64,000 nt of DNA from Paracoccus albicereus (lineage in GTDB: Bacteria > Pseudomonadota > Alphaproteobacteria > Rhodobacterales > Rhodobacteraceae): positions 248,001 through 312,000 of the forward strand of contig NZ_JAKZEU010000002.1 of the NCBI RefSeq assembly GCF_024359525.1, in the 5' to 3' direction. Positions 1-64,000 of this stretch are shown in pieces (position 1 is the stretch's first letter; the number at the start of each line of letters is the position of its first letter). The position numbers and the translations under genes were made by a program. The notes beneath the pieces were generated by a model, which did no database searches, had not been told where the DNA came from, and worked only from the letters and a program-made list of their open reading frames with translations.

Positions 1-190
1 CTTCACCGCGATGATCGCGATGGTCGTGGTGCAGGTCGCCTTGGGCATCTTCACCATCATCCACGGAGCACCGCTTGGCCTGGCGCTGATCCACCAGCTG
101 GGCGCGGTTGCGTTGTTCGTGCTCATCATCCGCGCCCGCCACCATGCCCGATATCCTCATGAGACCTCGATCCGCGGAGTTGTGCGATGA
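1..190 (+). CDS. ctaA: Heme A synthase CtaA/COX15, C-terminal fragment
   Basis: Partial gene: the 5' part lies outside the window, and the visible frame starts at base 2 and ends with TGA at 188-190. The 62 residues hold most of one hydrophobic helix (MIAMVVVQVALGIFTII), then a turn (HGAPLGLALIHQLGAVALF) with a conserved-looking HQ pair, and a short charged tail (RARHHARYPHE). This matches the last two membrane helices of COX15/CtaA, which oxidises heme O to heme A for cytochrome aa3 oxidase; the His of the HQ pair is a heme-ligand candidate. The stop overlaps the ATG of the next gene (ATGA at 187-190), suggesting translational coupling. Identification rests on this short stretch only. Confidence 0.75.
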   Translation, partial: FTAMIAMVVVQVALGIFTIIHGAPLGLALIHQLGAVALFVLIIRARHHARYPHETSIRGVVR

Positions 191-1659
191 GCGCCTATGA
201 CGATCTGATGGCCTTCCAGCGCGAGACCGAGGCGCTGTCCTCGGTCGCCGAACGTCTGGGCTGGGACCAGGAAACGGTGATGCCGCGCGGTGCCGTCGAG
301 CAGCGGGCCGAGGAACTGGGCGCGATGGAAACCGTGCTGCATGATCGCCGCACGGATCCCCGCATCGGTGAATGGCTGGATGCAGCCAAACCGCAGACCG
401 AGGTTGAACAGCGTGCGGTCGAGCTGATCGCGCGCGACTACGACCGCGCCAGCCGCGTTCCTTCCAAGCTGGCGTCGGAACTGGCGCGGCAGACCTCGCT
501 GGCCCAGGGCATCTGGGCAGAGGCACGGCTGAACGACACGCCGGAGACATTCCTTCCCACGCTCGATGCGATCCTCATGCTGAAGCGCGAGGAGGCCGCG
601 CATCTGTCAGGTGGCGGCGATCCCTACGACGCGCTGCTCGACCTGTTCGAGCCGGGTGCGAAGGCTGCGGAACTCGCCGCGCTTTTCGACGCCATGCGCC
701 CGCGTCTGGTCGACCTGCGCGAGGCGATCCTGGGCGCCGAGAACCAGCCGCCGGCACTGCAGGGGACCTATCCGCACGACACGCAGATCCGGCTGGCGCG
801 AGACTGTGCCACGGCCTTCGGCTATGACTGGGCGCGGGGACGCATGGACATCGCCGTGCATCCCTTCAGTTCGGGCCGCTGGCAGGATAGCCGCATAACC
901 ACGCGCGTCGTTGAGACCGACCCGTTCAACTGCATCTATTCCACCATCCACGAGACAGGCCATTCCGGCTATGAACAGGGCATCGACGAGGATTACGCTT
1001 TCACACCGTTGGGCCGGGGCGTGTCGATGGGCGTCCACGAAAGCCAGAGCCGCATCTACGAGAACCAGCTTGGCCGAGGTCGGGCCTTCACCGGCTGGCT
1101 GTTTCAGCGCATGGGCGAGGCGTTCGACGATCTGGGCGTCGCCGATGCAGACGCGTTCTATCGGATCGTGAACCGGGTCACGCCGGGTTACATCCGCACG
1201 GAATCCGATGAGGTGCAGTACAATCTTCACGTCATGTTGCGGTTCGATCTGGAACGCGATCTTGTGGCCGGCAAGCTGTCGGTGGAAGACCTCCCAGAGG
1301 CGTGGAACGCGCGCTTCCTGAAGGATTTCGGCGTTGCGGTTGATCGGCCTGCGAACGGCGTCCTTCAAGACGTTCATTGGGCGGTGGGGCTTTTCGGATA
1401 TTTCCCGACCTACGCGCTTGGCAATGTCTATGCCGGCTGTCTTAACCGCGCGCTACGCGACGCTCTGCCGGATCTCGACGGGGCGCTGGCCCGGGGTGAT
1501 GCATCGCCGGCGACGGAATGGCTGCGCGAGAACCTGCAGCGCCACGGCGGACTGATGGAGCCGCGCGCGCTGATCGAGCAGGCGAGCGGTGGCGAGGTTT
1601 CCCCCGAGCCGCTGCTCGATTATCTGGAAGAGAAGTTCGGCCGCATCTACGGGCTGTAG
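187..1659 (+). CDS. Carboxypeptidase M32 (carboxypeptidase Taq family)
   Basis: A 490-residue zinc metallocarboxypeptidase, the normal length for the M32 family, which removes C-terminal residues from peptides in the cytoplasm. The HExxH zinc site is HETGH at residues 255-259. The third ligand candidate is Glu285 in GVHESQSR, and the M32 HPF motif is at residues 225-227 (AVHPFSSG). No signal peptide is present. The ATG overlaps the ctaA stop. The gene is followed by a perfect 10-bp hairpin that may end the transcript. Confidence 0.93.
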   Translation: MSAYDDLMAFQRETEALSSVAERLGWDQETVMPRGAVEQRAEELGAMETVLHDRRTDPRIGEWLDAAKPQTEVEQRAVELIARDYDRASRVPSKLASELARQTSLAQGIWAEARLNDTPETFLPTLDAILMLKREEAAHLSGGGDPYDALLDLFEPGAKAAELAALFDAMRPRLVDLREAILGAENQPPALQGTYPHDTQIRLARDCATAFGYDWARGRMDIAVHPFSSGRWQDSRITTRVVETDPFNCIYSTIHETGHSGYEQGIDEDYAFTPLGRGVSMGVHESQSRIYENQLGRGRAFTGWLFQRMGEAFDDLGVADADAFYRIVNRVTPGYIRTESDEVQYNLHVMLRFDLERDLVAGKLSVEDLPEAWNARFLKDFGVAVDRPANGVLQDVHWAVGLFGYFPTYALGNVYAGCLNRALRDALPDLDGALARGDASPATEWLRENLQRHGGLMEPRALIEQASGGEVSPEPLLDYLEEKFGRIYGL

Positions 1660-1689
1660 TTGGACGCTGTTGCCCGAAAAGCGTCCAAC
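1659..1689 (+). terminator. Inverted repeat after the M32 gene, possible terminator
   Basis: Perfect 10-bp arms GTTGGACGCT (1659-1668) and AGCGTCCAAC (1680-1689) enclose an 11-base loop and begin inside the stop codon of the M32 gene. No T-tract follows on the plus strand, so intrinsic termination is uncertain. It could also be an RNA-stabilising hairpin. Confidence 0.45.
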
Positions 1690-1782
1690 CGCGAATGCAT
1701 GAGTGTGCTGCGACAGCCTTCCTTGTCGTCGGGGCATGAGCGGGCCTAACCTTCGCGAAACAGACGCGAGCGAGGGCGACTC

Positions 1783-2235
1783 ATGACCGAAGACGACAGC
1801 CGTTTCATGGCGATGGCATTGGAAGAGGCGGAAAAGAGCCTGGCTGACGGCGGATTGCCCATTGGCGCGGTTCTGGTCCGCGGCGGAGAGGTCGTGGCCT
1901 CGGGCCACAATCAGCGTGTCCAGGAGGGTGATCCGATCGCGCATGGCGAGATGGACTGCCTGCGCAAGGCCGGGCGGCAGAAAACCTACCGTGACACGAC
2001 GCTGTATACGACACTCAGCCCCTGCATGATGTGTTCGGGCACGATCCTGCAGTTCGGGATTCCCCGCGTGGTCGTCGGCGAGGCCGAGAATTTCGTCGGT
2101 GACATTCCGTTTCTGGAATCGCGCGGCGTGTCGGTGACGCTAATGGATGATGCGGGCTGCAAGGACGTGATGCACCGTTTCCTCGCGCAGCCCGGCGGAC
2201 AGGCGCTGTGGCACGAAGACATCATGGAGGATTGA
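1783..2235 (+). CDS. Nucleoside/cytosine deaminase, CDA superfamily
   Basis: A 150-residue zinc deaminase. The catalytic motifs are HGE (His54, Glu56) and PCMMC (Cys81, Cys84). The surroundings (TTLSPCMMC, then GIPRVVVGE) resemble the yeast-type cytosine deaminase more than TadA or guanine deaminase. It probably converts cytosine to uracil in the cytoplasm. The codB-like permease follows 4 bp downstream on the same strand, and the uracil-reducing preTA genes are next to it in the opposite direction, so the context supports cytosine as substrate. The ATG is preceded by GAGGGCG. A different nucleobase or nucleoside substrate is possible. Confidence 0.85.
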   Translation: MTEDDSRFMAMALEEAEKSLADGGLPIGAVLVRGGEVVASGHNQRVQEGDPIAHGEMDCLRKAGRQKTYRDTTLYTTLSPCMMCSGTILQFGIPRVVVGEAENFVGDIPFLESRGVSVTLMDDAGCKDVMHRFLAQPGGQALWHEDIMED

Positions 2236-2239
2236 GGGG

Positions 2240-3514
2240 ATGGATCGGAAGGATCAGGACTACCCTTTGTCCGAAGTGCCGATGAGCGCGCGGAAAAGCC
2301 TGCGCTCGCTGTCGATGGTTCTGCTTGGCTTCACCTTCTTCACCGCGACGATGTTCGCGGGCGGCAGGATCGGGGCTGCGTTTCCGATGTGGCCGGACCT
2401 GATCCTGATCATCGTGATCGGCAATCTGCTGTTGGGCGCCTACGTCGCGGCCATCGGCGCGATCGGGGCGCGCACCGGGTTGAACACCGCGCTGTTGTCA
2501 CGCTTCGGGTTCGGACGCGTGGGCGCGCGGTTGCCCGACATCATCCTGGGCTTCACCCAGATCGGATGGTACGGCTGGGGCACGGCGACGATGGCGGTCG
2601 TGCTGCTGCGCCTGATCGGGGTCGATCCCGACGCCAATGCCGGCCTTGCCTACGCTTTGATGATCGTGTTCGGCCTTGCCTTCTGCTGGACCGCCTATAT
2701 CGGCTATCGGGGGCTGGAGATCCTGTCGCTGATCTCGGTGCCGCTGATGGTTCTTCTGCTGATCGTGTCGCTGTCGATCGCGTGGGGTGACGCTGGCGGC
2801 TGGTCGGGCCTGACCGGTTTGCAGCCGACCGAGGCTCTGGGGATCGGGACCGCAATCACCATGGTTTTCGGCACGTTCGTTTCGGGCGGGACCCAGGCAA
2901 CGAACTGGACCCGCTTCGCGGCCACGCCGCGTCAGGCCATCTGGGCTTCGCTCGGCGCATTTTTCATCGGGAACGGGCTGATGGTCGCGACCGGTGCCAT
3001 CGGTGCTTTGGTCTATCAGCAGCCCGATGTGGTCGATGTGCTGGTAGCGCAGGGGCTAACCGTGCTGGGTATCGCGATGCTGTTTCTGAACCTGTGGACC
3101 ACGCAGGACAACACGATCTACAACTTCTCGGCCGTCGGCTGCACGGGCTTCGCGACAGAGAACCGCAAGCTGGTCACGATCATCGGGGCGGTGATCGGCA
3201 CCGGACTGGCGTTGATGCGGATCGATCTGTACCTGATCCCGTTCCTGCTGCTGCTCGGCACGTTCATCCCTCCGATCGGCGGCGTCATCATGGCCGATTA
3301 CTGGCTGCGTCATCGGGGGCAGTACCCAAAGATCGCCGAAGCGGCACTGCCCGCCTTCAATGTCGCGGGGATCTTAGCCTACGCGCTCGGCTGCCTGGTC
3401 GCCTATGTGACGCCGGGCATTCCGCCGCTGAACGGGATCATCGCGGCCATCGTGGTTTATGCCGTCGCGGTCCGGTTGATGCCTGCAGCGCGTCCCGGCA
3501 TTGGCGCAGCCTGA
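2240..3514 (+). CDS. codB: Cytosine/pyrimidine permease, NCS1 family (CodB-like)
   Basis: A 424-residue inner-membrane protein with about 12 hydrophobic segments. The N-terminal region (PMSARKSLRSLSMVLLG, then FTFFTATMFAGG) and IGNLLLGAYVAAIGAIGARTG follow the E. coli CodB pattern closely, including the TQIGWYGWG segment. NCS1 carriers import nucleobases with Na+ or H+. Linked four bases after the deaminase gene, it would supply cytosine to that enzyme. It ends next to preA in convergent orientation. Confidence 0.9.
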   Translation: MDRKDQDYPLSEVPMSARKSLRSLSMVLLGFTFFTATMFAGGRIGAAFPMWPDLILIIVIGNLLLGAYVAAIGAIGARTGLNTALLSRFGFGRVGARLPDIILGFTQIGWYGWGTATMAVVLLRLIGVDPDANAGLAYALMIVFGLAFCWTAYIGYRGLEILSLISVPLMVLLLIVSLSIAWGDAGGWSGLTGLQPTEALGIGTAITMVFGTFVSGGTQATNWTRFAATPRQAIWASLGAFFIGNGLMVATGAIGALVYQQPDVVDVLVAQGLTVLGIAMLFLNLWTTQDNTIYNFSAVGCTGFATENRKLVTIIGAVIGTGLALMRIDLYLIPFLLLLGTFIPPIGGVIMADYWLRHRGQYPKIAEAALPAFNVAGILAYALGCLVAYVTPGIPPLNGIIAAIVVYAVAVRLMPAARPGIGAA

Positions 3515-3563
3515 GACGCAGCAGGTCGCGGCCTTTTCGCCCGGCTGTGTCGTAGCTTTAGGA

Positions 3564-3586
3564 AAGGCGGCCTATTCGGCCGCCTT
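3564..3586 (-). terminator. Bidirectional terminator between codB and preA
   Basis: Perfect 9-bp arms AAGGCGGCC (3564-3572) and GGCCGCCTT (3578-3586) with a 5-base loop. The preA stop codon (3572-3574) lies at the junction of the arm and the loop, so the 3' end of preA also encodes half the stem. On the minus strand the stem is followed by TTTCC. It lies between convergent genes and could serve both. Confidence 0.65.
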
Positions 3587-4870
3587 GGCCATCGGGTTGT
3601 TCGGGTGCGTCGTCCAGTTGGCATAATCGCTGCGCCGCAGCCCCGTGCGCTTGTCCAACTCGCCCGGTGCCAGTTCGCGCATGGTGATGCAATTCTCGAC
3701 CGGGCAGACATCGAGGCAGAGGTTGCAGGCGACGCATTCTTCCTCGATCACCTCGAAGACGCGCCCGGGCTTCATCGCGATCGCCTGGTGGCTGGTGTCC
3801 TCGCAGGCGGCATAGCAGCGACCGCATTTGATGCACAGATCCTGGTCGATCACCGCCTTGGTGACGTAGTTCAGGTTCAACTGGTTCCAGTCGGTGACGT
3901 TCGGAACCGCACGGCCGATCAGGTCCGACAACGCCATGTCGTGGCTGTCGAGGTAGTCATGCAACCCGGTGATCATTTCCTGAACGACCTTGAAGCCGTA
4001 GGTCATCGCCGCCGTGCAGACCTGCACGTTGCCTGCGCCGAGCGCCATGAATTCAGCCGCGTCGCGCCACGTCGTCACACCCCCGATGCCGCTGATCGGT
4101 AAGCCGCGGGTTTCCACAGACCGCGCGATCTCGGCCACCATGTTCAGCGCGATCGGCTTGACCGCCGGGCCGCAATAGCCGCCATGCGCGCCCTTGCCAT
4201 CAATCGTGGGCTCCGGTGCAAACAGGTCCAGATCGACCGAGGTGATGGAGTTGATCGTGTTGATCAGGCTGACCGCGTCGGCGCCACCGCGCTTGGCCGC
4301 CTCGGCCGGCTTTCTCACGTCGGTGATGTTGGGTGTCAGCTTCACGATGCAGGGCATGCGCGAATACTGCTTTACCCATCGCGTGACCATCTCGATATAT
4401 TCGGGGACCTGACCGACCGCGCTGCCCATGCCGCGTTCCGACATGCCGTGGGGGCAGCCGAAGTTCAGCTCGACCCCGTCGGCACCGGTATCCTCGATCT
4501 GCTTGAGGATCGTGCGCCAGCTGTCTTCGTCGCACGGCACCATCAGGCTGATGACCAGCGCCCGATCGGGATAGTCGCGCTTGACCGCTTTGATCTCGCG
4601 CAGGTTCACCTCCAACGGACGGTCGGTGATCAACTCGATGTTGTTGATCCCCAGCACGCGACGATCCGCGCCGTGAATGACGCCGTAGCGCGGTCCGTTG
4701 ACGTTCACGACCGGCGGACCCTCGGCGCCGAGCGTCTTCCAGACGACGCCGCCCCAGCCGGCCTGGAACGCGCGACGGACGTTGTATTCCTTGTCCGTCG
4801 GCGGCGCCGAGGCCAGCCAGAACGGGTTCGGGGATTTGATCCCGACGAAGTTGCTGGAAAGATCAGCCAT
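3572..4870 (-). CDS. preA: NAD-dependent dihydropyrimidine dehydrogenase subunit PreA
   Basis: A 432-residue catalytic subunit that reduces uracil/thymine to the 5,6-dihydro form, working with PreT. The N-terminal two thirds is a dihydroorotate-dehydrogenase-like FMN barrel (SPNPFWLASAPP; active-site region NFGCPHGMSERGMG). The C-terminus has two 4Fe-4S ferredoxin motifs: CIKCGRCYAAC and CVACNLCLDVCP. I chose the ATG at 4868-4870 (MADLSSNF) because homologues begin there; an in-frame start at 4921 would overlap the upstream gene more. The start overlaps the stop of a glycosyltransferase gene by 8 bp, which is not a normal partner for preA. Confidence 0.95.
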   Translation of the reverse strand: MADLSSNFVGIKSPNPFWLASAPPTDKEYNVRRAFQAGWGGVVWKTLGAEGPPVVNVNGPRYGVIHGADRRVLGINNIELITDRPLEVNLREIKAVKRDYPDRALVISLMVPCDEDSWRTILKQIEDTGADGVELNFGCPHGMSERGMGSAVGQVPEYIEMVTRWVKQYSRMPCIVKLTPNITDVRKPAEAAKRGGADAVSLINTINSITSVDLDLFAPEPTIDGKGAHGGYCGPAVKPIALNMVAEIARSVETRGLPISGIGGVTTWRDAAEFMALGAGNVQVCTAAMTYGFKVVQEMITGLHDYLDSHDMALSDLIGRAVPNVTDWNQLNLNYVTKAVIDQDLCIKCGRCYAACEDTSHQAIAMKPGRVFEVIEEECVACNLCLDVCPVENCITMRELAPGELDKRTGLRRSDYANWTTHPNNPMAKAAE

Positions 4871-6062
4871 GGTTGCCTCGCCCTCGAGTGGTGGTCGTTG
4901 CCTGCTTCGTTTCGTATGCACCTAGCGAACACGATTTGACCCAATCGGTTGTGTTCTCGGGGTCGTCGAGAAAGCGGTCGATCAAGGTCAATCGCTCTAT
5001 CCCGAACTCCAACTCTTGCGCTTTCCGGATGCCGGCTTTTGAAATTGCAGCGTAACGGGACGGATCGGTCATGAGGCGATCGATTGCGCGCGCCAAATCG
5101 GCGGGCTGTGCAGCCCTGAAGATTTCGCACCCACCATCACTCAGGCGGTCAGCATAAGCGGGGTGGTCCGAAACAACGACAGGTGTACCTGATGACAGGC
5201 CTTCAAGAAGGACGTTGGGAAGACCCTCGGCATAATTGTGGCGTGACGGAACGACGACAAGATCGTGAGCGGCCATCGCAGCGCGAACCTCTCGATTCGG
5301 TCTCGACCCAAGAAATGTCACCCTGCCGCTGAGTCCGCGCTCTGATGCGGCTTGTCGCCAGCGCTGCACATCGCCGCCGCCAAAAAGATTCAGCCGAACT
5401 TCGTGATCCTTGAGTAATGCGATAGCATCGAGAAGGTCGCCTACGCCCTTCGCCTCTGAAAGAGTGCCTGCGTAGCAAATCCGCACTGGCGTGCCGGCGA
5501 CGTTTGATTTCGGCGCCTCTGAGGTGGGGACCGGAACATGGTCCCATGGGATGATCATGTCCGACGGCAACCCGAGCTCGTCACGCATGGAGCGCGATGC
5601 ATTTAGATTGTGGTTGCAATAACAGCGGGCGGGGCTGCTGCGCAGCACATGCGAAAGACGACGGTGACGCAAGCGTTGCCGCAATCCACCCTTTCCGAAA
5701 TGGTCGGCAAACAAGGGTAAGAGCGCCGCACCAGTAACACGCGCAGCAACGAGAAAGCTGCGAATGGGACTGCACAGGATCAAGTGTGTAACCTGGAATT
5801 CTTTTAATAAATTAATCGCTAACGTTTTTGGGATTTTGTGTCCCGCGGATTTGATAGCAGTTAGATTGGGGCCAAGCAGCGTTCTTTCACTTGAGCCTGA
5901 AATGGACAGGACTGTAACACGCGCTTTTTCTGCCAGTTTGATCGTATGCAGTACCGATAGCTTTTGATCGCGGAATGTCTCTTCCCCGCCTCGTTCAAAT
6001 CTTTCGTATGCCTCGGCGAAATCGCCGTACTGAACGTAGAGGATGCTCGGTATCGCGCGCAC
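4863..6062 (-). CDS. GT4-type glycosyltransferase inserted between preT and preA
   Basis: A 399-residue retaining glycosyltransferase of the GT-B fold. The C-terminal half has the family 4 pattern: VRICYAGTLSEAKGVGDLL, LNLFGGGD, VTFLGSRPN, and the nucleotide-sugar-binding EGLPNVLLEGLSSGTPVV with the E-x7-E pair. Such enzymes build capsule, exopolysaccharide or LPS glycans; donor and acceptor cannot be read. The GTG start (6060-6062) has a GAGG ribosome site and lies 9 bp after the preT stop; the TGA lies inside the preA start region. The base composition is clearly lower in GC than its neighbours (23 of 60 G+C at 5761-5820 against 39 of 60 at 4441-4500), suggesting recent acquisition. Confidence 0.88.
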   Translation of the reverse strand: MRAIPSILYVQYGDFAEAYERFERGGEETFRDQKLSVLHTIKLAEKARVTVLSISGSSERTLLGPNLTAIKSAGHKIPKTLAINLLKEFQVTHLILCSPIRSFLVAARVTGAALLPLFADHFGKGGLRQRLRHRRLSHVLRSSPARCYCNHNLNASRSMRDELGLPSDMIIPWDHVPVPTSEAPKSNVAGTPVRICYAGTLSEAKGVGDLLDAIALLKDHEVRLNLFGGGDVQRWRQAASERGLSGRVTFLGSRPNREVRAAMAAHDLVVVPSRHNYAEGLPNVLLEGLSSGTPVVVSDHPAYADRLSDGGCEIFRAAQPADLARAIDRLMTDPSRYAAISKAGIRKAQELEFGIERLTLIDRFLDDPENTTDWVKSCSLGAYETKQATTTTRGRGNHG

Positions 6063-6071
6063 TAATTCGCC

Positions 6072-7409
6072 TCAGTTTTTGGCATCAAGACGACGGTGAA
6101 TATCCTCCGCCGCGTCGCGCCCCTGGGCCACAGCCGTTACTGTCAGATCGTCGCCCCCTGTGGCGCAGTCGCCCCCCGCCCAGACTCCGTCGAGTGACGT
6201 ACGTCCTGCGTCGGACACCGCGATCTTCCCGCCGTCCAGAGCGATATCTTCGGGCGCGCCATCCAGCCGCTGGCCGATGGCGCGAAAGACCTGATCGGCC
6301 TTCAGCCGGAACCTCTCGCCCGTCGGCGTCAGGCCATGGGGGCCGTCGGTAAGATAGGCGAACTCGATCTCGGCCACGGCGCCGTTGCCGTGAACCGCGA
6401 CCGGTGCCGCGTTATGGATGATCCGCACGCCCGAGGATGTCGCATGGGCCTGCTCGTGCAGACTTGCCCCCATCCGATCCTGACCGCGGCGATAGACGAT
6501 CGTCACGGTCTCCGCCCCCAGCAGGCGCGCTTGCACGGCCGCGTCGACTGCCGTCATCCCGCCGCCGATCACGACGACATCGCGGCCGATGGGCAACGTG
6601 GACAAGTCAGTCGACTGACGGAGATCGCGGATGAAGGATACGGCGTCGGTGACGTGGTCGCGATCCTCGCCCGCGGCACGCAATGCGTTGACGCCGCCAA
6701 GACCCATCCCCAGGAAGACCGCGTCAAATTTCCCGCGCAACGCATCCAGCGTGATCTGCTGGCCCAGCCTCTGACCCTCGCGCAGCTCGATGCCGCCGAT
6801 GCCCATCAACCAGTCCACCTCGGCCTGCGCGAAGCCGTCGACCGTCTTGTAGCTTGCGATACCGTATTCGTTCAAACCGCCGGGCTTCTCGCGCGCCTCG
6901 AAAATCACCACGTCGTGGCCCTTGGCGGCGAGGCGGTGGGCCGCCGACAATCCCGCCGGACCTGCGCCAACCACGGCGACACGATTGCCGGTCGGTGCAC
7001 CGCGCTTGAACGGGTGGGGCGCGTCCAGCATCCCGTCGGTCGCATAACGTTGCAGCGCGCCGATCTCGACCGGCTTGCCCTCGGCATCCATCCGGACGCA
7101 GGCGCCTTCGCAGAGGTTTTCGGTCGGACAGACGCGCGCGCACATGCCGCCTAATATGTTCGCGTGAAAGATCGTCATCGCAGCCGCGTCGGGCGTGCCG
7201 GTCGCGATCTGGCGGATGAACAGCGGGATGTCGATCGCGGTCGGGCAGGCGGTGATGCAGGGGGCATCGTGGCAGAAATAGCAGCGATCGGCAGCGACCC
7301 GCGCTTCGTGCGGATCAAGCGGTGGGGCGACATCCGCGAAGTTGCGGACATAGTCTTCGGGGGTCAGGCGTCCGGGCACGACGCCCGGGGTCAGCTTAGC
7401 TTGGATCAT
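6072..7409 (-). CDS. preT: NAD-dependent dihydropyrimidine dehydrogenase subunit PreT
   Basis: A 445-residue electron-input subunit, homologous to the GltD/DPD N-terminal module. It has cysteine clusters for Fe-S centres (CYFCHDAPCITACPT and MCARVCPTENLCEGAC), an FAD site (RVAVVGAGPAGLSAAHRLA) and a second dinucleotide site (VVVIGGGMTAVDAA). It passes electrons from NADH to PreA. I chose ATG at 7407-7409 (MIQAKLTPG), preceded by AGGGAC; an earlier ATG at 7430 has no good ribosome site. In most related genomes preT and preA are adjacent, but here a glycosyltransferase separates them. Confidence 0.94.
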   Translation of the reverse strand: MIQAKLTPGVVPGRLTPEDYVRNFADVAPPLDPHEARVAADRCYFCHDAPCITACPTAIDIPLFIRQIATGTPDAAAMTIFHANILGGMCARVCPTENLCEGACVRMDAEGKPVEIGALQRYATDGMLDAPHPFKRGAPTGNRVAVVGAGPAGLSAAHRLAAKGHDVVIFEAREKPGGLNEYGIASYKTVDGFAQAEVDWLMGIGGIELREGQRLGQQITLDALRGKFDAVFLGMGLGGVNALRAAGEDRDHVTDAVSFIRDLRQSTDLSTLPIGRDVVVIGGGMTAVDAAVQARLLGAETVTIVYRRGQDRMGASLHEQAHATSSGVRIIHNAAPVAVHGNGAVAEIEFAYLTDGPHGLTPTGERFRLKADQVFRAIGQRLDGAPEDIALDGGKIAVSDAGRTSLDGVWAGGDCATGGDDLTVTAVAQGRDAAEDIHRRLDAKN

Positions 7410-7512
7410 CGCATGTCCCTGGCTTGGCAACCTTCATCATCACGCTGCCACACCTCAAAATTTTTATCAAATGGTTCAAGACTGGCGCGCAGCAGTCAAT
7501 CATGCCTGCCCG

Positions 7513-8802
7513 TCAGCCGGGCAGCCGCAGCACCGCCGACAACCCTCCGAGGTCCGACCGGTCCAATCGAAGCGCGCCACCGTTCAAGGCGGCGAGATCA
7601 GAGACGATGGCGAGGCCAAGTCCGGTGCCAGGCGGACCCTGTTCATCCAGACGCGCACCGCGCACGACGGCGCGCGCGGCATCGGTGGACTCCATGCCCG
7701 GGCCGTCATCCTCGATCACGATCTCGGTGCCGGGGCGAACGCTGATCCGCAAACGGGACCGTCCCCATTTGACCGCGTTCTCGGCGAGATTGCCGATCAT
7801 CTCTTCCAGATCCTGCCGCTCTCCTGCAAATCGGGCGGAGCTGGGGCAGATGACTTCGGGCACGATTGCCTTTTCCTCCATCGGACGGCGAAGGACCATC
7901 AGGATGTCGTCTATCACCGAACCGACAGGCGTCGATTGTCCCAGCACATGCGCCTGCGCGCTGCGCGCCCGCTTCAGGTGCCAGGCGATCAGGCGGTCCA
8001 TTCGCGCGATCAGGGCCTGACCGGCGTGATCCGAGGGCAGGTCGTTCGCGAGCGCCGCGAGCGGCGTTTTCAGCGAATGGGCAAGGTTTCCCAGATGCTG
8101 ACGGGATCGGGCCAACAGATCCGCGTTCTGGTCCAACGCGCCATTGATCTCGGTCACCAGCGGATCAAGCTCGCTGACACCGGGGCGGGGCAGGCGCGGC
8201 ATTTCGCCCGCTCGCACGCGGCGCAGATCGTCGCCCAAACGGCGCGTGCTGCCAAGGCCCGCGCCGACCTGAACGACGACCGCGATGGCAAGGCCGATTC
8301 CCAGCACCGCGAGCGAAATCGCGAGAGGCCGGCGAACCTGGGCTAGACTGCCCAGCACCTCGCGCGCGGGTGCCGTTACCAGAAATGAAAGATCGTCGTT
8401 GACGCCAGGAACCGTGAACCGTCCCGCCAGCACCCGCAGCGGTTCGCCCTGGGGTCCACGCCCGCGGCCACGTCGCAGCTCGCGTGGCGGCGCGCTGAGG
8501 GCCGCGTCGAAAAGCGACGGAGACTTGGCGATCGTCTCGCCATCCAGCCGCAACTGCCAGTACCAACCGGACAAGGGCAATGTGAACCGCGGGTCGGTCG
8601 GTGCAGTGTCCAGTTCCACCTCGCCATCGTCGACCTCGATTCCTGCAATCAGCGTGTCGGCCACCGCGCGCAGCTCGGCGTCGTATCGTTCAGACACGAA
8701 CCGGTCCAGAACCGCCCCGATGGCGAGGAAGGCGGCCAGCAGCGCAGCCGTGATCCAGATCGCGGCCAGCACCAGCATGCGGCCCCTGATCGAACGCATC
8801 AT
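7513..8802 (-). CDS. Sensor histidine kinase of the PepSY-linked two-component system
   Basis: A 429-residue membrane kinase. It has an N-terminal helix (about 7-31), a periplasmic sensor of about 120 residues, a second helix (about 158-182), a HAMP-like linker, and a HisKA domain with HSLKTPLAALAND (His242). The ATPase domain has NLAENAVKWG (N box), DDGPGM (G1) and GTGLGLAIV (G2). The PhoQ-like layout suggests sensing of a periplasmic signal such as cations or envelope stress. The ATG overlaps the stop of the regulator gene, so the two are cotranscribed. Confidence 0.92.
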   Translation of the reverse strand: MMRSIRGRMLVLAAIWITAALLAAFLAIGAVLDRFVSERYDAELRAVADTLIAGIEVDDGEVELDTAPTDPRFTLPLSGWYWQLRLDGETIAKSPSLFDAALSAPPRELRRGRGRGPQGEPLRVLAGRFTVPGVNDDLSFLVTAPAREVLGSLAQVRRPLAISLAVLGIGLAIAVVVQVGAGLGSTRRLGDDLRRVRAGEMPRLPRPGVSELDPLVTEINGALDQNADLLARSRQHLGNLAHSLKTPLAALANDLPSDHAGQALIARMDRLIAWHLKRARSAQAHVLGQSTPVGSVIDDILMVLRRPMEEKAIVPEVICPSSARFAGERQDLEEMIGNLAENAVKWGRSRLRISVRPGTEIVIEDDGPGMESTDAARAVVRGARLDEQGPPGTGLGLAIVSDLAALNGGALRLDRSDLGGLSAVLRLPG

Positions 8803-9464
8803 CGTGGTGCCGAGCGCAAAAGGTAGCCTTCGCCGCGTCGCGTTTCGATCACCCCGTCGCCGACCTTGCGGCGCAGCCGGCCGATCACAACCTCGATCGA
8901 CTTGAAATCGCGGTCGCTGTCGGCCTCGTAAAGATGCTCAGACAGTTCGGTCCGGCTCACGATCCGATCCTGGTGGTGGATCAGGTAGGTCAGGATCCGT
9001 GTCTCGAAGGCTGTCAACTTCAAGGGGGTGCCGTCGCGGGTAATGACCCCCAGTTGCGCGTCCAGCAGCAGCTTGCCCGCGCGGATCACGGGTCTGGCAT
9101 GGCCGGCCGCACGCCGGATCAGGGTCTGCGCACGCAGCACCACTTCGTCCAGACGGAAGGGCTTCACCGCGTAATCGTCGGCGCCGGCGCGAAAGCCCGC
9201 GACCTTGTCGGTCCAGTCGCCGCGCGCGGTCAGGATCAGCACGGGCATTGCAATCCCCTGATCGCGCCACCGCGTCAGCACGTCGATTCCCGGAAGGCCG
9301 GGCAGCCCGAGATCGAGGATGGCCACATCATAGGTTTCGGTTGCGCCCAGATACTCGCCTGCCTCACCATCAGGGGCGGTATCGGTGACGAACCCCGCAT
9401 CCTGCATCGCTGAAGCAAGCTGAGCGGCCAGGGTCTGGTCATCCTCGACGATCAGCGCCCTCAT
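8799..9464 (-). CDS. OmpR/PhoP-family response regulator
   Basis: A 221-residue regulator. The receiver domain has acidic residues EDD at 7-9, the phospho-acceptor Asp51 (VAILDLGLPG) and Lys in AVKPFRLDE. The C-terminal winged helix has LTAFETRILTYLI and SIEVVIGRLRRKVG. It overlaps the PepSY gene upstream (ATGA) and the kinase gene downstream, giving a three-gene operon. Likely targets are the operon itself or the divergent exported protein gene at 9896. Confidence 0.94.
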   Translation of the reverse strand: MRALIVEDDQTLAAQLASAMQDAGFVTDTAPDGEAGEYLGATETYDVAILDLGLPGLPGIDVLTRWRDQGIAMPVLILTARGDWTDKVAGFRAGADDYAVKPFRLDEVVLRAQTLIRRAAGHARPVIRAGKLLLDAQLGVITRDGTPLKLTAFETRILTYLIHHQDRIVSRTELSEHLYEADSDRDFKSIEVVIGRLRRKVGDGVIETRRGEGYLLRSAPR

Positions 9465-9760
9465 CGTTTCAGCGCCTCGATCTGGCCGGTGCCCGCGACC
9501 TCGAGAAAGCGGCCGCTGCGGGCGTCGATGCGGATCACCAGCAGGTTCTGAGCGGGCGTCAGCAGGCGAAGCTCTTCGACCAGAACCGCGCCCAGGCCGC
9601 GCTCGTGCGGGTTAGCCAGGGTCAGCCGCGCACCGATGAGCCGCCCGTGATAGCGTTCGGTCGCGATCCGCGCAGCCTCGTGCAAGGGTAACGGGCGGAA
9701 ATCGTCTGCCGATGCCGGTCCGGCGGTGGCGATCAAAAGGGCAAGAAGGGCGGCGCGCAT
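9461..9760 (-). CDS. Exported PepSY-domain small protein
   Basis: A 99-residue protein starting at ATG 9758-9760. It has a clear Sec signal peptide (MRAALLALLIATAGPASA, cleavage after ASA) followed by a single PepSY-like domain (LPLHEAARIATERYHGRLIGARL, VRIDARSGRFLEVAG). PepSY domains often inhibit proteases or act beside two-component sensors in the periplasm. Longer in-frame starts to 9889 would hide the signal peptide, so I reject them. It is the first gene of the PepSY-regulator-kinase operon. Confidence 0.8.
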   Translation of the reverse strand: MRAALLALLIATAGPASADDFRPLPLHEAARIATERYHGRLIGARLTLANPHERGLGAVLVEELRLLTPAQNLLVIRIDARSGRFLEVAGTGQIEALKR

Positions 9761-9895
9761 CAGGTCTTGTGACAGGACAAAGGTAAACGGAACCCAAACG
9801 GATCGTTGGCCTCCGGTTCGATCTCGTTTGGCTAGAAGCGATTCGTCAACCGGAGGCATCGGGCCGCCGGTGGGAAAGAAGAAAGGCATGACGCC

Positions 9896-10846
9896 ATGAG
9901 CAGAACCCTGAAAAGCACCGTCGCCGGACTAGCGCTGATCGCCGCGCTTGGCAGCGCGGCAGTGGCGCAGACGGCACCCACGCAGCCCACGGCACCGCAA
10001 CCGGGCGCAACGCAGCCCGAAGCTCAGCCTCCTGCGCCGGGCGCCCCTGACCGTGCGCTGCCACCTCCGCCGCCGCCCGCCGAGCCTGTCGTCGTGACCG
10101 AGGACACGCTGCCCGACGTGCTGAAGGCGCTGGATCTTCAGAACATCGATATCGACCGCGAGCGTCGCGGCAGCGAGGTCGAGGGCACGCTGCCAGACGG
10201 CACCGACATCGAGGCCAAGCTGGATGCGCGTGGTGCGCTGCGCGAGATCAGCGGCGACGACGATGCGGCCCTGCCGGCATCGGTCATCGAGGCGCTGGTT
10301 CCCCAGGCTGTCCGGGCTGCCGATCTGTTTGCCGAGTTCGCGGAGATCGATGAGATCGAGATGGCACCTGAAGACGGGCCCGTTCAGGATATGAAAATCT
10401 CCGGCCGCGACGGGCAGGGAGAGAAGTTGCGCGCCACCTTCGCCGAAGATGGCAGTCTGATGCGTTTCGGTCGCGGCGACGACGACGATCGTGGCAAGCG
10501 CGGCCCCAAGCATCGCGGGAAGCACGGCCCCGACCATGACCATCGTGACGCGCGTCGGGGCGATGACGGCCCGCGCGGAGAGGATGGACGCCGCGGTGGA
10601 CCCCGCTGGCAGGATATGCGGATGGAGGCGGGTCGTGCCGATCGCCCGGCGCCGGCGACAGACGCGCCACAGGCGGCTGCTCCGGCGGCGGCAATGACGG
10701 TGTTGACCGATGCCGGCTACACCGATCTGGGAAATGTCCGGCAGGACGGCCCGCGTGTGATGGTCGATGCGACGAACGCCGCCGGCGAGCCGGTCACGGT
10801 GGAACTGGGTCCGCGCGGCGACGTGGTGCGCGAAACCGCGCGCTGA
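9896..10846 (+). CDS. Exported Pro-rich and His/Asp/Arg-rich protein with two PepSY-like regions
   Basis: A 316-residue protein of no recognised family. It has a signal peptide (about 1-24, ending AAVAQ), a Pro/Ala/Gln-rich linker (25-65), and a folded segment with PepSY-like character (about 66-190: DLQNIDIDRERRGSEVEGTL). A highly charged low-complexity stretch of about 60 residues rich in Asp, Arg, His and Gly follows (around 195-250), then a second Pro/Ala linker and a C-terminal PepSY-like strand pattern (VTVELGPRGDVVRE). It is divergent from the PepSY-regulator-kinase operon, so it may be a regulon member. The charged stretch could bind metal or polyanions; that is inference. Confidence 0.75.
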   Translation: MSRTLKSTVAGLALIAALGSAAVAQTAPTQPTAPQPGATQPEAQPPAPGAPDRALPPPPPPAEPVVVTEDTLPDVLKALDLQNIDIDRERRGSEVEGTLPDGTDIEAKLDARGALREISGDDDAALPASVIEALVPQAVRAADLFAEFAEIDEIEMAPEDGPVQDMKISGRDGQGEKLRATFAEDGSLMRFGRGDDDDRGKRGPKHRGKHGPDHDHRDARRGDDGPRGEDGRRGGPRWQDMRMEAGRADRPAPATDAPQAAAPAAAMTVLTDAGYTDLGNVRQDGPRVMVDATNAAGEPVTVELGPRGDVVRETAR

Positions 10847-10866
10847 GGGCGCGGCTTACAATGAGG

Positions 10867-10889
10867 AAGGGGCCGCGATGCGGCCCCTT
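10867..10889 (+). terminator. Bidirectional intrinsic terminator
   Basis: Perfect 10-bp stem AAGGGGCCGC (10867-10876) / GCGGCCCCTT (10880-10889) with a 3-base loop, between the convergent exported-protein gene and the ABC substrate-binding gene. The arms begin with AA and end with TT, so a short T-run is present on both strands. Confidence 0.85.
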
Positions 10890-10913
10890 CTGCGTCTTTG
10901 CGATGTCCTCGCG

Positions 10914-11906
10914 TCACTGGGCCAATGCGGCATCCGTGACGTCGTGGGTCCAGGCGCCCTCCGGCTCCTTCGTGATCGCCGGGTTCTCGGGCGAGATCGC
11001 TGACAGCAACGTCGCGACGGTCTCTTCGTAAGCGGCCTCGTCCAGCGTGCCGTCCGAACCGGCGGTCAGCTTGGCGACTTCACCCATCATGTATTGCTGG
11101 TGCTCCAGCGTTTGCGCGCCGGTCTCATCGTTGTCGATGACGATCTGGGCGGCCTCGTCCGGGTTCTCCTCGGCATATTTCCAGCCCTTCATGCTGGCGC
11201 GCACGAAGCGGGCCAGCTTGTCGACCATCTCCGGATCCTCGAGGCTGGACTCGACGACGTATAGACCGTCTTCCAGCATCCCTACGCCTTCCTCGAGATA
11301 GTTGAACGTGGTCAGCTGATCAGGCGTGATGCCGGCGTCCAGCACCTGTCCGTATTCGTTGTACGTCATGACAGAGATGCAATCGGCCTGCTTCTGCAGC
11401 AGCGGATCGACGTTGAAGCCCTGCTTCAGCACGGTCACGCCGTCCTCGCCGCCTTCGGTCGGCACGCCCAGCTTCGCCATCCAGGCGTAGAACGGATATT
11501 CGTTCCCGTAGAACCAGACCCCCAACGTGTGGCCGGGAAAATCGTCCGGTGTCTCGATTCCGGTTTCCTTCAGGCAGGTCAGTTGCAAGCCGCCCTGCTT
11601 GAAGGGCTGGGCGATGTTGACCAGCGGAAGGCCCTTTTCGCGTGCGGCCAGTGCCGCGGCCATCCAGTCCACGATCACGTCGGCGCCGCCGCCCGCGATC
11701 ACCTGCTCGGGCGCGATGTCGGGACCGCCGGGCTTTATGGTGACGTTGAGGTCTTCCTCTTCGTAAAAGCCCTTGTCGAGTGCGACGTAATAGCCCGCGA
11801 ACTGCGCCTGCGTGACCCATTTGAGCTGCAGCGTCAGGTCGTCGGCCGCATGCGCGGCCCCCGCCAGCATCGTCGTGGTGGCCAGGCCGAGCATCATTGT
11901 CTTCAT
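10914..11906 (-). CDS. ABC transporter substrate-binding protein, NMT1/THI5-like (pyrimidine-type)
   Basis: A 330-residue periplasmic binding protein with a signal peptide (MKTMMLGLATTTMLAGAAHA). The mature start (DDLTLQLKWVTQAQFAGYYVALDKGFY) is typical of the NMT1/THI5 fold, which binds pyrimidine-like or thiamine-precursor ligands. I chose ATG 11904-11906 because GGGAG lies 6 bases before it, whereas it abuts the alternative ATG at 11912. Its position in the pyrimidine-degradation operon suggests uracil, thymine or dihydropyrimidine uptake. Confidence 0.88.
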   Translation of the reverse strand: MKTMMLGLATTTMLAGAAHAADDLTLQLKWVTQAQFAGYYVALDKGFYEEEDLNVTIKPGGPDIAPEQVIAGGGADVIVDWMAAALAAREKGLPLVNIAQPFKQGGLQLTCLKETGIETPDDFPGHTLGVWFYGNEYPFYAWMAKLGVPTEGGEDGVTVLKQGFNVDPLLQKQADCISVMTYNEYGQVLDAGITPDQLTTFNYLEEGVGMLEDGLYVVESSLEDPEMVDKLARFVRASMKGWKYAEENPDEAAQIVIDNDETGAQTLEHQQYMMGEVAKLTAGSDGTLDEAAYEETVATLLSAISPENPAITKEPEGAWTHDVTDAALAQ

Positions 11907-11929
11907 CGTCATCTCCCTGTTGCTTGTTC

Positions 11930-12766
11930 TTATGTGCGTCGCGACGGGTGCCAGAAGGTCACGCGTCGTTCGACAAGCGCCACTATGCCATAAAACAGCG
12001 ATCCGGCGATCGCGGCCACGACAATTTCTGCCCAGACAAGCGGCAGATCAAGCTGACCCACCGCGGTCGAGATGCGGAAACCCATCCCATGCGTCGGACT
12101 GCCGAAAAACTCGGCAACGATGGCGCCGATCAGGGCGAGCGTGGTGGTGATCTTCAGACCGTTGAACAGGAACGGCATCGCGGCGGGCAAGCGCAGTTTC
12201 AGCAGCGATTGCCAGTAGCCCGCGCTCCACGTCGCCATCTGGTCGCGCTGCAGCGCGTTGGTGTCGGCGAGGCCCGCGATCATGTTCACCAAGACCGGGA
12301 AGAACACCATAACCACGACGACCGCTGCCTTGGATTGCCAGTCGAAGCCGAACCACATCACCAGGATCGGCGCGATGCCGACGATCGGCAGAGCGGCGAC
12401 GAAGTTGCCGACGGGCAGCAGCCCGCGCTGCAGGAACGGGCTGCGGTCGATCAGGATCGCAACGATGACGGCAGCGCCCGCGCCCATGATCCAGCCGCTC
12501 AGCGCGCCCTTGAGGATGGTCTGCACGAAGTCGCCCCACAGCAGACGTGGGTGGTCGGCAATGCTGTCGGCGATCTGGCTCGGCGCGGGCAGGATGACCG
12601 AGGGCACATCGTAGAGCCGGACGATCATCTCCCACAGGATCAGCATCGTCAGGCCGAAGATGAGCGCGACGAGGAAGCGGGTGGCGCGGGTGTCGAACCG
12701 GGCGAGCCAGGCATTCAGTCCCCAGGTCCCCAGCCACAGAGCAAGGATCGGTACTGCGTTCGTCAT
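11930..12766 (-). CDS. ABC transporter permease 2, BPD inner-membrane component
   Basis: A 278-residue permease of the SsuC/TauC type with about six helices. The EAA loop is recognisable near GYWQSLLKLRLPAAMPFLFNG. It pairs with the permease upstream, overlapping it by ATGA, and with the NMT1-like binding protein 23 bp downstream. Together with the ATPase they form one importer for a pyrimidine-type substrate. Confidence 0.88.
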   Translation of the reverse strand: MTNAVPILALWLGTWGLNAWLARFDTRATRFLVALIFGLTMLILWEMIVRLYDVPSVILPAPSQIADSIADHPRLLWGDFVQTILKGALSGWIMGAGAAVIVAILIDRSPFLQRGLLPVGNFVAALPIVGIAPILVMWFGFDWQSKAAVVVVMVFFPVLVNMIAGLADTNALQRDQMATWSAGYWQSLLKLRLPAAMPFLFNGLKITTTLALIGAIVAEFFGSPTHGMGFRISTAVGQLDLPLVWAEIVVAAIAGSLFYGIVALVERRVTFWHPSRRT

Positions 12767-13626
12767 CGCGCTAGCCCCATGCGGCGCAGCGTGATCCGTT
12801 CAACAAGCGCCACGGCGGCAACAAGAATTGCGGCCAAGGCGGCGGCGGTGAACAAAGCGGACCAGATCTGGATGGTCTGGCCGTAATAGCTTCCCGACAG
12901 CAGACGTGCGCCGAGGCCCGAGGTTGCGCCAGCAGGCAGTTCACCCACGATGGCGCCCACGAGGCTTGCGGCGATCGCGACCTTCAGCGACGCGAACAGA
13001 TACGGCATTGCCGAGGGCAGCCGCAGCCGCCAGAAGATCTGCGCGCGGCTGGCGCTCCACGACCGCATCAGGTCAAGCTGCATCGCATCGGGCGTTCGCA
13101 GGCCTTTCACCATCCCCACGAGCACCGGAAAGAACGACAGCCAGGCCGAGATGATCGCCTTGGGCAGCAGCCCGGTCACGCCCGCGCTGGCAAAGACCAC
13201 GATCACCATCGGCGCGATGGCGAGGATGGGCACGGTCTGGCTGGCCACAGCCCAGGGCATCACCGACTGGTCCATCGCGCGGTCGTGGACGATGCCGATG
13301 GCCAGCAAAATCCCCGCCGCGCTCCCGATGCCGAAGCCCGCGAGCGTCGCGGCCAGCGTCACCCAGCCGTGCCAGACGAGGCTTCTTTTCGAGGTGATGG
13401 CCTGACCGGCGAGCCCGTCCCACAGGCCGACCGCAACCTGATGCGGCGTCGGCAGGACGGGGCGGTCCTGTGTCATCGTGTCCGCGATCAGAGCCTGCGT
13501 CGAGAGCTCGGTTCCCGCCCGAGCGGCCTGATCCTGCGCCCACTGCGCATTCATCCCAATCGCGGCGAGATACCAGATCACGACGATCGCAAGCAGCACG
13601 GTCAGGATCGGCGCCGCGCGGCTCAT
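12763..13626 (-). CDS. ABC transporter permease 1, BPD inner-membrane component
   Basis: A 287-residue permease. An N-terminal membrane helix (about 5-24) is followed by a periplasmic segment, then about five more helices. The EAA-type loop is ASRAQIFWRLRLPSAMPYLFAS. Its sequence differs enough from the second permease to suggest a heterodimeric channel. The ATG overlaps the GNAT stop and the TGA overlaps the next permease start. Confidence 0.88.
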   Translation of the reverse strand: MSRAAPILTVLLAIVVIWYLAAIGMNAQWAQDQAARAGTELSTQALIADTMTQDRPVLPTPHQVAVGLWDGLAGQAITSKRSLVWHGWVTLAATLAGFGIGSAAGILLAIGIVHDRAMDQSVMPWAVASQTVPILAIAPMVIVVFASAGVTGLLPKAIISAWLSFFPVLVGMVKGLRTPDAMQLDLMRSWSASRAQIFWRLRLPSAMPYLFASLKVAIAASLVGAIVGELPAGATSGLGARLLSGSYYGQTIQIWSALFTAAALAAILVAAVALVERITLRRMGLAR

Positions 13627-14057
13627 GCGGCGGTCCAGACATATTCGATGTCGGGCAGTCGCTCGGCGTTGTCGATGCTGCGGCGCGCGGGCAGGAAACC
13701 CTCGCGTTCATAAAACCGCCGCGCCGGGCGATTGGCGGCAAAGGTCCAAAGCGTCAGCCGCTCGCGTTCCTTCCTCGCCCGGTCAAGCAGCGCCGCGCCG
13801 GTGCCGTGGCCGGTCGAGGCGACAAACAGCGATGTGACCTCATTCCCGTCGAGCGACAGGAAACCCGCGACCTCGCCGGCGCATTCCGCGATCATGGTCC
13901 CGCATTGACGCTCGCGGCATCGTGCGACGATCTCCGCCCGGGTATGGATGCGGGGCATCCAGCCGGTCGCCTCGACCCACTCGTTCACGATGGTCGCGCA
14001 GGGGATCGCATCGAAAGCACGCGCCGGACGTAATGTCAGCTCAGGCTTCATCGGCAT
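13623..14057 (-). CDS. GNAT-family N-acetyltransferase within the pyrimidine ABC operon
   Basis: A 144-residue acetyltransferase of the GCN5 fold. It has the acetyl-CoA-binding strand and loop (VTSLFVASTGHGTGAALLDRA) and the C-terminal NRPARRFYEREGFLPARR signature. The substrate is unknown. It overlaps the end of the ATPase gene upstream and the start of a permease gene downstream, so it is coexpressed with the importer. A role in the pathway, such as acetylating an amino intermediate, is only conjecture. An internal ATG at 14051 is an equally good start. Confidence 0.82.
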   Translation of the reverse strand: MPMKPELTLRPARAFDAIPCATIVNEWVEATGWMPRIHTRAEIVARCRERQCGTMIAECAGEVAGFLSLDGNEVTSLFVASTGHGTGAALLDRARKERERLTLWTFAANRPARRFYEREGFLPARRSIDNAERLPDIEYVWTAA

Positions 14058-14742
14058 GTCCCGCGCGCAGCCCCTCGCGCACGCGATGCGCGATGGCGAT
14101 GAATTCGGGCGTGTCGCGGATGTCGAGCGGCCGCTCGCGTGGCAGGGTGCTTTCGATCACGTCGGTGATCCGGCCCGGACGTGGAGACATCACGACGATG
14201 CGGGTGGACAGATACACCGCCTCGGGGATTGAGTGGGTGACGAAGCCGATCGTCTTTCCGGTCTTGGCCCACAGGTCCAGCAGCGCTTCGTTCAGACGGT
14301 CGCGCACGATCTCGTCGAGCGCGCCGAACGGCTCGTCCATCAGCAGGATGTCGGCGTCGAAGGCCAGCGCGCGGGCGATCGAGGCGCGCTGCTGCATGCC
14401 TCCTGACAGCTGCCACGGATACTTGCCGCCGAAGCCGTCGAGTTCGACGAGGCCCAGCACACGCTCCACCCGCTCGCGCCGGTCGGCCTTGGAAAATCCC
14501 ATGATCTCCAGCGGCAGCGCGATATTGCCAGCGATGGTCCGCCACGGATAAAGGCCGGGCGCCTGGAAGACGTAGCCGTAGGCGCGGGCGCGGCGCGCCT
14601 GATCCGGGGTCATGCCGTTGACCGTCAGGGAGCCCCCGGTCGGCGTCTCCAGCGCGGCGATGGCCCGCAGGAAGGTCGTCTTTCCGCAACCGGACGGGCC
14701 GATGAAGCTGACGAACTCACCGCGATTGATGGTGAGGTCCAC
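14041..14742 (-). CDS. ABC transporter ATPase (SsuB/TauB type) with abnormal 5' end
   Basis: The ATPase of the importer. It shows Walker A GPSGCGKTT, signature LSGGMQQRASIARAL, and Walker B LLMDEPFGALDE. The only standard start codon in frame before Walker A is the GTG at 14740-14742, which leaves only about 11 residues before it. Yet the frame stays open upstream to a TGA and encodes the usual first strands (SSVITADAVDLTFQT, GPVHALKGVDL) with no ATG, GTG or TTG. An ATT at 14851-14853 preceded by GGAGAG is the only possible start for the full domain. Either the gene uses a rare start, or the N-terminus was damaged when the small membrane-protein gene arrived next door. Confidence 0.85.
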   Translation of the reverse strand: MDLTINRGEFVSFIGPSGCGKTTFLRAIAALETPTGGSLTVNGMTPDQARRARAYGYVFQAPGLYPWRTIAGNIALPLEIMGFSKADRRERVERVLGLVELDGFGGKYPWQLSGGMQQRASIARALAFDADILLMDEPFGALDEIVRDRLNEALLDLWAKTGKTIGFVTHSIPEAVYLSTRIVVMSPRPGRITDVIESTLPRERPLDIRDTPEFIAIAHRVREGLRAGHADEA

Positions 14743-14845
14743 GCCTTTGAGAGCATGGACCGGGCCGTCGGCGGTCTGGAAGGTGAGGTCGACGGCGTCC
14801 GCAGTAATGACGCTAGACTGCGTCGCAGACTGATGAGATTTGAGG

Positions 14846-15202
14846 CTATGAATTGGTCATCTCTCCGGAACGTCTCGGCCAGTAGTGCCACACAAGTAGC
14901 AGGCAGCCTAAGATCAACGCGGGACCGAGTAAGTAAATATAGAGACGGTCTAACATGCCGCCGGCACCGTCGCAGTTGAAGATCATTTGGCCCTCGCCCC
15001 CCGAACCCGGTTCGGGTGGAGCGAAGACAGGAGCTTTGGCGCAGAAGACCATTCCGCGCAGAATGCTTTGCAGGAAATAGAGCGAAGTTCCAAAGCCGAT
15101 GAAGAGCGCAACATTGACGTGAAGCCAGCGCCTAGATGCCCACATCATCCCCCAAACAAAACCCAGAATGAGCGATAGCATAACCGCCAACGTCAGAATC
15201 AT
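14846..15202 (-). CDS. Small three-helix membrane protein of unknown function, lower GC
   Basis: A 118-residue hydrophobic protein with helices at about 2-22 (ILTLAVMLSLILGFVWGMMW), 28-47 (VNVALFIGFGTSLYFLQSI) and about 88-108 (LYIYLLGPALILGCLLLVWHY). Between the last two is a loop with two cysteines that may be extracytoplasmic (CAKAPVFAPPEPGSGG, FNCDGAGG). I recognise no family. A TTG at 15218-15220 with GGGAG upstream is an alternative start. It fills the gap between dihydropyrimidinase and the ABC ATPase. GC is lower than its neighbours (29 of 60 at 14881-14940). Confidence 0.6.
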   Translation of the reverse strand: MILTLAVMLSLILGFVWGMMWASRRWLHVNVALFIGFGTSLYFLQSILRGMVFCAKAPVFAPPEPGSGGEGQMIFNCDGAGGMLDRLYIYLLGPALILGCLLLVWHYWPRRSGEMTNS

Positions 15203-15225
15203 GCCAAGCGTCAAAGACAAGGGCG

Positions 15226-16677
15226 TTACACTCCCGTTGCCGGGATCCCTGACCGTTCCACCGGTCGCGGTGCCGTCAGTTCCTTCCACTGCGACAGCGC
15301 GCGGTTCACCGTTCCGCGCGGCTCGCGTGCCACGAATTCGCCGTGGCCCTCGCGGCTGTCCATCTTTCCCTCGGTCACCGCGACGACGCCGCGGGTGATC
15401 GTGTAGCGCGGCAGGCCCTTCACCTTCTTGCCCTCGAACACGTTGTAGTCGATCGCCGATTGCTGGCTGCCGGCGGTGATGGTCTTTTCCGCCTCGGGGT
15501 CCCAGACCACCAGATCGGCGTCGCTGCCGACCAGCACCGCGCCCTTCTTCGGATACAGGTTCAGGATCTTCGCGATGTTGGTCGAGGTGACGGCGACGAA
15601 TTCGTTCGGCGTCAGACGGCCCGTGTTCACGCCCTCGGTCCAGAGCATCGGCATCCGATCCTCGAGACCCCCGGTCCCGTTCGGGATCTTGGTGAAATCG
15701 CCGATGCCATACCGCTTCTGTTCCGTGGTGAAGGCGCAATGGTCCGTGGCGACGACCGACAGGCTGCCCGCTTGCAGCCCGTTCCACAGGCTTTCCTGAT
15801 GCTGCTTGTTGCGGAAGGGAGGCGACATCACCCGGCGCGCGGCGTGGTCCCAGTCGGCGTTGAAATACTCGCTTTCGTCCAGCGTCAGGTGCTGGATCAG
15901 CGGCTCGCCCCAGACTCGCTTGCCCTGCTGGCGGGCGCGGCGGATCGCCTCGTGGCTGTCCTCACACGACACGTGGACAACATACAACGGTACGCCCGCC
16001 ATGTCCGCCACCATGATCGCGCGGTTCGTCGCCTCGCCCTCGACCTGCGGGGGGCGAGAATAGGCGTGGGCCTCGGGGCCGGTATTGCCCTCGGCCAGCA
16101 GGCGCGCGGACAGCTCGGCCACCACGTCGCCATTCTCGGCATGGACCATCGCGATCCCGCCCAAATCCCCGACACGGCGGAACGATGCGAACAACTCGTC
16201 ATCGTTGACCATCAATGCGCCCTTGTAGGCCATGAAATGCTTGAAGCTGGTGATGCCGCGATCGACCACCGCCTTCATCTCGTCGAAGACCTGCTCACCC
16301 CACCAGGTCACCGCCATGTGGTAGGAATAGTCGCAATGCGCGCGGCCGGACTTGTTGTCCCACATCTGCAGCGCATCGAGCAGCCCCTGGCCGGGCGAGG
16401 GCAGGGCGAAATCGACCACCATCGTCGTGCCGCCCGACAGCGCGGAGCGGGTCCCCGACTCGAAGTCATCGGTCGAATAGGTACCCATGAAGGGCATCTC
16501 CAGATGCGTGTGCGGATCGATCCCGCCCGGCATCACGTAGCACCCGGTCGCGTCGAGTTCGGTATTGCCGGTCAGGTTGTCCCCGATCGCCGCGATCCGG
16601 CCATTTTCGATCAGCACGTCCGCCTTGTAGGTCAGATCCGCCGTGACGATGGTCCCGTTCCTGATGATCGTCGACAT
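15226..16677 (-). CDS. hydA: Dihydropyrimidinase / D-hydantoinase
   Basis: A 483-residue amidohydrolase that opens dihydrouracil to N-carbamoyl-beta-alanine. It shows the metal-binding GGIDPHTHLEMPFMG, the carboxylated-lysine motif FKHFMAYKG, a histidine-bearing LYVVHVSCED strand and VATDHCAFT, in the usual order. I chose ATG 16675-16677 (MSTIIRNG) with GAGG upstream. It lies between two lower-GC genes, the sulfotransferase 31 bp upstream and the small membrane protein downstream; in relatives the hyuC and hydA genes are usually neighbours. Confidence 0.94.
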   Translation of the reverse strand: MSTIIRNGTIVTADLTYKADVLIENGRIAAIGDNLTGNTELDATGCYVMPGGIDPHTHLEMPFMGTYSTDDFESGTRSALSGGTTMVVDFALPSPGQGLLDALQMWDNKSGRAHCDYSYHMAVTWWGEQVFDEMKAVVDRGITSFKHFMAYKGALMVNDDELFASFRRVGDLGGIAMVHAENGDVVAELSARLLAEGNTGPEAHAYSRPPQVEGEATNRAIMVADMAGVPLYVVHVSCEDSHEAIRRARQQGKRVWGEPLIQHLTLDESEYFNADWDHAARRVMSPPFRNKQHQESLWNGLQAGSLSVVATDHCAFTTEQKRYGIGDFTKIPNGTGGLEDRMPMLWTEGVNTGRLTPNEFVAVTSTNIAKILNLYPKKGAVLVGSDADLVVWDPEAEKTITAGSQQSAIDYNVFEGKKVKGLPRYTITRGVVAVTEGKMDSREGHGEFVAREPRGTVNRALSQWKELTAPRPVERSGIPATGV

Positions 16678-16708
16678 TCCTGTTCCTCTCAATATGGCTT
16701 CTAGTTCG

Positions 16709-17710
16709 TCACACCGTATCCGCCACTACGTAACCTAGCGATTTAAGGTCGATACCAGACATCTTCGCAAACCGGGCATTTGAAAGGGCGTAGTAATCAC
16801 CAACCAAGGCATCAACAATATTCTTCTGATTTCTTTTACCTTTCTCGCGAGCCCAAGTCGGTGTGAGCCGATCAACTTGGTATGCTATCGAATTAGGAGA
16901 AAATTTGCTCGGTTTCATCAAATGACGGCTGTCCTGCGGAACCAGTCCATTCATCCTGCGTAAAACGCGGCGGGCCCATTCCGACATCGCAGGCCTTACT
17001 GTTCGCTCAGTTGTCGTCGCGGCTGGTAACGTCAACTTACTCGAAAATGTTCTGTTGACCCGGTCCACAAGACCCCAGGGATCAGCCAATGTCCATAACA
17101 TCGGCGCAACGATCACCTTATTTGCACCAAACAGACTTTCATAAAACGTTTGAGTTCGATCGTACTCGTAGTAGGAAAAATCGAGCGTTGGCTCAAGACT
17201 TGGGTTGGGTGACTCGCGGTTCAAAAACTGTTCTAGGGTCGAACTATAACCGTAACGCAGATACTCTCCATAAAGCGAACTTAAGAGCGCGCGTTGTTCA
17301 CGGACGGTCACCAAGATGGTAGCATTTGGAAATGCAGCATGAAGGCGATGCGCAGCAATCTCCCTATAGTACTTCTGATGAAACGCACGCCCGCCGAGTG
17401 CTTCGTCCGAAATAACAAGTGGTTTTCCTTGAGAGCGTGCTTGATGAAGTAACCCACCATATTGCTCACGAACGATATCCAGCGTGAAGGATGCGGCCGG
17501 TTGAATAAGGAAAGCCTTGTGACTGGGCTCATGGCTCGGCTCGAATATGATCTCATTCGATTTGCCGAACAATTCTCTCTGTAGCCAGGTGGTGCCGGTT
17601 TTGTGTACGCCGACGTGAATAAGCACGTCGACGCCCTCTGCCTCTGGAAGTCCCTTAAGGCTATCAATTGAAGTGACTGCAGCGAGCGCGTCGCGACTAT
17701 GGGTATTCAC
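16709..17710 (-). CDS. Sulfotransferase-like protein inserted between hyuC and hydA
   Basis: A 333-residue protein with the PAPS 5'-phosphosulfate loop near the N-terminus (DVLIHVGVHKTGTTWLQREL, about residues 28-47) and a 3'-phosphate-binding region (ILVTVREQRALLSSLYGEYL). It probably sulfates a carbohydrate or other envelope molecule; the acceptor is unknown. The GTG start (17708-17710) overlaps the hyuC stop as GTGA, and GGAGG inside hyuC serves as ribosome site. G+C is low (27 of 60 at 16741-16800). An apparent 5' extension to 17827 would lie within hyuC and is rejected. Confidence 0.85.
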   Translation of the reverse strand: MNTHSRDALAAVTSIDSLKGLPEAEGVDVLIHVGVHKTGTTWLQRELFGKSNEIIFEPSHEPSHKAFLIQPAASFTLDIVREQYGGLLHQARSQGKPLVISDEALGGRAFHQKYYREIAAHRLHAAFPNATILVTVREQRALLSSLYGEYLRYGYSSTLEQFLNRESPNPSLEPTLDFSYYEYDRTQTFYESLFGANKVIVAPMLWTLADPWGLVDRVNRTFSSKLTLPAATTTERTVRPAMSEWARRVLRRMNGLVPQDSRHLMKPSKFSPNSIAYQVDRLTPTWAREKGKRNQKNIVDALVGDYYALSNARFAKMSGIDLKSLGYVVADTV

Positions 17711-18957
17711 TGATCGACCTCCGCCACCTTCAGCACCGCGTGCAGCAGCACGTCGGCCCCCGCGGATGCCCATTGTGGACTGATCTCTTCGGCCTCGTTG
17801 TGGGATAGCCCGTCCACGCACGGGCACATGATCATCACCGTTGGCGCGATGCGGTTGATCCAGCAGGCGTCGTGGCCGGCCCCGGACACGATGTCCATGT
17901 GGCTGTAGCCCAGACGTTCGGCGGCATCGCGAACGACGGTGACAAGGTTTTCATCGAAGGTCACCGGATCGAAATGGCCGACCGGCTCGATCTCGATGCC
18001 GAGGCCGAGTTCCTTCGCGATCTCAGCCGCCTCCGTTTCCAGCCTCGACCGCATCGAGGTCAGCTTGTCCAATTCCGGGCTGCGGAAGTCGATGGTGAAG
18101 ACCGCCTTTCCGGGGATCACGTTGCGGCTGTTCGGATAGACGTTGGCCTGGCCGATCGCGCCGACGGCATTAGGCTGATGGTCCATCGCGATCCGGTGGA
18201 CGGCCTCGGTGATCCGCGCCATGCCCAGACCCGCGTTGACGCGCATCGTCATCGGGGTCGATCCGGTATGGGCGTCCTTCCCGGTCAGCGTGACCTGTAG
18301 CCACCACAGGCCCTGGCCGTGTGTGACGACGCCGATTTCCTTCCCCTCGGCTTCCAGAATCGGACCCTGTTCGATGTGGTATTCGAACATGGCATGGATC
18401 GGTCGATTGCCGACATCCTCGGTGCCACGCCAGCCGATACGCTCCAACTCGTCGCCGAAACGCTTGCCCTCGGCGTCGGTGCGTGCGTTCGCGAAATCCT
18501 CGTCATGCATCCCGGCGAAGACCCCGGATGCCAGCATGGCGGGCGCAAAGCGCGTTCCTTCCTCGTTGGTCCAGTTGACCACCACGATGGGTCGGCGCGT
18601 CTTCAGACCCATGTCCTTGATCGAGCGCACGACCTCGAGCCCCGCCAGCACGCCGAGCACACCGTCGTACTTGCCACCTGTGGGCTGGGTGTCCAGATGG
18701 CTTCCGATCCAGACCGGGTCGAGCGACGGGTCCTCGCCCTCGAAGCGCATGAACATGTTGCCCATCCGGTCGACGGCCATGGTCATCCCTTCGGCCTCGC
18801 ACCAGGACTGGAACAGGCGTCGACCTTCGGCATCGGCGTCGGTCAGGGTCTGGCGGTTGTTGCCGCCGGCCATTCCCGGGCCGATCTTGGCCATTTCCAT
18901 CAGGCTGTCCCATAGCCGGTCCGGATCGGTCTTCATGTTGCCGGCCTGTGCCGTCAT
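17707..18957 (-). CDS. hyuC: N-carbamoyl-beta-alanine amidohydrolase (M20 hydantoinase/carbamoylase family)
   Basis: A 416-residue zinc hydrolase that splits N-carbamoyl-beta-alanine into beta-alanine, CO2 and ammonia. It has the M20 metal-ligand motifs WIGSHLDTQPTGGKYDGVLG, NEEGTRFAPAM and HIEQGPIL, and the dimerisation domain with GKDAHTGSTPMTMR. Family length is about 410-420. The ATG at 18955-18957 has AGGAAGGA upstream; a second ATG lies at 18936. It sits in order after the BauA and BauB genes in the reductive pyrimidine pathway. Confidence 0.93.
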   Translation of the reverse strand: MTAQAGNMKTDPDRLWDSLMEMAKIGPGMAGGNNRQTLTDADAEGRRLFQSWCEAEGMTMAVDRMGNMFMRFEGEDPSLDPVWIGSHLDTQPTGGKYDGVLGVLAGLEVVRSIKDMGLKTRRPIVVVNWTNEEGTRFAPAMLASGVFAGMHDEDFANARTDAEGKRFGDELERIGWRGTEDVGNRPIHAMFEYHIEQGPILEAEGKEIGVVTHGQGLWWLQVTLTGKDAHTGSTPMTMRVNAGLGMARITEAVHRIAMDHQPNAVGAIGQANVYPNSRNVIPGKAVFTIDFRSPELDKLTSMRSRLETEAAEIAKELGLGIEIEPVGHFDPVTFDENLVTVVRDAAERLGYSHMDIVSGAGHDACWINRIAPTVMIMCPCVDGLSHNEAEEISPQWASAGADVLLHAVLKVAEVDQ

Positions 18958-19019
18958 GCTGTCGTCCTTCCTGTCGGGCCGCCTCGTCTTCAGCGCGAGG
19001 TCGGCTGGATCTCTTTCGG

Positions 19020-19301
19020 CTATTTGAGTTCGACCTCGATGAAGCTCATCGGGCTATCGCCGCCATTAATGACGTTATGCTCGGTGCCCTTAGGACGCGT
19101 GTAGGCGCTGCCTGCGGCGACCTTGCTTTCGCGGGTCTCACCGCCGGGCAGGCCAAGCCGCAGATGGCAGTCGGTCAGCGTGACGATGACGTATTCCATC
19201 CCGTGGACATGCCAGCCGGTTTCGGCACCCGGTTCAAAATCATAGCGGGTGACCCTGACACGCTCGTCGTCCATCAGGACCGAAGCGACAGCCTCGGTCA
19301 T
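19020..19301 (-). CDS. bauB: Cupin protein, BauB-like (beta-alanine degradation)
   Basis: A 93-residue single cupin barrel. The metal-site motif is GAETGWHVHGMEYVIVTL and the second motif is PKGTEHNVINGG, giving three His and a Glu as likely ligands. Proteins of this type are annotated BauB and lie beside beta-alanine transaminase genes; the chemical role is not settled. The ATG overlaps the stop of the aminotransferase gene. Confidence 0.82.
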   Translation of the reverse strand: MTEAVASVLMDDERVRVTRYDFEPGAETGWHVHGMEYVIVTLTDCHLRLGLPGGETRESKVAAGSAYTRPKGTEHNVINGGDSPMSFIEVELK

Positions 19302-20623
19302 GCGACGGCTTTCAGAACCCGGCCCAGCGTGCCGATCAACTCGTCGATCTGATCCTCGCTGATGATCAGCGGCGGCGACATTGCGATCGTGTCACCGGTC
19401 ACGCGGATCAGGATCCCTTCTTCATAGGCACGCTTGAACACCTCGAAGCCGCGTTTGGCCGGCTCGCCATCGATCGGCGACAGTTCCACCGCACCGATCA
19501 GGCCCATGTTGCGGATGTCGATCACATTGGGATGGTCGCGCAGACCGTGCAAGGCTTCCTGCCAGTGATGCTCCAGCCTGGCTGCGCGGGTCAGCAGGCC
19601 TTCGTCTTCATACGTATCGAGCGTCGCGATCGCGGCTGCGCAGCTGACCGGGTTGCCGGAATAGGTGTAGCCGTGGAACAGTTCGATCACGTGCTCCGGA
19701 CCCTGCATGAACGCGTCGTGGATCGCGGGCGTGGTCAGCACCGCGCCCATTGGGATCACGCCGTTGGTCAGACCCTTGGCGCAGGTGATCATGTCGGGCA
19801 GCACGTCGAAATGCTGGGCGGCGAAGGGGCTGCCCAGACGGCCGAAACCGGTGATGACCTCATCGAAGATCAAGAGGATGCCGTGCTTGCGGGTGATCTC
19901 GCGCAGGCGCTGCAAGTAGCCCTTCGGCGGCATCAGCACACCGGTGGACCCCGCCATCGGCTCGACGATCACGGCGGCGATCGTTTCGGCGCCATGCAAC
20001 GCAACGATCCGTTCCAGATCGTCGGCCAGATGCGCCCCATGTTCGGGCTGACCACGGGTGAAGGCGTTCTCGGCCAGATGGGTGTGGGGCAGGTGGTCAA
20101 CCCCGTTCAGCAGGCTGCCGAAGAAGCGGCGGTTGTTCACGATCCCGCCGACAGAGATGCCGCCGAAGCCGACGCCGTGATAACCACGCTCACGGCCGAT
20201 CAGCCGGGTCCGGGCGGCATCGCCGCGCGCGCGATGGTAGGCCAACGCGATTTTCAGCGCGGTATCGACCGCTTCCGATCCCGAGTTGGTGTAGAAGACA
20301 TGATCGATCCCGTCGGGCGCGACATCGACGAGGCGATTGGCCAGTTCGAAGGCCAGCGGGTGCCCCATCTGGAAGGCGGGCGCGTAGTCCATCTCGCCGA
20401 CCTGGGCGCGGACAGCCTCGGTGATCTTCGGACGGCAGTGACCGGCGTTGCAGCACCAGAGCCCTGCGGTTCCATCGAGGATCGGGCGCCCGTCGGCCGA
20501 CGTGTAGTGCATGTCCTTCGCCTCGACGAGCATCCGGGGCGAAGCCTTGAACTGCCGGTTCGCGGTGAAGGGCATCCAGAAGGCGCGCAGGTCATTCGGG
20601 GCGGGCTTGCGGTCAAGGGCCAT
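19298..20623 (-). CDS. bauA: Omega-amino acid/beta-alanine:pyruvate aminotransferase
   Basis: A 441-residue class III PLP aminotransferase. The PLP lysine is Lys283 in MITCAKGLTNG, the acidic residue is in LLIFDEVITGFGR, and the phosphate-binding turn is TNSGSEAVDTALK. It starts DLRAFWMPFTANRQFK, a form seen in beta-alanine:pyruvate transaminases. It would convert beta-alanine to malonic semialdehyde, the last step of uracil breakdown coded here. It is the first gene downstream of the RutR-controlled promoter. Confidence 0.92.
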   Translation of the reverse strand: MALDRKPAPNDLRAFWMPFTANRQFKASPRMLVEAKDMHYTSADGRPILDGTAGLWCCNAGHCRPKITEAVRAQVGEMDYAPAFQMGHPLAFELANRLVDVAPDGIDHVFYTNSGSEAVDTALKIALAYHRARGDAARTRLIGRERGYHGVGFGGISVGGIVNNRRFFGSLLNGVDHLPHTHLAENAFTRGQPEHGAHLADDLERIVALHGAETIAAVIVEPMAGSTGVLMPPKGYLQRLREITRKHGILLIFDEVITGFGRLGSPFAAQHFDVLPDMITCAKGLTNGVIPMGAVLTTPAIHDAFMQGPEHVIELFHGYTYSGNPVSCAAAIATLDTYEDEGLLTRAARLEHHWQEALHGLRDHPNVIDIRNMGLIGAVELSPIDGEPAKRGFEVFKRAYEEGILIRVTGDTIAMSPPLIISEDQIDELIGTLGRVLKAVA

Positions 20624-20641
20624 GGGTTTCCTCGAGAATAA

Positions 20642-20657
20642 TTGACCAACCGGTCAG
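20642..20657. promoter_or_regulatory. RutR operator between bauA and rutR
   Basis: The 16-base TTGACCAACCGGTCAG matches the known RutR consensus TTGACCAnnTGGTCAA at 12 of 14 defined positions. It lies 18 bp before the bauA start and 79 bp before rutR. For the bauA side, a promoter can be read on the minus strand: TTGACT (20689-20684), 16 bp, TAGCGT (20667-20662). The operator would cover the start site, as expected for a repressor released by uracil. Confidence 0.85.
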
Positions 20658-20661
20658 GCTC

Positions 20662-20689
20662 ACGCTAGCAAAGCGCCGGGCGCAGTCAA
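20662..20689 (-). promoter_or_regulatory. Candidate sigma-70 promoter for the bauA operon
   Basis: On the minus strand, TTGACT (-35) and TAGCGT (-10) are separated by 16 bp, ending 4 bases before the RutR operator. The -35 box matches five of six consensus bases. The -10 box has the conserved T, A and final T. Confidence 0.5.
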
Positions 20690-20736
20690 GCGGCGCCGCC
20701 TGCTGACTTTCGCACGTTTCGGTGGCAAGAGAAATC

Positions 20737-21354
20737 ATGTCCGAAGAAGAAGCACCGCGCCTCACTCGCATCCAGCAGAAGAACCGCGACCTCATCCTCG
20801 ACGGTGCGCTCGACGTGTTCTCAACACATGGTTTCCGCGGTGCGACGATCGACCAGATCGCCGAGGCCTCCGGACTTTCGAAGCCGAACGTGCTTTATTA
20901 CTTTGCCTCGAAGGACGACATTTATCGCACGCTGCTGACGGCGTTGCTTGACGTTTGGCTGGCACCTATGCGTGGGCTCGATCCAAGGGGCGAGCCGATG
21001 GCCGAAATCCTGACCTATGTGCGCGCCAAGCTGGATCTGTCGCGCGACTATCCGCGCGAAAGCAGGCTTTTTGCCAACGAGGTGCTGCAAGGTGCGCCCC
21101 ATCTTCAGCCGATCCTGGGCGGACAACTGCGTGACATGGTGGACGAGACGGTGGGCATCATCGGCGGCTGGATCGGCGAGGGGCGGCTGGCGCCGGTCGA
21201 TCCGCATCACCTGATCTTCTCGATCTGGGCGCTGACGCAACATTACGCGGATTTCGAGGTGCAGGTGCGGGCCGTTCTGGGCGAAGATCATGATCCCTAT
21301 GCCGAGGCCGAGTTGTTCCTGAACAACCTCTACCAACGCATGCTGGCGGTCTGA
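20737..21354 (+). CDS. rutR: TetR-family regulator RutR
   Basis: A 205-residue repressor. The HTH is GATIDQIAEASGLSKPNVLYYF near the N-terminus. The ligand domain carries the signatures of E. coli RutR: LDVWLAPM, IRxKL-type YVRAKLDLSRDYPRESRLFANEVLQGAP and HLIFSIWALTQHYADFEVQV. RutR binds uracil or thymine and then leaves the DNA, turning on pyrimidine catabolism. The likely start is ATG 20737-20739; a GTG at 20722 adds five residues. It is divergent from bauA behind a RutR box. Confidence 0.93.
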   Translation: MSEEEAPRLTRIQQKNRDLILDGALDVFSTHGFRGATIDQIAEASGLSKPNVLYYFASKDDIYRTLLTALLDVWLAPMRGLDPRGEPMAEILTYVRAKLDLSRDYPRESRLFANEVLQGAPHLQPILGGQLRDMVDETVGIIGGWIGEGRLAPVDPHHLIFSIWALTQHYADFEVQVRAVLGEDHDPYAEAELFLNNLYQRMLAV

Positions 21355-21398
21355 ACCGCCGCAATATTCAGCGTCATTGCGACAGTCAAAACGTCTTG

Positions 21399-21425
21399 AC
21401 CCGCCCGGAGGCGAACAGGGCGGGT
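21399..21425. terminator. Inverted repeat between rutR and the DUF882 gene
   Basis: Perfect arms ACCCGCCC (21399-21406) and GGGCGGGT (21418-21425) with an 11-base loop, between convergent genes. There is no clear T-run on either strand, so its terminator role is moderate. Confidence 0.5.
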
Positions 21426-21482
21426 GGCAGGACAGTCCGGTGCGCGCCGGTGGCCGGCACGAACCCTATATTTTGAAAACGA

Positions 21483-22043
21483 TCAGCCGCCCCAGGTGCG
21501 AACCGGGCCGCAATCCATGTGAACGAAGTTCGAGCGGCTGTACTTGCCGACGCCGCCCGCGCGGCAGGATGCCGCAGCCTGATACATCTGGTTGACCGAG
21601 CGCGACTTCAGCCGCAGGTCGGCGGCCTTGCCGGTCATGTGCAGCGAGTTGCGCGCCACGCCCGACGAGGTGCGGCGCAGCATCGCGTTGGTCTGGGGCG
21701 AACGGTAGCCCGACAGCATCATGTAGGGTTCGTTCGTCTGCAGCAGCCGATGAGAGGCCGCGGCGACGTCGATCGCGCGCGGGTCGATCCCGATCGCGGT
21801 CCCCGTGCGCCAGTCGCGCATGAAGATGTTCACTTCGTTCAGCGCTTCGCGGATGTATTTGCCGTCGACCCAGTAGACGACATCGAGGTTTTCACCCGTC
21901 CGGCCGGAATACATCTTGATGCGGCGCATGTCGCCTGCGCCACGAAGGAAACCGAATGCGTTCGCCATCACGGGTGCGGCGGCAACGGATGTTGCCGCGA
22001 AAGCGCCCAAGAGGCCGCGACGGTTGATCAGAGAGATTGTCAT
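21483..22043 (-). CDS. DUF882 / peptidase M15-like exported protein (YcbK/MepK type)
   Basis: A 186-residue protein with a twin-arginine-type leader (INRRGLLGAFAATSVAAAP). The M15-like fold is shown by YMMLSGYRSPQTNAML, SLHMTGKAADLR (HxxxxxxD zinc site) and SNFVHMDCGPVRTWGG. The E. coli homologue MepK cleaves 3-3 crosslinks in peptidoglycan. Divergent from it is an L,D-transpeptidase that makes such links, a pairing also found for ycbK and ycbB in E. coli. It therefore probably acts in the periplasm on the cell wall. Confidence 0.88.
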   Translation of the reverse strand: MTISLINRRGLLGAFAATSVAAAPVMANAFGFLRGAGDMRRIKMYSGRTGENLDVVYWVDGKYIREALNEVNIFMRDWRTGTAIGIDPRAIDVAAASHRLLQTNEPYMMLSGYRSPQTNAMLRRTSSGVARNSLHMTGKAADLRLKSRSVNQMYQAAASCRAGGVGKYSRSNFVHMDCGPVRTWGG

Positions 22044-22382
22044 GTTCGGATCGCCTGTCCTGCGTTCATTGAATGCGCCGGGTTTGCCCCAGTCTGTTCC
22101 GGTTACTCGGAACTGCTTAACAATATGTCAACATAGCGTGTGTCCGGAAACAGTATAGTTCCAGATGCGGCGGATACCGGCAAGAATGCGCGGAACTTCG
22201 CCGATCAGGCGTGACGTTTCGGCAACCTTTCCGGTCCGCGAATGCGGCATGATGATGCTGAGAAATGTGGCTGCACGGCACCGGGTGGTGGGGAAAAAGC
22301 GTGGCTGGAACGCCGGTTGCTTTACGCGCGACACGTGTGGTGGCAGGCCGGTATCGCGGCGATATAAGGACGGTCAAGGCGC
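22044..22382. other. Divergent intergenic region, 339 bp, no gene seen
   Basis: This gap holds the promoters of the DUF882 gene and the L,D-transpeptidase gene. On the minus strand a perfect TTGACA lies at 22132-22127, about 84 bp before the DUF882 start, without a convincing -10 at the usual distance. Short frames are present, but none has a good ribosome site or recognisable product. A/T content is somewhat raised around 22110-22160. Confidence 0.4.
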
Positions 22383-24035
22383 ATGAAGATGGGATGGCAG
22401 GGCTTAGGCGCGGTAAGGGCGCTCGGTTTGGTGGCGACATTGTCGCTCACGAGCGGCATGGCCTTGGCACAGGGTGGTCCCGCCCCGGCGGTTGCGCAGG
22501 TCGCGGCGAGCACCGCCGTCGCGCCTCGGCTGAGCTTCACGGCCGATGAGATGGCGCTGGCCCGTGCCGTCGCGGACGAGCCGGCGCTGGCAAACTTCTA
22601 CGGCCAGAACGGCCTGAAGCCGATCTTTTCGGGTCCTGGATCCGAGGCGCGTCGCGCTGCCGTGATCGCGGCCATCGCCACGGCGCGCGATCATGGCCTG
22701 CCACCGGCGCGCTATGGTGCCGACGCTTTGCAGTCCGCCGACCCGTCGACGATCGCGGGTGAAGTGATGTTCGCCCGGGCTTTCGCGCGTTGGGCTGACG
22801 ACCTCAGCGCAGGGATCCTGAAACCAGCCAGCGTCGATCCGGGAATCAAGCGCGAGGTCAAGCATCCGTCCGTCGCGCGGCTGATGCGTGAGTTTACGTC
22901 AAGCGGTGATCCGGCAGCGGTTCTCGCCGCGATCGCGCCGCGCGATCCGCGCTATATCGCGCTTCAGCGCACGCTGGCGGACCGCGGCCGTCTGACGGCA
23001 CCCGAGGGGACGCCCTTGGCACCGGCAGGGTTGTGGCGCGTCGGTGCGCGCGATCCGCGGCTTGGCGATCTGCGGCTGCGTCTTTCGGCGATGGGCTTCC
23101 AGACCGCGCCGACGTCTGACACATCGCTTTATGATGACGGTCTGTCCGATGCGGTCATGCGCTTCCAGAAAGCTGCGGGCCTGCCCTCGGACGGTGTCGC
23201 CGGTCCGCGCACGATCGAGCGTCTGAACGGTGGCGCCGACCAATCCACGCGGATGATCATGGTCGCGATGGAACGGATGCGCTGGATGGCGGTCCATGAC
23301 CTGAACGCGCGCCATGTCTGGGTCAACATCCCCGAATTCAACGCGCGGATCATGGATGGCGGGACGGAAGTCTTCATCACGCGTACCGTCGTGGGCAAGA
23401 CCGATCCGACCATGCGCACGCCCGAATTCTCGGACGAGATGGAACATGTCGTGGTCAATCCGCGCTGGAATGTCCCGCGTTCAATCACCGTCAAGGAATA
23501 CCTGCCCCGTCTCAAGGCGAACCGGAACGCGGTTGCGCATCTGGACGTGGTGGACAGTCGCGGCAACGTCATTCCGCGCGGCAACATCAACTTCGCCCAG
23601 TATAGCGAGGCGAGCTTTCCCTACCGGATGCGCCAGAAACCCAGCAGCGACAATGCGCTTGGACTGGTGAAGTTCATCTTCCCCAATCCGTGGAACATCT
23701 ATCTGCACGACACGCCGACCAAGCATCTGTTCGGCGAGCGCACACGCTCTTTCTCGCACGGCTGCGTCAGGGTCGGCGATCCGTTCGATCTGGCGACGGC
23801 GCTGCTGTCCCAGCAAAGCAGCGATCCACGCGGCGTGTTTGAACGTGCGCTGGCCAGCGGTCGCGAGACATTTCTGGAACTGACCCCGCACCTGCCGGTG
23901 CACTTGGTCTATTTCACGGCCTTCCCCGATGAGAGCGGTGAAATCCGCTTCTACGGCGACGTCTACGGACGGGACGCACGGGTCTGGGACGCGCTGGCAA
24001 AGGCCGGGCTGGAATCGGACGCCAAAAGCGATTAG
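22383..24035 (+). CDS. L,D-transpeptidase, YcbB/LdtD-like
   Basis: A 550-residue periplasmic enzyme. It has a signal segment (about 10-30, ending MALAQ), a scaffold domain, a peptidoglycan-binding repeat (YDDGLSDAVMRFQKAAGLPSDGVAGPRTIERLN) and a YkuD catalytic domain with SFSHGCVRVGDP (His459, Cys461). It forms 3-3 crosslinks between meso-DAP residues or attaches proteins to peptidoglycan. It is divergent from the MepK-like gene and 24 bp upstream of lpxD. Confidence 0.92.
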   Translation: MKMGWQGLGAVRALGLVATLSLTSGMALAQGGPAPAVAQVAASTAVAPRLSFTADEMALARAVADEPALANFYGQNGLKPIFSGPGSEARRAAVIAAIATARDHGLPPARYGADALQSADPSTIAGEVMFARAFARWADDLSAGILKPASVDPGIKREVKHPSVARLMREFTSSGDPAAVLAAIAPRDPRYIALQRTLADRGRLTAPEGTPLAPAGLWRVGARDPRLGDLRLRLSAMGFQTAPTSDTSLYDDGLSDAVMRFQKAAGLPSDGVAGPRTIERLNGGADQSTRMIMVAMERMRWMAVHDLNARHVWVNIPEFNARIMDGGTEVFITRTVVGKTDPTMRTPEFSDEMEHVVVNPRWNVPRSITVKEYLPRLKANRNAVAHLDVVDSRGNVIPRGNINFAQYSEASFPYRMRQKPSSDNALGLVKFIFPNPWNIYLHDTPTKHLFGERTRSFSHGCVRVGDPFDLATALLSQQSSDPRGVFERALASGRETFLELTPHLPVHLVYFTAFPDESGEIRFYGDVYGRDARVWDALAKAGLESDAKSD

Positions 24036-24059
24036 GTCGCATCCCGAAAGGGGTCCCGC

Positions 24060-25145
24060 ATGGCTTTGACCGTCGGCGAATTGGCGAAGGCGCTGGACGC
24101 GCGCGCATGGGGTGACCTTGAGGCGCAGGTCTCGGGCGCGGCTGAGCCCGGCGTGGTCACGGACGGCCAGATCGCCTTGGCGATGGCCCCGAAATATGCC
24201 GAGGCGTTGAAGCCCGGTGCGGTGGCGATCCTGGCCGAAGGGATGGAGCCCGAAGCCTACGACCTGCGCGCCGCGATCATCGTGCCCCGCCCGCGGCTCG
24301 CCATGGCCGGCCTGTCGCGCGCCTTCGATCCGGGTCCTGCGATCGCGCCGGGCATTCACCCGACCGCAATCGTCGATCCATCTGCCATCATCGCGGAGGG
24401 TGCGGCGATCGGACCCTTCGTGGTCATCGCTGCCGATGTTCGGATCGGTGCCCGCGCGCGGATCGCGCCGCATGTCTCGATCGGCAAGGACAGCGTGATC
24501 GGCGAGGACGCCTTGATCCTTGACGGTGCGCGGATCCTGCACGGTGTCACGGCAGGCGACCGTCTGATCCTTCAGCCGGGCGCGGTGATCGGCGGTGATG
24601 GATTCAGCTTCGTCACACCCGAAGAGTCCGGCGTCGAGGAAATCCGCCGCACGCTGGGTGAGCGTGACGCGATCCGTCAGCAGCACTGGACGCGTATCCA
24701 CAGCCTTGGCGGCGTCGAGATCGGCGACGATGTCGAGATCGGGGCCAATTCCACCGTCGATCGCGGTACGATCCGCGCGACGCGGGTCGGGTCCGGCACC
24801 AAGATCGACAACCTCGTGCAGGTGGGCCACAACGTGATCGTCGGCCGGGATTGCCTGCTGTGCGGCCATGTCGGCATTGCCGGCTCCTCGCGCATTGGTG
24901 ACCGGGTCGTGCTGGCCGGAAAGGTTGGGGTCAGCGACAATGTCGAGATCGGTGACGACGTGATTGCGGGCGGGGCCACCAAGATCTTCAGCCGCGTGCC
25001 GGCGGGTCGTGTGATCCTTGGCAATCCGGCGGTGAAGATGGAGACGCAGATGGAGATCCAGAAGGCGGTACGGCGCCTGCCGCGTCTTGCGGCGCAATTT
25101 GCCGAGCTTCAGAAAACCGTCACGAAACTGTTGGATAAGGGCTGA
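24060..25145 (+). CDS. lpxD: UDP-3-O-acylglucosamine N-acyltransferase LpxD
   Basis: A 361-residue hexapeptide-repeat acyltransferase that adds the second acyl chain in lipid A synthesis. The N-terminal uridine-binding domain precedes a left-handed beta-helix with many [LIV]Gxxxx repeats and the catalytic-type segment NLVQVGHNVIVG; the C-terminal helices end FAELQKTVTKLL. In many genomes lpxD lies in the bamA-lpxD-fabZ-lpxA cluster; here it is followed by an ACP and KAS pair instead. The start ATG is 24 bp after the transpeptidase stop. Confidence 0.94.
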   Translation: MALTVGELAKALDARAWGDLEAQVSGAAEPGVVTDGQIALAMAPKYAEALKPGAVAILAEGMEPEAYDLRAAIIVPRPRLAMAGLSRAFDPGPAIAPGIHPTAIVDPSAIIAEGAAIGPFVVIAADVRIGARARIAPHVSIGKDSVIGEDALILDGARILHGVTAGDRLILQPGAVIGGDGFSFVTPEESGVEEIRRTLGERDAIRQQHWTRIHSLGGVEIGDDVEIGANSTVDRGTIRATRVGSGTKIDNLVQVGHNVIVGRDCLLCGHVGIAGSSRIGDRVVLAGKVGVSDNVEIGDDVIAGGATKIFSRVPAGRVILGNPAVKMETQMEIQKAVRRLPRLAAQFAELQKTVTKLLDKG

Positions 25146-25157
25146 GACGAGGCCGCG

Positions 25158-25424
25158 ATGAGCGATGAGATGAGAACCCGAATCCGAGAGATCATTGCCG
25201 AACAGGCGATGCTGGAACCCGAGCAGGTCACCGATGATGCGACGCCCGAAGCCCTGGGCATCGACAGCCTTGGCATGGTCGAGGCGATCTTCGCGCTGGA
25301 GGAGGAATTCGACATCTCGATTCCCTTCAACGCCAATGAACCCGAGGCATCGGAATTCGACATCTCGACCATGGGTGCGATCATCGCGGCGGTCGAGCGG
25401 CTGGTGGCGGACAAGGCGGCATGA
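25158..25424 (+). CDS. Acyl carrier protein, specialised
   Basis: An 88-residue acidic carrier protein with the phosphopantetheine site GIDSLGM (Ser37). It is not the housekeeping AcpP, whose motif is DSLDxVE: here it reads DSLGMVEAIFALEEEFDISI, closer to specialised ACPs such as AcpXL. Its stop overlaps the KAS start, so the pair works together. Its position after lpxD suggests acyl chains destined for lipid A; that is inference. Confidence 0.85.
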   Translation: MSDEMRTRIREIIAEQAMLEPEQVTDDATPEALGIDSLGMVEAIFALEEEFDISIPFNANEPEASEFDISTMGAIIAAVERLVADKAA

Positions 25425-26650
25425 ACGTACGGAACGGCGGGCAACGCCGTGTCGCGATCACGGGCATGGGCACGATCAACGCGTTGGGGCACGACGTTCC
25501 GGCGACGCTCGAGGCTCTGCGCGAAGGGCGATGCGGGATCAGCCAGCTGGACTTTCGCGACGTCGAGCGGCTGACCATCCAGATCGGTGCGCAGGTCCAT
25601 GACTGGACGCCCGAGAACTACTTCAACCGTCAGCAGATCCTGCTTTACGACAAGTTCACCCAGTTCACGTTGCTGGCTGCCAAGCAGGCGGTCGACCAAT
25701 CGGGGCTGGAGTTTCAGGGCGATCTGGGCCTGCAATCGGGCGTCGTGCTGGGCACGGCCGGCGGCGGGCTGAACACGTGGGACGAAAATTACCGCGTTGT
25801 CTACGAAGAGGGAAAGAACCGGGTCCATCCCTTCGTCGTCCCCAAGTTGATGAACAACGCGGCGGCTAGCCATGTCAGCATGGAATTCGGATTGCGCGGC
25901 CCGGCCTTCACCGTGGCGACGGCCTGCGCAAGTTCCAATCATGCGATGGGGCTGGCCTTCCAGATGGTGCGCTCGGGCGCCACGAAGGCGATGCTGACCG
26001 GCGGCTCCGAGGCGATGCTCTGCTTTGGTGGCGTCAAGGCGTGGGAGGGATTGCGCGTCATGTCGAAGGACGCGTGCCGACCGTTCAGCGCCAACCGCAA
26101 CGGCATGGTCCAGGGTGAGGGCGCAGGCGTCTTCGTCTTCGAGGATTGGGATCACGCGCGCGAGCGCGGGGCCGAGATCCTGGCGGAAGTGGTTGGATTC
26201 GCGATGTCTTCGGATGCTGCGGACATCGTGATGCCATCGGCGCAGGGGGCCGAGCGAGCGATCACCGGGGCGATGAACGATGCCGGGCTGAAGCCCGAGG
26301 AGATCGGATACATCAACGCGCACGGGACCGGGACGGCGGCCAACGACAAGACTGAATGCGCGGCGGTCGCCCATGCCTTCGGGCATCATGCGGACCGGCT
26401 GATGATCTCGTCCACCAAGGCGATGCATGGTCATGTCATCGGGGGTACCGGGGCGATCGAGATGCTGGCCTGCATCATGGCGCTGCGCGACGGAATCATC
26501 GCGCCGACAATCGGTTACGAGGAGCCTGATCCAGAATGTGCGCTGGACGTGGTTCCGAACGAAGCGCGCGAGGCGAAGGTTGACGCGGTCCTGTCCAATG
26601 CCTTCGCCTTTGGCGGCCTGAACGCGGTCCTCGCGCTACGGAAGGCTTAA
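25421..26650 (+). CDS. Beta-ketoacyl-ACP synthase (FabF/KAS II-like)
   Basis: A 409-residue condensing enzyme. The catalytic triad is Cys169 (TACASSNHAMG), His301 (NAHGTGTAANDKTE) and His338 (STKAMHGHVIGG; KAS II normally has S-M-T-G-H here). It elongates acyl chains on its ACP partner, whose gene overlaps by 4 bp. Family length is normal. The missing fabZ and fabG in the neighbourhood mean that it must borrow these steps from general fatty acid synthesis. Confidence 0.9.
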   Translation: MNVRNGGQRRVAITGMGTINALGHDVPATLEALREGRCGISQLDFRDVERLTIQIGAQVHDWTPENYFNRQQILLYDKFTQFTLLAAKQAVDQSGLEFQGDLGLQSGVVLGTAGGGLNTWDENYRVVYEEGKNRVHPFVVPKLMNNAAASHVSMEFGLRGPAFTVATACASSNHAMGLAFQMVRSGATKAMLTGGSEAMLCFGGVKAWEGLRVMSKDACRPFSANRNGMVQGEGAGVFVFEDWDHARERGAEILAEVVGFAMSSDAADIVMPSAQGAERAITGAMNDAGLKPEEIGYINAHGTGTAANDKTECAAVAHAFGHHADRLMISSTKAMHGHVIGGTGAIEMLACIMALRDGIIAPTIGYEEPDPECALDVVPNEAREAKVDAVLSNAFAFGGLNAVLALRKA

Positions 26651-26751
26651 TTTTCGGTTAACAAATCTCGTTGCACCAAGCGAACGGTGGCTGCGCAACA
26701 GCGCAACACCGGGGGCCGTGCTTTGCCCTGCAATTGCTGGGTTTGACGAGT

Positions 26752-26804
26752 CACAGCCCGTACACCGCGCGTCCACAGCCTGTACACAACCTGTACACAG
26801 GCTG
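26752..26804. repeat. Cluster of 11-bp-phased GTACAC repeats with an inverted repeat
   Basis: Three copies of CCYGTACAC start at 26757, 26779 and 26790, spaced 22 and 11 bp, so all fall on one face of the helix. The last two are identical over ten bases (CCTGTACACA). The latter part is also flanked by an inverted repeat, CAGCCTGT (26776-26783) and ACAGGCTG (26797-26804). It lies in the 273-bp gap between the convergent KAS and cupin genes, where no promoter is expected. An 8-bp tandem duplication GCGCAACA is at 26693-26708. Confidence 0.6.
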
Positions 26805-26923
26805 CGAACGTGCGGTTAGGGGCGTGTTAAGCAATGTTGCCCGCGGGGTGTCGCGACCGCGCGTTCGGCGAATGCGCGGCACGGAGCGGGCATGTGATTC
26901 ATGAACGGTCCACCCGCACTCTG

Positions 26924-27400
26924 TCAGGCTGCCGCCATCTCGGCAAGAGCGGGTGCGAAGCGCAGGCTGAAGCGGGCGGCAAGGGCGTCGATCTCGTGCG
27001 GGGTCTGCGGGGCTTCCACCTCGACCGCGGGGAAGAAGCCTTCGAAACCGCCGGGCGTCATCACGATCATCAGCCGACCCGCCGTCGCGCCGATGTTCTG
27101 GAACCGGTGGATCGAGCCGCGAGGCACCACGATCACGCCTCCGGCTTCAAGCTCGACGCGGCTCTCGTTGCACCAGAAGGCAAACCGGCCGTCGAGAACG
27201 CGGAAGCACTCATCTTCCCGCTCGTGGATATGCGGCGGCGGGCCTTCGCCCGGCGGGACCTCGGCCTCGAACACACCGAGGCGACCGCCGGTCTGCTCGG
27301 CGGTGATGCGAATGAGATGCGGGCCGAAGCCCATCGCCTGTTTGCCCGCGCCCGGCGCGGAATAGGCGGCATGAACGAAGCTTGTCACCTGTCTCTCCAT
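26924..27400 (-). CDS. Cupin-domain protein
   Basis: A 158-residue single-cupin protein. Motif 1 is GEGPPPHIHEREDECFRVLDG, with His, His, Glu as likely metal ligands, and motif 2 is PRGSIHRFQNIG. The start ATG 27398-27400 (MERQVTSF) fits homologues better than an ATG far upstream, which would run into the LysR gene. Substrate unknown. It is divergent from a LysR gene and probably its target. Confidence 0.82.
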   Translation of the reverse strand: MERQVTSFVHAAYSAPGAGKQAMGFGPHLIRITAEQTGGRLGVFEAEVPPGEGPPPHIHEREDECFRVLDGRFAFWCNESRVELEAGGVIVVPRGSIHRFQNIGATAGRLMIVMTPGGFEGFFPAVEVEAPQTPHEIDALAARFSLRFAPALAEMAAA

Positions 27401-27494
27401 CAGGATTGTGCGTTGCGGTGAAGGGCGTATACTTCCGTGGCAGATGGCCGATAAAGCGGGCTGACCGCGCAACATTGTCCGGATGAGCTGACGA

Positions 27495-28427
27495 ATGAAG
27501 ACGGTCGATCCGCTGCATGGCGTCGCGGCCTTTCTGGCGGTCGCCGAACACGAAAGCTTCACCATGGCGGCCGATGCGATCGGCCTGACGCGATCCACCG
27601 TCAGCGCCCAGGTGTGCGAACTGGAACATCGGCTGGGGCTGCGGCTGTTTCATCGCTCTACCCGTCTGGTCCGGTTGACCGCCGCCGGACAGGCCTATCG
27701 CGATCGTCTCGGCGATATCGCCGAACGGGTAAACCTGGCCGAATGCGCGGCCCGTGCCGAGCATCACGCGCCAGAAGGACGGCTGCGCCTGACCGCGCCA
27801 CCTGACCTGTGCCATCGTTTTCTGGTGCGATGGATCGCGGAATTCCTGCTGAAGCATCCCGGCATGCGGGTCGAGCTTGACCTGTCCAACGCGCGCGAGA
27901 ACCTGATCGAGCGGCGGCTGGATCTGGCGATCCGGGGGACGCTGGACGTGGAACCGAACCTGATCACCCGAAAGCTGGGCGCCTCGCCGCTGCGCATCTG
28001 CGCCTCGCCCGACTATCTCGCGCGGCGCGGGACGCCGGCGGCGCCGACCGACCTTGCGGCGCATGACATCCTGCATTTTGCCAGCCTGCGCCGCGGCCGT
28101 GTCTGGATCCTGCGCCGCGGCGCCGAACGGGCCGAAATGCCGGTCGTCCCCAGGCTTGAACTGAACGACGGATGGGCGCTGCGTGTGGCAGCCCTGTCCG
28201 GCGCGGGGATCTGCCAGCTGCCCGCGTTCATCGTCGGCGACGTGCTGCGCACGGGGGCACTGGTTCCGATCCTGACCGAATGGGACAGCGGAGATGTGCC
28301 CTTGCACGCCGTCTATCCTGACAACCGCCTGATAGCCGAGCGCGTCCGGACGTTCGTCGGCTTCATCGCCCGCAAGTCGAAGGGCGAGCCCGACCTGGTC
28401 GCCGGCCCCCAGCCGGTCCCGTCCTGA
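27495..28427 (+). CDS. LysR-family transcriptional regulator
   Basis: A 310-residue LysR regulator. The N-terminal HTH is FTMAADAIGLTRSTVSAQVCELEHRLGLRLFHRSTR, followed by a substrate-binding domain (LRLTAPPDLCHRFLVRWIAEFLLKHPG), closest in style to the CrgA/PecT-like subgroup. It is divergent from the cupin gene with a 94-bp gap, the usual arrangement for control of the neighbour. The effector is unknown. Confidence 0.9.
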   Translation: MKTVDPLHGVAAFLAVAEHESFTMAADAIGLTRSTVSAQVCELEHRLGLRLFHRSTRLVRLTAAGQAYRDRLGDIAERVNLAECAARAEHHAPEGRLRLTAPPDLCHRFLVRWIAEFLLKHPGMRVELDLSNARENLIERRLDLAIRGTLDVEPNLITRKLGASPLRICASPDYLARRGTPAAPTDLAAHDILHFASLRRGRVWILRRGAERAEMPVVPRLELNDGWALRVAALSGAGICQLPAFIVGDVLRTGALVPILTEWDSGDVPLHAVYPDNRLIAERVRTFVGFIARKSKGEPDLVAGPQPVPS

Positions 28428-28508
28428 GCGTGGCGACCACGCCCCTTCCCGCAATGACGTTCAGTCTACCCCTTCCCCGCGCCGCCCCGTCGCCGCTATC
28501 GTGACGCG

Positions 28509-30125
28509 ATGGACCAGCCTACATCCTTTCCCAGCTTCGATCACATCATCATCGGTGCGGGCAGCGCCGGCTGCGTCATGGCCAACCGGCTGTCGGCCGA
28601 CCCTTCGGTCTCGGTCCTGCTGCTGGAGGCCGGGGGCAGCGACAACCGGTTCTGGGTGCATGTGCCGGTGGGCTATCTGTATGCGATGGGGGACCCTACG
28701 CTTGACTGGTGCTACCGGACCGAGCCAGAGGCGCGGCTGAACGGACGCAGGCTCAACTATCCACGCGGGCGGGTGCTGGGGGGATGCTCGTCCATCAACG
28801 GCATGATCTACATGCGCGGGCAGGCGGCCGATTACGACAACTGGCGGCAGGCTGGCAATGTCGGCTGGGGTTGGGACGACGTGCTGCCTTATTTCCGGCG
28901 CTCGGAACGGCACCATGATCCGGCGGATGACTGGCACGGCGATCAGGGCGAGATGCGGGTCGAACGCCAGCGCCTGAAATGGCCGATCCTTCAGGCTGTG
29001 GTCGAGGCGGCGCATGAGATGGGTCTTCCCGATTGCGTCGATTTCAACCGCGGCAACAACGAGGGTGTGGGCTACTTTCCCGTCACGCAGCGGCGCGGAA
29101 TGCGCTGGAACGCGCGGAAGGCGTTTCTCGACCCGGCGAAGCGACGGCCGAACCTGCGCATCGAGACCGGCGCAGAGGTCGAGCGGTTGATCTTCGACGG
29201 ACGGCGCTGCGTGGGCGTGGAGTTCCGGCGGCGCGGCGAGCGGTTCCGCGTCGAGGCGCGGGGCGAGGTGGTGCTATCTGCGGGGGCGATCAACTCGCCT
29301 GCCGTCCTTGAACGCTCGGGCGTCGGGCAGGGCGGGCGGCTGGCGCGGCTGGGGATCGGGGTGGTTCATGATCTGCCGGGCGTCGGCGAGAACCTGCAGG
29401 ACCATCTGCAACTGCGCACCGTCTTCCGGATCAAGGGCGCGCGGACGCTGAACGACCGGGCAGGCAGCCTGTTGGGTCGCGCCGGGATCGCGCTGGAATA
29501 CGCGCTGCGCCGGTCGGGACCGATGGCGATGGCACCCTCGCAGCTGGGGATCTTCGCGAAGTCGAACCCGCGGTTCCGCACGGCCAATATCGAGTATCAC
29601 GTGCAGCCGCTGTCGCTGGATGCGTTCGGCGAGCCGCTGCACCGCTGGCCGGGGCTGACGATCTCGGTCTGCAATCTGCGGCCGGAAAGCCGGGGGACGT
29701 GTCACATCCACTCGACCGACCCCGAGGACGCGCCGGCGATCGCGCCGCGTTATCTGAGCGCGCAGGCGGATCGGGTGGTGGCGGTCGAAAGTATCCGGCA
29801 CGCCCGCCAGCTGATGGCGACCCGGCGCATGGCCGCCTTTGCACCGGAAGAGGTCCTGCCGGGTGTCGAGGCGCAAGAGCCTGCGGCGCTGGAAGAGGCG
29901 GCGGGCCGGATCGGGACGACGATCTTTCACCCCGTCGGGACCACGGCGATGGGAACCGGGCCGCAGGCGGTGGTCGATCCGCGGCTGCGCGTGCATGGGA
30001 TAGGCGGGCTGCGCGTCGTCGATTGCGGCGTGATGCCGACCATCGTGTCGGGCAACACCCATGCGCCGGCGACCATGATCGCCGAGAAGGCGGCGGCGAT
30101 GATGGTCGAGGATGCGCGCGGCTAG
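28509..30125 (+). CDS. GMC-family FAD oxidoreductase (choline/alcohol dehydrogenase-like)
   Basis: A 538-residue flavoenzyme. FAD binding is shown by HIIIGAGSAGCVMANRLS, the GMC signature 1 by LNYPRGRVLGGCSSINGMIYMRG, and signature 2 by LSAGAINSPAVLERSG. The C-terminal active site has HPVGTTAMG and VSGNTHAPATMIAEKA, with the catalytic His/Asn pair. It oxidises an alcohol; no betaine aldehyde dehydrogenase is adjacent, so BetA function is not supported. It overlaps the end of sitD by 4 bp in convergent orientation. Confidence 0.9.
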   Translation: MDQPTSFPSFDHIIIGAGSAGCVMANRLSADPSVSVLLLEAGGSDNRFWVHVPVGYLYAMGDPTLDWCYRTEPEARLNGRRLNYPRGRVLGGCSSINGMIYMRGQAADYDNWRQAGNVGWGWDDVLPYFRRSERHHDPADDWHGDQGEMRVERQRLKWPILQAVVEAAHEMGLPDCVDFNRGNNEGVGYFPVTQRRGMRWNARKAFLDPAKRRPNLRIETGAEVERLIFDGRRCVGVEFRRRGERFRVEARGEVVLSAGAINSPAVLERSGVGQGGRLARLGIGVVHDLPGVGENLQDHLQLRTVFRIKGARTLNDRAGSLLGRAGIALEYALRRSGPMAMAPSQLGIFAKSNPRFRTANIEYHVQPLSLDAFGEPLHRWPGLTISVCNLRPESRGTCHIHSTDPEDAPAIAPRYLSAQADRVVAVESIRHARQLMATRRMAAFAPEEVLPGVEAQEPAALEEAAGRIGTTIFHPVGTTAMGTGPQAVVDPRLRVHGIGGLRVVDCGVMPTIVSGNTHAPATMIAEKAAAMMVEDARG

Positions 30126-30946
30126 GCGCGGGCGAGCTGGATCTGCCGGAACGCGAAGGTCGCGACGAAGATGGCGGTTAGGACCAGCACGATGGTCGGC
30201 GCGGTGGCGCTGTCGATCCAGAAGCTGAGCCAGACGCCGAGGATCGCACCCGACAGCGAGACCATGACCGCGACCGCAAGCATCCGGCCCAGCCGGCGTG
30301 GCGCGATCAGGTAGGCAATGGCCCCCGGCGCGATCAGCAGCGCGACCGACAGGATGATGCCCACGGATGACAGCATCGCCACGACCATGACCGACAGCAT
30401 CGCCAGCAGGCCGTAATGCAGCGCCCGCGTGGGCAGGCCAACGACGCGGGCCTGCACCGGGTCGAAACTGAAAAGCCCGTAGTCGCGCCATGTGACGAGC
30501 AGGGCGGCAGTGACCGCCAGCCCGATGCCGCCCGCGCGCCACAATTCGGGTGCGCCGGTGCCGAGGATGTTGCCGAACAGGACGTGATCCAGATGCAGGT
30601 CGGTCGAGATCTGCGTCAGCATCACGATCCCCAGCCCGAACATGCCCGACATGACTACGCCCAGCACCGTGTCCTGCTTCACCCGGCTGTTGTCCTGCAC
30701 GAAACCCGCGGTCAGCGAGCAGAACATGCCCGCGGCGAAGGCGCCAAGGATCAGTGGCAGGCCCGCGACATAGGCCAGCACGATGCCCGGCAGGACCGCG
30801 TGGCTGACCGCGTCGCCCATCAGGCTCCACCCCCGCAGGACGAGAAAGCAGGACAGCAGCGCCGAGGGAACCGCGATCAGCGCCGCGATCGCGAAAGCGT
30901 TCTGCATGAAGCCGTAGGCGAAGGGCTCGGTCAGGATCTGGATCAT
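30122..30946 (-). CDS. sitD: Metal ABC transporter permease SitD-like
   Basis: A 274-residue ABC-3 family permease with about eight helices (FMQNAFAIAALIAVPSALLSCFLVLRGWSLMGDAVSHAVLPGI). The GDAVSHA motif is typical of Mn/Zn/Fe permeases. The ATG 30944-30946 overlaps the stop of sitC. The fourth gene of the sit operon. Confidence 0.9.
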   Translation of the reverse strand: MIQILTEPFAYGFMQNAFAIAALIAVPSALLSCFLVLRGWSLMGDAVSHAVLPGIVLAYVAGLPLILGAFAAGMFCSLTAGFVQDNSRVKQDTVLGVVMSGMFGLGIVMLTQISTDLHLDHVLFGNILGTGAPELWRAGGIGLAVTAALLVTWRDYGLFSFDPVQARVVGLPTRALHYGLLAMLSVMVVAMLSSVGIILSVALLIAPGAIAYLIAPRRLGRMLAVAVMVSLSGAILGVWLSFWIDSATAPTIVLVLTAIFVATFAFRQIQLARA

Positions 30947-31821
30947 GGGGCGGTGTCGGGTGCCGGCGTCGCGGCGGCTGCGATCCGCGCCCGCCTGCGG
31001 GCGGCACGGATGCCGTGGGTCGGGGCGAAGACGAAGGCCAGCCCGAAGATCAGCGTCTGCAGGACGACGATGACGCCGCCGGTTGCGCCGTCGAGGAAGA
31101 ACGACAGCCATGCGCCGACGGCCGAAGTCAGCGCGCCTATGGCGACGGCGAGCGCGATCAGCCGCGGGAAGCGGTCGGTCAGCAGATAGGCGGTGGCGCC
31201 GGGCGTGACGACAAGGGCGATCACCAGAAACGCGCCGACGGTCTGCATCGCGGCGACGGTCGAGGCAGCGAGCAGGGTGAAGAACAGAACCTTCAGCCGC
31301 TCGGGGTTCAGGCCGATCGTGCGGGCATGAACCTCGTCGAAGAAGACCGCCATCAGGTCGCGCCATTTCAGCAGCAGGATGAACAGAGAAACCCCGCCGA
31401 TCAGCGCCAGTTGCAGCACGTCGCCGGGGCTGATGGCGAGGATGTTGCCCATCACGATGGTCTGGACGCTGATCGCCATCGGGTTCAGCGACACCATGAA
31501 CAGGCCCAGCCCGAAGAAGCCGGTGAAGATCAGCCCGATCACCGCGTCCTGCTTCAACCCCGTGCGGGCGTTCAGGAACAGCATCGTCATCGCCGCGAGG
31601 CCACCCGACAGGAAGGCACCGAGGGCGAAGGGCAGGCCCAGCATCGCGGCACCCGCGACGCCGGGCACGATGGAGTGGGATAGCGCATCGCCGATGAGAG
31701 ACCAGCCCTTGAGCATCAGGTAGGCGGACAGAAACCCGCAAACCCCGCCGGTCAGGGCGGATACCCAGATCGCATCGGCCATGTAGCCGTAGCGGAAGGG
31801 CAGAAGCAGGGTCTCGATCAA
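30943..31821 (-). CDS. sitC: Metal ABC transporter permease SitC-like
   Basis: A 292-residue ABC-3 permease with about eight helices and the motif LMLKGWSLIGDALSHSIVPGVAG. It is paralogous to sitD. It has a short Ala/Pro-rich cytoplasmic tail. It overlaps both the ATPase gene upstream and sitD downstream by ATGA. Confidence 0.9.
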   Translation of the reverse strand: MIETLLLPFRYGYMADAIWVSALTGGVCGFLSAYLMLKGWSLIGDALSHSIVPGVAGAAMLGLPFALGAFLSGGLAAMTMLFLNARTGLKQDAVIGLIFTGFFGLGLFMVSLNPMAISVQTIVMGNILAISPGDVLQLALIGGVSLFILLLKWRDLMAVFFDEVHARTIGLNPERLKVLFFTLLAASTVAAMQTVGAFLVIALVVTPGATAYLLTDRFPRLIALAVAIGALTSAVGAWLSFFLDGATGGVIVVLQTLIFGLAFVFAPTHGIRAARRRARIAAAATPAPDTAP

Positions 31822-32690
31822 GTCCGGCCCTCACGGTCGGCCGTGCGGTGGCGCTCGTCGTAGAAGATGAGCGGGCGTTCATCGTCGGAAAAGACGTCGA
31901 CCGCGCGCGGATCGTCGTCATCATGCAGATGTACCCCGCCGAGGACGAAGTGACGCAGCACGCCCCCGAACGCCTGTTTGAGATTGGCGGGGGTGAAGAC
32001 CTCGGCCGTGGGACCGTGGGCCAGGACCGTGCCCTTGACCAGGATCACCCGGTCGCAGAATTCCGGCACCGAGCCCAGATCGTGGGTGGAGACCAGCATC
32101 ACGCGGCCCTCGTCCCGCAATTCGCGCAGCAGGGCGATGATCGCTTCCTCGGTCTGGACGTCCACGCCAGTGAACGGCTCGTCCAGCAGGATCACGCGAC
32201 CCTCCTGCGCCAGTGCGCGGGCGAGGAAGACGCGCTTGCGCTGCCCGCCCGACAATTCACCGATCTGGCGTTTGGTAAAATCGGTCATGTTGACGCGGGC
32301 AAGCGCGTCGGCGACCGCCTGACGATCCGCGGGTTTCGGGCGCCGCATCAGGCCCATGCGGCCGTAGCGACCCATCATCACGACATCCTCGACCAGCACG
32401 GGAAAGGACCAGTCCACTTCCTCCGCTTGCGGGACATAGGCGACGATGTTCTTCGCTAGCGCCTCCTTCACCGACAGGCCCAGCACGGTGACGCGTCCGG
32501 TCGATTGCGGGATCAGCCCCATCAGCGCCTTGAAGAGCGTCGACTTGCCGGCGCCGTTCACGCCCACCAGCGCGGTGATTGTGCCGGTTGGAATGGCAAA
32601 GCTGGCATCGGTCAACGCGGTGACGCCGTTGCGATAGGTGACCGTCAGATGCTGCGCCTCGATCCCCGTGGTTTCGCTTTGCGCGCTCAC
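31818..32690 (-). CDS. sitB: Metal ABC transporter ATPase SitB-like
   Basis: A 290-residue ATPase with Walker A GVNGAGKST, signature LSGGQRKRVFLARAL, Walker B VILLDEPFTGVD and switch His in LVSTHDLG. The GTG start 32688-32690 overlaps the sitA stop (GTGA). The C-terminus has an acidic/His-rich tail (VHLHDDDD, then FSDDERP) of about 40 residues that could hold metal; SitB tails of this type are common but variable. Confidence 0.9.
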   Translation of the reverse strand: MSAQSETTGIEAQHLTVTYRNGVTALTDASFAIPTGTITALVGVNGAGKSTLFKALMGLIPQSTGRVTVLGLSVKEALAKNIVAYVPQAEEVDWSFPVLVEDVVMMGRYGRMGLMRRPKPADRQAVADALARVNMTDFTKRQIGELSGGQRKRVFLARALAQEGRVILLDEPFTGVDVQTEEAIIALLRELRDEGRVMLVSTHDLGSVPEFCDRVILVKGTVLAHGPTAEVFTPANLKQAFGGVLRHFVLGGVHLHDDDDPRAVDVFSDDERPLIFYDERHRTADREGRT

Positions 32691-33565
32691 TGTGACAGGC
32701 CCTTCACGATGGTTTCGGAGGTGACACGCAGCAGGTCCAGATAGGTCGGCACCGGTCCATCCGTTTCGGACAGACTGTCCACGTAGAGGACACCGCCGTA
32801 ACGCGCCCCGGTTTCGTCCGCGACGCGACGCGCCGGTTTGTCCGAGACGGTCGATTCCGAGAAGATGACCGGAATGCTTTCGGCCCGCATCTCGTCCACC
32901 ACAGCCTGAACCTGTTGCGGCGTGCCCTGAGCATCGGCGTTGATCGGCCACAGAAACAGTTCCCGCAGGTCGAAGTCGCGGGCGAGATAGGAAAACGCGC
33001 CTTCTGATGTCACAAGCCAGCGCCGATCTTCGGGCAACGCGCGCGCGGCTTCGCGTAGTGGCGCGATCGCCTCGGCGATGCGGGCCTTGTAGGCTTCGGC
33101 ATTGGCCGCGTAGGTTGCTTCGTTGTCCGGATCGACCTGCGACAGGGCCGTCGCGATGTTGTCGACATAGATTTCGGCCGAATCCAGCGCCATCCAGGCA
33201 TGGGGATTTGGTCTGCCGTCGTAATCGCCGCCATCGATCGCGATCGGGTCGATCCCTTCGGTCAGTGTGAAGGCCGGCACGTCCTCCATCCCGTCCAGGA
33301 ATTGTTCGAACCATCGTTCAAGGTTCAGGCCGTTCCACAGGATCAGGTCGGCGTCACGAGTCCGCAGGATGTCGCGGGGCGTCGGCTCGTAGCCGTGGAT
33401 CTCGGCGCCGGGTCTGGTGATGCTTTCGACCGTGGCGAGATCGCCTGCCACGTTGGCGGCCATGTCGGCGAGGATGGTGAAGGTGGTGACGACCTTTGGC
33501 TTGTTCTGCGCAAGGGCAGGTTGCGCCAGCAGGGAAAGGGTCAGGGCGGTGACGAGGATACGCAT
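32687..33565 (-). CDS. sitA: Manganese/iron-binding periplasmic protein SitA-like
   Basis: A 292-residue cluster A-I metal-binding protein with signal peptide (MRILVTALTLSLLAQPALAQ). Ligand motifs are AEIHGYEPTPRD, NPHAWMALD and a Glu/Asp pair in VIFSESTVSDKPA and GVLYVDSLS. The NGLNLERWFEQFL segment and lack of a His-rich loop point to SitA/MntC (Mn2+ or Fe2+), not ZnuA. The start at 33563-33565 gives the proper signal peptide. It lies 27 bp from a palindrome that fits the Mur box. Confidence 0.9.
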   Translation of the reverse strand: MRILVTALTLSLLAQPALAQNKPKVVTTFTILADMAANVAGDLATVESITRPGAEIHGYEPTPRDILRTRDADLILWNGLNLERWFEQFLDGMEDVPAFTLTEGIDPIAIDGGDYDGRPNPHAWMALDSAEIYVDNIATALSQVDPDNEATYAANAEAYKARIAEAIAPLREAARALPEDRRWLVTSEGAFSYLARDFDLRELFLWPINADAQGTPQQVQAVVDEMRAESIPVIFSESTVSDKPARRVADETGARYGGVLYVDSLSETDGPVPTYLDLLRVTSETIVKGLSQ

Positions 33566-33591
33566 GGATACTCCGATCTTGGCGCACGTTC

Positions 33592-33606
33592 TGCGAATCG
33601 TTCGCA
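33592..33606. promoter_or_regulatory. Mur/Fur-type palindrome between sitA and mur
   Basis: TGCGAATCGTTCGCA has perfect 6-bp arms (TGCGAA / TTCGCA) around a 3-base centre. It sits 27 bp before sitA and 58 bp before the Fur-family gene. Alphaproteobacterial Mur binds related TGCAAA-type palindromes before sitA and represses it when manganese is sufficient. Confidence 0.75.
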
Positions 33607-33664
33607 ACTGTCAAGAGATGAGAACCACTTGCAACTGGCGCCTTCGTTCGGCAGGGTGGCGGCC

Positions 33665-34114
33665 ATGATCAAGGCCGATGCAAAGATCGAAACCCGCGCG
33701 AGGCTGATGGAAAAGGCGCTTCGTCGCGCGCATGTGCGGGTGACGCGTCAGCGCGCGGCGCTGCTGCGCGTGATCGCGGCCAGCGAGGATCACCCTGACG
33801 CGACCGAGCTTCATGCGCGGGCGGACGCTGCCGGGGCGGGCGTCTCGCTGGCGACGGTCTATCGGACGCTGACGACGCTGATGGCGCAGGGCGTCATCGA
33901 GAAGCTGGAATTCGAGGGTGAGCCCGCGCGCTGGGAGGCTGCGGATCAGAACCACCACGACCACATGATCGACATCGAGACGGGCGCGGTGATCGAGTTC
34001 ACCAATGACCGGATCGAGGCATTGCAGGCCGAAATCGCACGCGAGATGGGTTTCGAGATCGTGCGCCATCGGCTGGATCTGTATGTGCGCCGCCTGCCGG
34101 AGACCGGGCGGTGA
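33665..34114 (+). CDS. mur: Fur-family regulator, Mur type (manganese uptake regulator)
   Basis: A 149-residue Fur-family protein. The DNA-binding part has HPDATELHARADAAGAGVSLATVYRTLTTL; the metal-binding part has ADQNHHDHMIDIETG, the Fur/Mur HHDH motif. The CxxC structural zinc motif of Fur or Zur (usually CLDCG) is replaced by IDIETG, as in Mur proteins. Divergent orientation from sitABCD and the shared palindrome support manganese-responsive control of the operon. It overlaps the next gene by GTGA. Confidence 0.88.
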   Translation: MIKADAKIETRARLMEKALRRAHVRVTRQRAALLRVIAASEDHPDATELHARADAAGAGVSLATVYRTLTTLMAQGVIEKLEFEGEPARWEAADQNHHDHMIDIETGAVIEFTNDRIEALQAEIAREMGFEIVRHRLDLYVRRLPETGR

Positions 34115-34479
34115 GCGGGCTTCTGGTCTTTGACAAGATCATCAGCGATCGTGGATCGCGATATGCAGTCTCGGGGGGGGCGGCGCGCGATCGCGATGGC
34201 GTGGCAGCGCTGCTGGATGAACTGCGGGGCCGCGGACGCTTTGCCAAGGCAACCCATCACAGCTGGGCCGCGATCCTGTCGGGCGAGCCGGCCTTTTCCG
34301 ACGATGGCGAAAAGGGCGCGGGCGGGCTGATCCTGCAGATGATCGAACGCGCCGGGCTGGCCGATCACGTCGTCATCGTCACCCGCTGGTATGGGGGCAA
34401 GCATCTGGGTGGCGACCGGTTTCGACATGTCGCCGATGCGGTGCGTCACTACCTGGCCGAGATGGGGCAGCGGGCATGA
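34111..34479 (+). CDS. YigZ/IMPACT N-terminal-domain protein (UPF0029)
   Basis: A 122-residue protein with the UPF0029 core: THHSWAAILSGEPAFSDDGEKGAGG and VVIVTRWYGGKHLGGDRFRHVADAV. YigZ proteins usually have a second domain of about 80 residues that is missing here, so this is a single-domain form. The biochemical function is not known for the bacterial family; the eukaryotic IMPACT member inhibits Gcn2. GTG start overlapping the mur stop and ATG overlap with the following gene imply an operon. Confidence 0.8.
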   Translation: MSGLLVFDKIISDRGSRYAVSGGAARDRDGVAALLDELRGRGRFAKATHHSWAAILSGEPAFSDDGEKGAGGLILQMIERAGLADHVVIVTRWYGGKHLGGDRFRHVADAVRHYLAEMGQRA

Positions 34480-35540
34480 AGACCCGGGTCGGGATCGCGG
34501 GCACGTCGGGTGCGATTATGGCCGAAGGCTGGCGCGCGGCCTTCGAGGCGGCTGCACCGGAATTCGATGTCGTCGCCAATGCCTCGCTGGGCTCCTCGCA
34601 TCCGGCGATGCTGCCCTACCGCTTGCCGCTGCTGGAGGATGCCGGTCTGGACGTGCTGCTGGTCGACCTTTGCGTCAACGAGCAGCGCGCGCTTGGACGC
34701 AACCTCCACAGCCCGGACTGGGCACGCGACGGTTTCGCCTGGCTGCGCGGCTGGTGCGCGGATCGCGGCGTGCTGCCGGTGGTGCTGATCCTGCCGGCGC
34801 TGGGCGAGGCGGGGATGGCCGGATCGCCCGTCGCGGATGGCTGGGCCGCGATGTGCCGGGATGCCGGGCTGCCCTGGCTGGACGGCTATCGGCTGATCCG
34901 CCACGGTTGTTTCTACACCAGGCAGCCGCCGCGCCATTTCTTCCTGAACGCCAACCATCTGAACGCGCGCGGCACGCGTCTGGTCGCCGAAGCCTTGGCG
35001 CGGACATTGCCGCAATTCCTGATGCACGCGACGATCGGTGCCGCAACCGGTCCCGCGCCCGACCTGCGCTTCGTTCATGCGGGCGGTCGGCTGGAACGCC
35101 AGACCGCGCTGGTCGCAGAGCGGCTGCTGCGCCTGACGCTGGGCGAGGCTCATTCGGTCCAAACCGGGCCGGGTGAGGTGGCCGGCGTGGTGCACGACAT
35201 GGCGCGCGCAAGCGGTGCGCTGTTGATGACGGGGGCGCGGGCGCGGGCCAAACGGCTCGACACGCCGCATCTGCAACCGGACGGTCCACTGCGGCTGGTC
35301 GCGTGGTCGCTGATCGAGCGGGTCCCCGCGGCCGAAGATGGGCATGTGGTGCTGTCTGTCCAACCCTCGCGTCTGCTGGCGGGTCAGGAGGATAACGACC
35401 ATACAAAGCCCGACGCGGCGCCCGGGATCGAAGACCCGACGCTGGAAATCGCGGGGCTGATCATGCGCGACGAGCCGGCCGAGCGCCGGCTGATCGCCGC
35501 CCAAGGGATCACCGGCGATCTGCTGTCGCTGCTGGACTGA
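34476..35540 (+). CDS. SGNH-hydrolase-like protein with unknown C-terminal domain
   Basis: A 354-residue protein I cannot place in a named family. The first 190 residues look like an SGNH/GDSL hydrolase: VGIAGTSGAIMAEGW in the place of block I, a conserved-looking LLVDLCVNEQRALG, and FFLNANHLNARGTRLVAEAL like block V (the usual DxxH is NxNH). The rest (about 195-354) is a separate, probably beta-rich domain with no recognised motif. No signal peptide. It overlaps the YigZ-like gene, suggesting common expression. Carbohydrate-ester or acyl hydrolysis is a guess. Confidence 0.65.
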   Translation: MKTRVGIAGTSGAIMAEGWRAAFEAAAPEFDVVANASLGSSHPAMLPYRLPLLEDAGLDVLLVDLCVNEQRALGRNLHSPDWARDGFAWLRGWCADRGVLPVVLILPALGEAGMAGSPVADGWAAMCRDAGLPWLDGYRLIRHGCFYTRQPPRHFFLNANHLNARGTRLVAEALARTLPQFLMHATIGAATGPAPDLRFVHAGGRLERQTALVAERLLRLTLGEAHSVQTGPGEVAGVVHDMARASGALLMTGARARAKRLDTPHLQPDGPLRLVAWSLIERVPAAEDGHVVLSVQPSRLLAGQEDNDHTKPDAAPGIEDPTLEIAGLIMRDEPAERRLIAAQGITGDLLSLLD

Positions 35541-35635
35541 ACCGGCCAGAGTGCCGGAAACGCAAAGTTTTTCGGGAACCGCCGTGCGATCCGCCCCGTT
35601 CAGACAGGGAATACGACCTGCGAAGGAGACATGTC

Positions 35636-36109
35636 ATGGCCGTGAATGTGAAAGGGCTCAAAGACAACGCCCGCAAGACCTCGATTTCCGAACTGAACGC
35701 TCGACTGGCCGACGGCATCGCGCTCGGCCTGGCGATCAAACAGGCGCATTGGAACGTGAAGGGCCCGAACTTCATCGCGGTCCACGAGCTGTTCGACACC
35801 GTCTATGCCCGCCTGCAGGAGCATATCGATGTCATGGCAGAACGGGTTCAGATTCTGGACGGCGTCGCGGTCGGCACGGCGCAGAAGGTCGCCGCCGATA
35901 CCACGCTGAAGGAATATCCGACGGACCTGGTCAAGGCGCAGGATCACATCAAGGCGGTGTGCGAGCGGATGCGCGACCACGGTGAAAAGCTGCGCGAGGC
36001 GATCGACACGACGGACGAAGCCGGCGATGCGGATACCGCCGACATCTTCACGGCAGCGTCGCGCACGGCCGACAAGGACCTGTGGTTCATGGAGAGCCAT
36101 CTGGAATGA
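35636..36109 (+). CDS. dps: DNA-protecting ferritin-like protein Dps
   Basis: A 157-residue four-helix ferritin-like protein. The interface ferroxidase ligands are present in IKQAHWNVKGPNFIAVHELFDTVYARLQEHIDVMAER (His, His, Asp and Glu residues). Dps forms a dodecamer that stores iron and protects DNA under oxidative stress. It starts at ATG 35636 after AAGGAG. The stop overlaps the end of the convergent LysR gene by 23 bp. Confidence 0.93.
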   Translation: MAVNVKGLKDNARKTSISELNARLADGIALGLAIKQAHWNVKGPNFIAVHELFDTVYARLQEHIDVMAERVQILDGVAVGTAQKVAADTTLKEYPTDLVKAQDHIKAVCERMRDHGEKLREAIDTTDEAGDADTADIFTAASRTADKDLWFMESHLE

Positions 36110-37283
36110 TCGCAGGGTCGGGCAGCGCACGCAGCGCCTGAACCAGTTGCACCTGCGCGCGGGTCGGCAGCCAGTCCTGACGGACGGTCAGACCGATCGG
36201 TCGCGCAGGCCAGTCTATCGCGACACGAAGCGGCGCCACGGCGCCGCTTTCTATTTCCGCCGCCGCCTGAACACGCGACAGGCAGGCGAGAAAATCGCCC
36301 TGCGACAGCAGGCCGCGCATCAGGAGAAGTGATCCCGTCTCGATGATGCTGGCGGGCCCTTCGTCCGGCATAGCTGCAAATACGGTGTCGATCTGCGCAC
36401 GTGTTGGGGTGCCGCGAGCCGGTACCGCCCAAGGCCAGGTCGCCAGCGCGTTCAGGTCGGGCGGAACCTCTTCCTGAAGCGGATGATCGGGCCGCGACAG
36501 GATCACCAGACGATCGTCGAAAAGCCTTTCCTGCACCACGTCACCGATGGGCGCCGGATCGCGCAGGGCGCCGACCATGAGATCGATGTCGCCGCGCCGC
36601 AGGCTGGCCAGCATGTCGTCATAGCGCCCGTCGATCACCGTGACCGGCAGCGTGGGGCGAAGGCGACGGAACGCGGCCAGCGCGCGCGGCAGCAGGACCG
36701 AGCGCGACAGCGGCAGCGCACCGATCACGATCCGGCCGACCTCTCGCCCGTCAAAATCGGCAAGATCCGCTTCGGCCTGTGTCAGTTCGGCCAACGCCAG
36801 CTGCGCCGCACGGGTGATCGCCTGGCAGGCGGGCGTGGGCACGACGCCGTGGCTGGTGCGCTGGAAAAGCTTGCGATCCGCCTCGCGCTCGATCTGGGCG
36901 ACGGCGCGATGAACCGTCGGCTGTGACAGGCCGAGCCGGCGAGCGGCGAGCGAGAAGTTCTCGGCCTCGGCCACGGCGATCAGTGCCTGAAGTTGTGACG
37001 CGCTGACGATGCGGGCGGCCCGTGGCGAGATGTCGGACAGCGCACCATCGATCAGTGCCAATGCCCGTCGCGCGCGACGCAGCAGCAGATCGCCGCGTTC
37101 GGTGACGAAGAGCCCCTGCGGGCTGCGTTCAAAGATCGGGCCGCCCGCCTGGATCTCCAGCCCGGCAATCGCTTGGGTGACGGCGGGCTGCGAGACCAGG
37201 CCCTGCTCGGCCGCGCGGGTGATGCTGCCCGTGTCGGCGGCGGCAAGACAGACGCGAAGATGCCGCAGATTGCGAAAGGTCAT
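36087..37283 (-). CDS. LysR-type regulator with two tandem HTH domains (gallate-type cluster)
   Basis: A 398-residue protein, about 90 residues longer than a standard LysR regulator. Two HTH_1 domains are visible: residues about 3-75 (SITRAAEQGLVSQPAVTQAI) and about 94-165 (FSLAARRLGLSQPTVHRAV). A single effector domain follows (VGRIVIGALPLSRSVLLPRALAAFRRLRP). It is divergent from galB and probably controls the gal-type genes. A TTCGG-N11-CCGAA operator lies just upstream of its ATG. It overlaps dps in the opposite direction by 23 bp. Confidence 0.88.
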   Translation of the reverse strand: MTFRNLRHLRVCLAAADTGSITRAAEQGLVSQPAVTQAIAGLEIQAGGPIFERSPQGLFVTERGDLLLRRARRALALIDGALSDISPRAARIVSASQLQALIAVAEAENFSLAARRLGLSQPTVHRAVAQIEREADRKLFQRTSHGVVPTPACQAITRAAQLALAELTQAEADLADFDGREVGRIVIGALPLSRSVLLPRALAAFRRLRPTLPVTVIDGRYDDMLASLRRGDIDLMVGALRDPAPIGDVVQERLFDDRLVILSRPDHPLQEEVPPDLNALATWPWAVPARGTPTRAQIDTVFAAMPDEGPASIIETGSLLLMRGLLSQGDFLACLSRVQAAAEIESGAVAPLRVAIDWPARPIGLTVRQDWLPTRAQVQLVQALRALPDPAIIPDGSP

Positions 37284-37285
37284 TG

Positions 37286-37323
37286 TTCGGTCCGCCTTGT
37301 GCCGAAACCATTATAGCCGAAAC
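37286..37323. promoter_or_regulatory. LysR-type operator with an extra half site
   Basis: TTCGG (37286-37290), 11 bases, then CCGAA (37302-37306) form a classical T-N11-A LysR box. A second GCCGAAAC copy at 37316-37323 repeats the first at 37301-37308 with a 15-bp period. The cluster lies between the double-HTH regulator and galB, 3 bp before the regulator's ATG. The additional half site could be recognised by the second HTH domain. Confidence 0.6.
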
Positions 37324-37403
37324 TTATGCGGGTGGGAGGGTTTGCGATTTGCGGCTTGCTTCCAGGTCCCGCAGGATTGCGCCATCAATTCAGGAGGACA
37401 CAG

Positions 37404-38141
37404 ATGGCCGAGGATGCGCCGAAGACCGCGCTGGTGATTTCTGCACATGCCGCCGATTTCGTCTGGCGCTGTGGCGGTGCCATCGCCCTGCATGCCGAGA
37501 TGGGCTATCAGGTGACGGTCGCCTGCCTGTCCTTCGGCGAGCGCGGCGAAAGTGCGCGCCTGTGGAAAGAGGGCAAGAGCCTCGACGAGGTCAAGGCCAT
37601 CCGCCGTGGGGAAGCGGAAGCGGCGGCCAACATCCTTGGCGTTCACCGTCTCGAATGTTTCGATCTGGGTGACTACCCGCTGCATCTGGAGCGTGAGGAC
37701 AAGTTCAGGCTGGTCGATCTGATCCGCGAGGTTCAGCCGCGCTTCATGCTGAGCCACAGCCAGTACGATCCCTACAACACCGACCACATGTACACGACGC
37801 AGCTGGCGCTGGAATGTCGGATGGTCGCGCAGGCCTGGGGGCACAATCCCGGCCAGAAGGTGCTGGGCGCCCCGCAGCTTTACCTATTCGAGCCGCACCA
37901 GACCGAACAGATGGGCTGGAAGCCGGACACGTTCCTCGACATCACGCCGGTCTGGGACAAGAAGCGTGCCGCGATGGAAGAGATGAACGGACAGGTTCAT
38001 CTGTGGGATTACTACACCCGCGTGGCTGAACAACGCGCCAACCATTTCAAGCGCAACTCGGGCGGTCAGTCCGGCGGCCGCGATTGTCGCTACGCCGAGG
38101 GGTTCCAGTCGATCTTTCCGCGCACGGTCGACGAGTTGTGA
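37404..38141 (+). CDS. galB: 4-oxalomesaconate hydratase GalB (PIG-L family)
   Basis: A 245-residue PIG-L/LmbE-like zinc protein with LVISAHAADFVWRCGGAIALHAEMG, the GalB form of the AHPDDE motif, and SFGERGESARLWKEG. GalB hydrates the enol product of gallate ring cleavage to 4-carboxy-4-hydroxy-2-oxoadipate. ATG 37404-37406 follows AGGAGG closely. GalC and GalD homologues lie downstream on the same strand, confirming the pathway assignment. Confidence 0.9.
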   Translation: MAEDAPKTALVISAHAADFVWRCGGAIALHAEMGYQVTVACLSFGERGESARLWKEGKSLDEVKAIRRGEAEAAANILGVHRLECFDLGDYPLHLEREDKFRLVDLIREVQPRFMLSHSQYDPYNTDHMYTTQLALECRMVAQAWGHNPGQKVLGAPQLYLFEPHQTEQMGWKPDTFLDITPVWDKKRAAMEEMNGQVHLWDYYTRVAEQRANHFKRNSGGQSGGRDCRYAEGFQSIFPRTVDEL

Positions 38142-38261
38142 GCGCAGGCGTTCGATTTTCGCGAAGCCCGGGTTCGTTCCGCGACGCAGTCGTTCGCGTT
38201 GACAGAACAGGCGGAAGCTGGTGGGTCGTCGGTATCGTGTTTCTTCCGAAAGGCCCCGATG

Positions 38262-38666
38262 ATGACCTTCCTTTCCCCCTACGCGCCGCAGCTGCGTTCC
38301 GTCCTGCGGATCATGGCCGGACTGCTGTTCCTGCAGCACGGCACCACCAAGTATCTGTCGCTTCCGGTCGGACCCATGAACGGCGTTCCGATGTTCAGCA
38401 TGGGCGGCATCGCCGGCCTGATCGAGCTGATCGGCGGCGCGCTCTTGGTGATCGGCCTCTTCACCCGTCCGGTCGCGTTCCTGTGCAGCGGCCTGATGGC
38501 AGCGGCCTATTTCATCGCCCACGCGCCGGGCGGGTTCTTCCCGCTGCTGAACGGCGGCGAACTGGCCGCGCTTTACTGCTTCGTCTTCCTGTATCTGGCT
38601 GCGGCCGGACCGGGCCCGTGGTCGGTCGATGCCGCCCGCGGCAAGGAGACGGCCTACACCGCCTGA
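38262..38666 (+). CDS. DoxX-family membrane protein
   Basis: A 134-residue protein with four hydrophobic helices and the DoxX pattern GLLFLQHGTTKYL, IELIGGALLVIGLFTRPVAF. The function of DoxX proteins is generally unknown; some act with thiol or quinone redox systems. ATG 38262 lies 8 bases after GAAAGG; ATG 38259 is an alternative. Lying between galB and the dioxygenase gene, it may be an incidental or accessory member of the aromatic operon. Confidence 0.82.
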   Translation: MTFLSPYAPQLRSVLRIMAGLLFLQHGTTKYLSLPVGPMNGVPMFSMGGIAGLIELIGGALLVIGLFTRPVAFLCSGLMAAAYFIAHAPGGFFPLLNGGELAALYCFVFLYLAAAGPGPWSVDAARGKETAYTA

Positions 38667-38718
38667 AGCGCGCCGGGGCGTGCCAGTGGCGCGCCCCGGT
38701 TCGAAAAGGGAGGGTACA

Positions 38719-39678
38719 ATGAGCGACGAACGCTGTTTCGACATCGCCCATCTGGGCCATGTCGAGATGCTGACCGACCGGTTCGAGGAAAGTCTGGATT
38801 TCTTCACCCGGATTTACGGCCTGAAACTGTCCGGGCAGGATGCCGACAGCGCTTATCTGCGGGCCTGGGACGATTACGAATATTGTTCGCTGAAGCTGAC
38901 GCGCGCCGGGACGACCGGCGTCGGTCACATCGGCTACCGCGCTGCCAGCCCGGCGGCGCTGGAGCGTCGGGTCGCTGCGATCGAGACATCAGGCTACGAG
39001 GTGATCGGCTGGGTGGATGGCGATGACAGCCACGGCCGCGCGTTCCGGTTTCGCGACCCGTTCGGCCACGTCTTCGAGATCTATCACGATACCCGCTGGT
39101 ATCAGCCGCAGGACGATGCCGAACGCGCCGCGCTGAAGAACACCGCCAGCGCCTTTACCGGCGCGGCACCGCGGCGGATCGACCATGTGAACCTGCTGGC
39201 CGAGGATGTGACCGAGTTCCGTCGCTTCATGGAGACCTGTCTCGGCAGCCGCGTGACCGAGATGATCCAGCTCGACAACGGTCGCATCGGCGGCTGCTGG
39301 TTCACGATCAACGACAAGAGCTACGATCTGGCCTGCACCGAGGAACACGGGCGCGGAAACGGACGCCTGCACCACGTCACCTACGCCTCCGACCAGCGCG
39401 AGGACATCCTGCGCGCGGCCGATATCTTCCTGCAGAATGGCGTCCATATCGAGACCGGACCGCATAAGCACGCGATCCAGGGGACGTTCTTCCTGTATGT
39501 CTGGGAGCCGGCCGGCAACCGCGTCGAATTGGCGAATGCGGGCGCACGCCTGATCCTCGCCCCGGACTGGAGGCCGATCGTCTGGACCGAGGCCGACCGC
39601 AGGAAGGGTCAGGCCTGGGGGCTGAAGACGATCGAGACCTTCCACACCCACGGCACCCCGCCCGTTTCAAAGGAGTGA
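38719..39678 (+). CDS. Type I extradiol ring-cleavage dioxygenase (VOC fold) in a gallate-type cluster
   Basis: A 319-residue VOC/glyoxalase-fold dioxygenase. The Fe(II) triad is complete: His156 (RIDHVNLLAEDV), His219 (GRLHHVTYA) and Glu270 (NRVELANAG), with spacing like the homoprotocatechuate 2,3-dioxygenase of Brevibacterium (155/214/267). The C-terminus has the RPIVWTEADRRKGQAWGLKT and FHTHGTPP segments of catechol 2,3-dioxygenases. The start ATG 38719-38721 has GGGAGG upstream. In Pseudomonas the gallate dioxygenase GalA is a different fold (LigAB type); this enzyme takes its place, so the substrate is probably gallate or a related trihydroxy acid. Confidence 0.85.
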   Translation: MSDERCFDIAHLGHVEMLTDRFEESLDFFTRIYGLKLSGQDADSAYLRAWDDYEYCSLKLTRAGTTGVGHIGYRAASPAALERRVAAIETSGYEVIGWVDGDDSHGRAFRFRDPFGHVFEIYHDTRWYQPQDDAERAALKNTASAFTGAAPRRIDHVNLLAEDVTEFRRFMETCLGSRVTEMIQLDNGRIGGCWFTINDKSYDLACTEEHGRGNGRLHHVTYASDQREDILRAADIFLQNGVHIETGPHKHAIQGTFFLYVWEPAGNRVELANAGARLILAPDWRPIVWTEADRRKGQAWGLKTIETFHTHGTPPVSKE

Positions 39679-39681
39679 ATC

Positions 39682-40356
39682 ATGAGCCATGTCGTCAGGC
39701 AGAAGATCGACCGCGCGGACAAGGATGTGATCGCAGCGCTGGCGCGCGCGGGCGTCGCCACCGTGCATGAGGCGCAGGGTCGCACCGGCTGTCTGGCGCG
39801 CGAACTGCGACCGATCTACGCGGGTGCTCAGATTGCGGGATCTGCCGTGACCATCTCGGTTCCGCCGGGCGACAACTGGATGCTGCATGTCGCGATCGAG
39901 CAGGTGCAGCCCGGCGACGTGCTGGTGCTGGCTCCGACCTCGCCCTGCAGCGACGGCTATTTCGGCGACCTGCTGGCGACCTCTGCCAAGGCGCGGGGCT
40001 GCGTCGGCATGGTGACCGATGGCGGCGTGCGCGACGTGCGCGACCTGACCGAGATGGCGTTTCCGGTCTGGACGAAGTGGATTTCGGCGCAGGGCACGGT
40101 CAAGGAAACGCTGGGCTCGGTCAACGTGCCGATTTCGGTGGGTGGGCAGATCATCCATCCGGGCGACGTGATCGTCGCGGATGACGACGGGGTCTGCGTG
40201 GTCGCCCGTGCCGACGCGGAAGGCGTGCTGAAGGCCGCCGAGGCGCGGATGGCAAACGAGGGCGAGAAACGGCAGAAGCTGGCCGCCGGAACGCTGGGTC
40301 TGGACATGTACGACATGCGCGGTCGGTTGGAGGCCAAGGGGCTGAAATATGTCTGA
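39682..40356 (+). CDS. galC: 4-carboxy-4-hydroxy-2-oxoadipate aldolase GalC (RraA family)
   Basis: A 224-residue class II pyruvate aldolase of the RraA-like family. The active-site loop is [14 protein letters not shown], with a preceding [18 protein letters not shown]. The enzyme splits the C7 intermediate into pyruvate and oxaloacetate, and may also decarboxylate oxaloacetate. It begins 3 bp after the dioxygenase stop and overlaps galD by 8 bp. Confidence 0.9.
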
Positions 40357-41413
40357 CGGGTCGGGGGCGGGGGGCATTCCCTGCCTGTGGATGCGCGGAG
40401 GCACCTCGAAAGGTGCCTACTTCCTGGCCGACGATCTGCCGAATGATTCCGCCGAGCGCGACGATCTGCTGCTTCGCATCATGGGTTCACCCGACCCGAC
40501 ACAGATCGACGGGATCGGCGGGGCCGATCCGCTGACATCAAAGGTCGCGGTGCTGTCGCCGGGGACCGAGGGCGCGGATGTGGATTACCTGTTCCTGCAG
40601 GTTTTCGTCGATCGCGCGCTGGTGTCGGATGCGCAGGGTTGCGGCAACATCCTGGCGGGTGTCGGACCGGCGGCGATCGAACGTGGGCTCGTCACGGCCG
40701 ACGATGGCGAGACGGCGATCCGCATCCGCATGGTCAATACCGGCGAGATCGCGGTGGCGACGGTGCAGACGCCCGGCGGACGCGTCCGATACGACGGCGA
40801 GGCGCGGATCGACGGCGTGCCGGGCGGTGCTGCGCCGATCCCGCTGATGTTTCAGGGCACCGAAGGTTCGATGTGCGGCGCGCTGCTGCCGTCCGGAAAT
40901 GTCACGGACACGATCAACGGTGTGGACTGCACACTGATCGATAACGGCATGCCCTGCGTCATCGTGGCGGCCGCGGATCTGGGCCTGAGCGGGCAGGAGG
41001 ATCGCGACACGATCGAGGCGATGGGCGACCTCAAGGCGCGGATCGAGCACATCCGGCTGCAGGCGGGGCCGATGATGAATTTGGGCGACGTGACCGAGAA
41101 ATCGGTGCCGAAGATGACGCTGGTCTCTGCCCCGATGAAGGGTGGCGCGATCTCGACCCGCAGCCTGATCCCGCATCGCGTTCATGCGACGATTGGGGTC
41201 TTTGCGGCTATCACCGTGGCGACCGCCTGCACATTGGCCGGCTCGCCCGCAGCGCGGATCGCACGTATGCCGCGCGACGGGCGTTTCGCGGTCGAGCATC
41301 CGACCGGCGCGGCCGAGGTGCTGCTGGAACTGGACGAAGACGGTGCCGTCCAGCGCGCCGGAACGTTGCGCACGGCAAGAAAACTGTTCGACGGACTGGT
41401 CTTTCCGCGCTGA
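40349..41413 (+). CDS. galD: 4-oxalomesaconate tautomerase GalD (PrpF family)
   Basis: A 354-residue DapF-fold protein with [20 protein letters not shown], the PrpF/GalD signature, and [13 protein letters not shown]. GalD isomerises the keto product of gallate cleavage to the enol, the substrate of GalB. Its start overlaps galC. It ends just before a strong bidirectional terminator. Confidence 0.9.
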
Positions 41414-41421
41414 GATCGAAA

Positions 41422-41441
41422 AAGGGGGCTGAAGCCCCCTT
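41422..41441. terminator. Bidirectional intrinsic terminator between galD and bfr
   Basis: AAGGGGGCT (41422-41430) pairs perfectly with AGCCCCCTT (41433-41441); the effective loop is TGAA. TGTCTT follows on the plus strand and TTTTTCGATC on the minus strand. It lies between convergent genes and can serve both. Confidence 0.85.
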
Positions 41442-41444
41442 GTC

Positions 41445-41936
41445 TTAGTCCGACTCCGCCTCGTCCGCGGATTTGGCGTTGAGGTGCCCGTAATGTTCGG
41501 CACCGATGCTGCCGTAGAGTTCGAGTTGAGTTTCGAGGAAGTCGATATGGCCTTCCTCGTCGGTGATCAGCGCCTCGAACAGGTTTTTCGATACGTAGTC
41601 GCCGACCTTCTCGCAGTGATCGCGCGCCTCGATATAGAGGTTGCGGGCGTCATGTTCGCCGGCAAGGTCCGCTTCCAGCGTTTCGTGCAAGGTCTGGCCG
41701 ATCCGCAGCGGGTCGAGCTTCTGCAGGTTAGGATGTCCCTCGAGGAAGATGATGCGCTGGATCAGCCGGTCGGCGTGATGCATCTCTTCGATCGATTCGG
41801 CGCGCGACTTGTCGGCGATCTTGCCGAAGCCCCAGTCTTCCTGCAGGCGATAATGCAGCCAGTACTGGCTGACCGCCGTCAGTTCAGACCGCAGTGCGGC
41901 GTTGAGATAGTCGATGACCTTGGCGTCGCCCTTCAT
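41445..41936 (-). CDS. bfr: Bacterioferritin
   Basis: A 163-residue ferritin with the ferroxidase residues in [17 protein letters not shown] (Glu) and [16 protein letters not shown], where Met is the heme ligand and Glu/His bind iron. It forms a 24-mer iron store. ATG 41934-41936 ([11 protein letters not shown]) is the family start. The gene start lies inside the 3' end of bfd. Confidence 0.94.
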
Positions 41937-42177
41937 GCGTGGCTCCCTCTGCAGCGCTCTCGTTCCGCCGCAAGATCGGCGGCGCGACGCCGAGCCTATC
42001 GCAACGGCGCATGGTGTCCAGCAACAGCGGCATGCAGCCGCCGCAATCGGCGCGCTTGCCAAGCGCGTGATAGATCTTGCCGGGTGTGATGATGGTTTCG
42101 GGGTCGGCGCTGCGCATCCAGTCCACTGCGGCGCGGATGTCGTGATCGGATATCTGGTTACAGTGGCAGACGATCAT
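41884..42177 (-). CDS. bfd: Bacterioferritin-associated ferredoxin Bfd
   Basis: A 97-residue [2Fe-2S] protein: ligands CHC (Cys4, Cys6) and CGGC (Cys45, Cys48) in the BFD arrangement. Bfd reduces the ferric core of bacterioferritin and releases iron. It is longer than most Bfd proteins (about 64-75) because its C-terminal 17 codons run in another frame over the first 53 bases of bfr. The start MIVCHC is at 42175-42177. It is divergent from queA. Confidence 0.88.
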
Positions 42178-42296
42178 GGACGACCCCTTTCGCACGAGGG
42201 CCAAACTACGGAAAGACTCGGGATTGTAAAGCCCGAGCGTTTCACTTTCTGCGCGGGCCTTGACCGCATCGCCGCTTGGCGCAAGAAGCGCAGGCC

Positions 42297-43382
42297 ATGA
42301 AGCTTTCCGATTTCGATTTCGACCTGCCGTCCGACCTGATCGCGACGCGACCCGCGCGACCGCGCAGCGCGGCGCGCCTGCTGCTGGCGAAGGGTGACGA
42401 CATCGTCGATCAACACGTCTTCGATCTGCCGCAGATCCTGCAACCCGGCGACCTGCTGGTACTGAACGACACCCGCGTCATCCCGGCACGTCTGACCGGC
42501 ACAAGGCACCGAGCGACGGGGCAGGGCGAGGCTGCGGCGAAGATCGAGGTCACGTTGATGGAGCCCGAGGCGGGGGGCTGGCGCGCGCTGGCCAAGCCCT
42601 TGCGCAAGCTGCGGGTGGGCGAGGTGATCCGGTTTGACGCAGACCTGTCGGCAGAGGTGATCGAGATCGCCGATGGCGGGTTGAGCCTGCGCTTCGATGC
42701 CGAAGGCGACGCTTTCGATGCGGCGTTGCAGCGCGTGGGCGCGATGCCGTTGCCACCCTATATCGCGGCGCAGCGCGCGCCTGACGCCCAGGACCATACC
42801 GATTACCAGACGATCTGGGCCGAGCGCGCGGGTGCCGTCGCGGCCCCGACCGCGAGCCTGCATTTCGACGCTGCGCTGATGGACGCGCTTCGGGCGCGTG
42901 GCGTGGAATTCGTCCACGTCACCCTGCATGTGGGCGCCGGAACCTTCCTTCCGGTCAAGGTGGACGACGTCACCACCCACCGGATGCATGCCGAATGGGG
43001 CGAGGTCACGGCCGAGGCTGCGGCGCGCATCGCGACGGCGAAGGCCGAGGGTCGGCGCGTGATCCCGGTCGGAACGACGGCGCTGCGGCTGATCGAATCG
43101 GCTGCGGCCGAAACGGGCGTCATTGCGCCGTTTCAGGGAACGACCGACATCTTCATCTATCCCGGCTATCAATTCCGGGTGACCGACGGATTGATGACCA
43201 ACTTCCATCTGCCGAAATCGACGTTGATGATGCTGGTCTCGGCCCTGATGGGGCAGGCGCGGATCCGCGCTATCTACGCCCATGCCGTTGCGCAGCGGTA
43301 TCGCTTCTTCAGTTACGGCGATGCTTCGCTGCTGCTGCCCGAACGGCCGACGGGACTTGGCAGGGCGTCTTCCGAGGCGTAG
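42297..43382 (+). CDS. queA: S-adenosylmethionine:tRNA ribosyltransferase-isomerase QueA
   Basis: A 361-residue enzyme that adds the epoxycyclopentane precursor to preQ1 in tRNA, on the way to queuosine. It shows the family segments [56 protein letters not shown] and [29 protein letters not shown]. The start is ATG 42297 (MKLSDFDF). Confidence 0.95.
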
Positions 43383-43420
43383 GGCGGCAGGCAAACGCTG
43401 ACCCTGGGACAGGCACTGCA

Positions 43421-44785
43421 ATGGCAACGGTAATCCGAGGCATATGGCCGCTTCTTTTGGGCGTGCTTCTGCTGATGGTCGGCAACGGCATGCAGGGCAC
43501 GCTGCTGGGTATCCGTGGCGGCATCGAGGGCATTTCCGCCTTCCAGATGTCGGTCGTCATGGCCAGCTATTACGCGGGCTTCCTGGCCGGCAGCCTGATC
43601 GTGCCCGATGTCATAAAGAGCGTCGGACATGTCAGGGTCTTCGCGGCGCTCGGCTCTGCCATCTCGGCGGTGCTGATCTTCTATGCGGTCGCACCCAACT
43701 GGCTGGCCTGGTCTGTGATGCGGGTGCTGATCGGCTTCTGCTTCTGCGGCGTCTACATCACCGCCGAAAGCTGGCTGAACGCCGCTGCGAACAACCAAAC
43801 GCGCGGTCAGTCGCTGGCGGCCTACATGATCGTGCAGATGCTGGGCATCGTGATCGCGCAGGCACTGCTGAACCTGGCCGATCCGGCCGCCTTCACGCTG
43901 TTCGCGATCTCGTCGATCCTAGTGTCCCTGGCCTTCACGCCGATCCTTCTGTCGGCCCAGCCCGCGCCGCAATTCCTGACCATCAAGCGGATGTCCTTCG
44001 GCAAGCTCTACCGCGCATCGCCGCTGGGCTGCGTCGGGATCTTCCTGATGGGCGGCGTCTTCGCGGCGCTGTCGGGCATGTCCTCGGTCTGGGGGACCGA
44101 GATGGGTCTGAGCGTCGGGCAAATCGCAAGCTTCGTCGCGGCGATCTATATCGGCGGCATGGTCCTGCAATACCCGATCGGCTGGCTGTCGGACCGGTTT
44201 GACCGCCGGAAGCTGGTCCTGAGCCTGACCGCCGCGGGGGCGCTGGTGACGCTGGCGACGATCCTGCTGCCGATGAACATCTGGGGGTTCACGCTGGTCG
44301 GCGCGCTGCTGGGCGGCGTCGCGAACCCTGTCTATACCCTGCTGCTGGCCTACACGAACGATTATCTGGACCAGGAGGATATGGCGTCGGCATCGGCCGG
44401 GCTTCTGTTCATCTACGGGCTGGGGTCGATGGCCGGCCCGATCATCACCGGCTGGCTGATGGAGGTGATGGGCCCCGACGGCTACTGGGCCTATATGGGC
44501 GTGCTGATGGCGGCGCTGGCCGGCTACGCTCGCTGGCGGATGACTCGGCGCGCGGCGCTTGGTCCGTCGCAGCAGGGCAGCTTCCCGGTCGTCTCGCCCG
44601 GTGCGACCCGCTTCGCGGTAGAGGCGATGGAAGAGGCGCAGACCGATGCGGACGATCCCGCAACGGTCCGCGCGTCCGATGCGGCCACGGCTGAAGGGGA
44701 CGCCGAACGCCTGTCCGGGGAAGAACAAGCGTCTTCTGGCGTCGACCCGGCAGCGTTGTCTTCTGACGAGCGGAAATCCGACTAG
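43421..44785 (+). CDS. MFS transporter, YcaD-like
   Basis: A 454-residue major facilitator with 12 predicted helices, starting MATVIRGIWPLLLGVLLLMVGNGMQGTLLGIRGG. Loop 2-3 has ASYYAGFLAGSLIVPDVIKSVGHVR, and the second half has YPIGWLSDRFDRRKLVL, the MFS loop 8-9 motif. The last 75 residues are a hydrophilic Ala/Asp/Glu-rich cytoplasmic tail. Substrate unknown. Confidence 0.88.
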   Translation: MATVIRGIWPLLLGVLLLMVGNGMQGTLLGIRGGIEGISAFQMSVVMASYYAGFLAGSLIVPDVIKSVGHVRVFAALGSAISAVLIFYAVAPNWLAWSVMRVLIGFCFCGVYITAESWLNAAANNQTRGQSLAAYMIVQMLGIVIAQALLNLADPAAFTLFAISSILVSLAFTPILLSAQPAPQFLTIKRMSFGKLYRASPLGCVGIFLMGGVFAALSGMSSVWGTEMGLSVGQIASFVAAIYIGGMVLQYPIGWLSDRFDRRKLVLSLTAAGALVTLATILLPMNIWGFTLVGALLGGVANPVYTLLLAYTNDYLDQEDMASASAGLLFIYGLGSMAGPIITGWLMEVMGPDGYWAYMGVLMAALAGYARWRMTRRAALGPSQQGSFPVVSPGATRFAVEAMEEAQTDADDPATVRASDAATAEGDAERLSGEEQASSGVDPAALSSDERKSD

Positions 44786-44871
44786 GGCAGCAGACGCGTT
44801 CGGCAGCCCTTGTCTGCCCCCGCGCGCCCTGTCACGATCCGGTGAGCAGGCGGGCCGAGGGGGATGGCAAG

Positions 44872-45444
44872 GTGACACCGGCAGAGATCAACAGCTTCTG
44901 GATCGACGAGATCGGTGAAAAGGGCTGGTACCAACAATCCGACGCGGTGGACCAGACGATCCGCAACCGTTTCATGGAGGCATGGGACGTGTCCGGTTCG
45001 CTGGCACAGGACTGGGAAGACACCCCCGAAGGCGCGCTCGCCGCACTGATCCTGACGGATCAGTTCCCGCGCAACATGTTTCGCGGCGACCCGCGCAGCT
45101 TCGAGACCGACGAACTGGCCCGTGCCATCGCCGATCGCGCCATCGCTGCCGGGCACGATCTCGCCACGCCAGAGCCGCAGCGTCAGTTCTTCTATCTGCC
45201 GTTCGAGCATTCCGAGAACCTCGACCACCAGGATCGCGCGGTGGCGCTGTTTGCAGAACGGATGCCCGGAGAGAACCTGCGCCACGCGAAGCTGCATCGT
45301 GACACGATCGCGCGTTTCGGCCGGTTTCCATGGCGCAACGAAGCGTTGGGGCGCGCGCCGACCGAGGCCGAGCAGAAGGTGATGGACGCTGGCGGCTACG
45401 GCGCGCTGGTGTCGGGGAAGCTGTCGCTTGATGCGCTGGACTGA
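44872..45444 (+). CDS. DUF924 family protein
   Basis: A 190-residue soluble helical protein with the DUF924 features: INSFWIDEIGEKGWYQQSDAVDQTIRNRF, LILTDQFPRNMFRGDPRSF and RFPWRNEALGR. The family is TPR-like with no proven function. I prefer GTG 44872 (VTPAEINSFW) because family members start there; GTG 44842 adds ten residues. Confidence 0.85.
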   Translation: MTPAEINSFWIDEIGEKGWYQQSDAVDQTIRNRFMEAWDVSGSLAQDWEDTPEGALAALILTDQFPRNMFRGDPRSFETDELARAIADRAIAAGHDLATPEPQRQFFYLPFEHSENLDHQDRAVALFAERMPGENLRHAKLHRDTIARFGRFPWRNEALGRAPTEAEQKVMDAGGYGALVSGKLSLDALD

Positions 45445-45493
45445 TTGATTTAACGCTGAACTATCTTTTTTCGAGCGTCAAACGGGGGATCCC

Positions 45494-46885
45494 ATGGCCC
45501 AGAACTTCGACCTGATCGTGATCGGCGCGGGCCCCGGCGGCTATGTCGCGGCGATCCGCGCGGCGCAGCTGGGCCTGAAGGTCGCCTGTGTGGAACGCGA
45601 GCATCTGGGCGGCATCTGCCTGAACTGGGGCTGCATCCCGACCAAGGCCATGCTGCGTTCGGCCGAGGTGTTTCACCTGATGCACCGCGCCAAGGATTTC
45701 GGTTTGAAGGCCGATGGGATCGACTACGATCTGGACAAGGTGGTCGAACGGTCTCGCGGCGTGGCCAAGCAGCTGTCGGGCGGGATCGGGCACCTGTTCA
45801 AGAAGAACAAGGTCACGACGATCATGGGCGCGGCCAAGATCACCGGCAAGGGCAAGGTCAGTGTCAAGACCGATGAGGGAACCGAAGAGCTGACCGCGAA
45901 GAACATCGTCATCGCCACCGGCGCGCGGGCCCGCGAATTGCCAGGGCTGGAGCCGGACGGCAAGCGTGTCTGGAACTACAAGCACGCCTTGAAACCGCCG
46001 CACATGCCCAAGAAGCTTCTGGTGATCGGCTCTGGCGCGATCGGGATCGAATTCGCGAGCTTCTTCAACACGCTGGGCGCCAAGACGACGGTGGTCGAGG
46101 TGATGGATCGCGTGCTGCCGGTCGAGGATGCCGAGATCAGCGCCTTTGCCAAGAAGGCGTTCGAGAAGCAGGGCATGACGATCATGCAGAAGGCGACGGT
46201 AAAGTCGCTCGACCGCAAGGAAGGCGGCGTGACCGCGACGATCGAGGCCGGTGGCAAGACCGAGAAGATGGAATTCGATACGGTGATTTCAGCCGTGGGG
46301 ATCGTCGGCAACGTCGAGGGTCTGGGGCTGGAAGAGCTGGGTATCAAGGTCGACCGGACCCATGTCGTCACCGACGAATATTGCCGGACGGGTGTCGAGG
46401 GGATCTATGCCATCGGCGACGTCGCCGGCGCGCCCTGGCTGGCGCACAAGGCCAGCCATGAAGGCGTGATGGTGGCCGAACTGATCAATGGCGGTCATCC
46501 GCACGCCGTGAAGCCCTCATCCATCGCCGGATGCACCTATTGCCAGCCGCAGGTGGCATCAGTCGGCCTGACCGAGGCGAAGGCCAAGGAACAGGGCTAC
46601 GACATCAAAGTCGGCAAGTTCCCCTTCATCGGCAACGGCAAGGCCATCGCGCTCGGCGAGCCCGAGGGGATGATCAAGACAATCTTCGACGCCAAGACCG
46701 GCGAGTTGCTGGGCGCCCACATGGTCGGCGCCGAGGTGACAGAGCTGATCCAGGGCTACGTCGTCGCCCGCACGCTGGAAACGACAGAGGCCGAGCTGAT
46801 GGAAACGGTCTTCCCGCACCCGACGCTGTCCGAGATGATGCATGAATCGGTACTGGACGCGTATGGGCGCGCCATCCACTTCTGA
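45494..46885 (+). CDS. lpdA: Dihydrolipoyl dehydrogenase (E3)
   Basis: A 463-residue FAD disulfide oxidoreductase. It has the FAD site LIVIGAGPGGYVAAIRAAQLG, the redox pair in GGICLNWGCIPTKAML, the NAD site KLLVIGSGAIGIEFASFF and the C-terminal base in VFPHPTLSEMMHES (His-Glu pair, HP). It serves as E3 of pyruvate or 2-oxoglutarate dehydrogenase or branched-chain complexes; no E1/E2 genes are in the window, so the complex cannot be named. Confidence 0.95.
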   Translation: MAQNFDLIVIGAGPGGYVAAIRAAQLGLKVACVEREHLGGICLNWGCIPTKAMLRSAEVFHLMHRAKDFGLKADGIDYDLDKVVERSRGVAKQLSGGIGHLFKKNKVTTIMGAAKITGKGKVSVKTDEGTEELTAKNIVIATGARARELPGLEPDGKRVWNYKHALKPPHMPKKLLVIGSGAIGIEFASFFNTLGAKTTVVEVMDRVLPVEDAEISAFAKKAFEKQGMTIMQKATVKSLDRKEGGVTATIEAGGKTEKMEFDTVISAVGIVGNVEGLGLEELGIKVDRTHVVTDEYCRTGVEGIYAIGDVAGAPWLAHKASHEGVMVAELINGGHPHAVKPSSIAGCTYCQPQVASVGLTEAKAKEQGYDIKVGKFPFIGNGKAIALGEPEGMIKTIFDAKTGELLGAHMVGAEVTELIQGYVVARTLETTEAELMETVFPHPTLSEMMHESVLDAYGRAIHF

Positions 46886-46928
46886 TCGCCTGCACGCGGC
46901 CGCCTGATGAAATGCCGTGCGGGGGCTG

Positions 46929-49343
46929 TCAGTCCCCCGCCGGCACCAGCCGCGTGACCCCTGTCGCCGCGGCCCGCGCCAGAGCGGGGTCAAGCGACAT
47001 GTCCACATATTCGCCGCGCCGCCACAATCCCGCGAGATCGTCGTAATGGCGTGACAGCGGATGGCCGGACTGGCCGGTCGAGATCACGAAGACGGACGAA
47101 TCCGGGTCGGCCATGTCGTAGACGCCGCGATAGCCTGCGCCGGTGACGTTCTGATAGGGGTTCTTGCCGAAGCCCAGCAGACCGCCCAGCGCCAACGTGA
47201 AGTCCCCGCCCGAAGTCGGCTGGACCAGGTTCATCACCCAGCCCACGCCCGGCAGCTTGCCCAGCGCGGGGTGGATGTGGTGCGCCTCATGCACGTCGCC
47301 CCAGCGCCAGCTGGTCACGTCTGGACCAAAACGATCGGTCAGGTCCAAGATCGCCTGATCCAGTGCCTGCCGTGCGATGGTGGTGCAATCCTCGGTCGGC
47401 GCGCTCTGGATGACGTCGCACCAACGGCTGGCGCCGCCCGTGTCGCGGAACACGCGCTCGATGAAATCGGGCCGGATGCGAGTCAGGCTGTCGGTCAGTG
47501 CGCCGATCTGGTCGCGCACCAGACGATCCTGAAGGGCTGCCATCCAGGCAGCGTAGATCAGCGGCTCGGGCAGATGCTCGTTCATCGCACCGTCCCATTC
47601 GGCCAGCAGGCTCAGTGCATCCTGCCGCTGCCGTTCGGGCGTGCCGGGCGCCGCAGGCTCGCCCGTGAACCACAGGTTAGCCCCGACCAGCGGCAGGATC
47701 TGGCGCGCGGCGGGGCTGACGGTGTCAAGCTGCGCTGCGATCAGGCTGTCGCGGGAATGAACCTCGCGCCCGTCCATCAACCGCCGCAGACGCGACAGCG
47801 CGAGACCGTCGGGCCGTTCCGCCGTGGCGCTGGCCAGCCCCTGAGGCGCCCCCAGCGACACCGCCTGTCGATCAAGACCCCGCCAGACATTGGCCGGCGC
47901 CCAGCCTGGCGCGGGCATCCGCCCGCCTGTCTGGCTGGCCGGGTCGCGCAAGGGCAGGGCGCCCGCGCGCAGCATCGTGACCCCTTGCTGGTCGGCCAGC
48001 GCGACATTCAGCGCAGGCGCGACAATCGCGTTCAGCGCATCGGCGGCAGCATTGCGGTCCTGCGCCTCCATCAGGCCGATCAGACCGCTCATCGTCGTGT
48101 CCTCTCCGCTCGAGCCGGTCCAGCTGAGCGCGGCAGCATGTCCAAGCGGCGTAACGGCGCCCAGTCCGAAATCGTGTCCCGGCAACAACGGCCCGTTTCC
48201 GGTGTCGCGCAGGGTGATCCGCTGAGATTCGGCGTCGCGGATGCGGATCGTCTCGGTCCGGGTGTCGAACTCGGTCCAGCCGGTCGGGCTGCGATAGCGG
48301 TCGATGTTGCCCGGCTGAATCTCTTCTATCAGGATGTCGGCGTCGTCGATCCCGGCCGGTGTGACGCCCCAGGCCAGATCGTCGCTGCGCCCCGACAGGA
48401 TCGTCGGAATGCCGGGGATCGTCGCCCCCATCACATCGCCGGAAGCCAGCTGCAGACGTGCGAGATACCACAGCGACGGCGCGGTCAGCGCGCCTTGGGG
48501 ATCGTTGGCGAGGATCGCCCCGCCCATCGCCGTGCGGGCGCCGTCGGCGACGGTGACGCTGCCCCCCAGGCCGAGGCCCGGGCGCAGATACCCGGCCAGA
48601 CCGTCATCCCAGTCCCCGGGAGCCGTGTCCTGATCCTCGGGCGCGAGCTTGGCGCCGGGAAACAGGCCGGCGTAATCGGGCATCGGTGCCTCGGTCCGGC
48701 CCAGGATCAGTTCGGGTCCATGGCCGGGATCGATCATCGACAGTCGCGCCGCCAGAACCTCATCGGCGATCGCGGTGCTGGAGGTGGCGGCGACCAGCTT
48801 GAGGATCGCCAGCGAATCCTGCGGCTGCCAGAACGCGATGTCGTCGGGGTAGAGGAAGAATTCCGGCGCACCGCGGCCAAGCGCGCCTTCGTTCACCTTC
48901 ATGATCCACTGGTTGACGCCATCGGCATAGGCCGCAAGCGCGGCACGCGTGCGGTCGTCCTGCACGTCCAATGCCTCGCGGGCCGAACGCGCCAGACCCA
49001 GCCTGCGGGCCAGATCGTCCTTCGCGAAGGTCCGCGCTCCATAGATCTCTGACAGCCGCCCCTGCGCGGCGCGGCGCAGAACCGTCATCTGGAACAATCG
49101 GTCCTGCGCATGGGCGAGGCCCAGGGCAAAGAAGACGTCCGCGTCGGTCTGTCCGAAGATATGGGGCACATCCTCTGTCGAGCGAACGATCTCGACGGGG
49201 GCGGTGATGCCGTCGACGGAATGCGTCGCATTGTAGTCGGGCAGCGAGCGGATCGCGAAATACCACAGCAGCGCCACAACCAGGACGACGCCCGCGATCA
49301 GGCCCACGGTCAGCCTCAGAAGCCAGCGAAAGAGCGTCAGCAT
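46929..49343 (-). CDS. Penicillin acylase-family N-terminal nucleophile hydrolase
   Basis: An 804-residue S45 hydrolase precursor. The N-terminus has a membrane anchor or signal (LTVGLIAGVVLVVALLWYFA, about 11-30). The alpha chain has VPHIFGQTDADVFFALGLAHAQDRLFQM. The autoprocessing site is GLGG/SVTVADGARTAMGGAILANDPQ, making Ser262 the likely beta-chain nucleophile. In most members the residue after it is Asn; here it is Val. The oxyanion Asn is probably in WTGSSGEDTT or nearby. The substrate could be an acyl-homoserine lactone or another amide, but this cannot be told. An RR/WG stretch near the end (WRWGDVHEAHHIHPALG) is family-typical. Confidence 0.86.
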   Translation of the reverse strand: MLTLFRWLLRLTVGLIAGVVLVVALLWYFAIRSLPDYNATHSVDGITAPVEIVRSTEDVPHIFGQTDADVFFALGLAHAQDRLFQMTVLRRAAQGRLSEIYGARTFAKDDLARRLGLARSAREALDVQDDRTRAALAAYADGVNQWIMKVNEGALGRGAPEFFLYPDDIAFWQPQDSLAILKLVAATSSTAIADEVLAARLSMIDPGHGPELILGRTEAPMPDYAGLFPGAKLAPEDQDTAPGDWDDGLAGYLRPGLGLGGSVTVADGARTAMGGAILANDPQGALTAPSLWYLARLQLASGDVMGATIPGIPTILSGRSDDLAWGVTPAGIDDADILIEEIQPGNIDRYRSPTGWTEFDTRTETIRIRDAESQRITLRDTGNGPLLPGHDFGLGAVTPLGHAAALSWTGSSGEDTTMSGLIGLMEAQDRNAAADALNAIVAPALNVALADQQGVTMLRAGALPLRDPASQTGGRMPAPGWAPANVWRGLDRQAVSLGAPQGLASATAERPDGLALSRLRRLMDGREVHSRDSLIAAQLDTVSPAARQILPLVGANLWFTGEPAAPGTPERQRQDALSLLAEWDGAMNEHLPEPLIYAAWMAALQDRLVRDQIGALTDSLTRIRPDFIERVFRDTGGASRWCDVIQSAPTEDCTTIARQALDQAILDLTDRFGPDVTSWRWGDVHEAHHIHPALGKLPGVGWVMNLVQPTSGGDFTLALGGLLGFGKNPYQNVTGAGYRGVYDMADPDSSVFVISTGQSGHPLSRHYDDLAGLWRRGEYVDMSLDPALARAAATGVTRLVPAGD

Positions 49344-49478
49344 TTGGCGGTCCCTGCGGCCTTTCCGGGCAGTCGTTGTCCCCTTGCGCTTGACCCTCGC
49401 GCGCCGGGGTGGTGGGGTGAGCCATAGGCCAGCCGCGCGGGCATTTCAACGCGCAGGGCGATCGAGGGAGAGAGGTTC

Positions 49479-50345
49479 ATGGCGCAGGTTGCATTTCTGG
49501 GACTCGGGGTGATGGGCTACCCGATGGCGGGGCATCTGGCTGCGGCTGGTCATCAAGTGACGGTCTACAATCGCACGGCCGAAAAGGCGCGGAAATGGGC
49601 CGGACAGCATGGCGGCACGTCGGCCGCGACCCCGCGCGAGGCGGTCGCTGGCGCCGAATTCGTCATGGCTTGCGTCGGCAACGACGACGATCTGCGCGCG
49701 ATCTGCCTGGGCGACGACGGCGCGCTTGGCGCGATGGACAAGGGCGCGATCTTCGTCGACCACACCACGGTATCGGCCGCGGTGACGCGTGAGATGGCAA
49801 CGGTCGCGGCTGACCGCGGTTTGGGTTACGTCGACGCGCCGGTTTCCGGCGGGCAGGCGGGGGCCGAAAATGGCCAGCTGTCGGTGATGTGTGGTGGCGC
49901 GCAGGCGGATTTCGACCGCGCCGCACCCATCCTTGACGCCTATGCCAAGATTTGCCGGCTGATGGGCGAGGTCGGTTCGGGCCAGATTACCAAGATGTGC
50001 AACCAGATCGCGATCGCGGGGCTGGTGCAGGGCCTGTCTGAATCGCTGGCTTTCGCGCAGAAATCCGGCATGGACGTGGAAAAGGTGGTCGAGGTCATCA
50101 GCCAGGGCGCTGCCGGAAGCTGGCAGATGGCCAACCGCCACAAAACCATGGCGGCGGGCGAATTCGAACACGGCTTCGCCGTCGACTGGATGCGCAAGGA
50201 TCTGGGCATTTGCCTTGCCGCCGCCGATGAGGTCGGGGCGGCGTTGCCGGTCACTGCGCTGGTGGATCAGTTCTACAAAGAGGTCCAAGGCATGGGCGGC
50301 GGACGTTGGGACACATCCTCGCTGATCGCGCGGCTGACAAGGTGA
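49479..50345 (+). CDS. NAD(P)-dependent beta-hydroxyacid dehydrogenase
   Basis: A 288-residue enzyme of the 3-hydroxyisobutyrate dehydrogenase/tartronate semialdehyde reductase family. The dinucleotide site is VAFLGLGVMGYPMAGHLAAAGH, the substrate loop DAPVSGGQAGAENG, and the catalytic lysine GSGQITKMCNQIAIAGLVQG. Substrate specificity cannot be assigned. It overlaps the cupin gene downstream by four bases. Confidence 0.88.
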   Translation: MAQVAFLGLGVMGYPMAGHLAAAGHQVTVYNRTAEKARKWAGQHGGTSAATPREAVAGAEFVMACVGNDDDLRAICLGDDGALGAMDKGAIFVDHTTVSAAVTREMATVAADRGLGYVDAPVSGGQAGAENGQLSVMCGGAQADFDRAAPILDAYAKICRLMGEVGSGQITKMCNQIAIAGLVQGLSESLAFAQKSGMDVEKVVEVISQGAAGSWQMANRHKTMAAGEFEHGFAVDWMRKDLGICLAAADEVGAALPVTALVDQFYKEVQGMGGGRWDTSSLIARLTR

Positions 50346-50728
50346 GCGTGACGCCCGTCATCCATCGCGGCGTGGGCAAGACTCGGCCTGAATGGTACGA
50401 AGAGCGGTTCGCCGCGAATGGATGGAGCGGATCGTGGCGCAACGGGATCTTCGACTGGCACCATTATCACGAGACCACGCACGAGGTGCTGGGCTGCTAT
50501 CGCGGCAGCGCCCGCGTGCAATTGGGCGGGCCGGATGGCGACGTGCATGACATCGCGGCAGGCGATGTCGTCGTGATCCCGGCTGGCTGCGCCCACAGGC
50601 GGCTCGACGCGTCGGGCGATTTCGCGGTTGTCGGCGCCTATCCCGGCGGTGCGACGCCCGACATGCAAGACGGTGCGGGCATCCCATGCCCGCTGCCGAT
50701 CTGGGAACGGGACCCGGTAAAGGGCTAG
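50342..50728 (+). CDS. Cupin protein, YjlB-like
   Basis: A 128-residue cupin with WHHYHETTHEVLGCYRGSARVQLGG and GDVVVIPAGCAHRRLDAS, giving His and Glu metal ligands. The best start is the GTG at 50342 (VSVTPVIHRG) overlapping the dehydrogenase stop. YjlB-type proteins have no proven reaction. Its stop overlaps that of hisH in convergent orientation by 4 bp. Confidence 0.82.
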   Translation: MSVTPVIHRGVGKTRPEWYEERFAANGWSGSWRNGIFDWHHYHETTHEVLGCYRGSARVQLGGPDGDVHDIAAGDVVVIPAGCAHRRLDASGDFAVVGAYPGGATPDMQDGAGIPCPLPIWERDPVKG

Positions 50729-51354
50729 GGCTTCCAGCCCAGAAAGTTCTCGATGATCCGAAGGCCCACCGCCTGCGACTTCTCGGGGTGAAACTGGGTG
50801 CCGACGATGTTGTCGCGCCCGATGACGGCCGCGATCGGACCGCCGTAATCGACATGCGCCAGCATATTTGCGGTATCGGCCGTCGCGAAGCGCCAGCTAT
50901 GCACGAAATAGGCGTGATCGCCCGTCGAAACGCCTTCGAGCACCTCATGCGGATGATCAACGACCAGATCGTTCCAGCCCATATGCGGCACTTTCAGGCC
51001 GGGCGCGTCGATCGCGACGATCTCGCCCCCGATCCAGCCCAGGCCGGGTGTCGCGCGATATTCGTGGCCCAAATCGGCCAGCATCTGCATGCCGACGCAG
51101 ATGCCCATGAACGGCACACCACGATCCATGACCGCCGAACGCAGCGCCTCGGCCATGCCGTCCACGTCGCCCAAAGCGGCGCGGCAGGCCGGGAAGGCGC
51201 CGTCGCCCGGCAGCACGATCCGGTCGGCCTTGGCCACAAGGTCCGCGTCCGAAGTCACGACGATCTCGGCCCCCAGCGGGCGGCCCATCCGCTGGAACGC
51301 CTTTTCCGCCGAATGCAGATTGCCGCTGTCGTAATCGACCAGCGCGACCTTCAT
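50725..51354 (-). CDS. hisH: Imidazole glycerol phosphate synthase subunit HisH
   Basis: A 209-residue class I glutamine amidotransferase. The nucleophile elbow is [12 protein letters not shown], and the His/Glu pair is in [10 protein letters not shown]. It gives ammonia to HisF in histidine synthesis. ATGA overlap with hisB upstream. HisF and HisA are not in the window. Confidence 0.95.
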
Positions 51355-51938
51355 AGCGCCCCCTTGGTCGAAGGCAGGGTGCCTTCCATCCGCGGATCGG
51401 TTTCGACCGCTTCGCGCAGCGCGCGGGCAACGGCCTTGAAGGCGGCCTCGGCAATGTGGTGGCTGTTGATCCCGTGAATCCGATCGACGTGAAGCGTGAT
51501 GCCGCCGTGTGTGGACAGCGCCTGGAAGAATTCGCGCACCAGTTCGGTGTCGAATGTGCCGATCTTCTCGGTCGGGAAATCGACGTTCCAGACCAGGAAT
51601 GGCCGCGCGGACAGGTCCAGCGCGGCGCGGACCAGCGCATCGTCCATCGCCAGATGGAAGCTGCCGTAGCGACGGATGCCGCGCTTGTCGCCCAGGGCCT
51701 GGACCAGTGCCTGGCCGAGGGCGATGCCGGTATCCTCGACCGTGTGGTGGTCGTCGATGTGCCGATCGCCCTTGGCCCGGACCGTCAGGTCGATCAGCGA
51801 ATGCCGCGAGAGCTGGTCCAGCATGTGGTCGAAGAACCCGACCCCGGTCTGGTTGTCGTAGCGTCCGCTGCCGTCAAGGTTCAACGTGACCTCGATTTCG
51901 GTTTCGGCGGTGTTGCGGCTGATGGTCGCGTTGCGCAT
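51351..51938 (-). CDS. hisB: Imidazoleglycerol-phosphate dehydratase HisB
   Basis: A 195-residue monofunctional dehydratase. It has the two manganese-binding motifs: [15 protein letters not shown] and [17 protein letters not shown], then the repeat [17 protein letters not shown]. Sixth step of histidine synthesis. The histidinol phosphatase domain of the E. coli fusion is absent, as expected in this group. Confidence 0.96.
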
Positions 51939-51983
51939 GGGCTGGTCCTTCGTTGCCGGGCGCTTATAGGGCGCGCGGTCCGA

Positions 51984-53339
51984 TCATCCAAGATGGACCT
52001 GACCCTCGGGGTAACGCACGCGGGGCGGCACGCGCGTGGCCAGGAAGAAGCCCAGCGTCAGGGGGCCGACGCGACCAAGGAACATCACCACCATGATGAC
52101 GCCCTGTCCGAAGCCGGTCAGGTCGAACGTGAAGTTCCGCGACAACCCGACAGTCCCGAAGGCCGAGGTCACTTCAAAACTGATGTCGAGGAAATGACCG
52201 TCCTGCGTGGCGGTCATAAGGAAGGTCGCGGTGAAAATCAGCATCGCGGCGATCGCGACCAGCGCCATCACCTTCAGCACCTCTTCCAGCCCGATGGAGC
52301 GCCCGAACGCCCAGATATGCGTGCGGCGCCGGAAGAAGGCGAGCGTTGCGAGCAGAAGCACGGCGACGGTGGTCACCTTCAGCCCGCCGCCTGTCGAGGT
52401 CGGGCCGGCGCCGACGATCATCAGCGCCATGATCAACAGCGCTGTCGCATCATGGACCGCACCGACGTCGATGGTGTTGAAGCCCGCAGTCCGGGTGATG
52501 ACGCTCTGGAACCAGGCGGCGGCGAAACGCGAGCCGGGATCGTCGAAACGCCCCAGCGTCGCCGGGTTGTTCCATTCCAGAAGCGCGATCAGCAGCATGC
52601 CCGCCACGATCAGGAAGATCGTGCCCACGATCATCAGCCGCGTGTGCAGGCTCCAGCCGGTCCAGAACTTGCGCATCCGCACCTCGGAAATGACGACGTA
52701 GCCGATGCCGCCCAGAATCACGAGGCCGGGAATGACGATGTTGATCAGCGGATCGGTCGCCAGATCCACAAGGCCTGACGAGAAGGTCGAGAAACCGGCA
52801 TTGTTGAAGGCAGAAACCGAGTGGAAGATCGCATGCCAGCCACCCTCGACGATACCGAAGCGCGGCACGAAGGTCAGGCTGAGAAGCAGCGCACCCGCCA
52901 CCTCTGCCAGAACCACGACGCGCAGGATCGTGCGGACCAGCGCCAGCAGGCTTTCGTAACTCGTCTGATTCAGATCCTCGCGCAGATAGGTCTGGTGGAT
53001 GATCCCGAAGGACATGCCGAGCGCCGAGAAGACGAGGACGGCAAAGGTCATCAGACCCAGACCGCCCAGCTGGATCAGGATCAGGACGACCAACTGGCCC
53101 CAGAATGTCAGTTCAAGCTGCGTGTCCAGAACCACAAGGCCAGTCACCGTGACGGCCGAGGTCGAGGTGAACAGCGCTTCCATCACGGTAATCGGACGGG
53201 TCGTCGTGAACGGCAGATACATCAGCGCCGCGCCGATGATGATCAGGATCAGGTACAAGGTCGCCAGCACCGCCGGCGGCGGTCTGCGGGCAAGCCAGCG
53301 CGACAGCATGCGCCGGTTGGGACGCGCGGGCCATTTCAC
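51984..53339 (-). CDS. trkH: Trk/Ktr-type potassium uptake membrane subunit
   Basis: A 451-residue K+ channel-like subunit of the TrkH/KtrB superfamily, with four M1-P-M2 units (TSTSAVTVTGLV, HSVSAFNNAGFS, QSVITRTAGFNTID, EVTSAFGTVGLS filter loops). The family G residues are kept in the loops. It works with the adjacent cytoplasmic NAD-binding subunit whose stop overlaps its start (ATGA). Confidence 0.92.
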   Translation of the reverse strand: MKWPARPNRRMLSRWLARRPPPAVLATLYLILIIIGAALMYLPFTTTRPITVMEALFTSTSAVTVTGLVVLDTQLELTFWGQLVVLILIQLGGLGLMTFAVLVFSALGMSFGIIHQTYLREDLNQTSYESLLALVRTILRVVVLAEVAGALLLSLTFVPRFGIVEGGWHAIFHSVSAFNNAGFSTFSSGLVDLATDPLINIVIPGLVILGGIGYVVISEVRMRKFWTGWSLHTRLMIVGTIFLIVAGMLLIALLEWNNPATLGRFDDPGSRFAAAWFQSVITRTAGFNTIDVGAVHDATALLIMALMIVGAGPTSTGGGLKVTTVAVLLLATLAFFRRRTHIWAFGRSIGLEEVLKVMALVAIAAMLIFTATFLMTATQDGHFLDISFEVTSAFGTVGLSRNFTFDLTGFGQGVIMVVMFLGRVGPLTLGFFLATRVPPRVRYPEGQVHLG

Positions 53340-53992
53340 AGCCGGTCGCCGAACGCCGTCAGATCGGGGCGCTTGCCCAGAAGCAGCAGCCGGTCGCCGG
53401 TGGAAAGCCGGAACTCGGGGTCCTGTGCGTCCATGAAGCTGGTTCCGCGCATCAGGCCCAGGACCCGCACCGGCTCTGGGATGGCCATGTCGCGCATCGT
53501 CCGGTCATGCAGCCGCTTGGGCACCAGCAGGTTCACGACACTGAAGCTGTTGCCAAGGCTGACATAGTCCTGAACGGCCGGATTGTTCAGCATCTGCGCG
53601 GTGTGTCGTCCGATCTCCAGATCGGGCAGGATGACGCGGTCGACACCCAGCTTGGACAGGATCCGGTGATGGGTGCGGTCATCGGCCTTTGCCCAGACGG
53701 TCCCGACGCCAACCAGACGCAGGTTCATCGTGGCGAGGATGCTGCCTTCCAGGTCGTTGCCAATCGAGACCATGCCCACATCGTATTGCGAGACACCGGC
53801 TTCGCGCATCGCGTCCTCGTCGCGGGCATCCATGATGACGACGTTCGACAGCGTCTCGGCCAGCATCGCGGCCCGTCGCTCGTCACGGTCGATTCCCAGG
53901 ACCCGGTTGCCGAACCGCGCCAGCTCGGAGGCGACGACACCACCGAAGCTGCCCAGACCGACGACGACGAAGCTGCGTGACTCTCGACTCAT
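53336..53992 (-). CDS. TrkA/KtrA-type potassium uptake regulatory subunit
   Basis: A 218-residue protein with an RCK-N domain (SFVVVGLGSFGGVVASELARFGNRVLGIDRDE) and an RCK-C domain (about 145-218). Only one N/C pair is present, as in KtrA/TrkA-single proteins, unlike the duplicated E. coli TrkA. It gates the membrane subunit by NAD(H) or ATP/ADP. Same operon as trkH, divergent from the BCCT gene. Confidence 0.9.
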   Translation of the reverse strand: MSRESRSFVVVGLGSFGGVVASELARFGNRVLGIDRDERRAAMLAETLSNVVIMDARDEDAMREAGVSQYDVGMVSIGNDLEGSILATMNLRLVGVGTVWAKADDRTHHRILSKLGVDRVILPDLEIGRHTAQMLNNPAVQDYVSLGNSFSVVNLLVPKRLHDRTMRDMAIPEPVRVLGLMRGTSFMDAQDPEFRLSTGDRLLLLGKRPDLTAFGDRL

Positions 53993-54229
53993 GACGTCCC
54001 TTCGACAACGTCCGGCAGGTTCAACACCTGTGTAGACGGGTCGTCAAGCGCGGTCACGGTCGCAGAATCACTCGATCCGTCGCCTGCGGCGGAAATCATG
54101 TCGCTTTGGGGCGGCGGTATCGGCGGGGTAGCCATTCTGATATGTTTGTGACAACAGGGCGCCCCTATGGGCGGAAAGCCGCCCACGGCGCTGATGCCGA
54201 ATGCGGAAAACCAGAAAGAAAGGACAGGG

Positions 54230-55963
<1,734 letters not shown>

Positions 55964-55995
55964 CGCTTGGCGCGAAACCGCGAGTGAAGGCCGAT

Positions 55996-56030
55996 CGGGC
56001 GGGACGCAGGTCCCGCCCGTTCTTGTTTTA
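55996..56030 (+). terminator. Intrinsic terminator after the BCCT gene
   Basis: Perfect 10-bp stem CGGGCGGGAC (55996-56005) / GTCCCGCCCG (56010-56019) with loop GCAG, followed by TTCTTGTTTTA. Strong on the plus strand. Confidence 0.92.
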
Positions 56031-56082
56031 TTGGCAAAGGGGTGCGACAACCGATGCTTGGACGAACCGAGGAAGGAACGCG

Positions 56083-56775
56083 ATGAGCGACATTGCTGCC
56101 TCCGAGCGCAGACTTGCGGCCGCGCTGGACCGGATCGACTATGTGCTTGAGAATGCGCCTCTGCGCAGCGAGGATCCTGCCGTCTCGACAGCCGAAGACA
56201 GCGCGCTTCAGGCGCAACTGGCCGAGGCTCGGTCAGAGAACGCGCGTCTCGCCGCCGACCTTCAGGCGCTGCACGATGCGCAGGGTCAGGCGATGGAGCA
56301 ATCTCTGTCCGACGCGGGTGATCGGCTGACCGGCGCGGGTCGCGAAGCGGCGCGACTTGCGGCGGCCAATGAGGAGCTGGCGGCGGCCAACCGTGCCTTG
56401 ATCGCGGCTCAGGGCGGCGATGCGGCGACTGCGACGCAGGCTGCACTGAACGCCGAGATCGAAAGCCTGCGCGCCGCGCGCGCGGCAGAAATCGCGCAGA
56501 TGGGCGACATCATGGCCGAACTGGAGCGGCTGCTTGGATCAGGCGAGCCCGGCTCGCCCCGGTCCGCAGAGCCGGCATCGGATGAATCCGGATCGCCGGA
56601 GGAACCAATGGCGCAGGGGGATGCGACAGGCGTCGCGGCGGCATCAGATGACACGGGCCATGAACTGACGCGCGAGCCGGATCCCGCCTTCGATGCGGTC
56701 TACGGCGATGCGCCCGACGGCGATTTCGATGCCGGGGATGACGAAGCTGCGCGCGAGACACGGGGGAACCAGTAA
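56083..56775 (+). CDS. Coiled-coil protein upstream of zapA (ZauP-like candidate)
   Basis: A 230-residue protein: coiled coil from about 40 to 150 with Leu/Ala heptads (LAEARSENARLAADLQALHD), then a disordered acidic Ser/Pro/Glu/Asp tail. Its last codon and TAA overlap the ATG of zapA (TAATG). In Caulobacter a coiled-coil protein ZauP is coded beside zapA and binds ZapA; I infer a similar role here. No sequence-based proof. Confidence 0.78.
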   Translation: MSDIAASERRLAAALDRIDYVLENAPLRSEDPAVSTAEDSALQAQLAEARSENARLAADLQALHDAQGQAMEQSLSDAGDRLTGAGREAARLAAANEELAAANRALIAAQGGDAATATQAALNAEIESLRAARAAEIAQMGDIMAELERLLGSGEPGSPRSAEPASDESGSPEEPMAQGDATGVAAASDDTGHELTREPDPAFDAVYGDAPDGDFDAGDDEAARETRGNQ

Positions 56776-57137
56776 TGGTCGAAGTCGCCTTCACCATCGG
56801 TCACAAGGAATATGTGCTTTCGGCCCAGCCGGGCGAGGAAAAGCTGCTGAAACGCGCTGCCGCCGCGCTGGACACCGAAGCGCGCCAGATCCTTGAACAG
56901 GCGGGACGGATGCCGGAACAGCGGCTGCTGCTTCTGGCCGGGTTGATGCTGGCCGACCGCATGGGCGGGATGGAGGATCGTGCGGAAAAGGCCGAGCGCG
57001 AGCTGAGCCGGTTGCAATCCAATCCGCAAAAGGTCGAGGTGCCGGTTATTCCGGATGACCTGAAAGAGGCGATGGCGGAGCTTGCTGCCCGTGCCGAGGC
57101 TGCGGCGGAACGACTGGAAGATCGTCTGGGCCGCTAG
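56775..57137 (+). CDS. zapA: Cell division protein ZapA
   Basis: A 120-residue protein with the ZapA head (EVAFTIGHKEYVLSAQPGEEKLLKRAAAAL) and long helical tail. ZapA promotes bundling of FtsZ at midcell. The ATG overlaps the stop of the coiled-coil gene, so translation is coupled. It converges on edd. Confidence 0.9.
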   Translation: MVEVAFTIGHKEYVLSAQPGEEKLLKRAAAALDTEARQILEQAGRMPEQRLLLLAGLMLADRMGGMEDRAEKAERELSRLQSNPQKVEVPVIPDDLKEAMAELAARAEAAAERLEDRLGR

Positions 57138-57180
57138 GTTCGGGGCAGGGCAGGCGGGGTCATTCCGCCCGCCCCCTCGA

Positions 57181-58983
57181 TCAGACGACGACTGCGGCAC
57201 CTTCCGTCGACGGGCCGACATGCGCGCGGAACGCCGCGAACAATTCGCGGCCCATCCCTTCCGCGCTGTTTGACGGATCGAAGGGCGCGGGATCGCGCGT
57301 CTCCCAGCCTTCGGTCAGGCAGTCGATCGTGCCGTTCACCGCATCGACGCGAATGACGTCACCATCCTGGATCCTCGACAACGGACCTTCGTGCGCGGCC
57401 TCGGGCGCGATGTGGATCGCAGCCGGGACCTTGCCGGAAGCGCCCGACATCCGGCCGTCGGTCACCAGCGCGACCTTCAAACCGCGATCGAGCAGCACCG
57501 CGAGCGTCGGCGTGAGAGAGTGCAGTTCAGGCATCCCATTCGCCGCCGGACCCTGGAAACGGACCACGACGATCGTGTCTTCGGTGAACTCGCCGGCCTT
57601 GAAGGCGGCCTTGACCTGCTCCTGATCGGAAAAGACCCGCGCCTTCGCCTCGACCACATGGAGTTCCGGCTTCACGGCGCTGACCTTGATGACGCCGCGA
57701 CCCAGATTGCCGTCGAGCTGCTTCAGCCCGCCTGTCGGCGCGAACGGATTGCTGGCCGGGCGCAGGATCTTGTCGTTGAGCGTGTCTTTCGCCCCCGGCT
57801 CCCAATGCACGCGATCGCCGTCCAGCTTCGGTTCGGCCGTGTATCCGTCAAGTCCGGTGCCGTTGATCGTCTTGACGTCCGCATGCAGCAGCCCGGCGTC
57901 GAGCAGCTGCCCGATCATGTAGCCGAGGCCACCGGCCGCGTGGAAATGGTTCACGTCAGCCAGCCCGTTGGGATAGACTCGCGCCATCAGCGGCACCGCG
58001 GCGGACAGGTCGTGGAAGTCCTCGATATCCAGCAGGACGCCGGCGGCCTTGGCCATGGCGGGCAGGTGGATCACCAGGTTCGTGGACCCACCCGTCGCCA
58101 TCAGACCGACCATCCCGTTCACGAAGGCCTTTTCATCAAGGACCTCGCCGGCGGGCATGTAATCATTGCCGAGCCGGGTGATCGCGGCGGCGCGCTCGAC
58201 GCCCGCGACCGTCAGCGCCTCGCGCAGCGGCGTGTTCGGGTTGACGAAGCTTGCACCCGGCAGGTGCAGGCCCATGAATTCCATCAGCATCTGGTTCGAA
58301 TTGGCAGTGCCGTAGAAGGTGCAAGTTCCGGGCGAATGATACGAGGCCATCTCGGCCTCCATCAGCTTGTCCCGTCCGACCTCGCCCGCCGCGAATTGCT
58401 GGCGGACCTTGGCCTTCTCGTCGTTCGGAAGGCCCGAAGGCATCGGTCCTGCGGGGATGAACACGGCCGGGATGTGGCCGAAGGTGCCGGCCGCGATGAT
58501 CAGGCCCGGCACGATCTTGTCGCAGACACCCAGATAAAGCGCCGCGTCGAACGTGTCGTGGGACAGCGCGACGGCCGAGGCCAGCGCGATCACGTCGCGG
58601 GAAAACAGCGACAGCTCCATCCCCGCACGGCCTTGCGTCACGCCGTCGCACATGGCCGGCACACCGCCTGCGACCTGCACCGTCGCCCCCGCAGCGTGAC
58701 CCGCCCGGCGGATGACGTCGGGAAAACGTTCGAACGGCTGGTGCGCCGAAAGCATGTCGTTATAGGCGGTGACGATTCCGATATTGGGCTTCCGCGTCGT
58801 CGCCATGTCGCCCTTGTCATCCATCGCAGCATAGGCATGGGCCTGATTGCCGCAGGACAGGTGCGCCCGGCGTGGCCCTTCCTCGGCGGCGCGGGCGATC
58901 TTTTCCAGATAGGCGGGTCGCGTCTTGTGGCTGCGTTCGCGGATACGGTCGGTGACGCGCTCAATCGTGGCGTGAAGGGACAT
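57181..58983 (-). CDS. edd: Phosphogluconate dehydratase Edd
   Basis: A 600-residue IlvD/Edd family Fe-S dehydratase that makes 2-keto-3-deoxy-6-phosphogluconate in the Entner-Doudoroff pathway. Cluster cysteines are in [22 protein letters not shown], and [11 protein letters not shown]; the length (about 600) and start match Edd rather than IlvD. The chosen start is ATG 58981-58983 ([10 protein letters not shown]). No eda or zwf is adjacent. A palindrome lies about 36 bp upstream. Confidence 0.95.
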
Positions 58984-59018
58984 GGGGGACCTCCTCTGGC
59001 GTTGTTCCGTATGTAATC

Positions 59019-59037
59019 TGTTAGCGTTAACGATACA
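59019..59037. promoter_or_regulatory. LacI/GntR-type operator candidate upstream of edd
   Basis: TGTTAGCGTTAACGATACA has the perfect core palindrome CGTTAACG and TGTTA-like flanks. This is the form of operators used by LacI-family sugar-acid regulators (TGTTAnCGnTAACA-like). It sits 36 bp before edd, where repression by a gluconate-type regulator would be expected, and 144 bp before nuoA. Confidence 0.5.
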
Positions 59038-59180
59038 ACCGCCCGGCGGGTTGGTCGGACGGCGATGCGGGAATCGGCGGCGGGGGCCGTTGACCCTGCC
59101 GGGTCCGGGCGATAAACCGGCCCAAGCCAAACCCGCAGCGGTCAGCCACCACCTGATCGCGCCCGACAGGGGGAACGATC

Positions 59181-60726
<1,546 letters not shown>

Positions 60727-60730
60727 TCAG

Positions 60731-61969
60731 ATGGACGGCGACATCCGCAACAACACCTATGACGATGGCAGCCACGACAAATTGTCGGGCGAGCAGTCCA
60801 TCCGCAACTTCAACATCAATTTCGGTCCCCAACACCCTGCGGCGCACGGCGTGTTGCGCATGGTGCTGGAACTGGACGGCGAGATCGTCGAACGGGCCGA
60901 CCCGCATATAGGACTGCTGCATCGCGGCACCGAAAAGCTCATGGAGTCGCGCACTTATCTTCAGAACCTGCCGTATTTTGACAGGTTGGACTACGTGGCA
61001 CCGATGAACCAGGAGCATGCATGGTGCCTGGCCATCGAGCGTCTGACCGAAACGGTCGTTCCGCGGCGCGCACAGCTGATCCGCGTTCTTTACAGCGAAA
61101 TCGGACGCATCCTCAGCCACCTGCTGAACGTGACCACGCAGGCGATGGATGTCGGCGCCCTGACGCCGCCGCTCTGGGGCTTCGAGGAACGCGAAAAGCT
61201 GATGGTGTTCTATGAGCGCGCCTGCGGGGCGCGCCTGCACGCCGCCTATTTCCGTCCCGGCGGCGTTCATCAGGACCTGCCGCCCGACCTGCTGGACGAT
61301 ATCGAGGCTTGGTGTGACCCGTTCCTGGGGGTGCTCGACGACCTCGATGGGCTGTTGACCGAGAACCGGATCTTCAAGCAGCGCAACGTCGATATCGGCG
61401 TGGTCAAGGAAAAGGACATCCTCGACTGGGGCTATTCCGGGGTAATGGTGCGCGGGTCGGGTCTGGCCTGGGACCTGCGCCGCAGCCAGCCCTACGAATG
61501 CTACGACGAATTCGAGTTCGAAATCCCCGTGGGCATGAACGGTGACTGTTACGACCGTTACCTTTGCCGGATGGAGGAGATGCGCCAATCGGTCCACATC
61601 ATGCGGCAGGCGATCACCAAGCTTCGGACCGAACCGCCGGGTGACGTGCTGGCCCGCGGCAAGCTGACACCGCCGTCGCGCCGCGCGATGAAAACCGACA
61701 TGGAAAGCCTGATCCACCACTTCAAGCTGTACACCGAGGGCTTCAAGGTCCCCGCGGGCGAGGTCTACGCCGCCGTCGAGGCGCCCAAAGGGGAATTCGG
61801 CGTGTATTTGGTCAGCGACGGCACCAACAAGCCCTATCGCGCCAAGCTGCGTGCGCCGGGCTTCCTGCACATGCAGTCGATGGACTGGCTGTCAAAGGGC
61901 CACATGCTGGCCGACGTCTCTGCCATCATCGGCACGATGGATATCGTCTTCGGTGAGGTCGATCGCTGA
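60731..61969 (+). CDS. nuoD: NADH-quinone oxidoreductase subunit D
   Basis: A 412-residue 49-kDa subunit that forms the quinone site with NuoB. It has [21 protein letters not shown] and [20 protein letters not shown] near the N-terminus and ends DIVFGEVDR as expected. ATG 60731 follows nuoC by 4 bp. Confidence 0.97.
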
Positions 61970-62025
61970 GGCGCGCCTTCCGCCGCCCGCGACGACCTTG
62001 CCCGCCAACCGACCGGAAGTGAGCC

Positions 62026-63213
62026 ATGCTGCGCCGTCTATCCCCTGAACAGCCCGACCATTTCGAATTCACTGCCGCCAACCGCGAATGGGCCGAGGCG
62101 CAGATGACCAAGTTCCCCGAGGGCCGTCAGGCCTCGGCCGTGATCCCACTGCTGTGGCGCGCTCAGGAACAGGAAGGCTGGCTCAGCCGCCCGGCGATCG
62201 AGACAGTCGCCGAGATGCTGGGCATGGCCTATATCCGGGTGCTGGAAGTGGCGACATTCTACTTCATGTTCCAGCTGCATCCCGTTGGGCAGGTTGCGAA
62301 TATTCAGGTTTGTGGAACGACGACGTGTATGATCTGCGGGTCGGGCGACCTGATCCGCGTCTGCCGGGAAAAGATCGCACCGACACCGCATACCGTGTCC
62401 GCCGATGGCAAGTTCAGCTGGGAAGAGGTCGAGTGCTTGGGGGCGTGCACAAACGCGCCGATGGTCCAGATCGGCAAGGATTTCTACGAGGATCTGACGG
62501 CCGAGAAGCTGTCGAGCCTGATCGACGCCATCGGTGCCGGGCAGGTTCCGGTTCCGGGGCCGCAGAACGGTCGCTTCTCGTCCGAGCCGGTCACCGGGCT
62601 GACCGCCTTGACCGAGGTCCGCTCCGATGATGTCGAGTTGAACGCCAGTGCGGCACGTGCTGTCGAACTGCACGACACGGTCCGGCGGATCGACGGGATG
62701 GAGGTTCCGATCCTGACCAAGTGGCAGCGCAGTCCAGATCAGGAAACGCCGCCGAACGAAAACGATCCGAAGGTTCAGGAAGAGGCTGAACGCGCATCCG
62801 ACCGCGCGGGCGAGAAAGGGGCCGACGAGGCTGCCACCGCCGATGAGGATCGGATCAAGGGCGAGGGTGAGCGCGAGAACGAGCATTTCGGTTCGGGTCC
62901 CGCTTTGACCACGGATTCCCAGCGTGCGCGTCGCCCTGAGAGCCTGGATAACCCGCGCGAAGATAGCCCGACCGATGACCTGAAGCGGATCAATGGCGTC
63001 GATGCCGAGGTCGAGAAAAAGCTGAACGGGATGGGAATCTGGCATTTCGACCAGATTGCCGGCTGGGGGCCGGAAGAACTCGCCTGGGTCGATCAGAACC
63101 TCGAAGGGTTCAGCGGGCGCGCCAGCAAAGATGATTGGGTCGGTCAGGCCGGAAAGCTTGGCGAGACCGAAATTTCACCATCCGATGCAAAGGATGATAA
63201 GACCAGCACATAG
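62026..63213 (+). CDS. nuoE: NADH-quinone oxidoreductase subunit E with long C-terminal HhH extension
   Basis: A 395-residue protein. Residues 1-175 are the thioredoxin-fold NuoE (N1a [2Fe-2S] ligands in [12 protein letters not shown] and [11 protein letters not shown]). It is followed by about 220 residues absent from standard NuoE: an acidic, probably disordered linker and a helix-hairpin-helix domain ([29 protein letters not shown]). The following gene has a matching HhH. The function of the extension is unknown. A similar extension occurs in other Rhodobacteraceae. Confidence 0.92.
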
Positions 63214-63236
63214 CAGCGTCAGGCGGGGGACATCGC

Positions 63237-64000
63237 ATGCCGACCAATGAATGCACCAGGAATTGCTGGATCGCGGGAGCGGTCCTAGGTCTGTTCGTCT
63301 GGATCCTGACCTCTGGCGTCGGCACCATGCGTTGGTTTGAAGGTCTGTTTCTCGCGTTGATCGCGGGCGGCCTGATGGGGGCATTCCTGGTTTGGGCGCT
63401 GTGCAAGGGCCGTTCTGCAGGCGCCGATCACGGTGCCGATCGCAATCGCGCGCGCGCCTCGGCCGCAGGATCGGGCGGCGGTGCCGGGACGACGGTCTCT
63501 GGCGGCGGTTCGCCCGCGAAGGCAACGAGTGTAGCAGCGCCGGCGGTTGCGGCGGGTGTCGCGCCTGCAGCCAAGCCCGTTGCCGCGCCGGCCAGCACAA
63601 CGACGGAAACATCGGAAAAGCCCCCGCAGGAAAAGCAGGCGGACAAACCCTCAGGCCAAACCTCAAGTTCGGCCAGCGAGGCTGCGACGCAAAGCGCGCC
63701 CGAGACCGTCGACGCCGGAACGACGCCCGCCGCAGCGCCGGCGAGCACTGACAGCGAAGCTGGAAGCGGCGCAACCGCACCAGCGGGTGATGGTGACGCC
63801 ACTAAGCCAGCTGCCCGGGCCAGTCGCGCCAAGTTGGCTGACGGTTCCGACAACCTGAAGGAAATCAAAGGGGTCGGACCCAAGCTTGAGAAGATGCTTC
63901 ATGATGAGGGCGTCACCCGCTTCGACCAGATCGCGTCCTGGTCCGATGATGATATCGACCGCTTCGCCGCGAAGATCGGCAGCATGGGAAGCCGTATCCG
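63237..64000 (+). CDS. Membrane-anchored Ala-rich protein with C-terminal HhH domain, partial
   Basis: The gene starts 23 bp after nuoE and runs off the window. It has two hydrophobic helices (about 10-27 and 38-58), a long low-complexity Ala/Thr/Ser/Pro region (about 70-195) and an HhH domain (SDNLKEIKGVGPKLEKMLHDEGV, FDQIASW). The HhH aligns with that of the NuoE extension at 16 of 43 positions in my hand alignment. It probably corresponds to one of the unassigned reading frames in the Paracoccus complex I operon. Confidence 0.78.
   Translation, partial: MPTNECTRNCWIAGAVLGLFVWILTSGVGTMRWFEGLFLALIAGGLMGAFLVWALCKGRSAGADHGADRNRARASAAGSGGGAGTTVSGGGSPAKATSVAAPAVAAGVAPAAKPVAAPASTTTETSEKPPQEKQADKPSGQTSSSASEAATQSAPETVDAGTTPAAAPASTDSEAGSGATAPAGDGDATKPAARASRAKLADGSDNLKEIKGVGPKLEKMLHDEGVTRFDQIASWSDDDIDRFAAKIGSMGSRI

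Follow-up and report, generated by a model that had tools for sequence, protein, structure and literature searches.

Three low-GC genes in a pyrimidine-catabolism locus

The window analysed here, a 64,000-nt stretch of a Paracoccus albicereus contig, carries a pyrimidine-catabolism locus on the minus strand. The first operon gene encodes an omega-aminotransferase (19298..20623; NF052567, 761 bits) and is followed by genes for an M20 amidase of the hydantoinase/carbamoylase family (17707..18957; TIGR01879, 395 bits against a cut-off of 204), dihydropyrimidinase (DHP, 15226..16677; TIGR02033, 602 bits), an ABC ATPase (14041..14808) and two permeases with an NMT1-type binding protein (10914..13626), the junctions of which served as controls. 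Farther along lie preT (6072..7412), with Fer4_20 and Pyr_redox_2 domains and named by its position beside preA, and preA itself (3572..4870; NF006183, 713 bits, cut-off 335). A GT4-type glycosyltransferase gene (GT, 4863..6062), a sulfotransferase-like gene (ST, 16709..17710) and a gene for a small membrane-type protein (SMP, 14846..15220) share the minus strand with the host operon, each at a gene junction. GT starts 9 bp past the preT stop, and its end runs 8 bp into preA. About 10.6 kb away, at a separate junction, ST begins with a GTG at 17710 that overlaps the M20 stop; 31 bp separate its end from the dihydropyrimidinase ATG. SMP opens with a TTG at 15220, 5 bp past the dihydropyrimidinase stop; a database copy begins at a later ATG (118 aa). 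These coordinates agree with a preliminary description of the locus, which had placed the three genes exactly at junctions, on the coding strand and coupled by overlap or short spacer.

Also borne out is its claim of lower GC. Overall GC and third-position GC (GC3) are 0.557 and 0.573 in GT, 0.499 and 0.497 in ST, and 0.539 and 0.648 in SMP, against 0.631–0.697 and 0.751–0.872 in the 16 other genes tabulated between positions 187 and 20623 and a window GC of 0.647. Atypical GC3, the rarity of ST and SMP, and flanking genes that are adjacent in relatives (M20|DHP, preT|preA and DHP|ABC) are what gene insertion into an operon is recognized by. Promoter and terminator scans returned matches at the level of shuffled sequence.

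GT passes the Pfam gathering score for Glycos_transf_1 (97.7 bits, cut-off 26.4) and belongs to a common type, with matches in 102 of 120 family genomes including its own, where the second-best match is partial (E 4e-12). ST scores 21.7 bits against Sulfotransfer_3, under the cut-off of 27; a relative at 42% identity (L275, below) reaches 40.3 bits. Its structure model (pLDDT 90.9) retrieved sulfotransferases in all nine Foldseek matches at E ≤0.001 (TM 0.30–0.47 over the query), and a profile match to 3rnl was obtained. Residues H32, G34, H36, K37, T38, R137 and S145 are invariant across 28 sequences and presumably serve the cofactor loop of a PAPS-dependent sulfotransferase; fold and conserved loop residues are those of such an enzyme. 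ST is the sole match of its kind in its own genome and has matches in 9/120 family genomes (own genome counted); the best other match among 125 genus genomes shows 31% identity.

SMP, judged by eye to be a membrane protein, has no Pfam match and occurs in 3/120 family genomes. Two other genera have relatives of it at the corresponding junction, the copies in G020 and G050 adjoining dihydropyrimidinase; they do not accompany GT or ST elsewhere. SMP is a separate passenger belonging to the dihydropyrimidinase junction. The ABC ATPase behind it has lost the canonical start codon present in 41/41 genus relatives, with no in-frame ATG, GTG or TTG before the conserved N-terminus.

Variable occupancy of the junctions in relatives

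The junctions occupied here vary repeatedly among relatives. Gaps above 200 bp occurred in 5/41 same-genus loci at M20|DHP, 17/41 at DHP|ABC, 10/41 at ABC|permA and 4/19 at preT|preA, compared with 0/124 for five control junctions within these genus loci, all being raw locus counts uncorrected for shared ancestry. Conversely, gaps of 200 bp or less were found in genus relatives at 36/41 M20|DHP, 15/19 preT|preA and 24/41 DHP|ABC junctions. Family-wide, the permease control junctions are not wholly empty (5/75 and 1/74). Large gaps were counted rather than called genes because the codon-based gene caller overlooks low-GC genes, GT and ST included; among the 36 large genus gaps, it identified a coding frame in 24.

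Unrelated genes fill the same junctions. At preT|preA, two relatives (G214 and G027) carry different GT4 proteins, of which the C-terminal part alone aligns with GT (E 4e-6 and 4e-12), G129 carries an unrelated sulfotransferase, and two further relatives carry methyltransferases. The window itself contains a fourth variable junction gene, a GNAT gene of native composition at the ABC|permease junction (13623..14057, minus strand). For occupants that recur (SDR, glyoxalase-like, GNAT, GIY-YIG), long residence followed by loss in numerous lineages may be the explanation. One M20|DHP occupant of 312 aa (L091) looked glycosyltransferase-like by eye and was left uncounted, as it had no Pfam match. 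The suggestion that the locus is a favoured landing site is thus supported by different cargo at the same junctions of orthologous Rhodobacteraceae loci. Passenger genes in a pyrimidine-catabolism locus were not encountered in the literature searched, at the level of titles and openings of abstracts. In the bacterial group of this organism, the nuo cluster contains unidentified reading frames; our literature search gave no confirmation of this.

Delivery by a cryptic mobile element or a site-specific hot spot could produce such a pattern, and some features of the locus invite this explanation. A 13-nt direct pair (12/13) flanks ST, each copy lying inside the adjacent end of a host coding sequence (M20 or dihydropyrimidinase); it may be due to chance. 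A dispersed palindrome (about CCGGGGGCNNTGCCCCCGGACCCCCGGGATATTT) is present at M20|DHP in 25/42 genus loci, the window not included, and in 17/80 family loci, with 0–22 copies per genome in 13 genus genomes, and tRNA genes lie 12 bp after preA in L191 and near preA in L204. The palindrome, however, is kept mostly at empty M20|DHP sites and in a single orientation, and the other receptive junctions are almost devoid of it (one ABC|permA case), for which reason we rejected it as an insertion signal; a fixed-pattern search recovered no copy in the window. The preliminary description had seen no flanking transposase, integrase or repeat, which stands apart from short repeats: no recombinase was found among 20 proteins scanned with Pfam, and the longest repeats near the inserts are a 23-nt direct pair (78%) and a 21-nt inverted pair (81%). 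The window has no tRNA genes and no Rfam matches at gathering score, and the locus does not show the hallmarks of a genomic island, transposon or integron (recombinase, att site, terminal repeats). We consider delivery by a mobile element or hot spot very unlikely.

A stronger rival is ordinary operon turnover, in which any moderately expressed operon of the family would gain genes at a similar rate and GT and ST landed by chance, functionally unlinked. In 'The life-cycle of operons', Price et al. (2006) reportedly describe existing operons gaining new genes internally, and this locus resembles that description in having foreign or lineage-specific genes between conserved operon genes and in their direction. 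It differs in that variation, with unrelated genes, recurs at four junctions of a single locus and that the members of a likely pair stand at two of them. PMC5399355 and PMC10138114 describe gene insertion into operons, the latter citing Price et al. 2006. The frequency of GT-type proteins in the family also suits turnover. Against it stand the empty control junctions of the same locus in the genus and the surroundings of hutU and ureC, where, in 30 genus loci each, all gaps but two (242 and 568 bp) were at most 166 bp, even though hutU neighbours show more than one arrangement; these outside controls comprise two operons only (hut and ure). The rarity of ST and the company kept by its closest relatives, described below, likewise argue against chance. 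Taken together, turnover by chance is a tenable but less probable account.

A probable glycosyltransferase–sulfotransferase pair split over two junctions

The three closest ST relatives with genomic context lie together with relatives of GT, and this togetherness was seen in three genomes only. In L275, a Gemmobacter nectariphilus MAG, the relatives of the two genes overlap by 4 bp among polysaccharide genes, and in Rhodovulum robiginosum (L276) and L080 (genome G080) they share one cluster with polysaccharide genes. For 78 of the 80 named ST relatives, at identities of up to 34%, no strong GT relative occurs within 8 kb or to the contig end. GT relatives unaccompanied by any ST match, which favour turnover, were found in G077 (40% identity) and in G018 (38%), the latter at another junction of the same pyrimidine locus.

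Paracoccus albicereus has an exosortase-type cluster of its own (about C12:206.6–226.7 kb), 26 kb from the pyrimidine locus. Nine genes of the L275 polysaccharide and L276 exosortase-type clusters have their best own-genome matches there (41–68% identity), their ATPase, chain-length, flippase, exosortase and transferase genes being related to those of this cluster. The GT and ST relatives of L275 and L276, by contrast, find their best matches at the pyrimidine locus, and the own cluster is without the pair. GT and ST are of the same types as in L275 and L276, where the genes belong to the cluster, whereas in Paracoccus albicereus they are located elsewhere.

On gene neighbourhoods, GT and ST look like partners. 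The proposal that all three genes form one envelope-modification set therefore survives for GT and ST, with G018 and G077 as exceptions, and fails for SMP. The reading that we favour, with moderate confidence, is that junctions of the locus gain and lose passengers, that GT and ST are a split polysaccharide-modifying pair and that SMP is separate. The pyrimidine locus (aminotransferase, M20 amidase, dihydropyrimidinase and NMT1-type ABC importer, together with preT-preA) would be an established operon pair in the family, whose junctions repeatedly acquire and shed single passenger genes. A passenger would be retained when inserted in the coding direction, downstream of one stop and ahead of the following start, a position that could allow transcription and translation together with the host genes. 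GT and ST would be halves of one pair, and their likely role would be to add sugar to, and to sulfate, an exopolysaccharide from the exosortase-type cluster.

In Sphingomonas sanxanigenens NX02, according to PMC5399355, polysaccharide genes likewise lie away from the cluster; the scatter there is genome-wide, whereas here two likely partners occupy junctions of one catabolic locus. Gene gain inside operons being already known, what is new is the repeated reuse of several junctions and the split pair. With empty and filled junctions in more than 100 related loci, the locus offers a countable system for studying where, and for what reason, a genome accommodates single genes that it has newly gained. 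A further suggestion is that genes needed by a surface pathway can be housed in a metabolic operon unrelated to it, where annotation by cluster would overlook them.

Regulation and expression of the passengers

Divergent from the operon lies a gene for a RutR-like regulator (20722..21354, plus strand), which scores below the cut-offs for a RutR orthologue (TIGR03613, 236.2 bits against 368; NF011584, 207.9 against 230) and may nevertheless work like RutR. A putative site, a palindrome at 20642..20657 with two mismatches to the RutR consensus used, is located upstream of the aminotransferase operon that carries ST and SMP; the motif scan gave four matches at ≤3 mismatches against 1.05 expected. 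The regulator and this operator-like site at the head of the operon would accord with a circuit, advanced in the preliminary description, in which RutR makes GT, ST and SMP respond jointly to pyrimidine supply. No such site was found before preT-GT-preA, as judged by this consensus, of which taxon variants exist; SMP is found apart from GT and ST in other genomes, and L057, L077, L183 and L204 possess the regulator but not this ST. Joint switching of the three genes by pyrimidine supply is therefore unsupported, and we regard the circuit as very unlikely.

A more specific extension of the split-pair reading concerns expression. panD is missing from 101/101 genus genomes searched, so the pyrimidine pathway may also supply beta-alanine, as the gene inventory suggests, and basal expression would be favoured. 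If the pathway must run always, with beta-alanine possibly going to coenzyme A, its junctions would give steady, translation-coupled expression, and independent docking of unrelated surface-modifying enzymes (glycosyl-, sulfo-, acyl- and methyltransferases) would have taken place in several lineages, the present case being that of the two halves of a sulfated-polysaccharide pair. We offer this extension tentatively and think it rather unlikely as a whole. In Rhizobium etli, PMC7142369 reports beta-alanine from uracil degradation, tested with mutants, whereas the parallel here is one of gene inventory; both organisms lack panD and possess a pyrimidine-route amidase.

Layout and composition of the pyrimidine locus

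The pyrimidine locus of Paracoccus albicereus runs along the minus strand, where an aminotransferase gene (20623-19298) is followed by a small cupin-like frame recognized by eye, an M20 amidase (18957-17707), a sulfotransferase-like gene (ST; 17710-16709), a dihydropyrimidinase (DHP; 16677-15226), a small membrane-type protein (SMP; 15220-14846) and then, down to 10914, an ABC ATPase, a GNAT gene, two permeases (permA and permB) and an NMT1-type binding protein (SBP). A plus-strand gene separates these transporter genes from a small frame, the response regulator and the histidine kinase that come after it (7513-9889, minus strand), which stand ahead of preT (7412-6072), a GT4-type glycosyltransferase (GT; 6062-4863) and preA (4870-3572), likewise on the minus strand. 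GC3 is 0.573 in GT, 0.497 in ST and 0.648 in SMP, compared with 0.751-0.872 in the 16 other genes tabulated. The GNAT gene (13623-14057) is junction-variable too, yet its composition is native. The response regulator, histidine kinase and small leading frame also precede preT in 14 of 41 genus loci.

Occupancy of the junctions in relatives

Within Paracoccus, a dihydropyrimidinase orthologue (at least 73% identity) was found in 70 of 101 genomes, source genome included and two of the 70 in pieces; 40 of these loci plus L082 gave 41 relatives. The family (Rhodobacteraceae) sample comprised 79 of the 83 genomes with a dihydropyrimidinase match of at least 77% over nearly full length, and the locus of G080 was added to reach 80 loci. 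Gaps larger than 200 bp, here as in all tallies raw counts uncorrected for ancestry, occurred among the genus relatives at M20/DHP (5/41), DHP/ABC (17/41), ABC/permA (10/41) and preT/preA (4/19), and 4, 11, 5 and 4 of them, respectively, contained a called coding frame. None were seen at the control junctions permA/permB and permB/SBP (0/41 each) or at regulator/kinase, kinase/preT and the frame ahead of the regulator (0/14 each). Across 78 family loci the counts were 49/76, 35/76, 31/75 and 9/45 for the same four junctions, and 5/75 and 1/74 for the two permease-side controls. Outside the locus, raw counts around hutU (30 genus loci, with more than one neighbour arrangement) gave gaps of at most 166 bp but for one of 242, and those around ureC (30 genus loci) a single 568-bp gap, in which a frame of about 185 aa present in other loci was uncalled.

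In the family loci 138 occupant frames were called; Pfam was run on one representative of some clusters and the others were labelled by eye. M20/DHP holds GIY-YIG proteins (10), a family of about 105 aa with no Pfam match (12), lipoprotein-like frames, class II aldolases (5, including one fragment) and acyltransferases (2). Glyoxalase-like proteins (10), SDR enzymes (8), antisense cupin-like frames (4) and small membrane proteins occupy DHP/ABC, and GNAT proteins (12) and EamA-like proteins (7; representative under the Pfam cut-off) occupy ABC/permA. Because the same types recur by junction, many occupants are probably old residents.

The clearest junction is preT/preA, where methyltransferase-like (L064, L133), glyoxalase-like and DedA-like frames occur, as well as, within the genus, a Pfam-supported methyltransferase in L188 with a similar frame in L201. 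The genus relative G214 (L183) carries another GT4 here (Glyco_trans_1_4, 52.2 bits), and G027, from another genus, has the order preT-GT4-preA, with a 4-bp overlap between the GT4 gene and preA; the GT4 proteins of these two genomes and the source genome align with one another only in their C-terminal part. G129, again of the genus, has a 309-aa sulfotransferase at this junction (open at 8848-9777 of its locus, L204; 39.6 bits over the C-terminal 179 aa), whose similarity to ST did not reach significance (best E 0.6). Past preA in L204, a second sulfotransferase-like gene (11260-12070) is broken across two frames, and a tRNA gene follows it (12202-12275); in L191 a tRNA gene (17035-17108) lies 12 bp past preA.

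GT and ST as a probable displaced pair

Scanning the named genomes with 28 ST relatives yielded 80 loci, of which the closest were those of a Gemmobacter nectariphilus MAG (42%) and Rhodovulum robiginosum (36%). Both carry a strong GT relative (40%, E 2e-75 and 45%, E 2e-87, respectively), which overlaps the ST relative by 4 bp in the former and lies some 4-5 kb from it in the latter; the remaining ST loci gave a weak GT match in 5 and none in 73. In the family genome G080 a GT relative (44%) adjoins two ST relatives, and in all three genomes polysaccharide genes surround them. Database proteins P0017 and P0065, each from a contig of size 15063, may be a fourth case. Among 125 genus genomes there were 7 with ST matches, source genome included, the best other at 31%.

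The source genome has its own exosortase-type polysaccharide cluster (contig C12, about 206.6-226.7 kb, right limit by eye; L356, L357), some 21 kb outside the window. Nine genes of the Gemmobacter and Rhodovulum loci find their best source-genome match there (41-68% identity), and the GT and ST of these loci match best in the pyrimidine locus. A whole-genome search of the source genome gave a single ST match, and no second full-length GT was found among the matches listed (next E 4e-12). The pair therefore stands apart from its customary setting, at 26 and 38 kb from the exosortase-type cluster.

We lean slightly towards an explanation in which the junctions of this locus gain and lose passenger genes, with GT and ST being a split polysaccharide-modifying pair. 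Ordinary operon turnover, with GT and ST placed by chance, appears rather unlikely; it gains weight from G018 and G077, which in whole-genome comparison within the family set have a GT relative and no ST match. In G018 the relative is full-length (36%) and lies 27 bp before M20. Because of these two genomes, we hold with lesser confidence both the passenger explanation and a further reading, quite doubtful in itself, that surface-modifying enzymes are docked in the junctions for steady expression. Under the passenger explanation, single genes most likely enter through ordinary recombination, and newcomers would most likely persist if they fall into transcribed gaps and leave host genes unbroken. 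Selection for steady surface-enzyme expression may be behind the series of glycosyl-, sulfo-, acyl- and methyltransferases. We rate the junction passengers here as a variation on operon gene gain.

Regulation, SMP and a junction palindrome

A divergent RutR-like gene upstream of the aminotransferase operon scored 236 bits, under the cut-off of 368, and a RutR-like palindrome lies ahead of that operon at 20642-20657. None was found before preT, which is weak evidence since RutR motifs are described as taxon-specific in passages of PMC5343134. panD (PF02261) was absent from 101 of 101 genus genomes in a search that detected it in 8 of 14 control genomes. Passages of PMC7142369 trace beta-alanine in R. 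etli to the uracil-degradation amidase, and a table there takes in Paracoccus and Rhodobacter. About 31 of the 101 genus genomes are without this dihydropyrimidinase, so the pyrimidine locus is not needed everywhere.

SMP has relatives in two of 120 family genomes (G020, 50%; G050, 28%), both directly downstream of dihydropyrimidinase, and a protein database search returned one further protein (53%). The ABC ATPase behind it has no in-frame ATG, GTG or TTG before its conserved N-terminus (14742-14850, minus strand), unlike 41 of 41 genus relatives, which have a canonical start codon; an ATG at the end of SMP misses the frame by one base. Any of three causes may account for this loss: damage, a rare start codon or a sequencing error.

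At M20/DHP, a palindrome, approximately CCGGGGGCNNTGCCCCCGGACCCCCGGGATATTT, matched nothing in Rfam across the scanned loci and has 0 copies at up to 2 mismatches in the source genome. It is conserved inside the operon in L166-L205 and L057-L136, and is dispersed at 0-22 copies per genome across 13 genus genomes.
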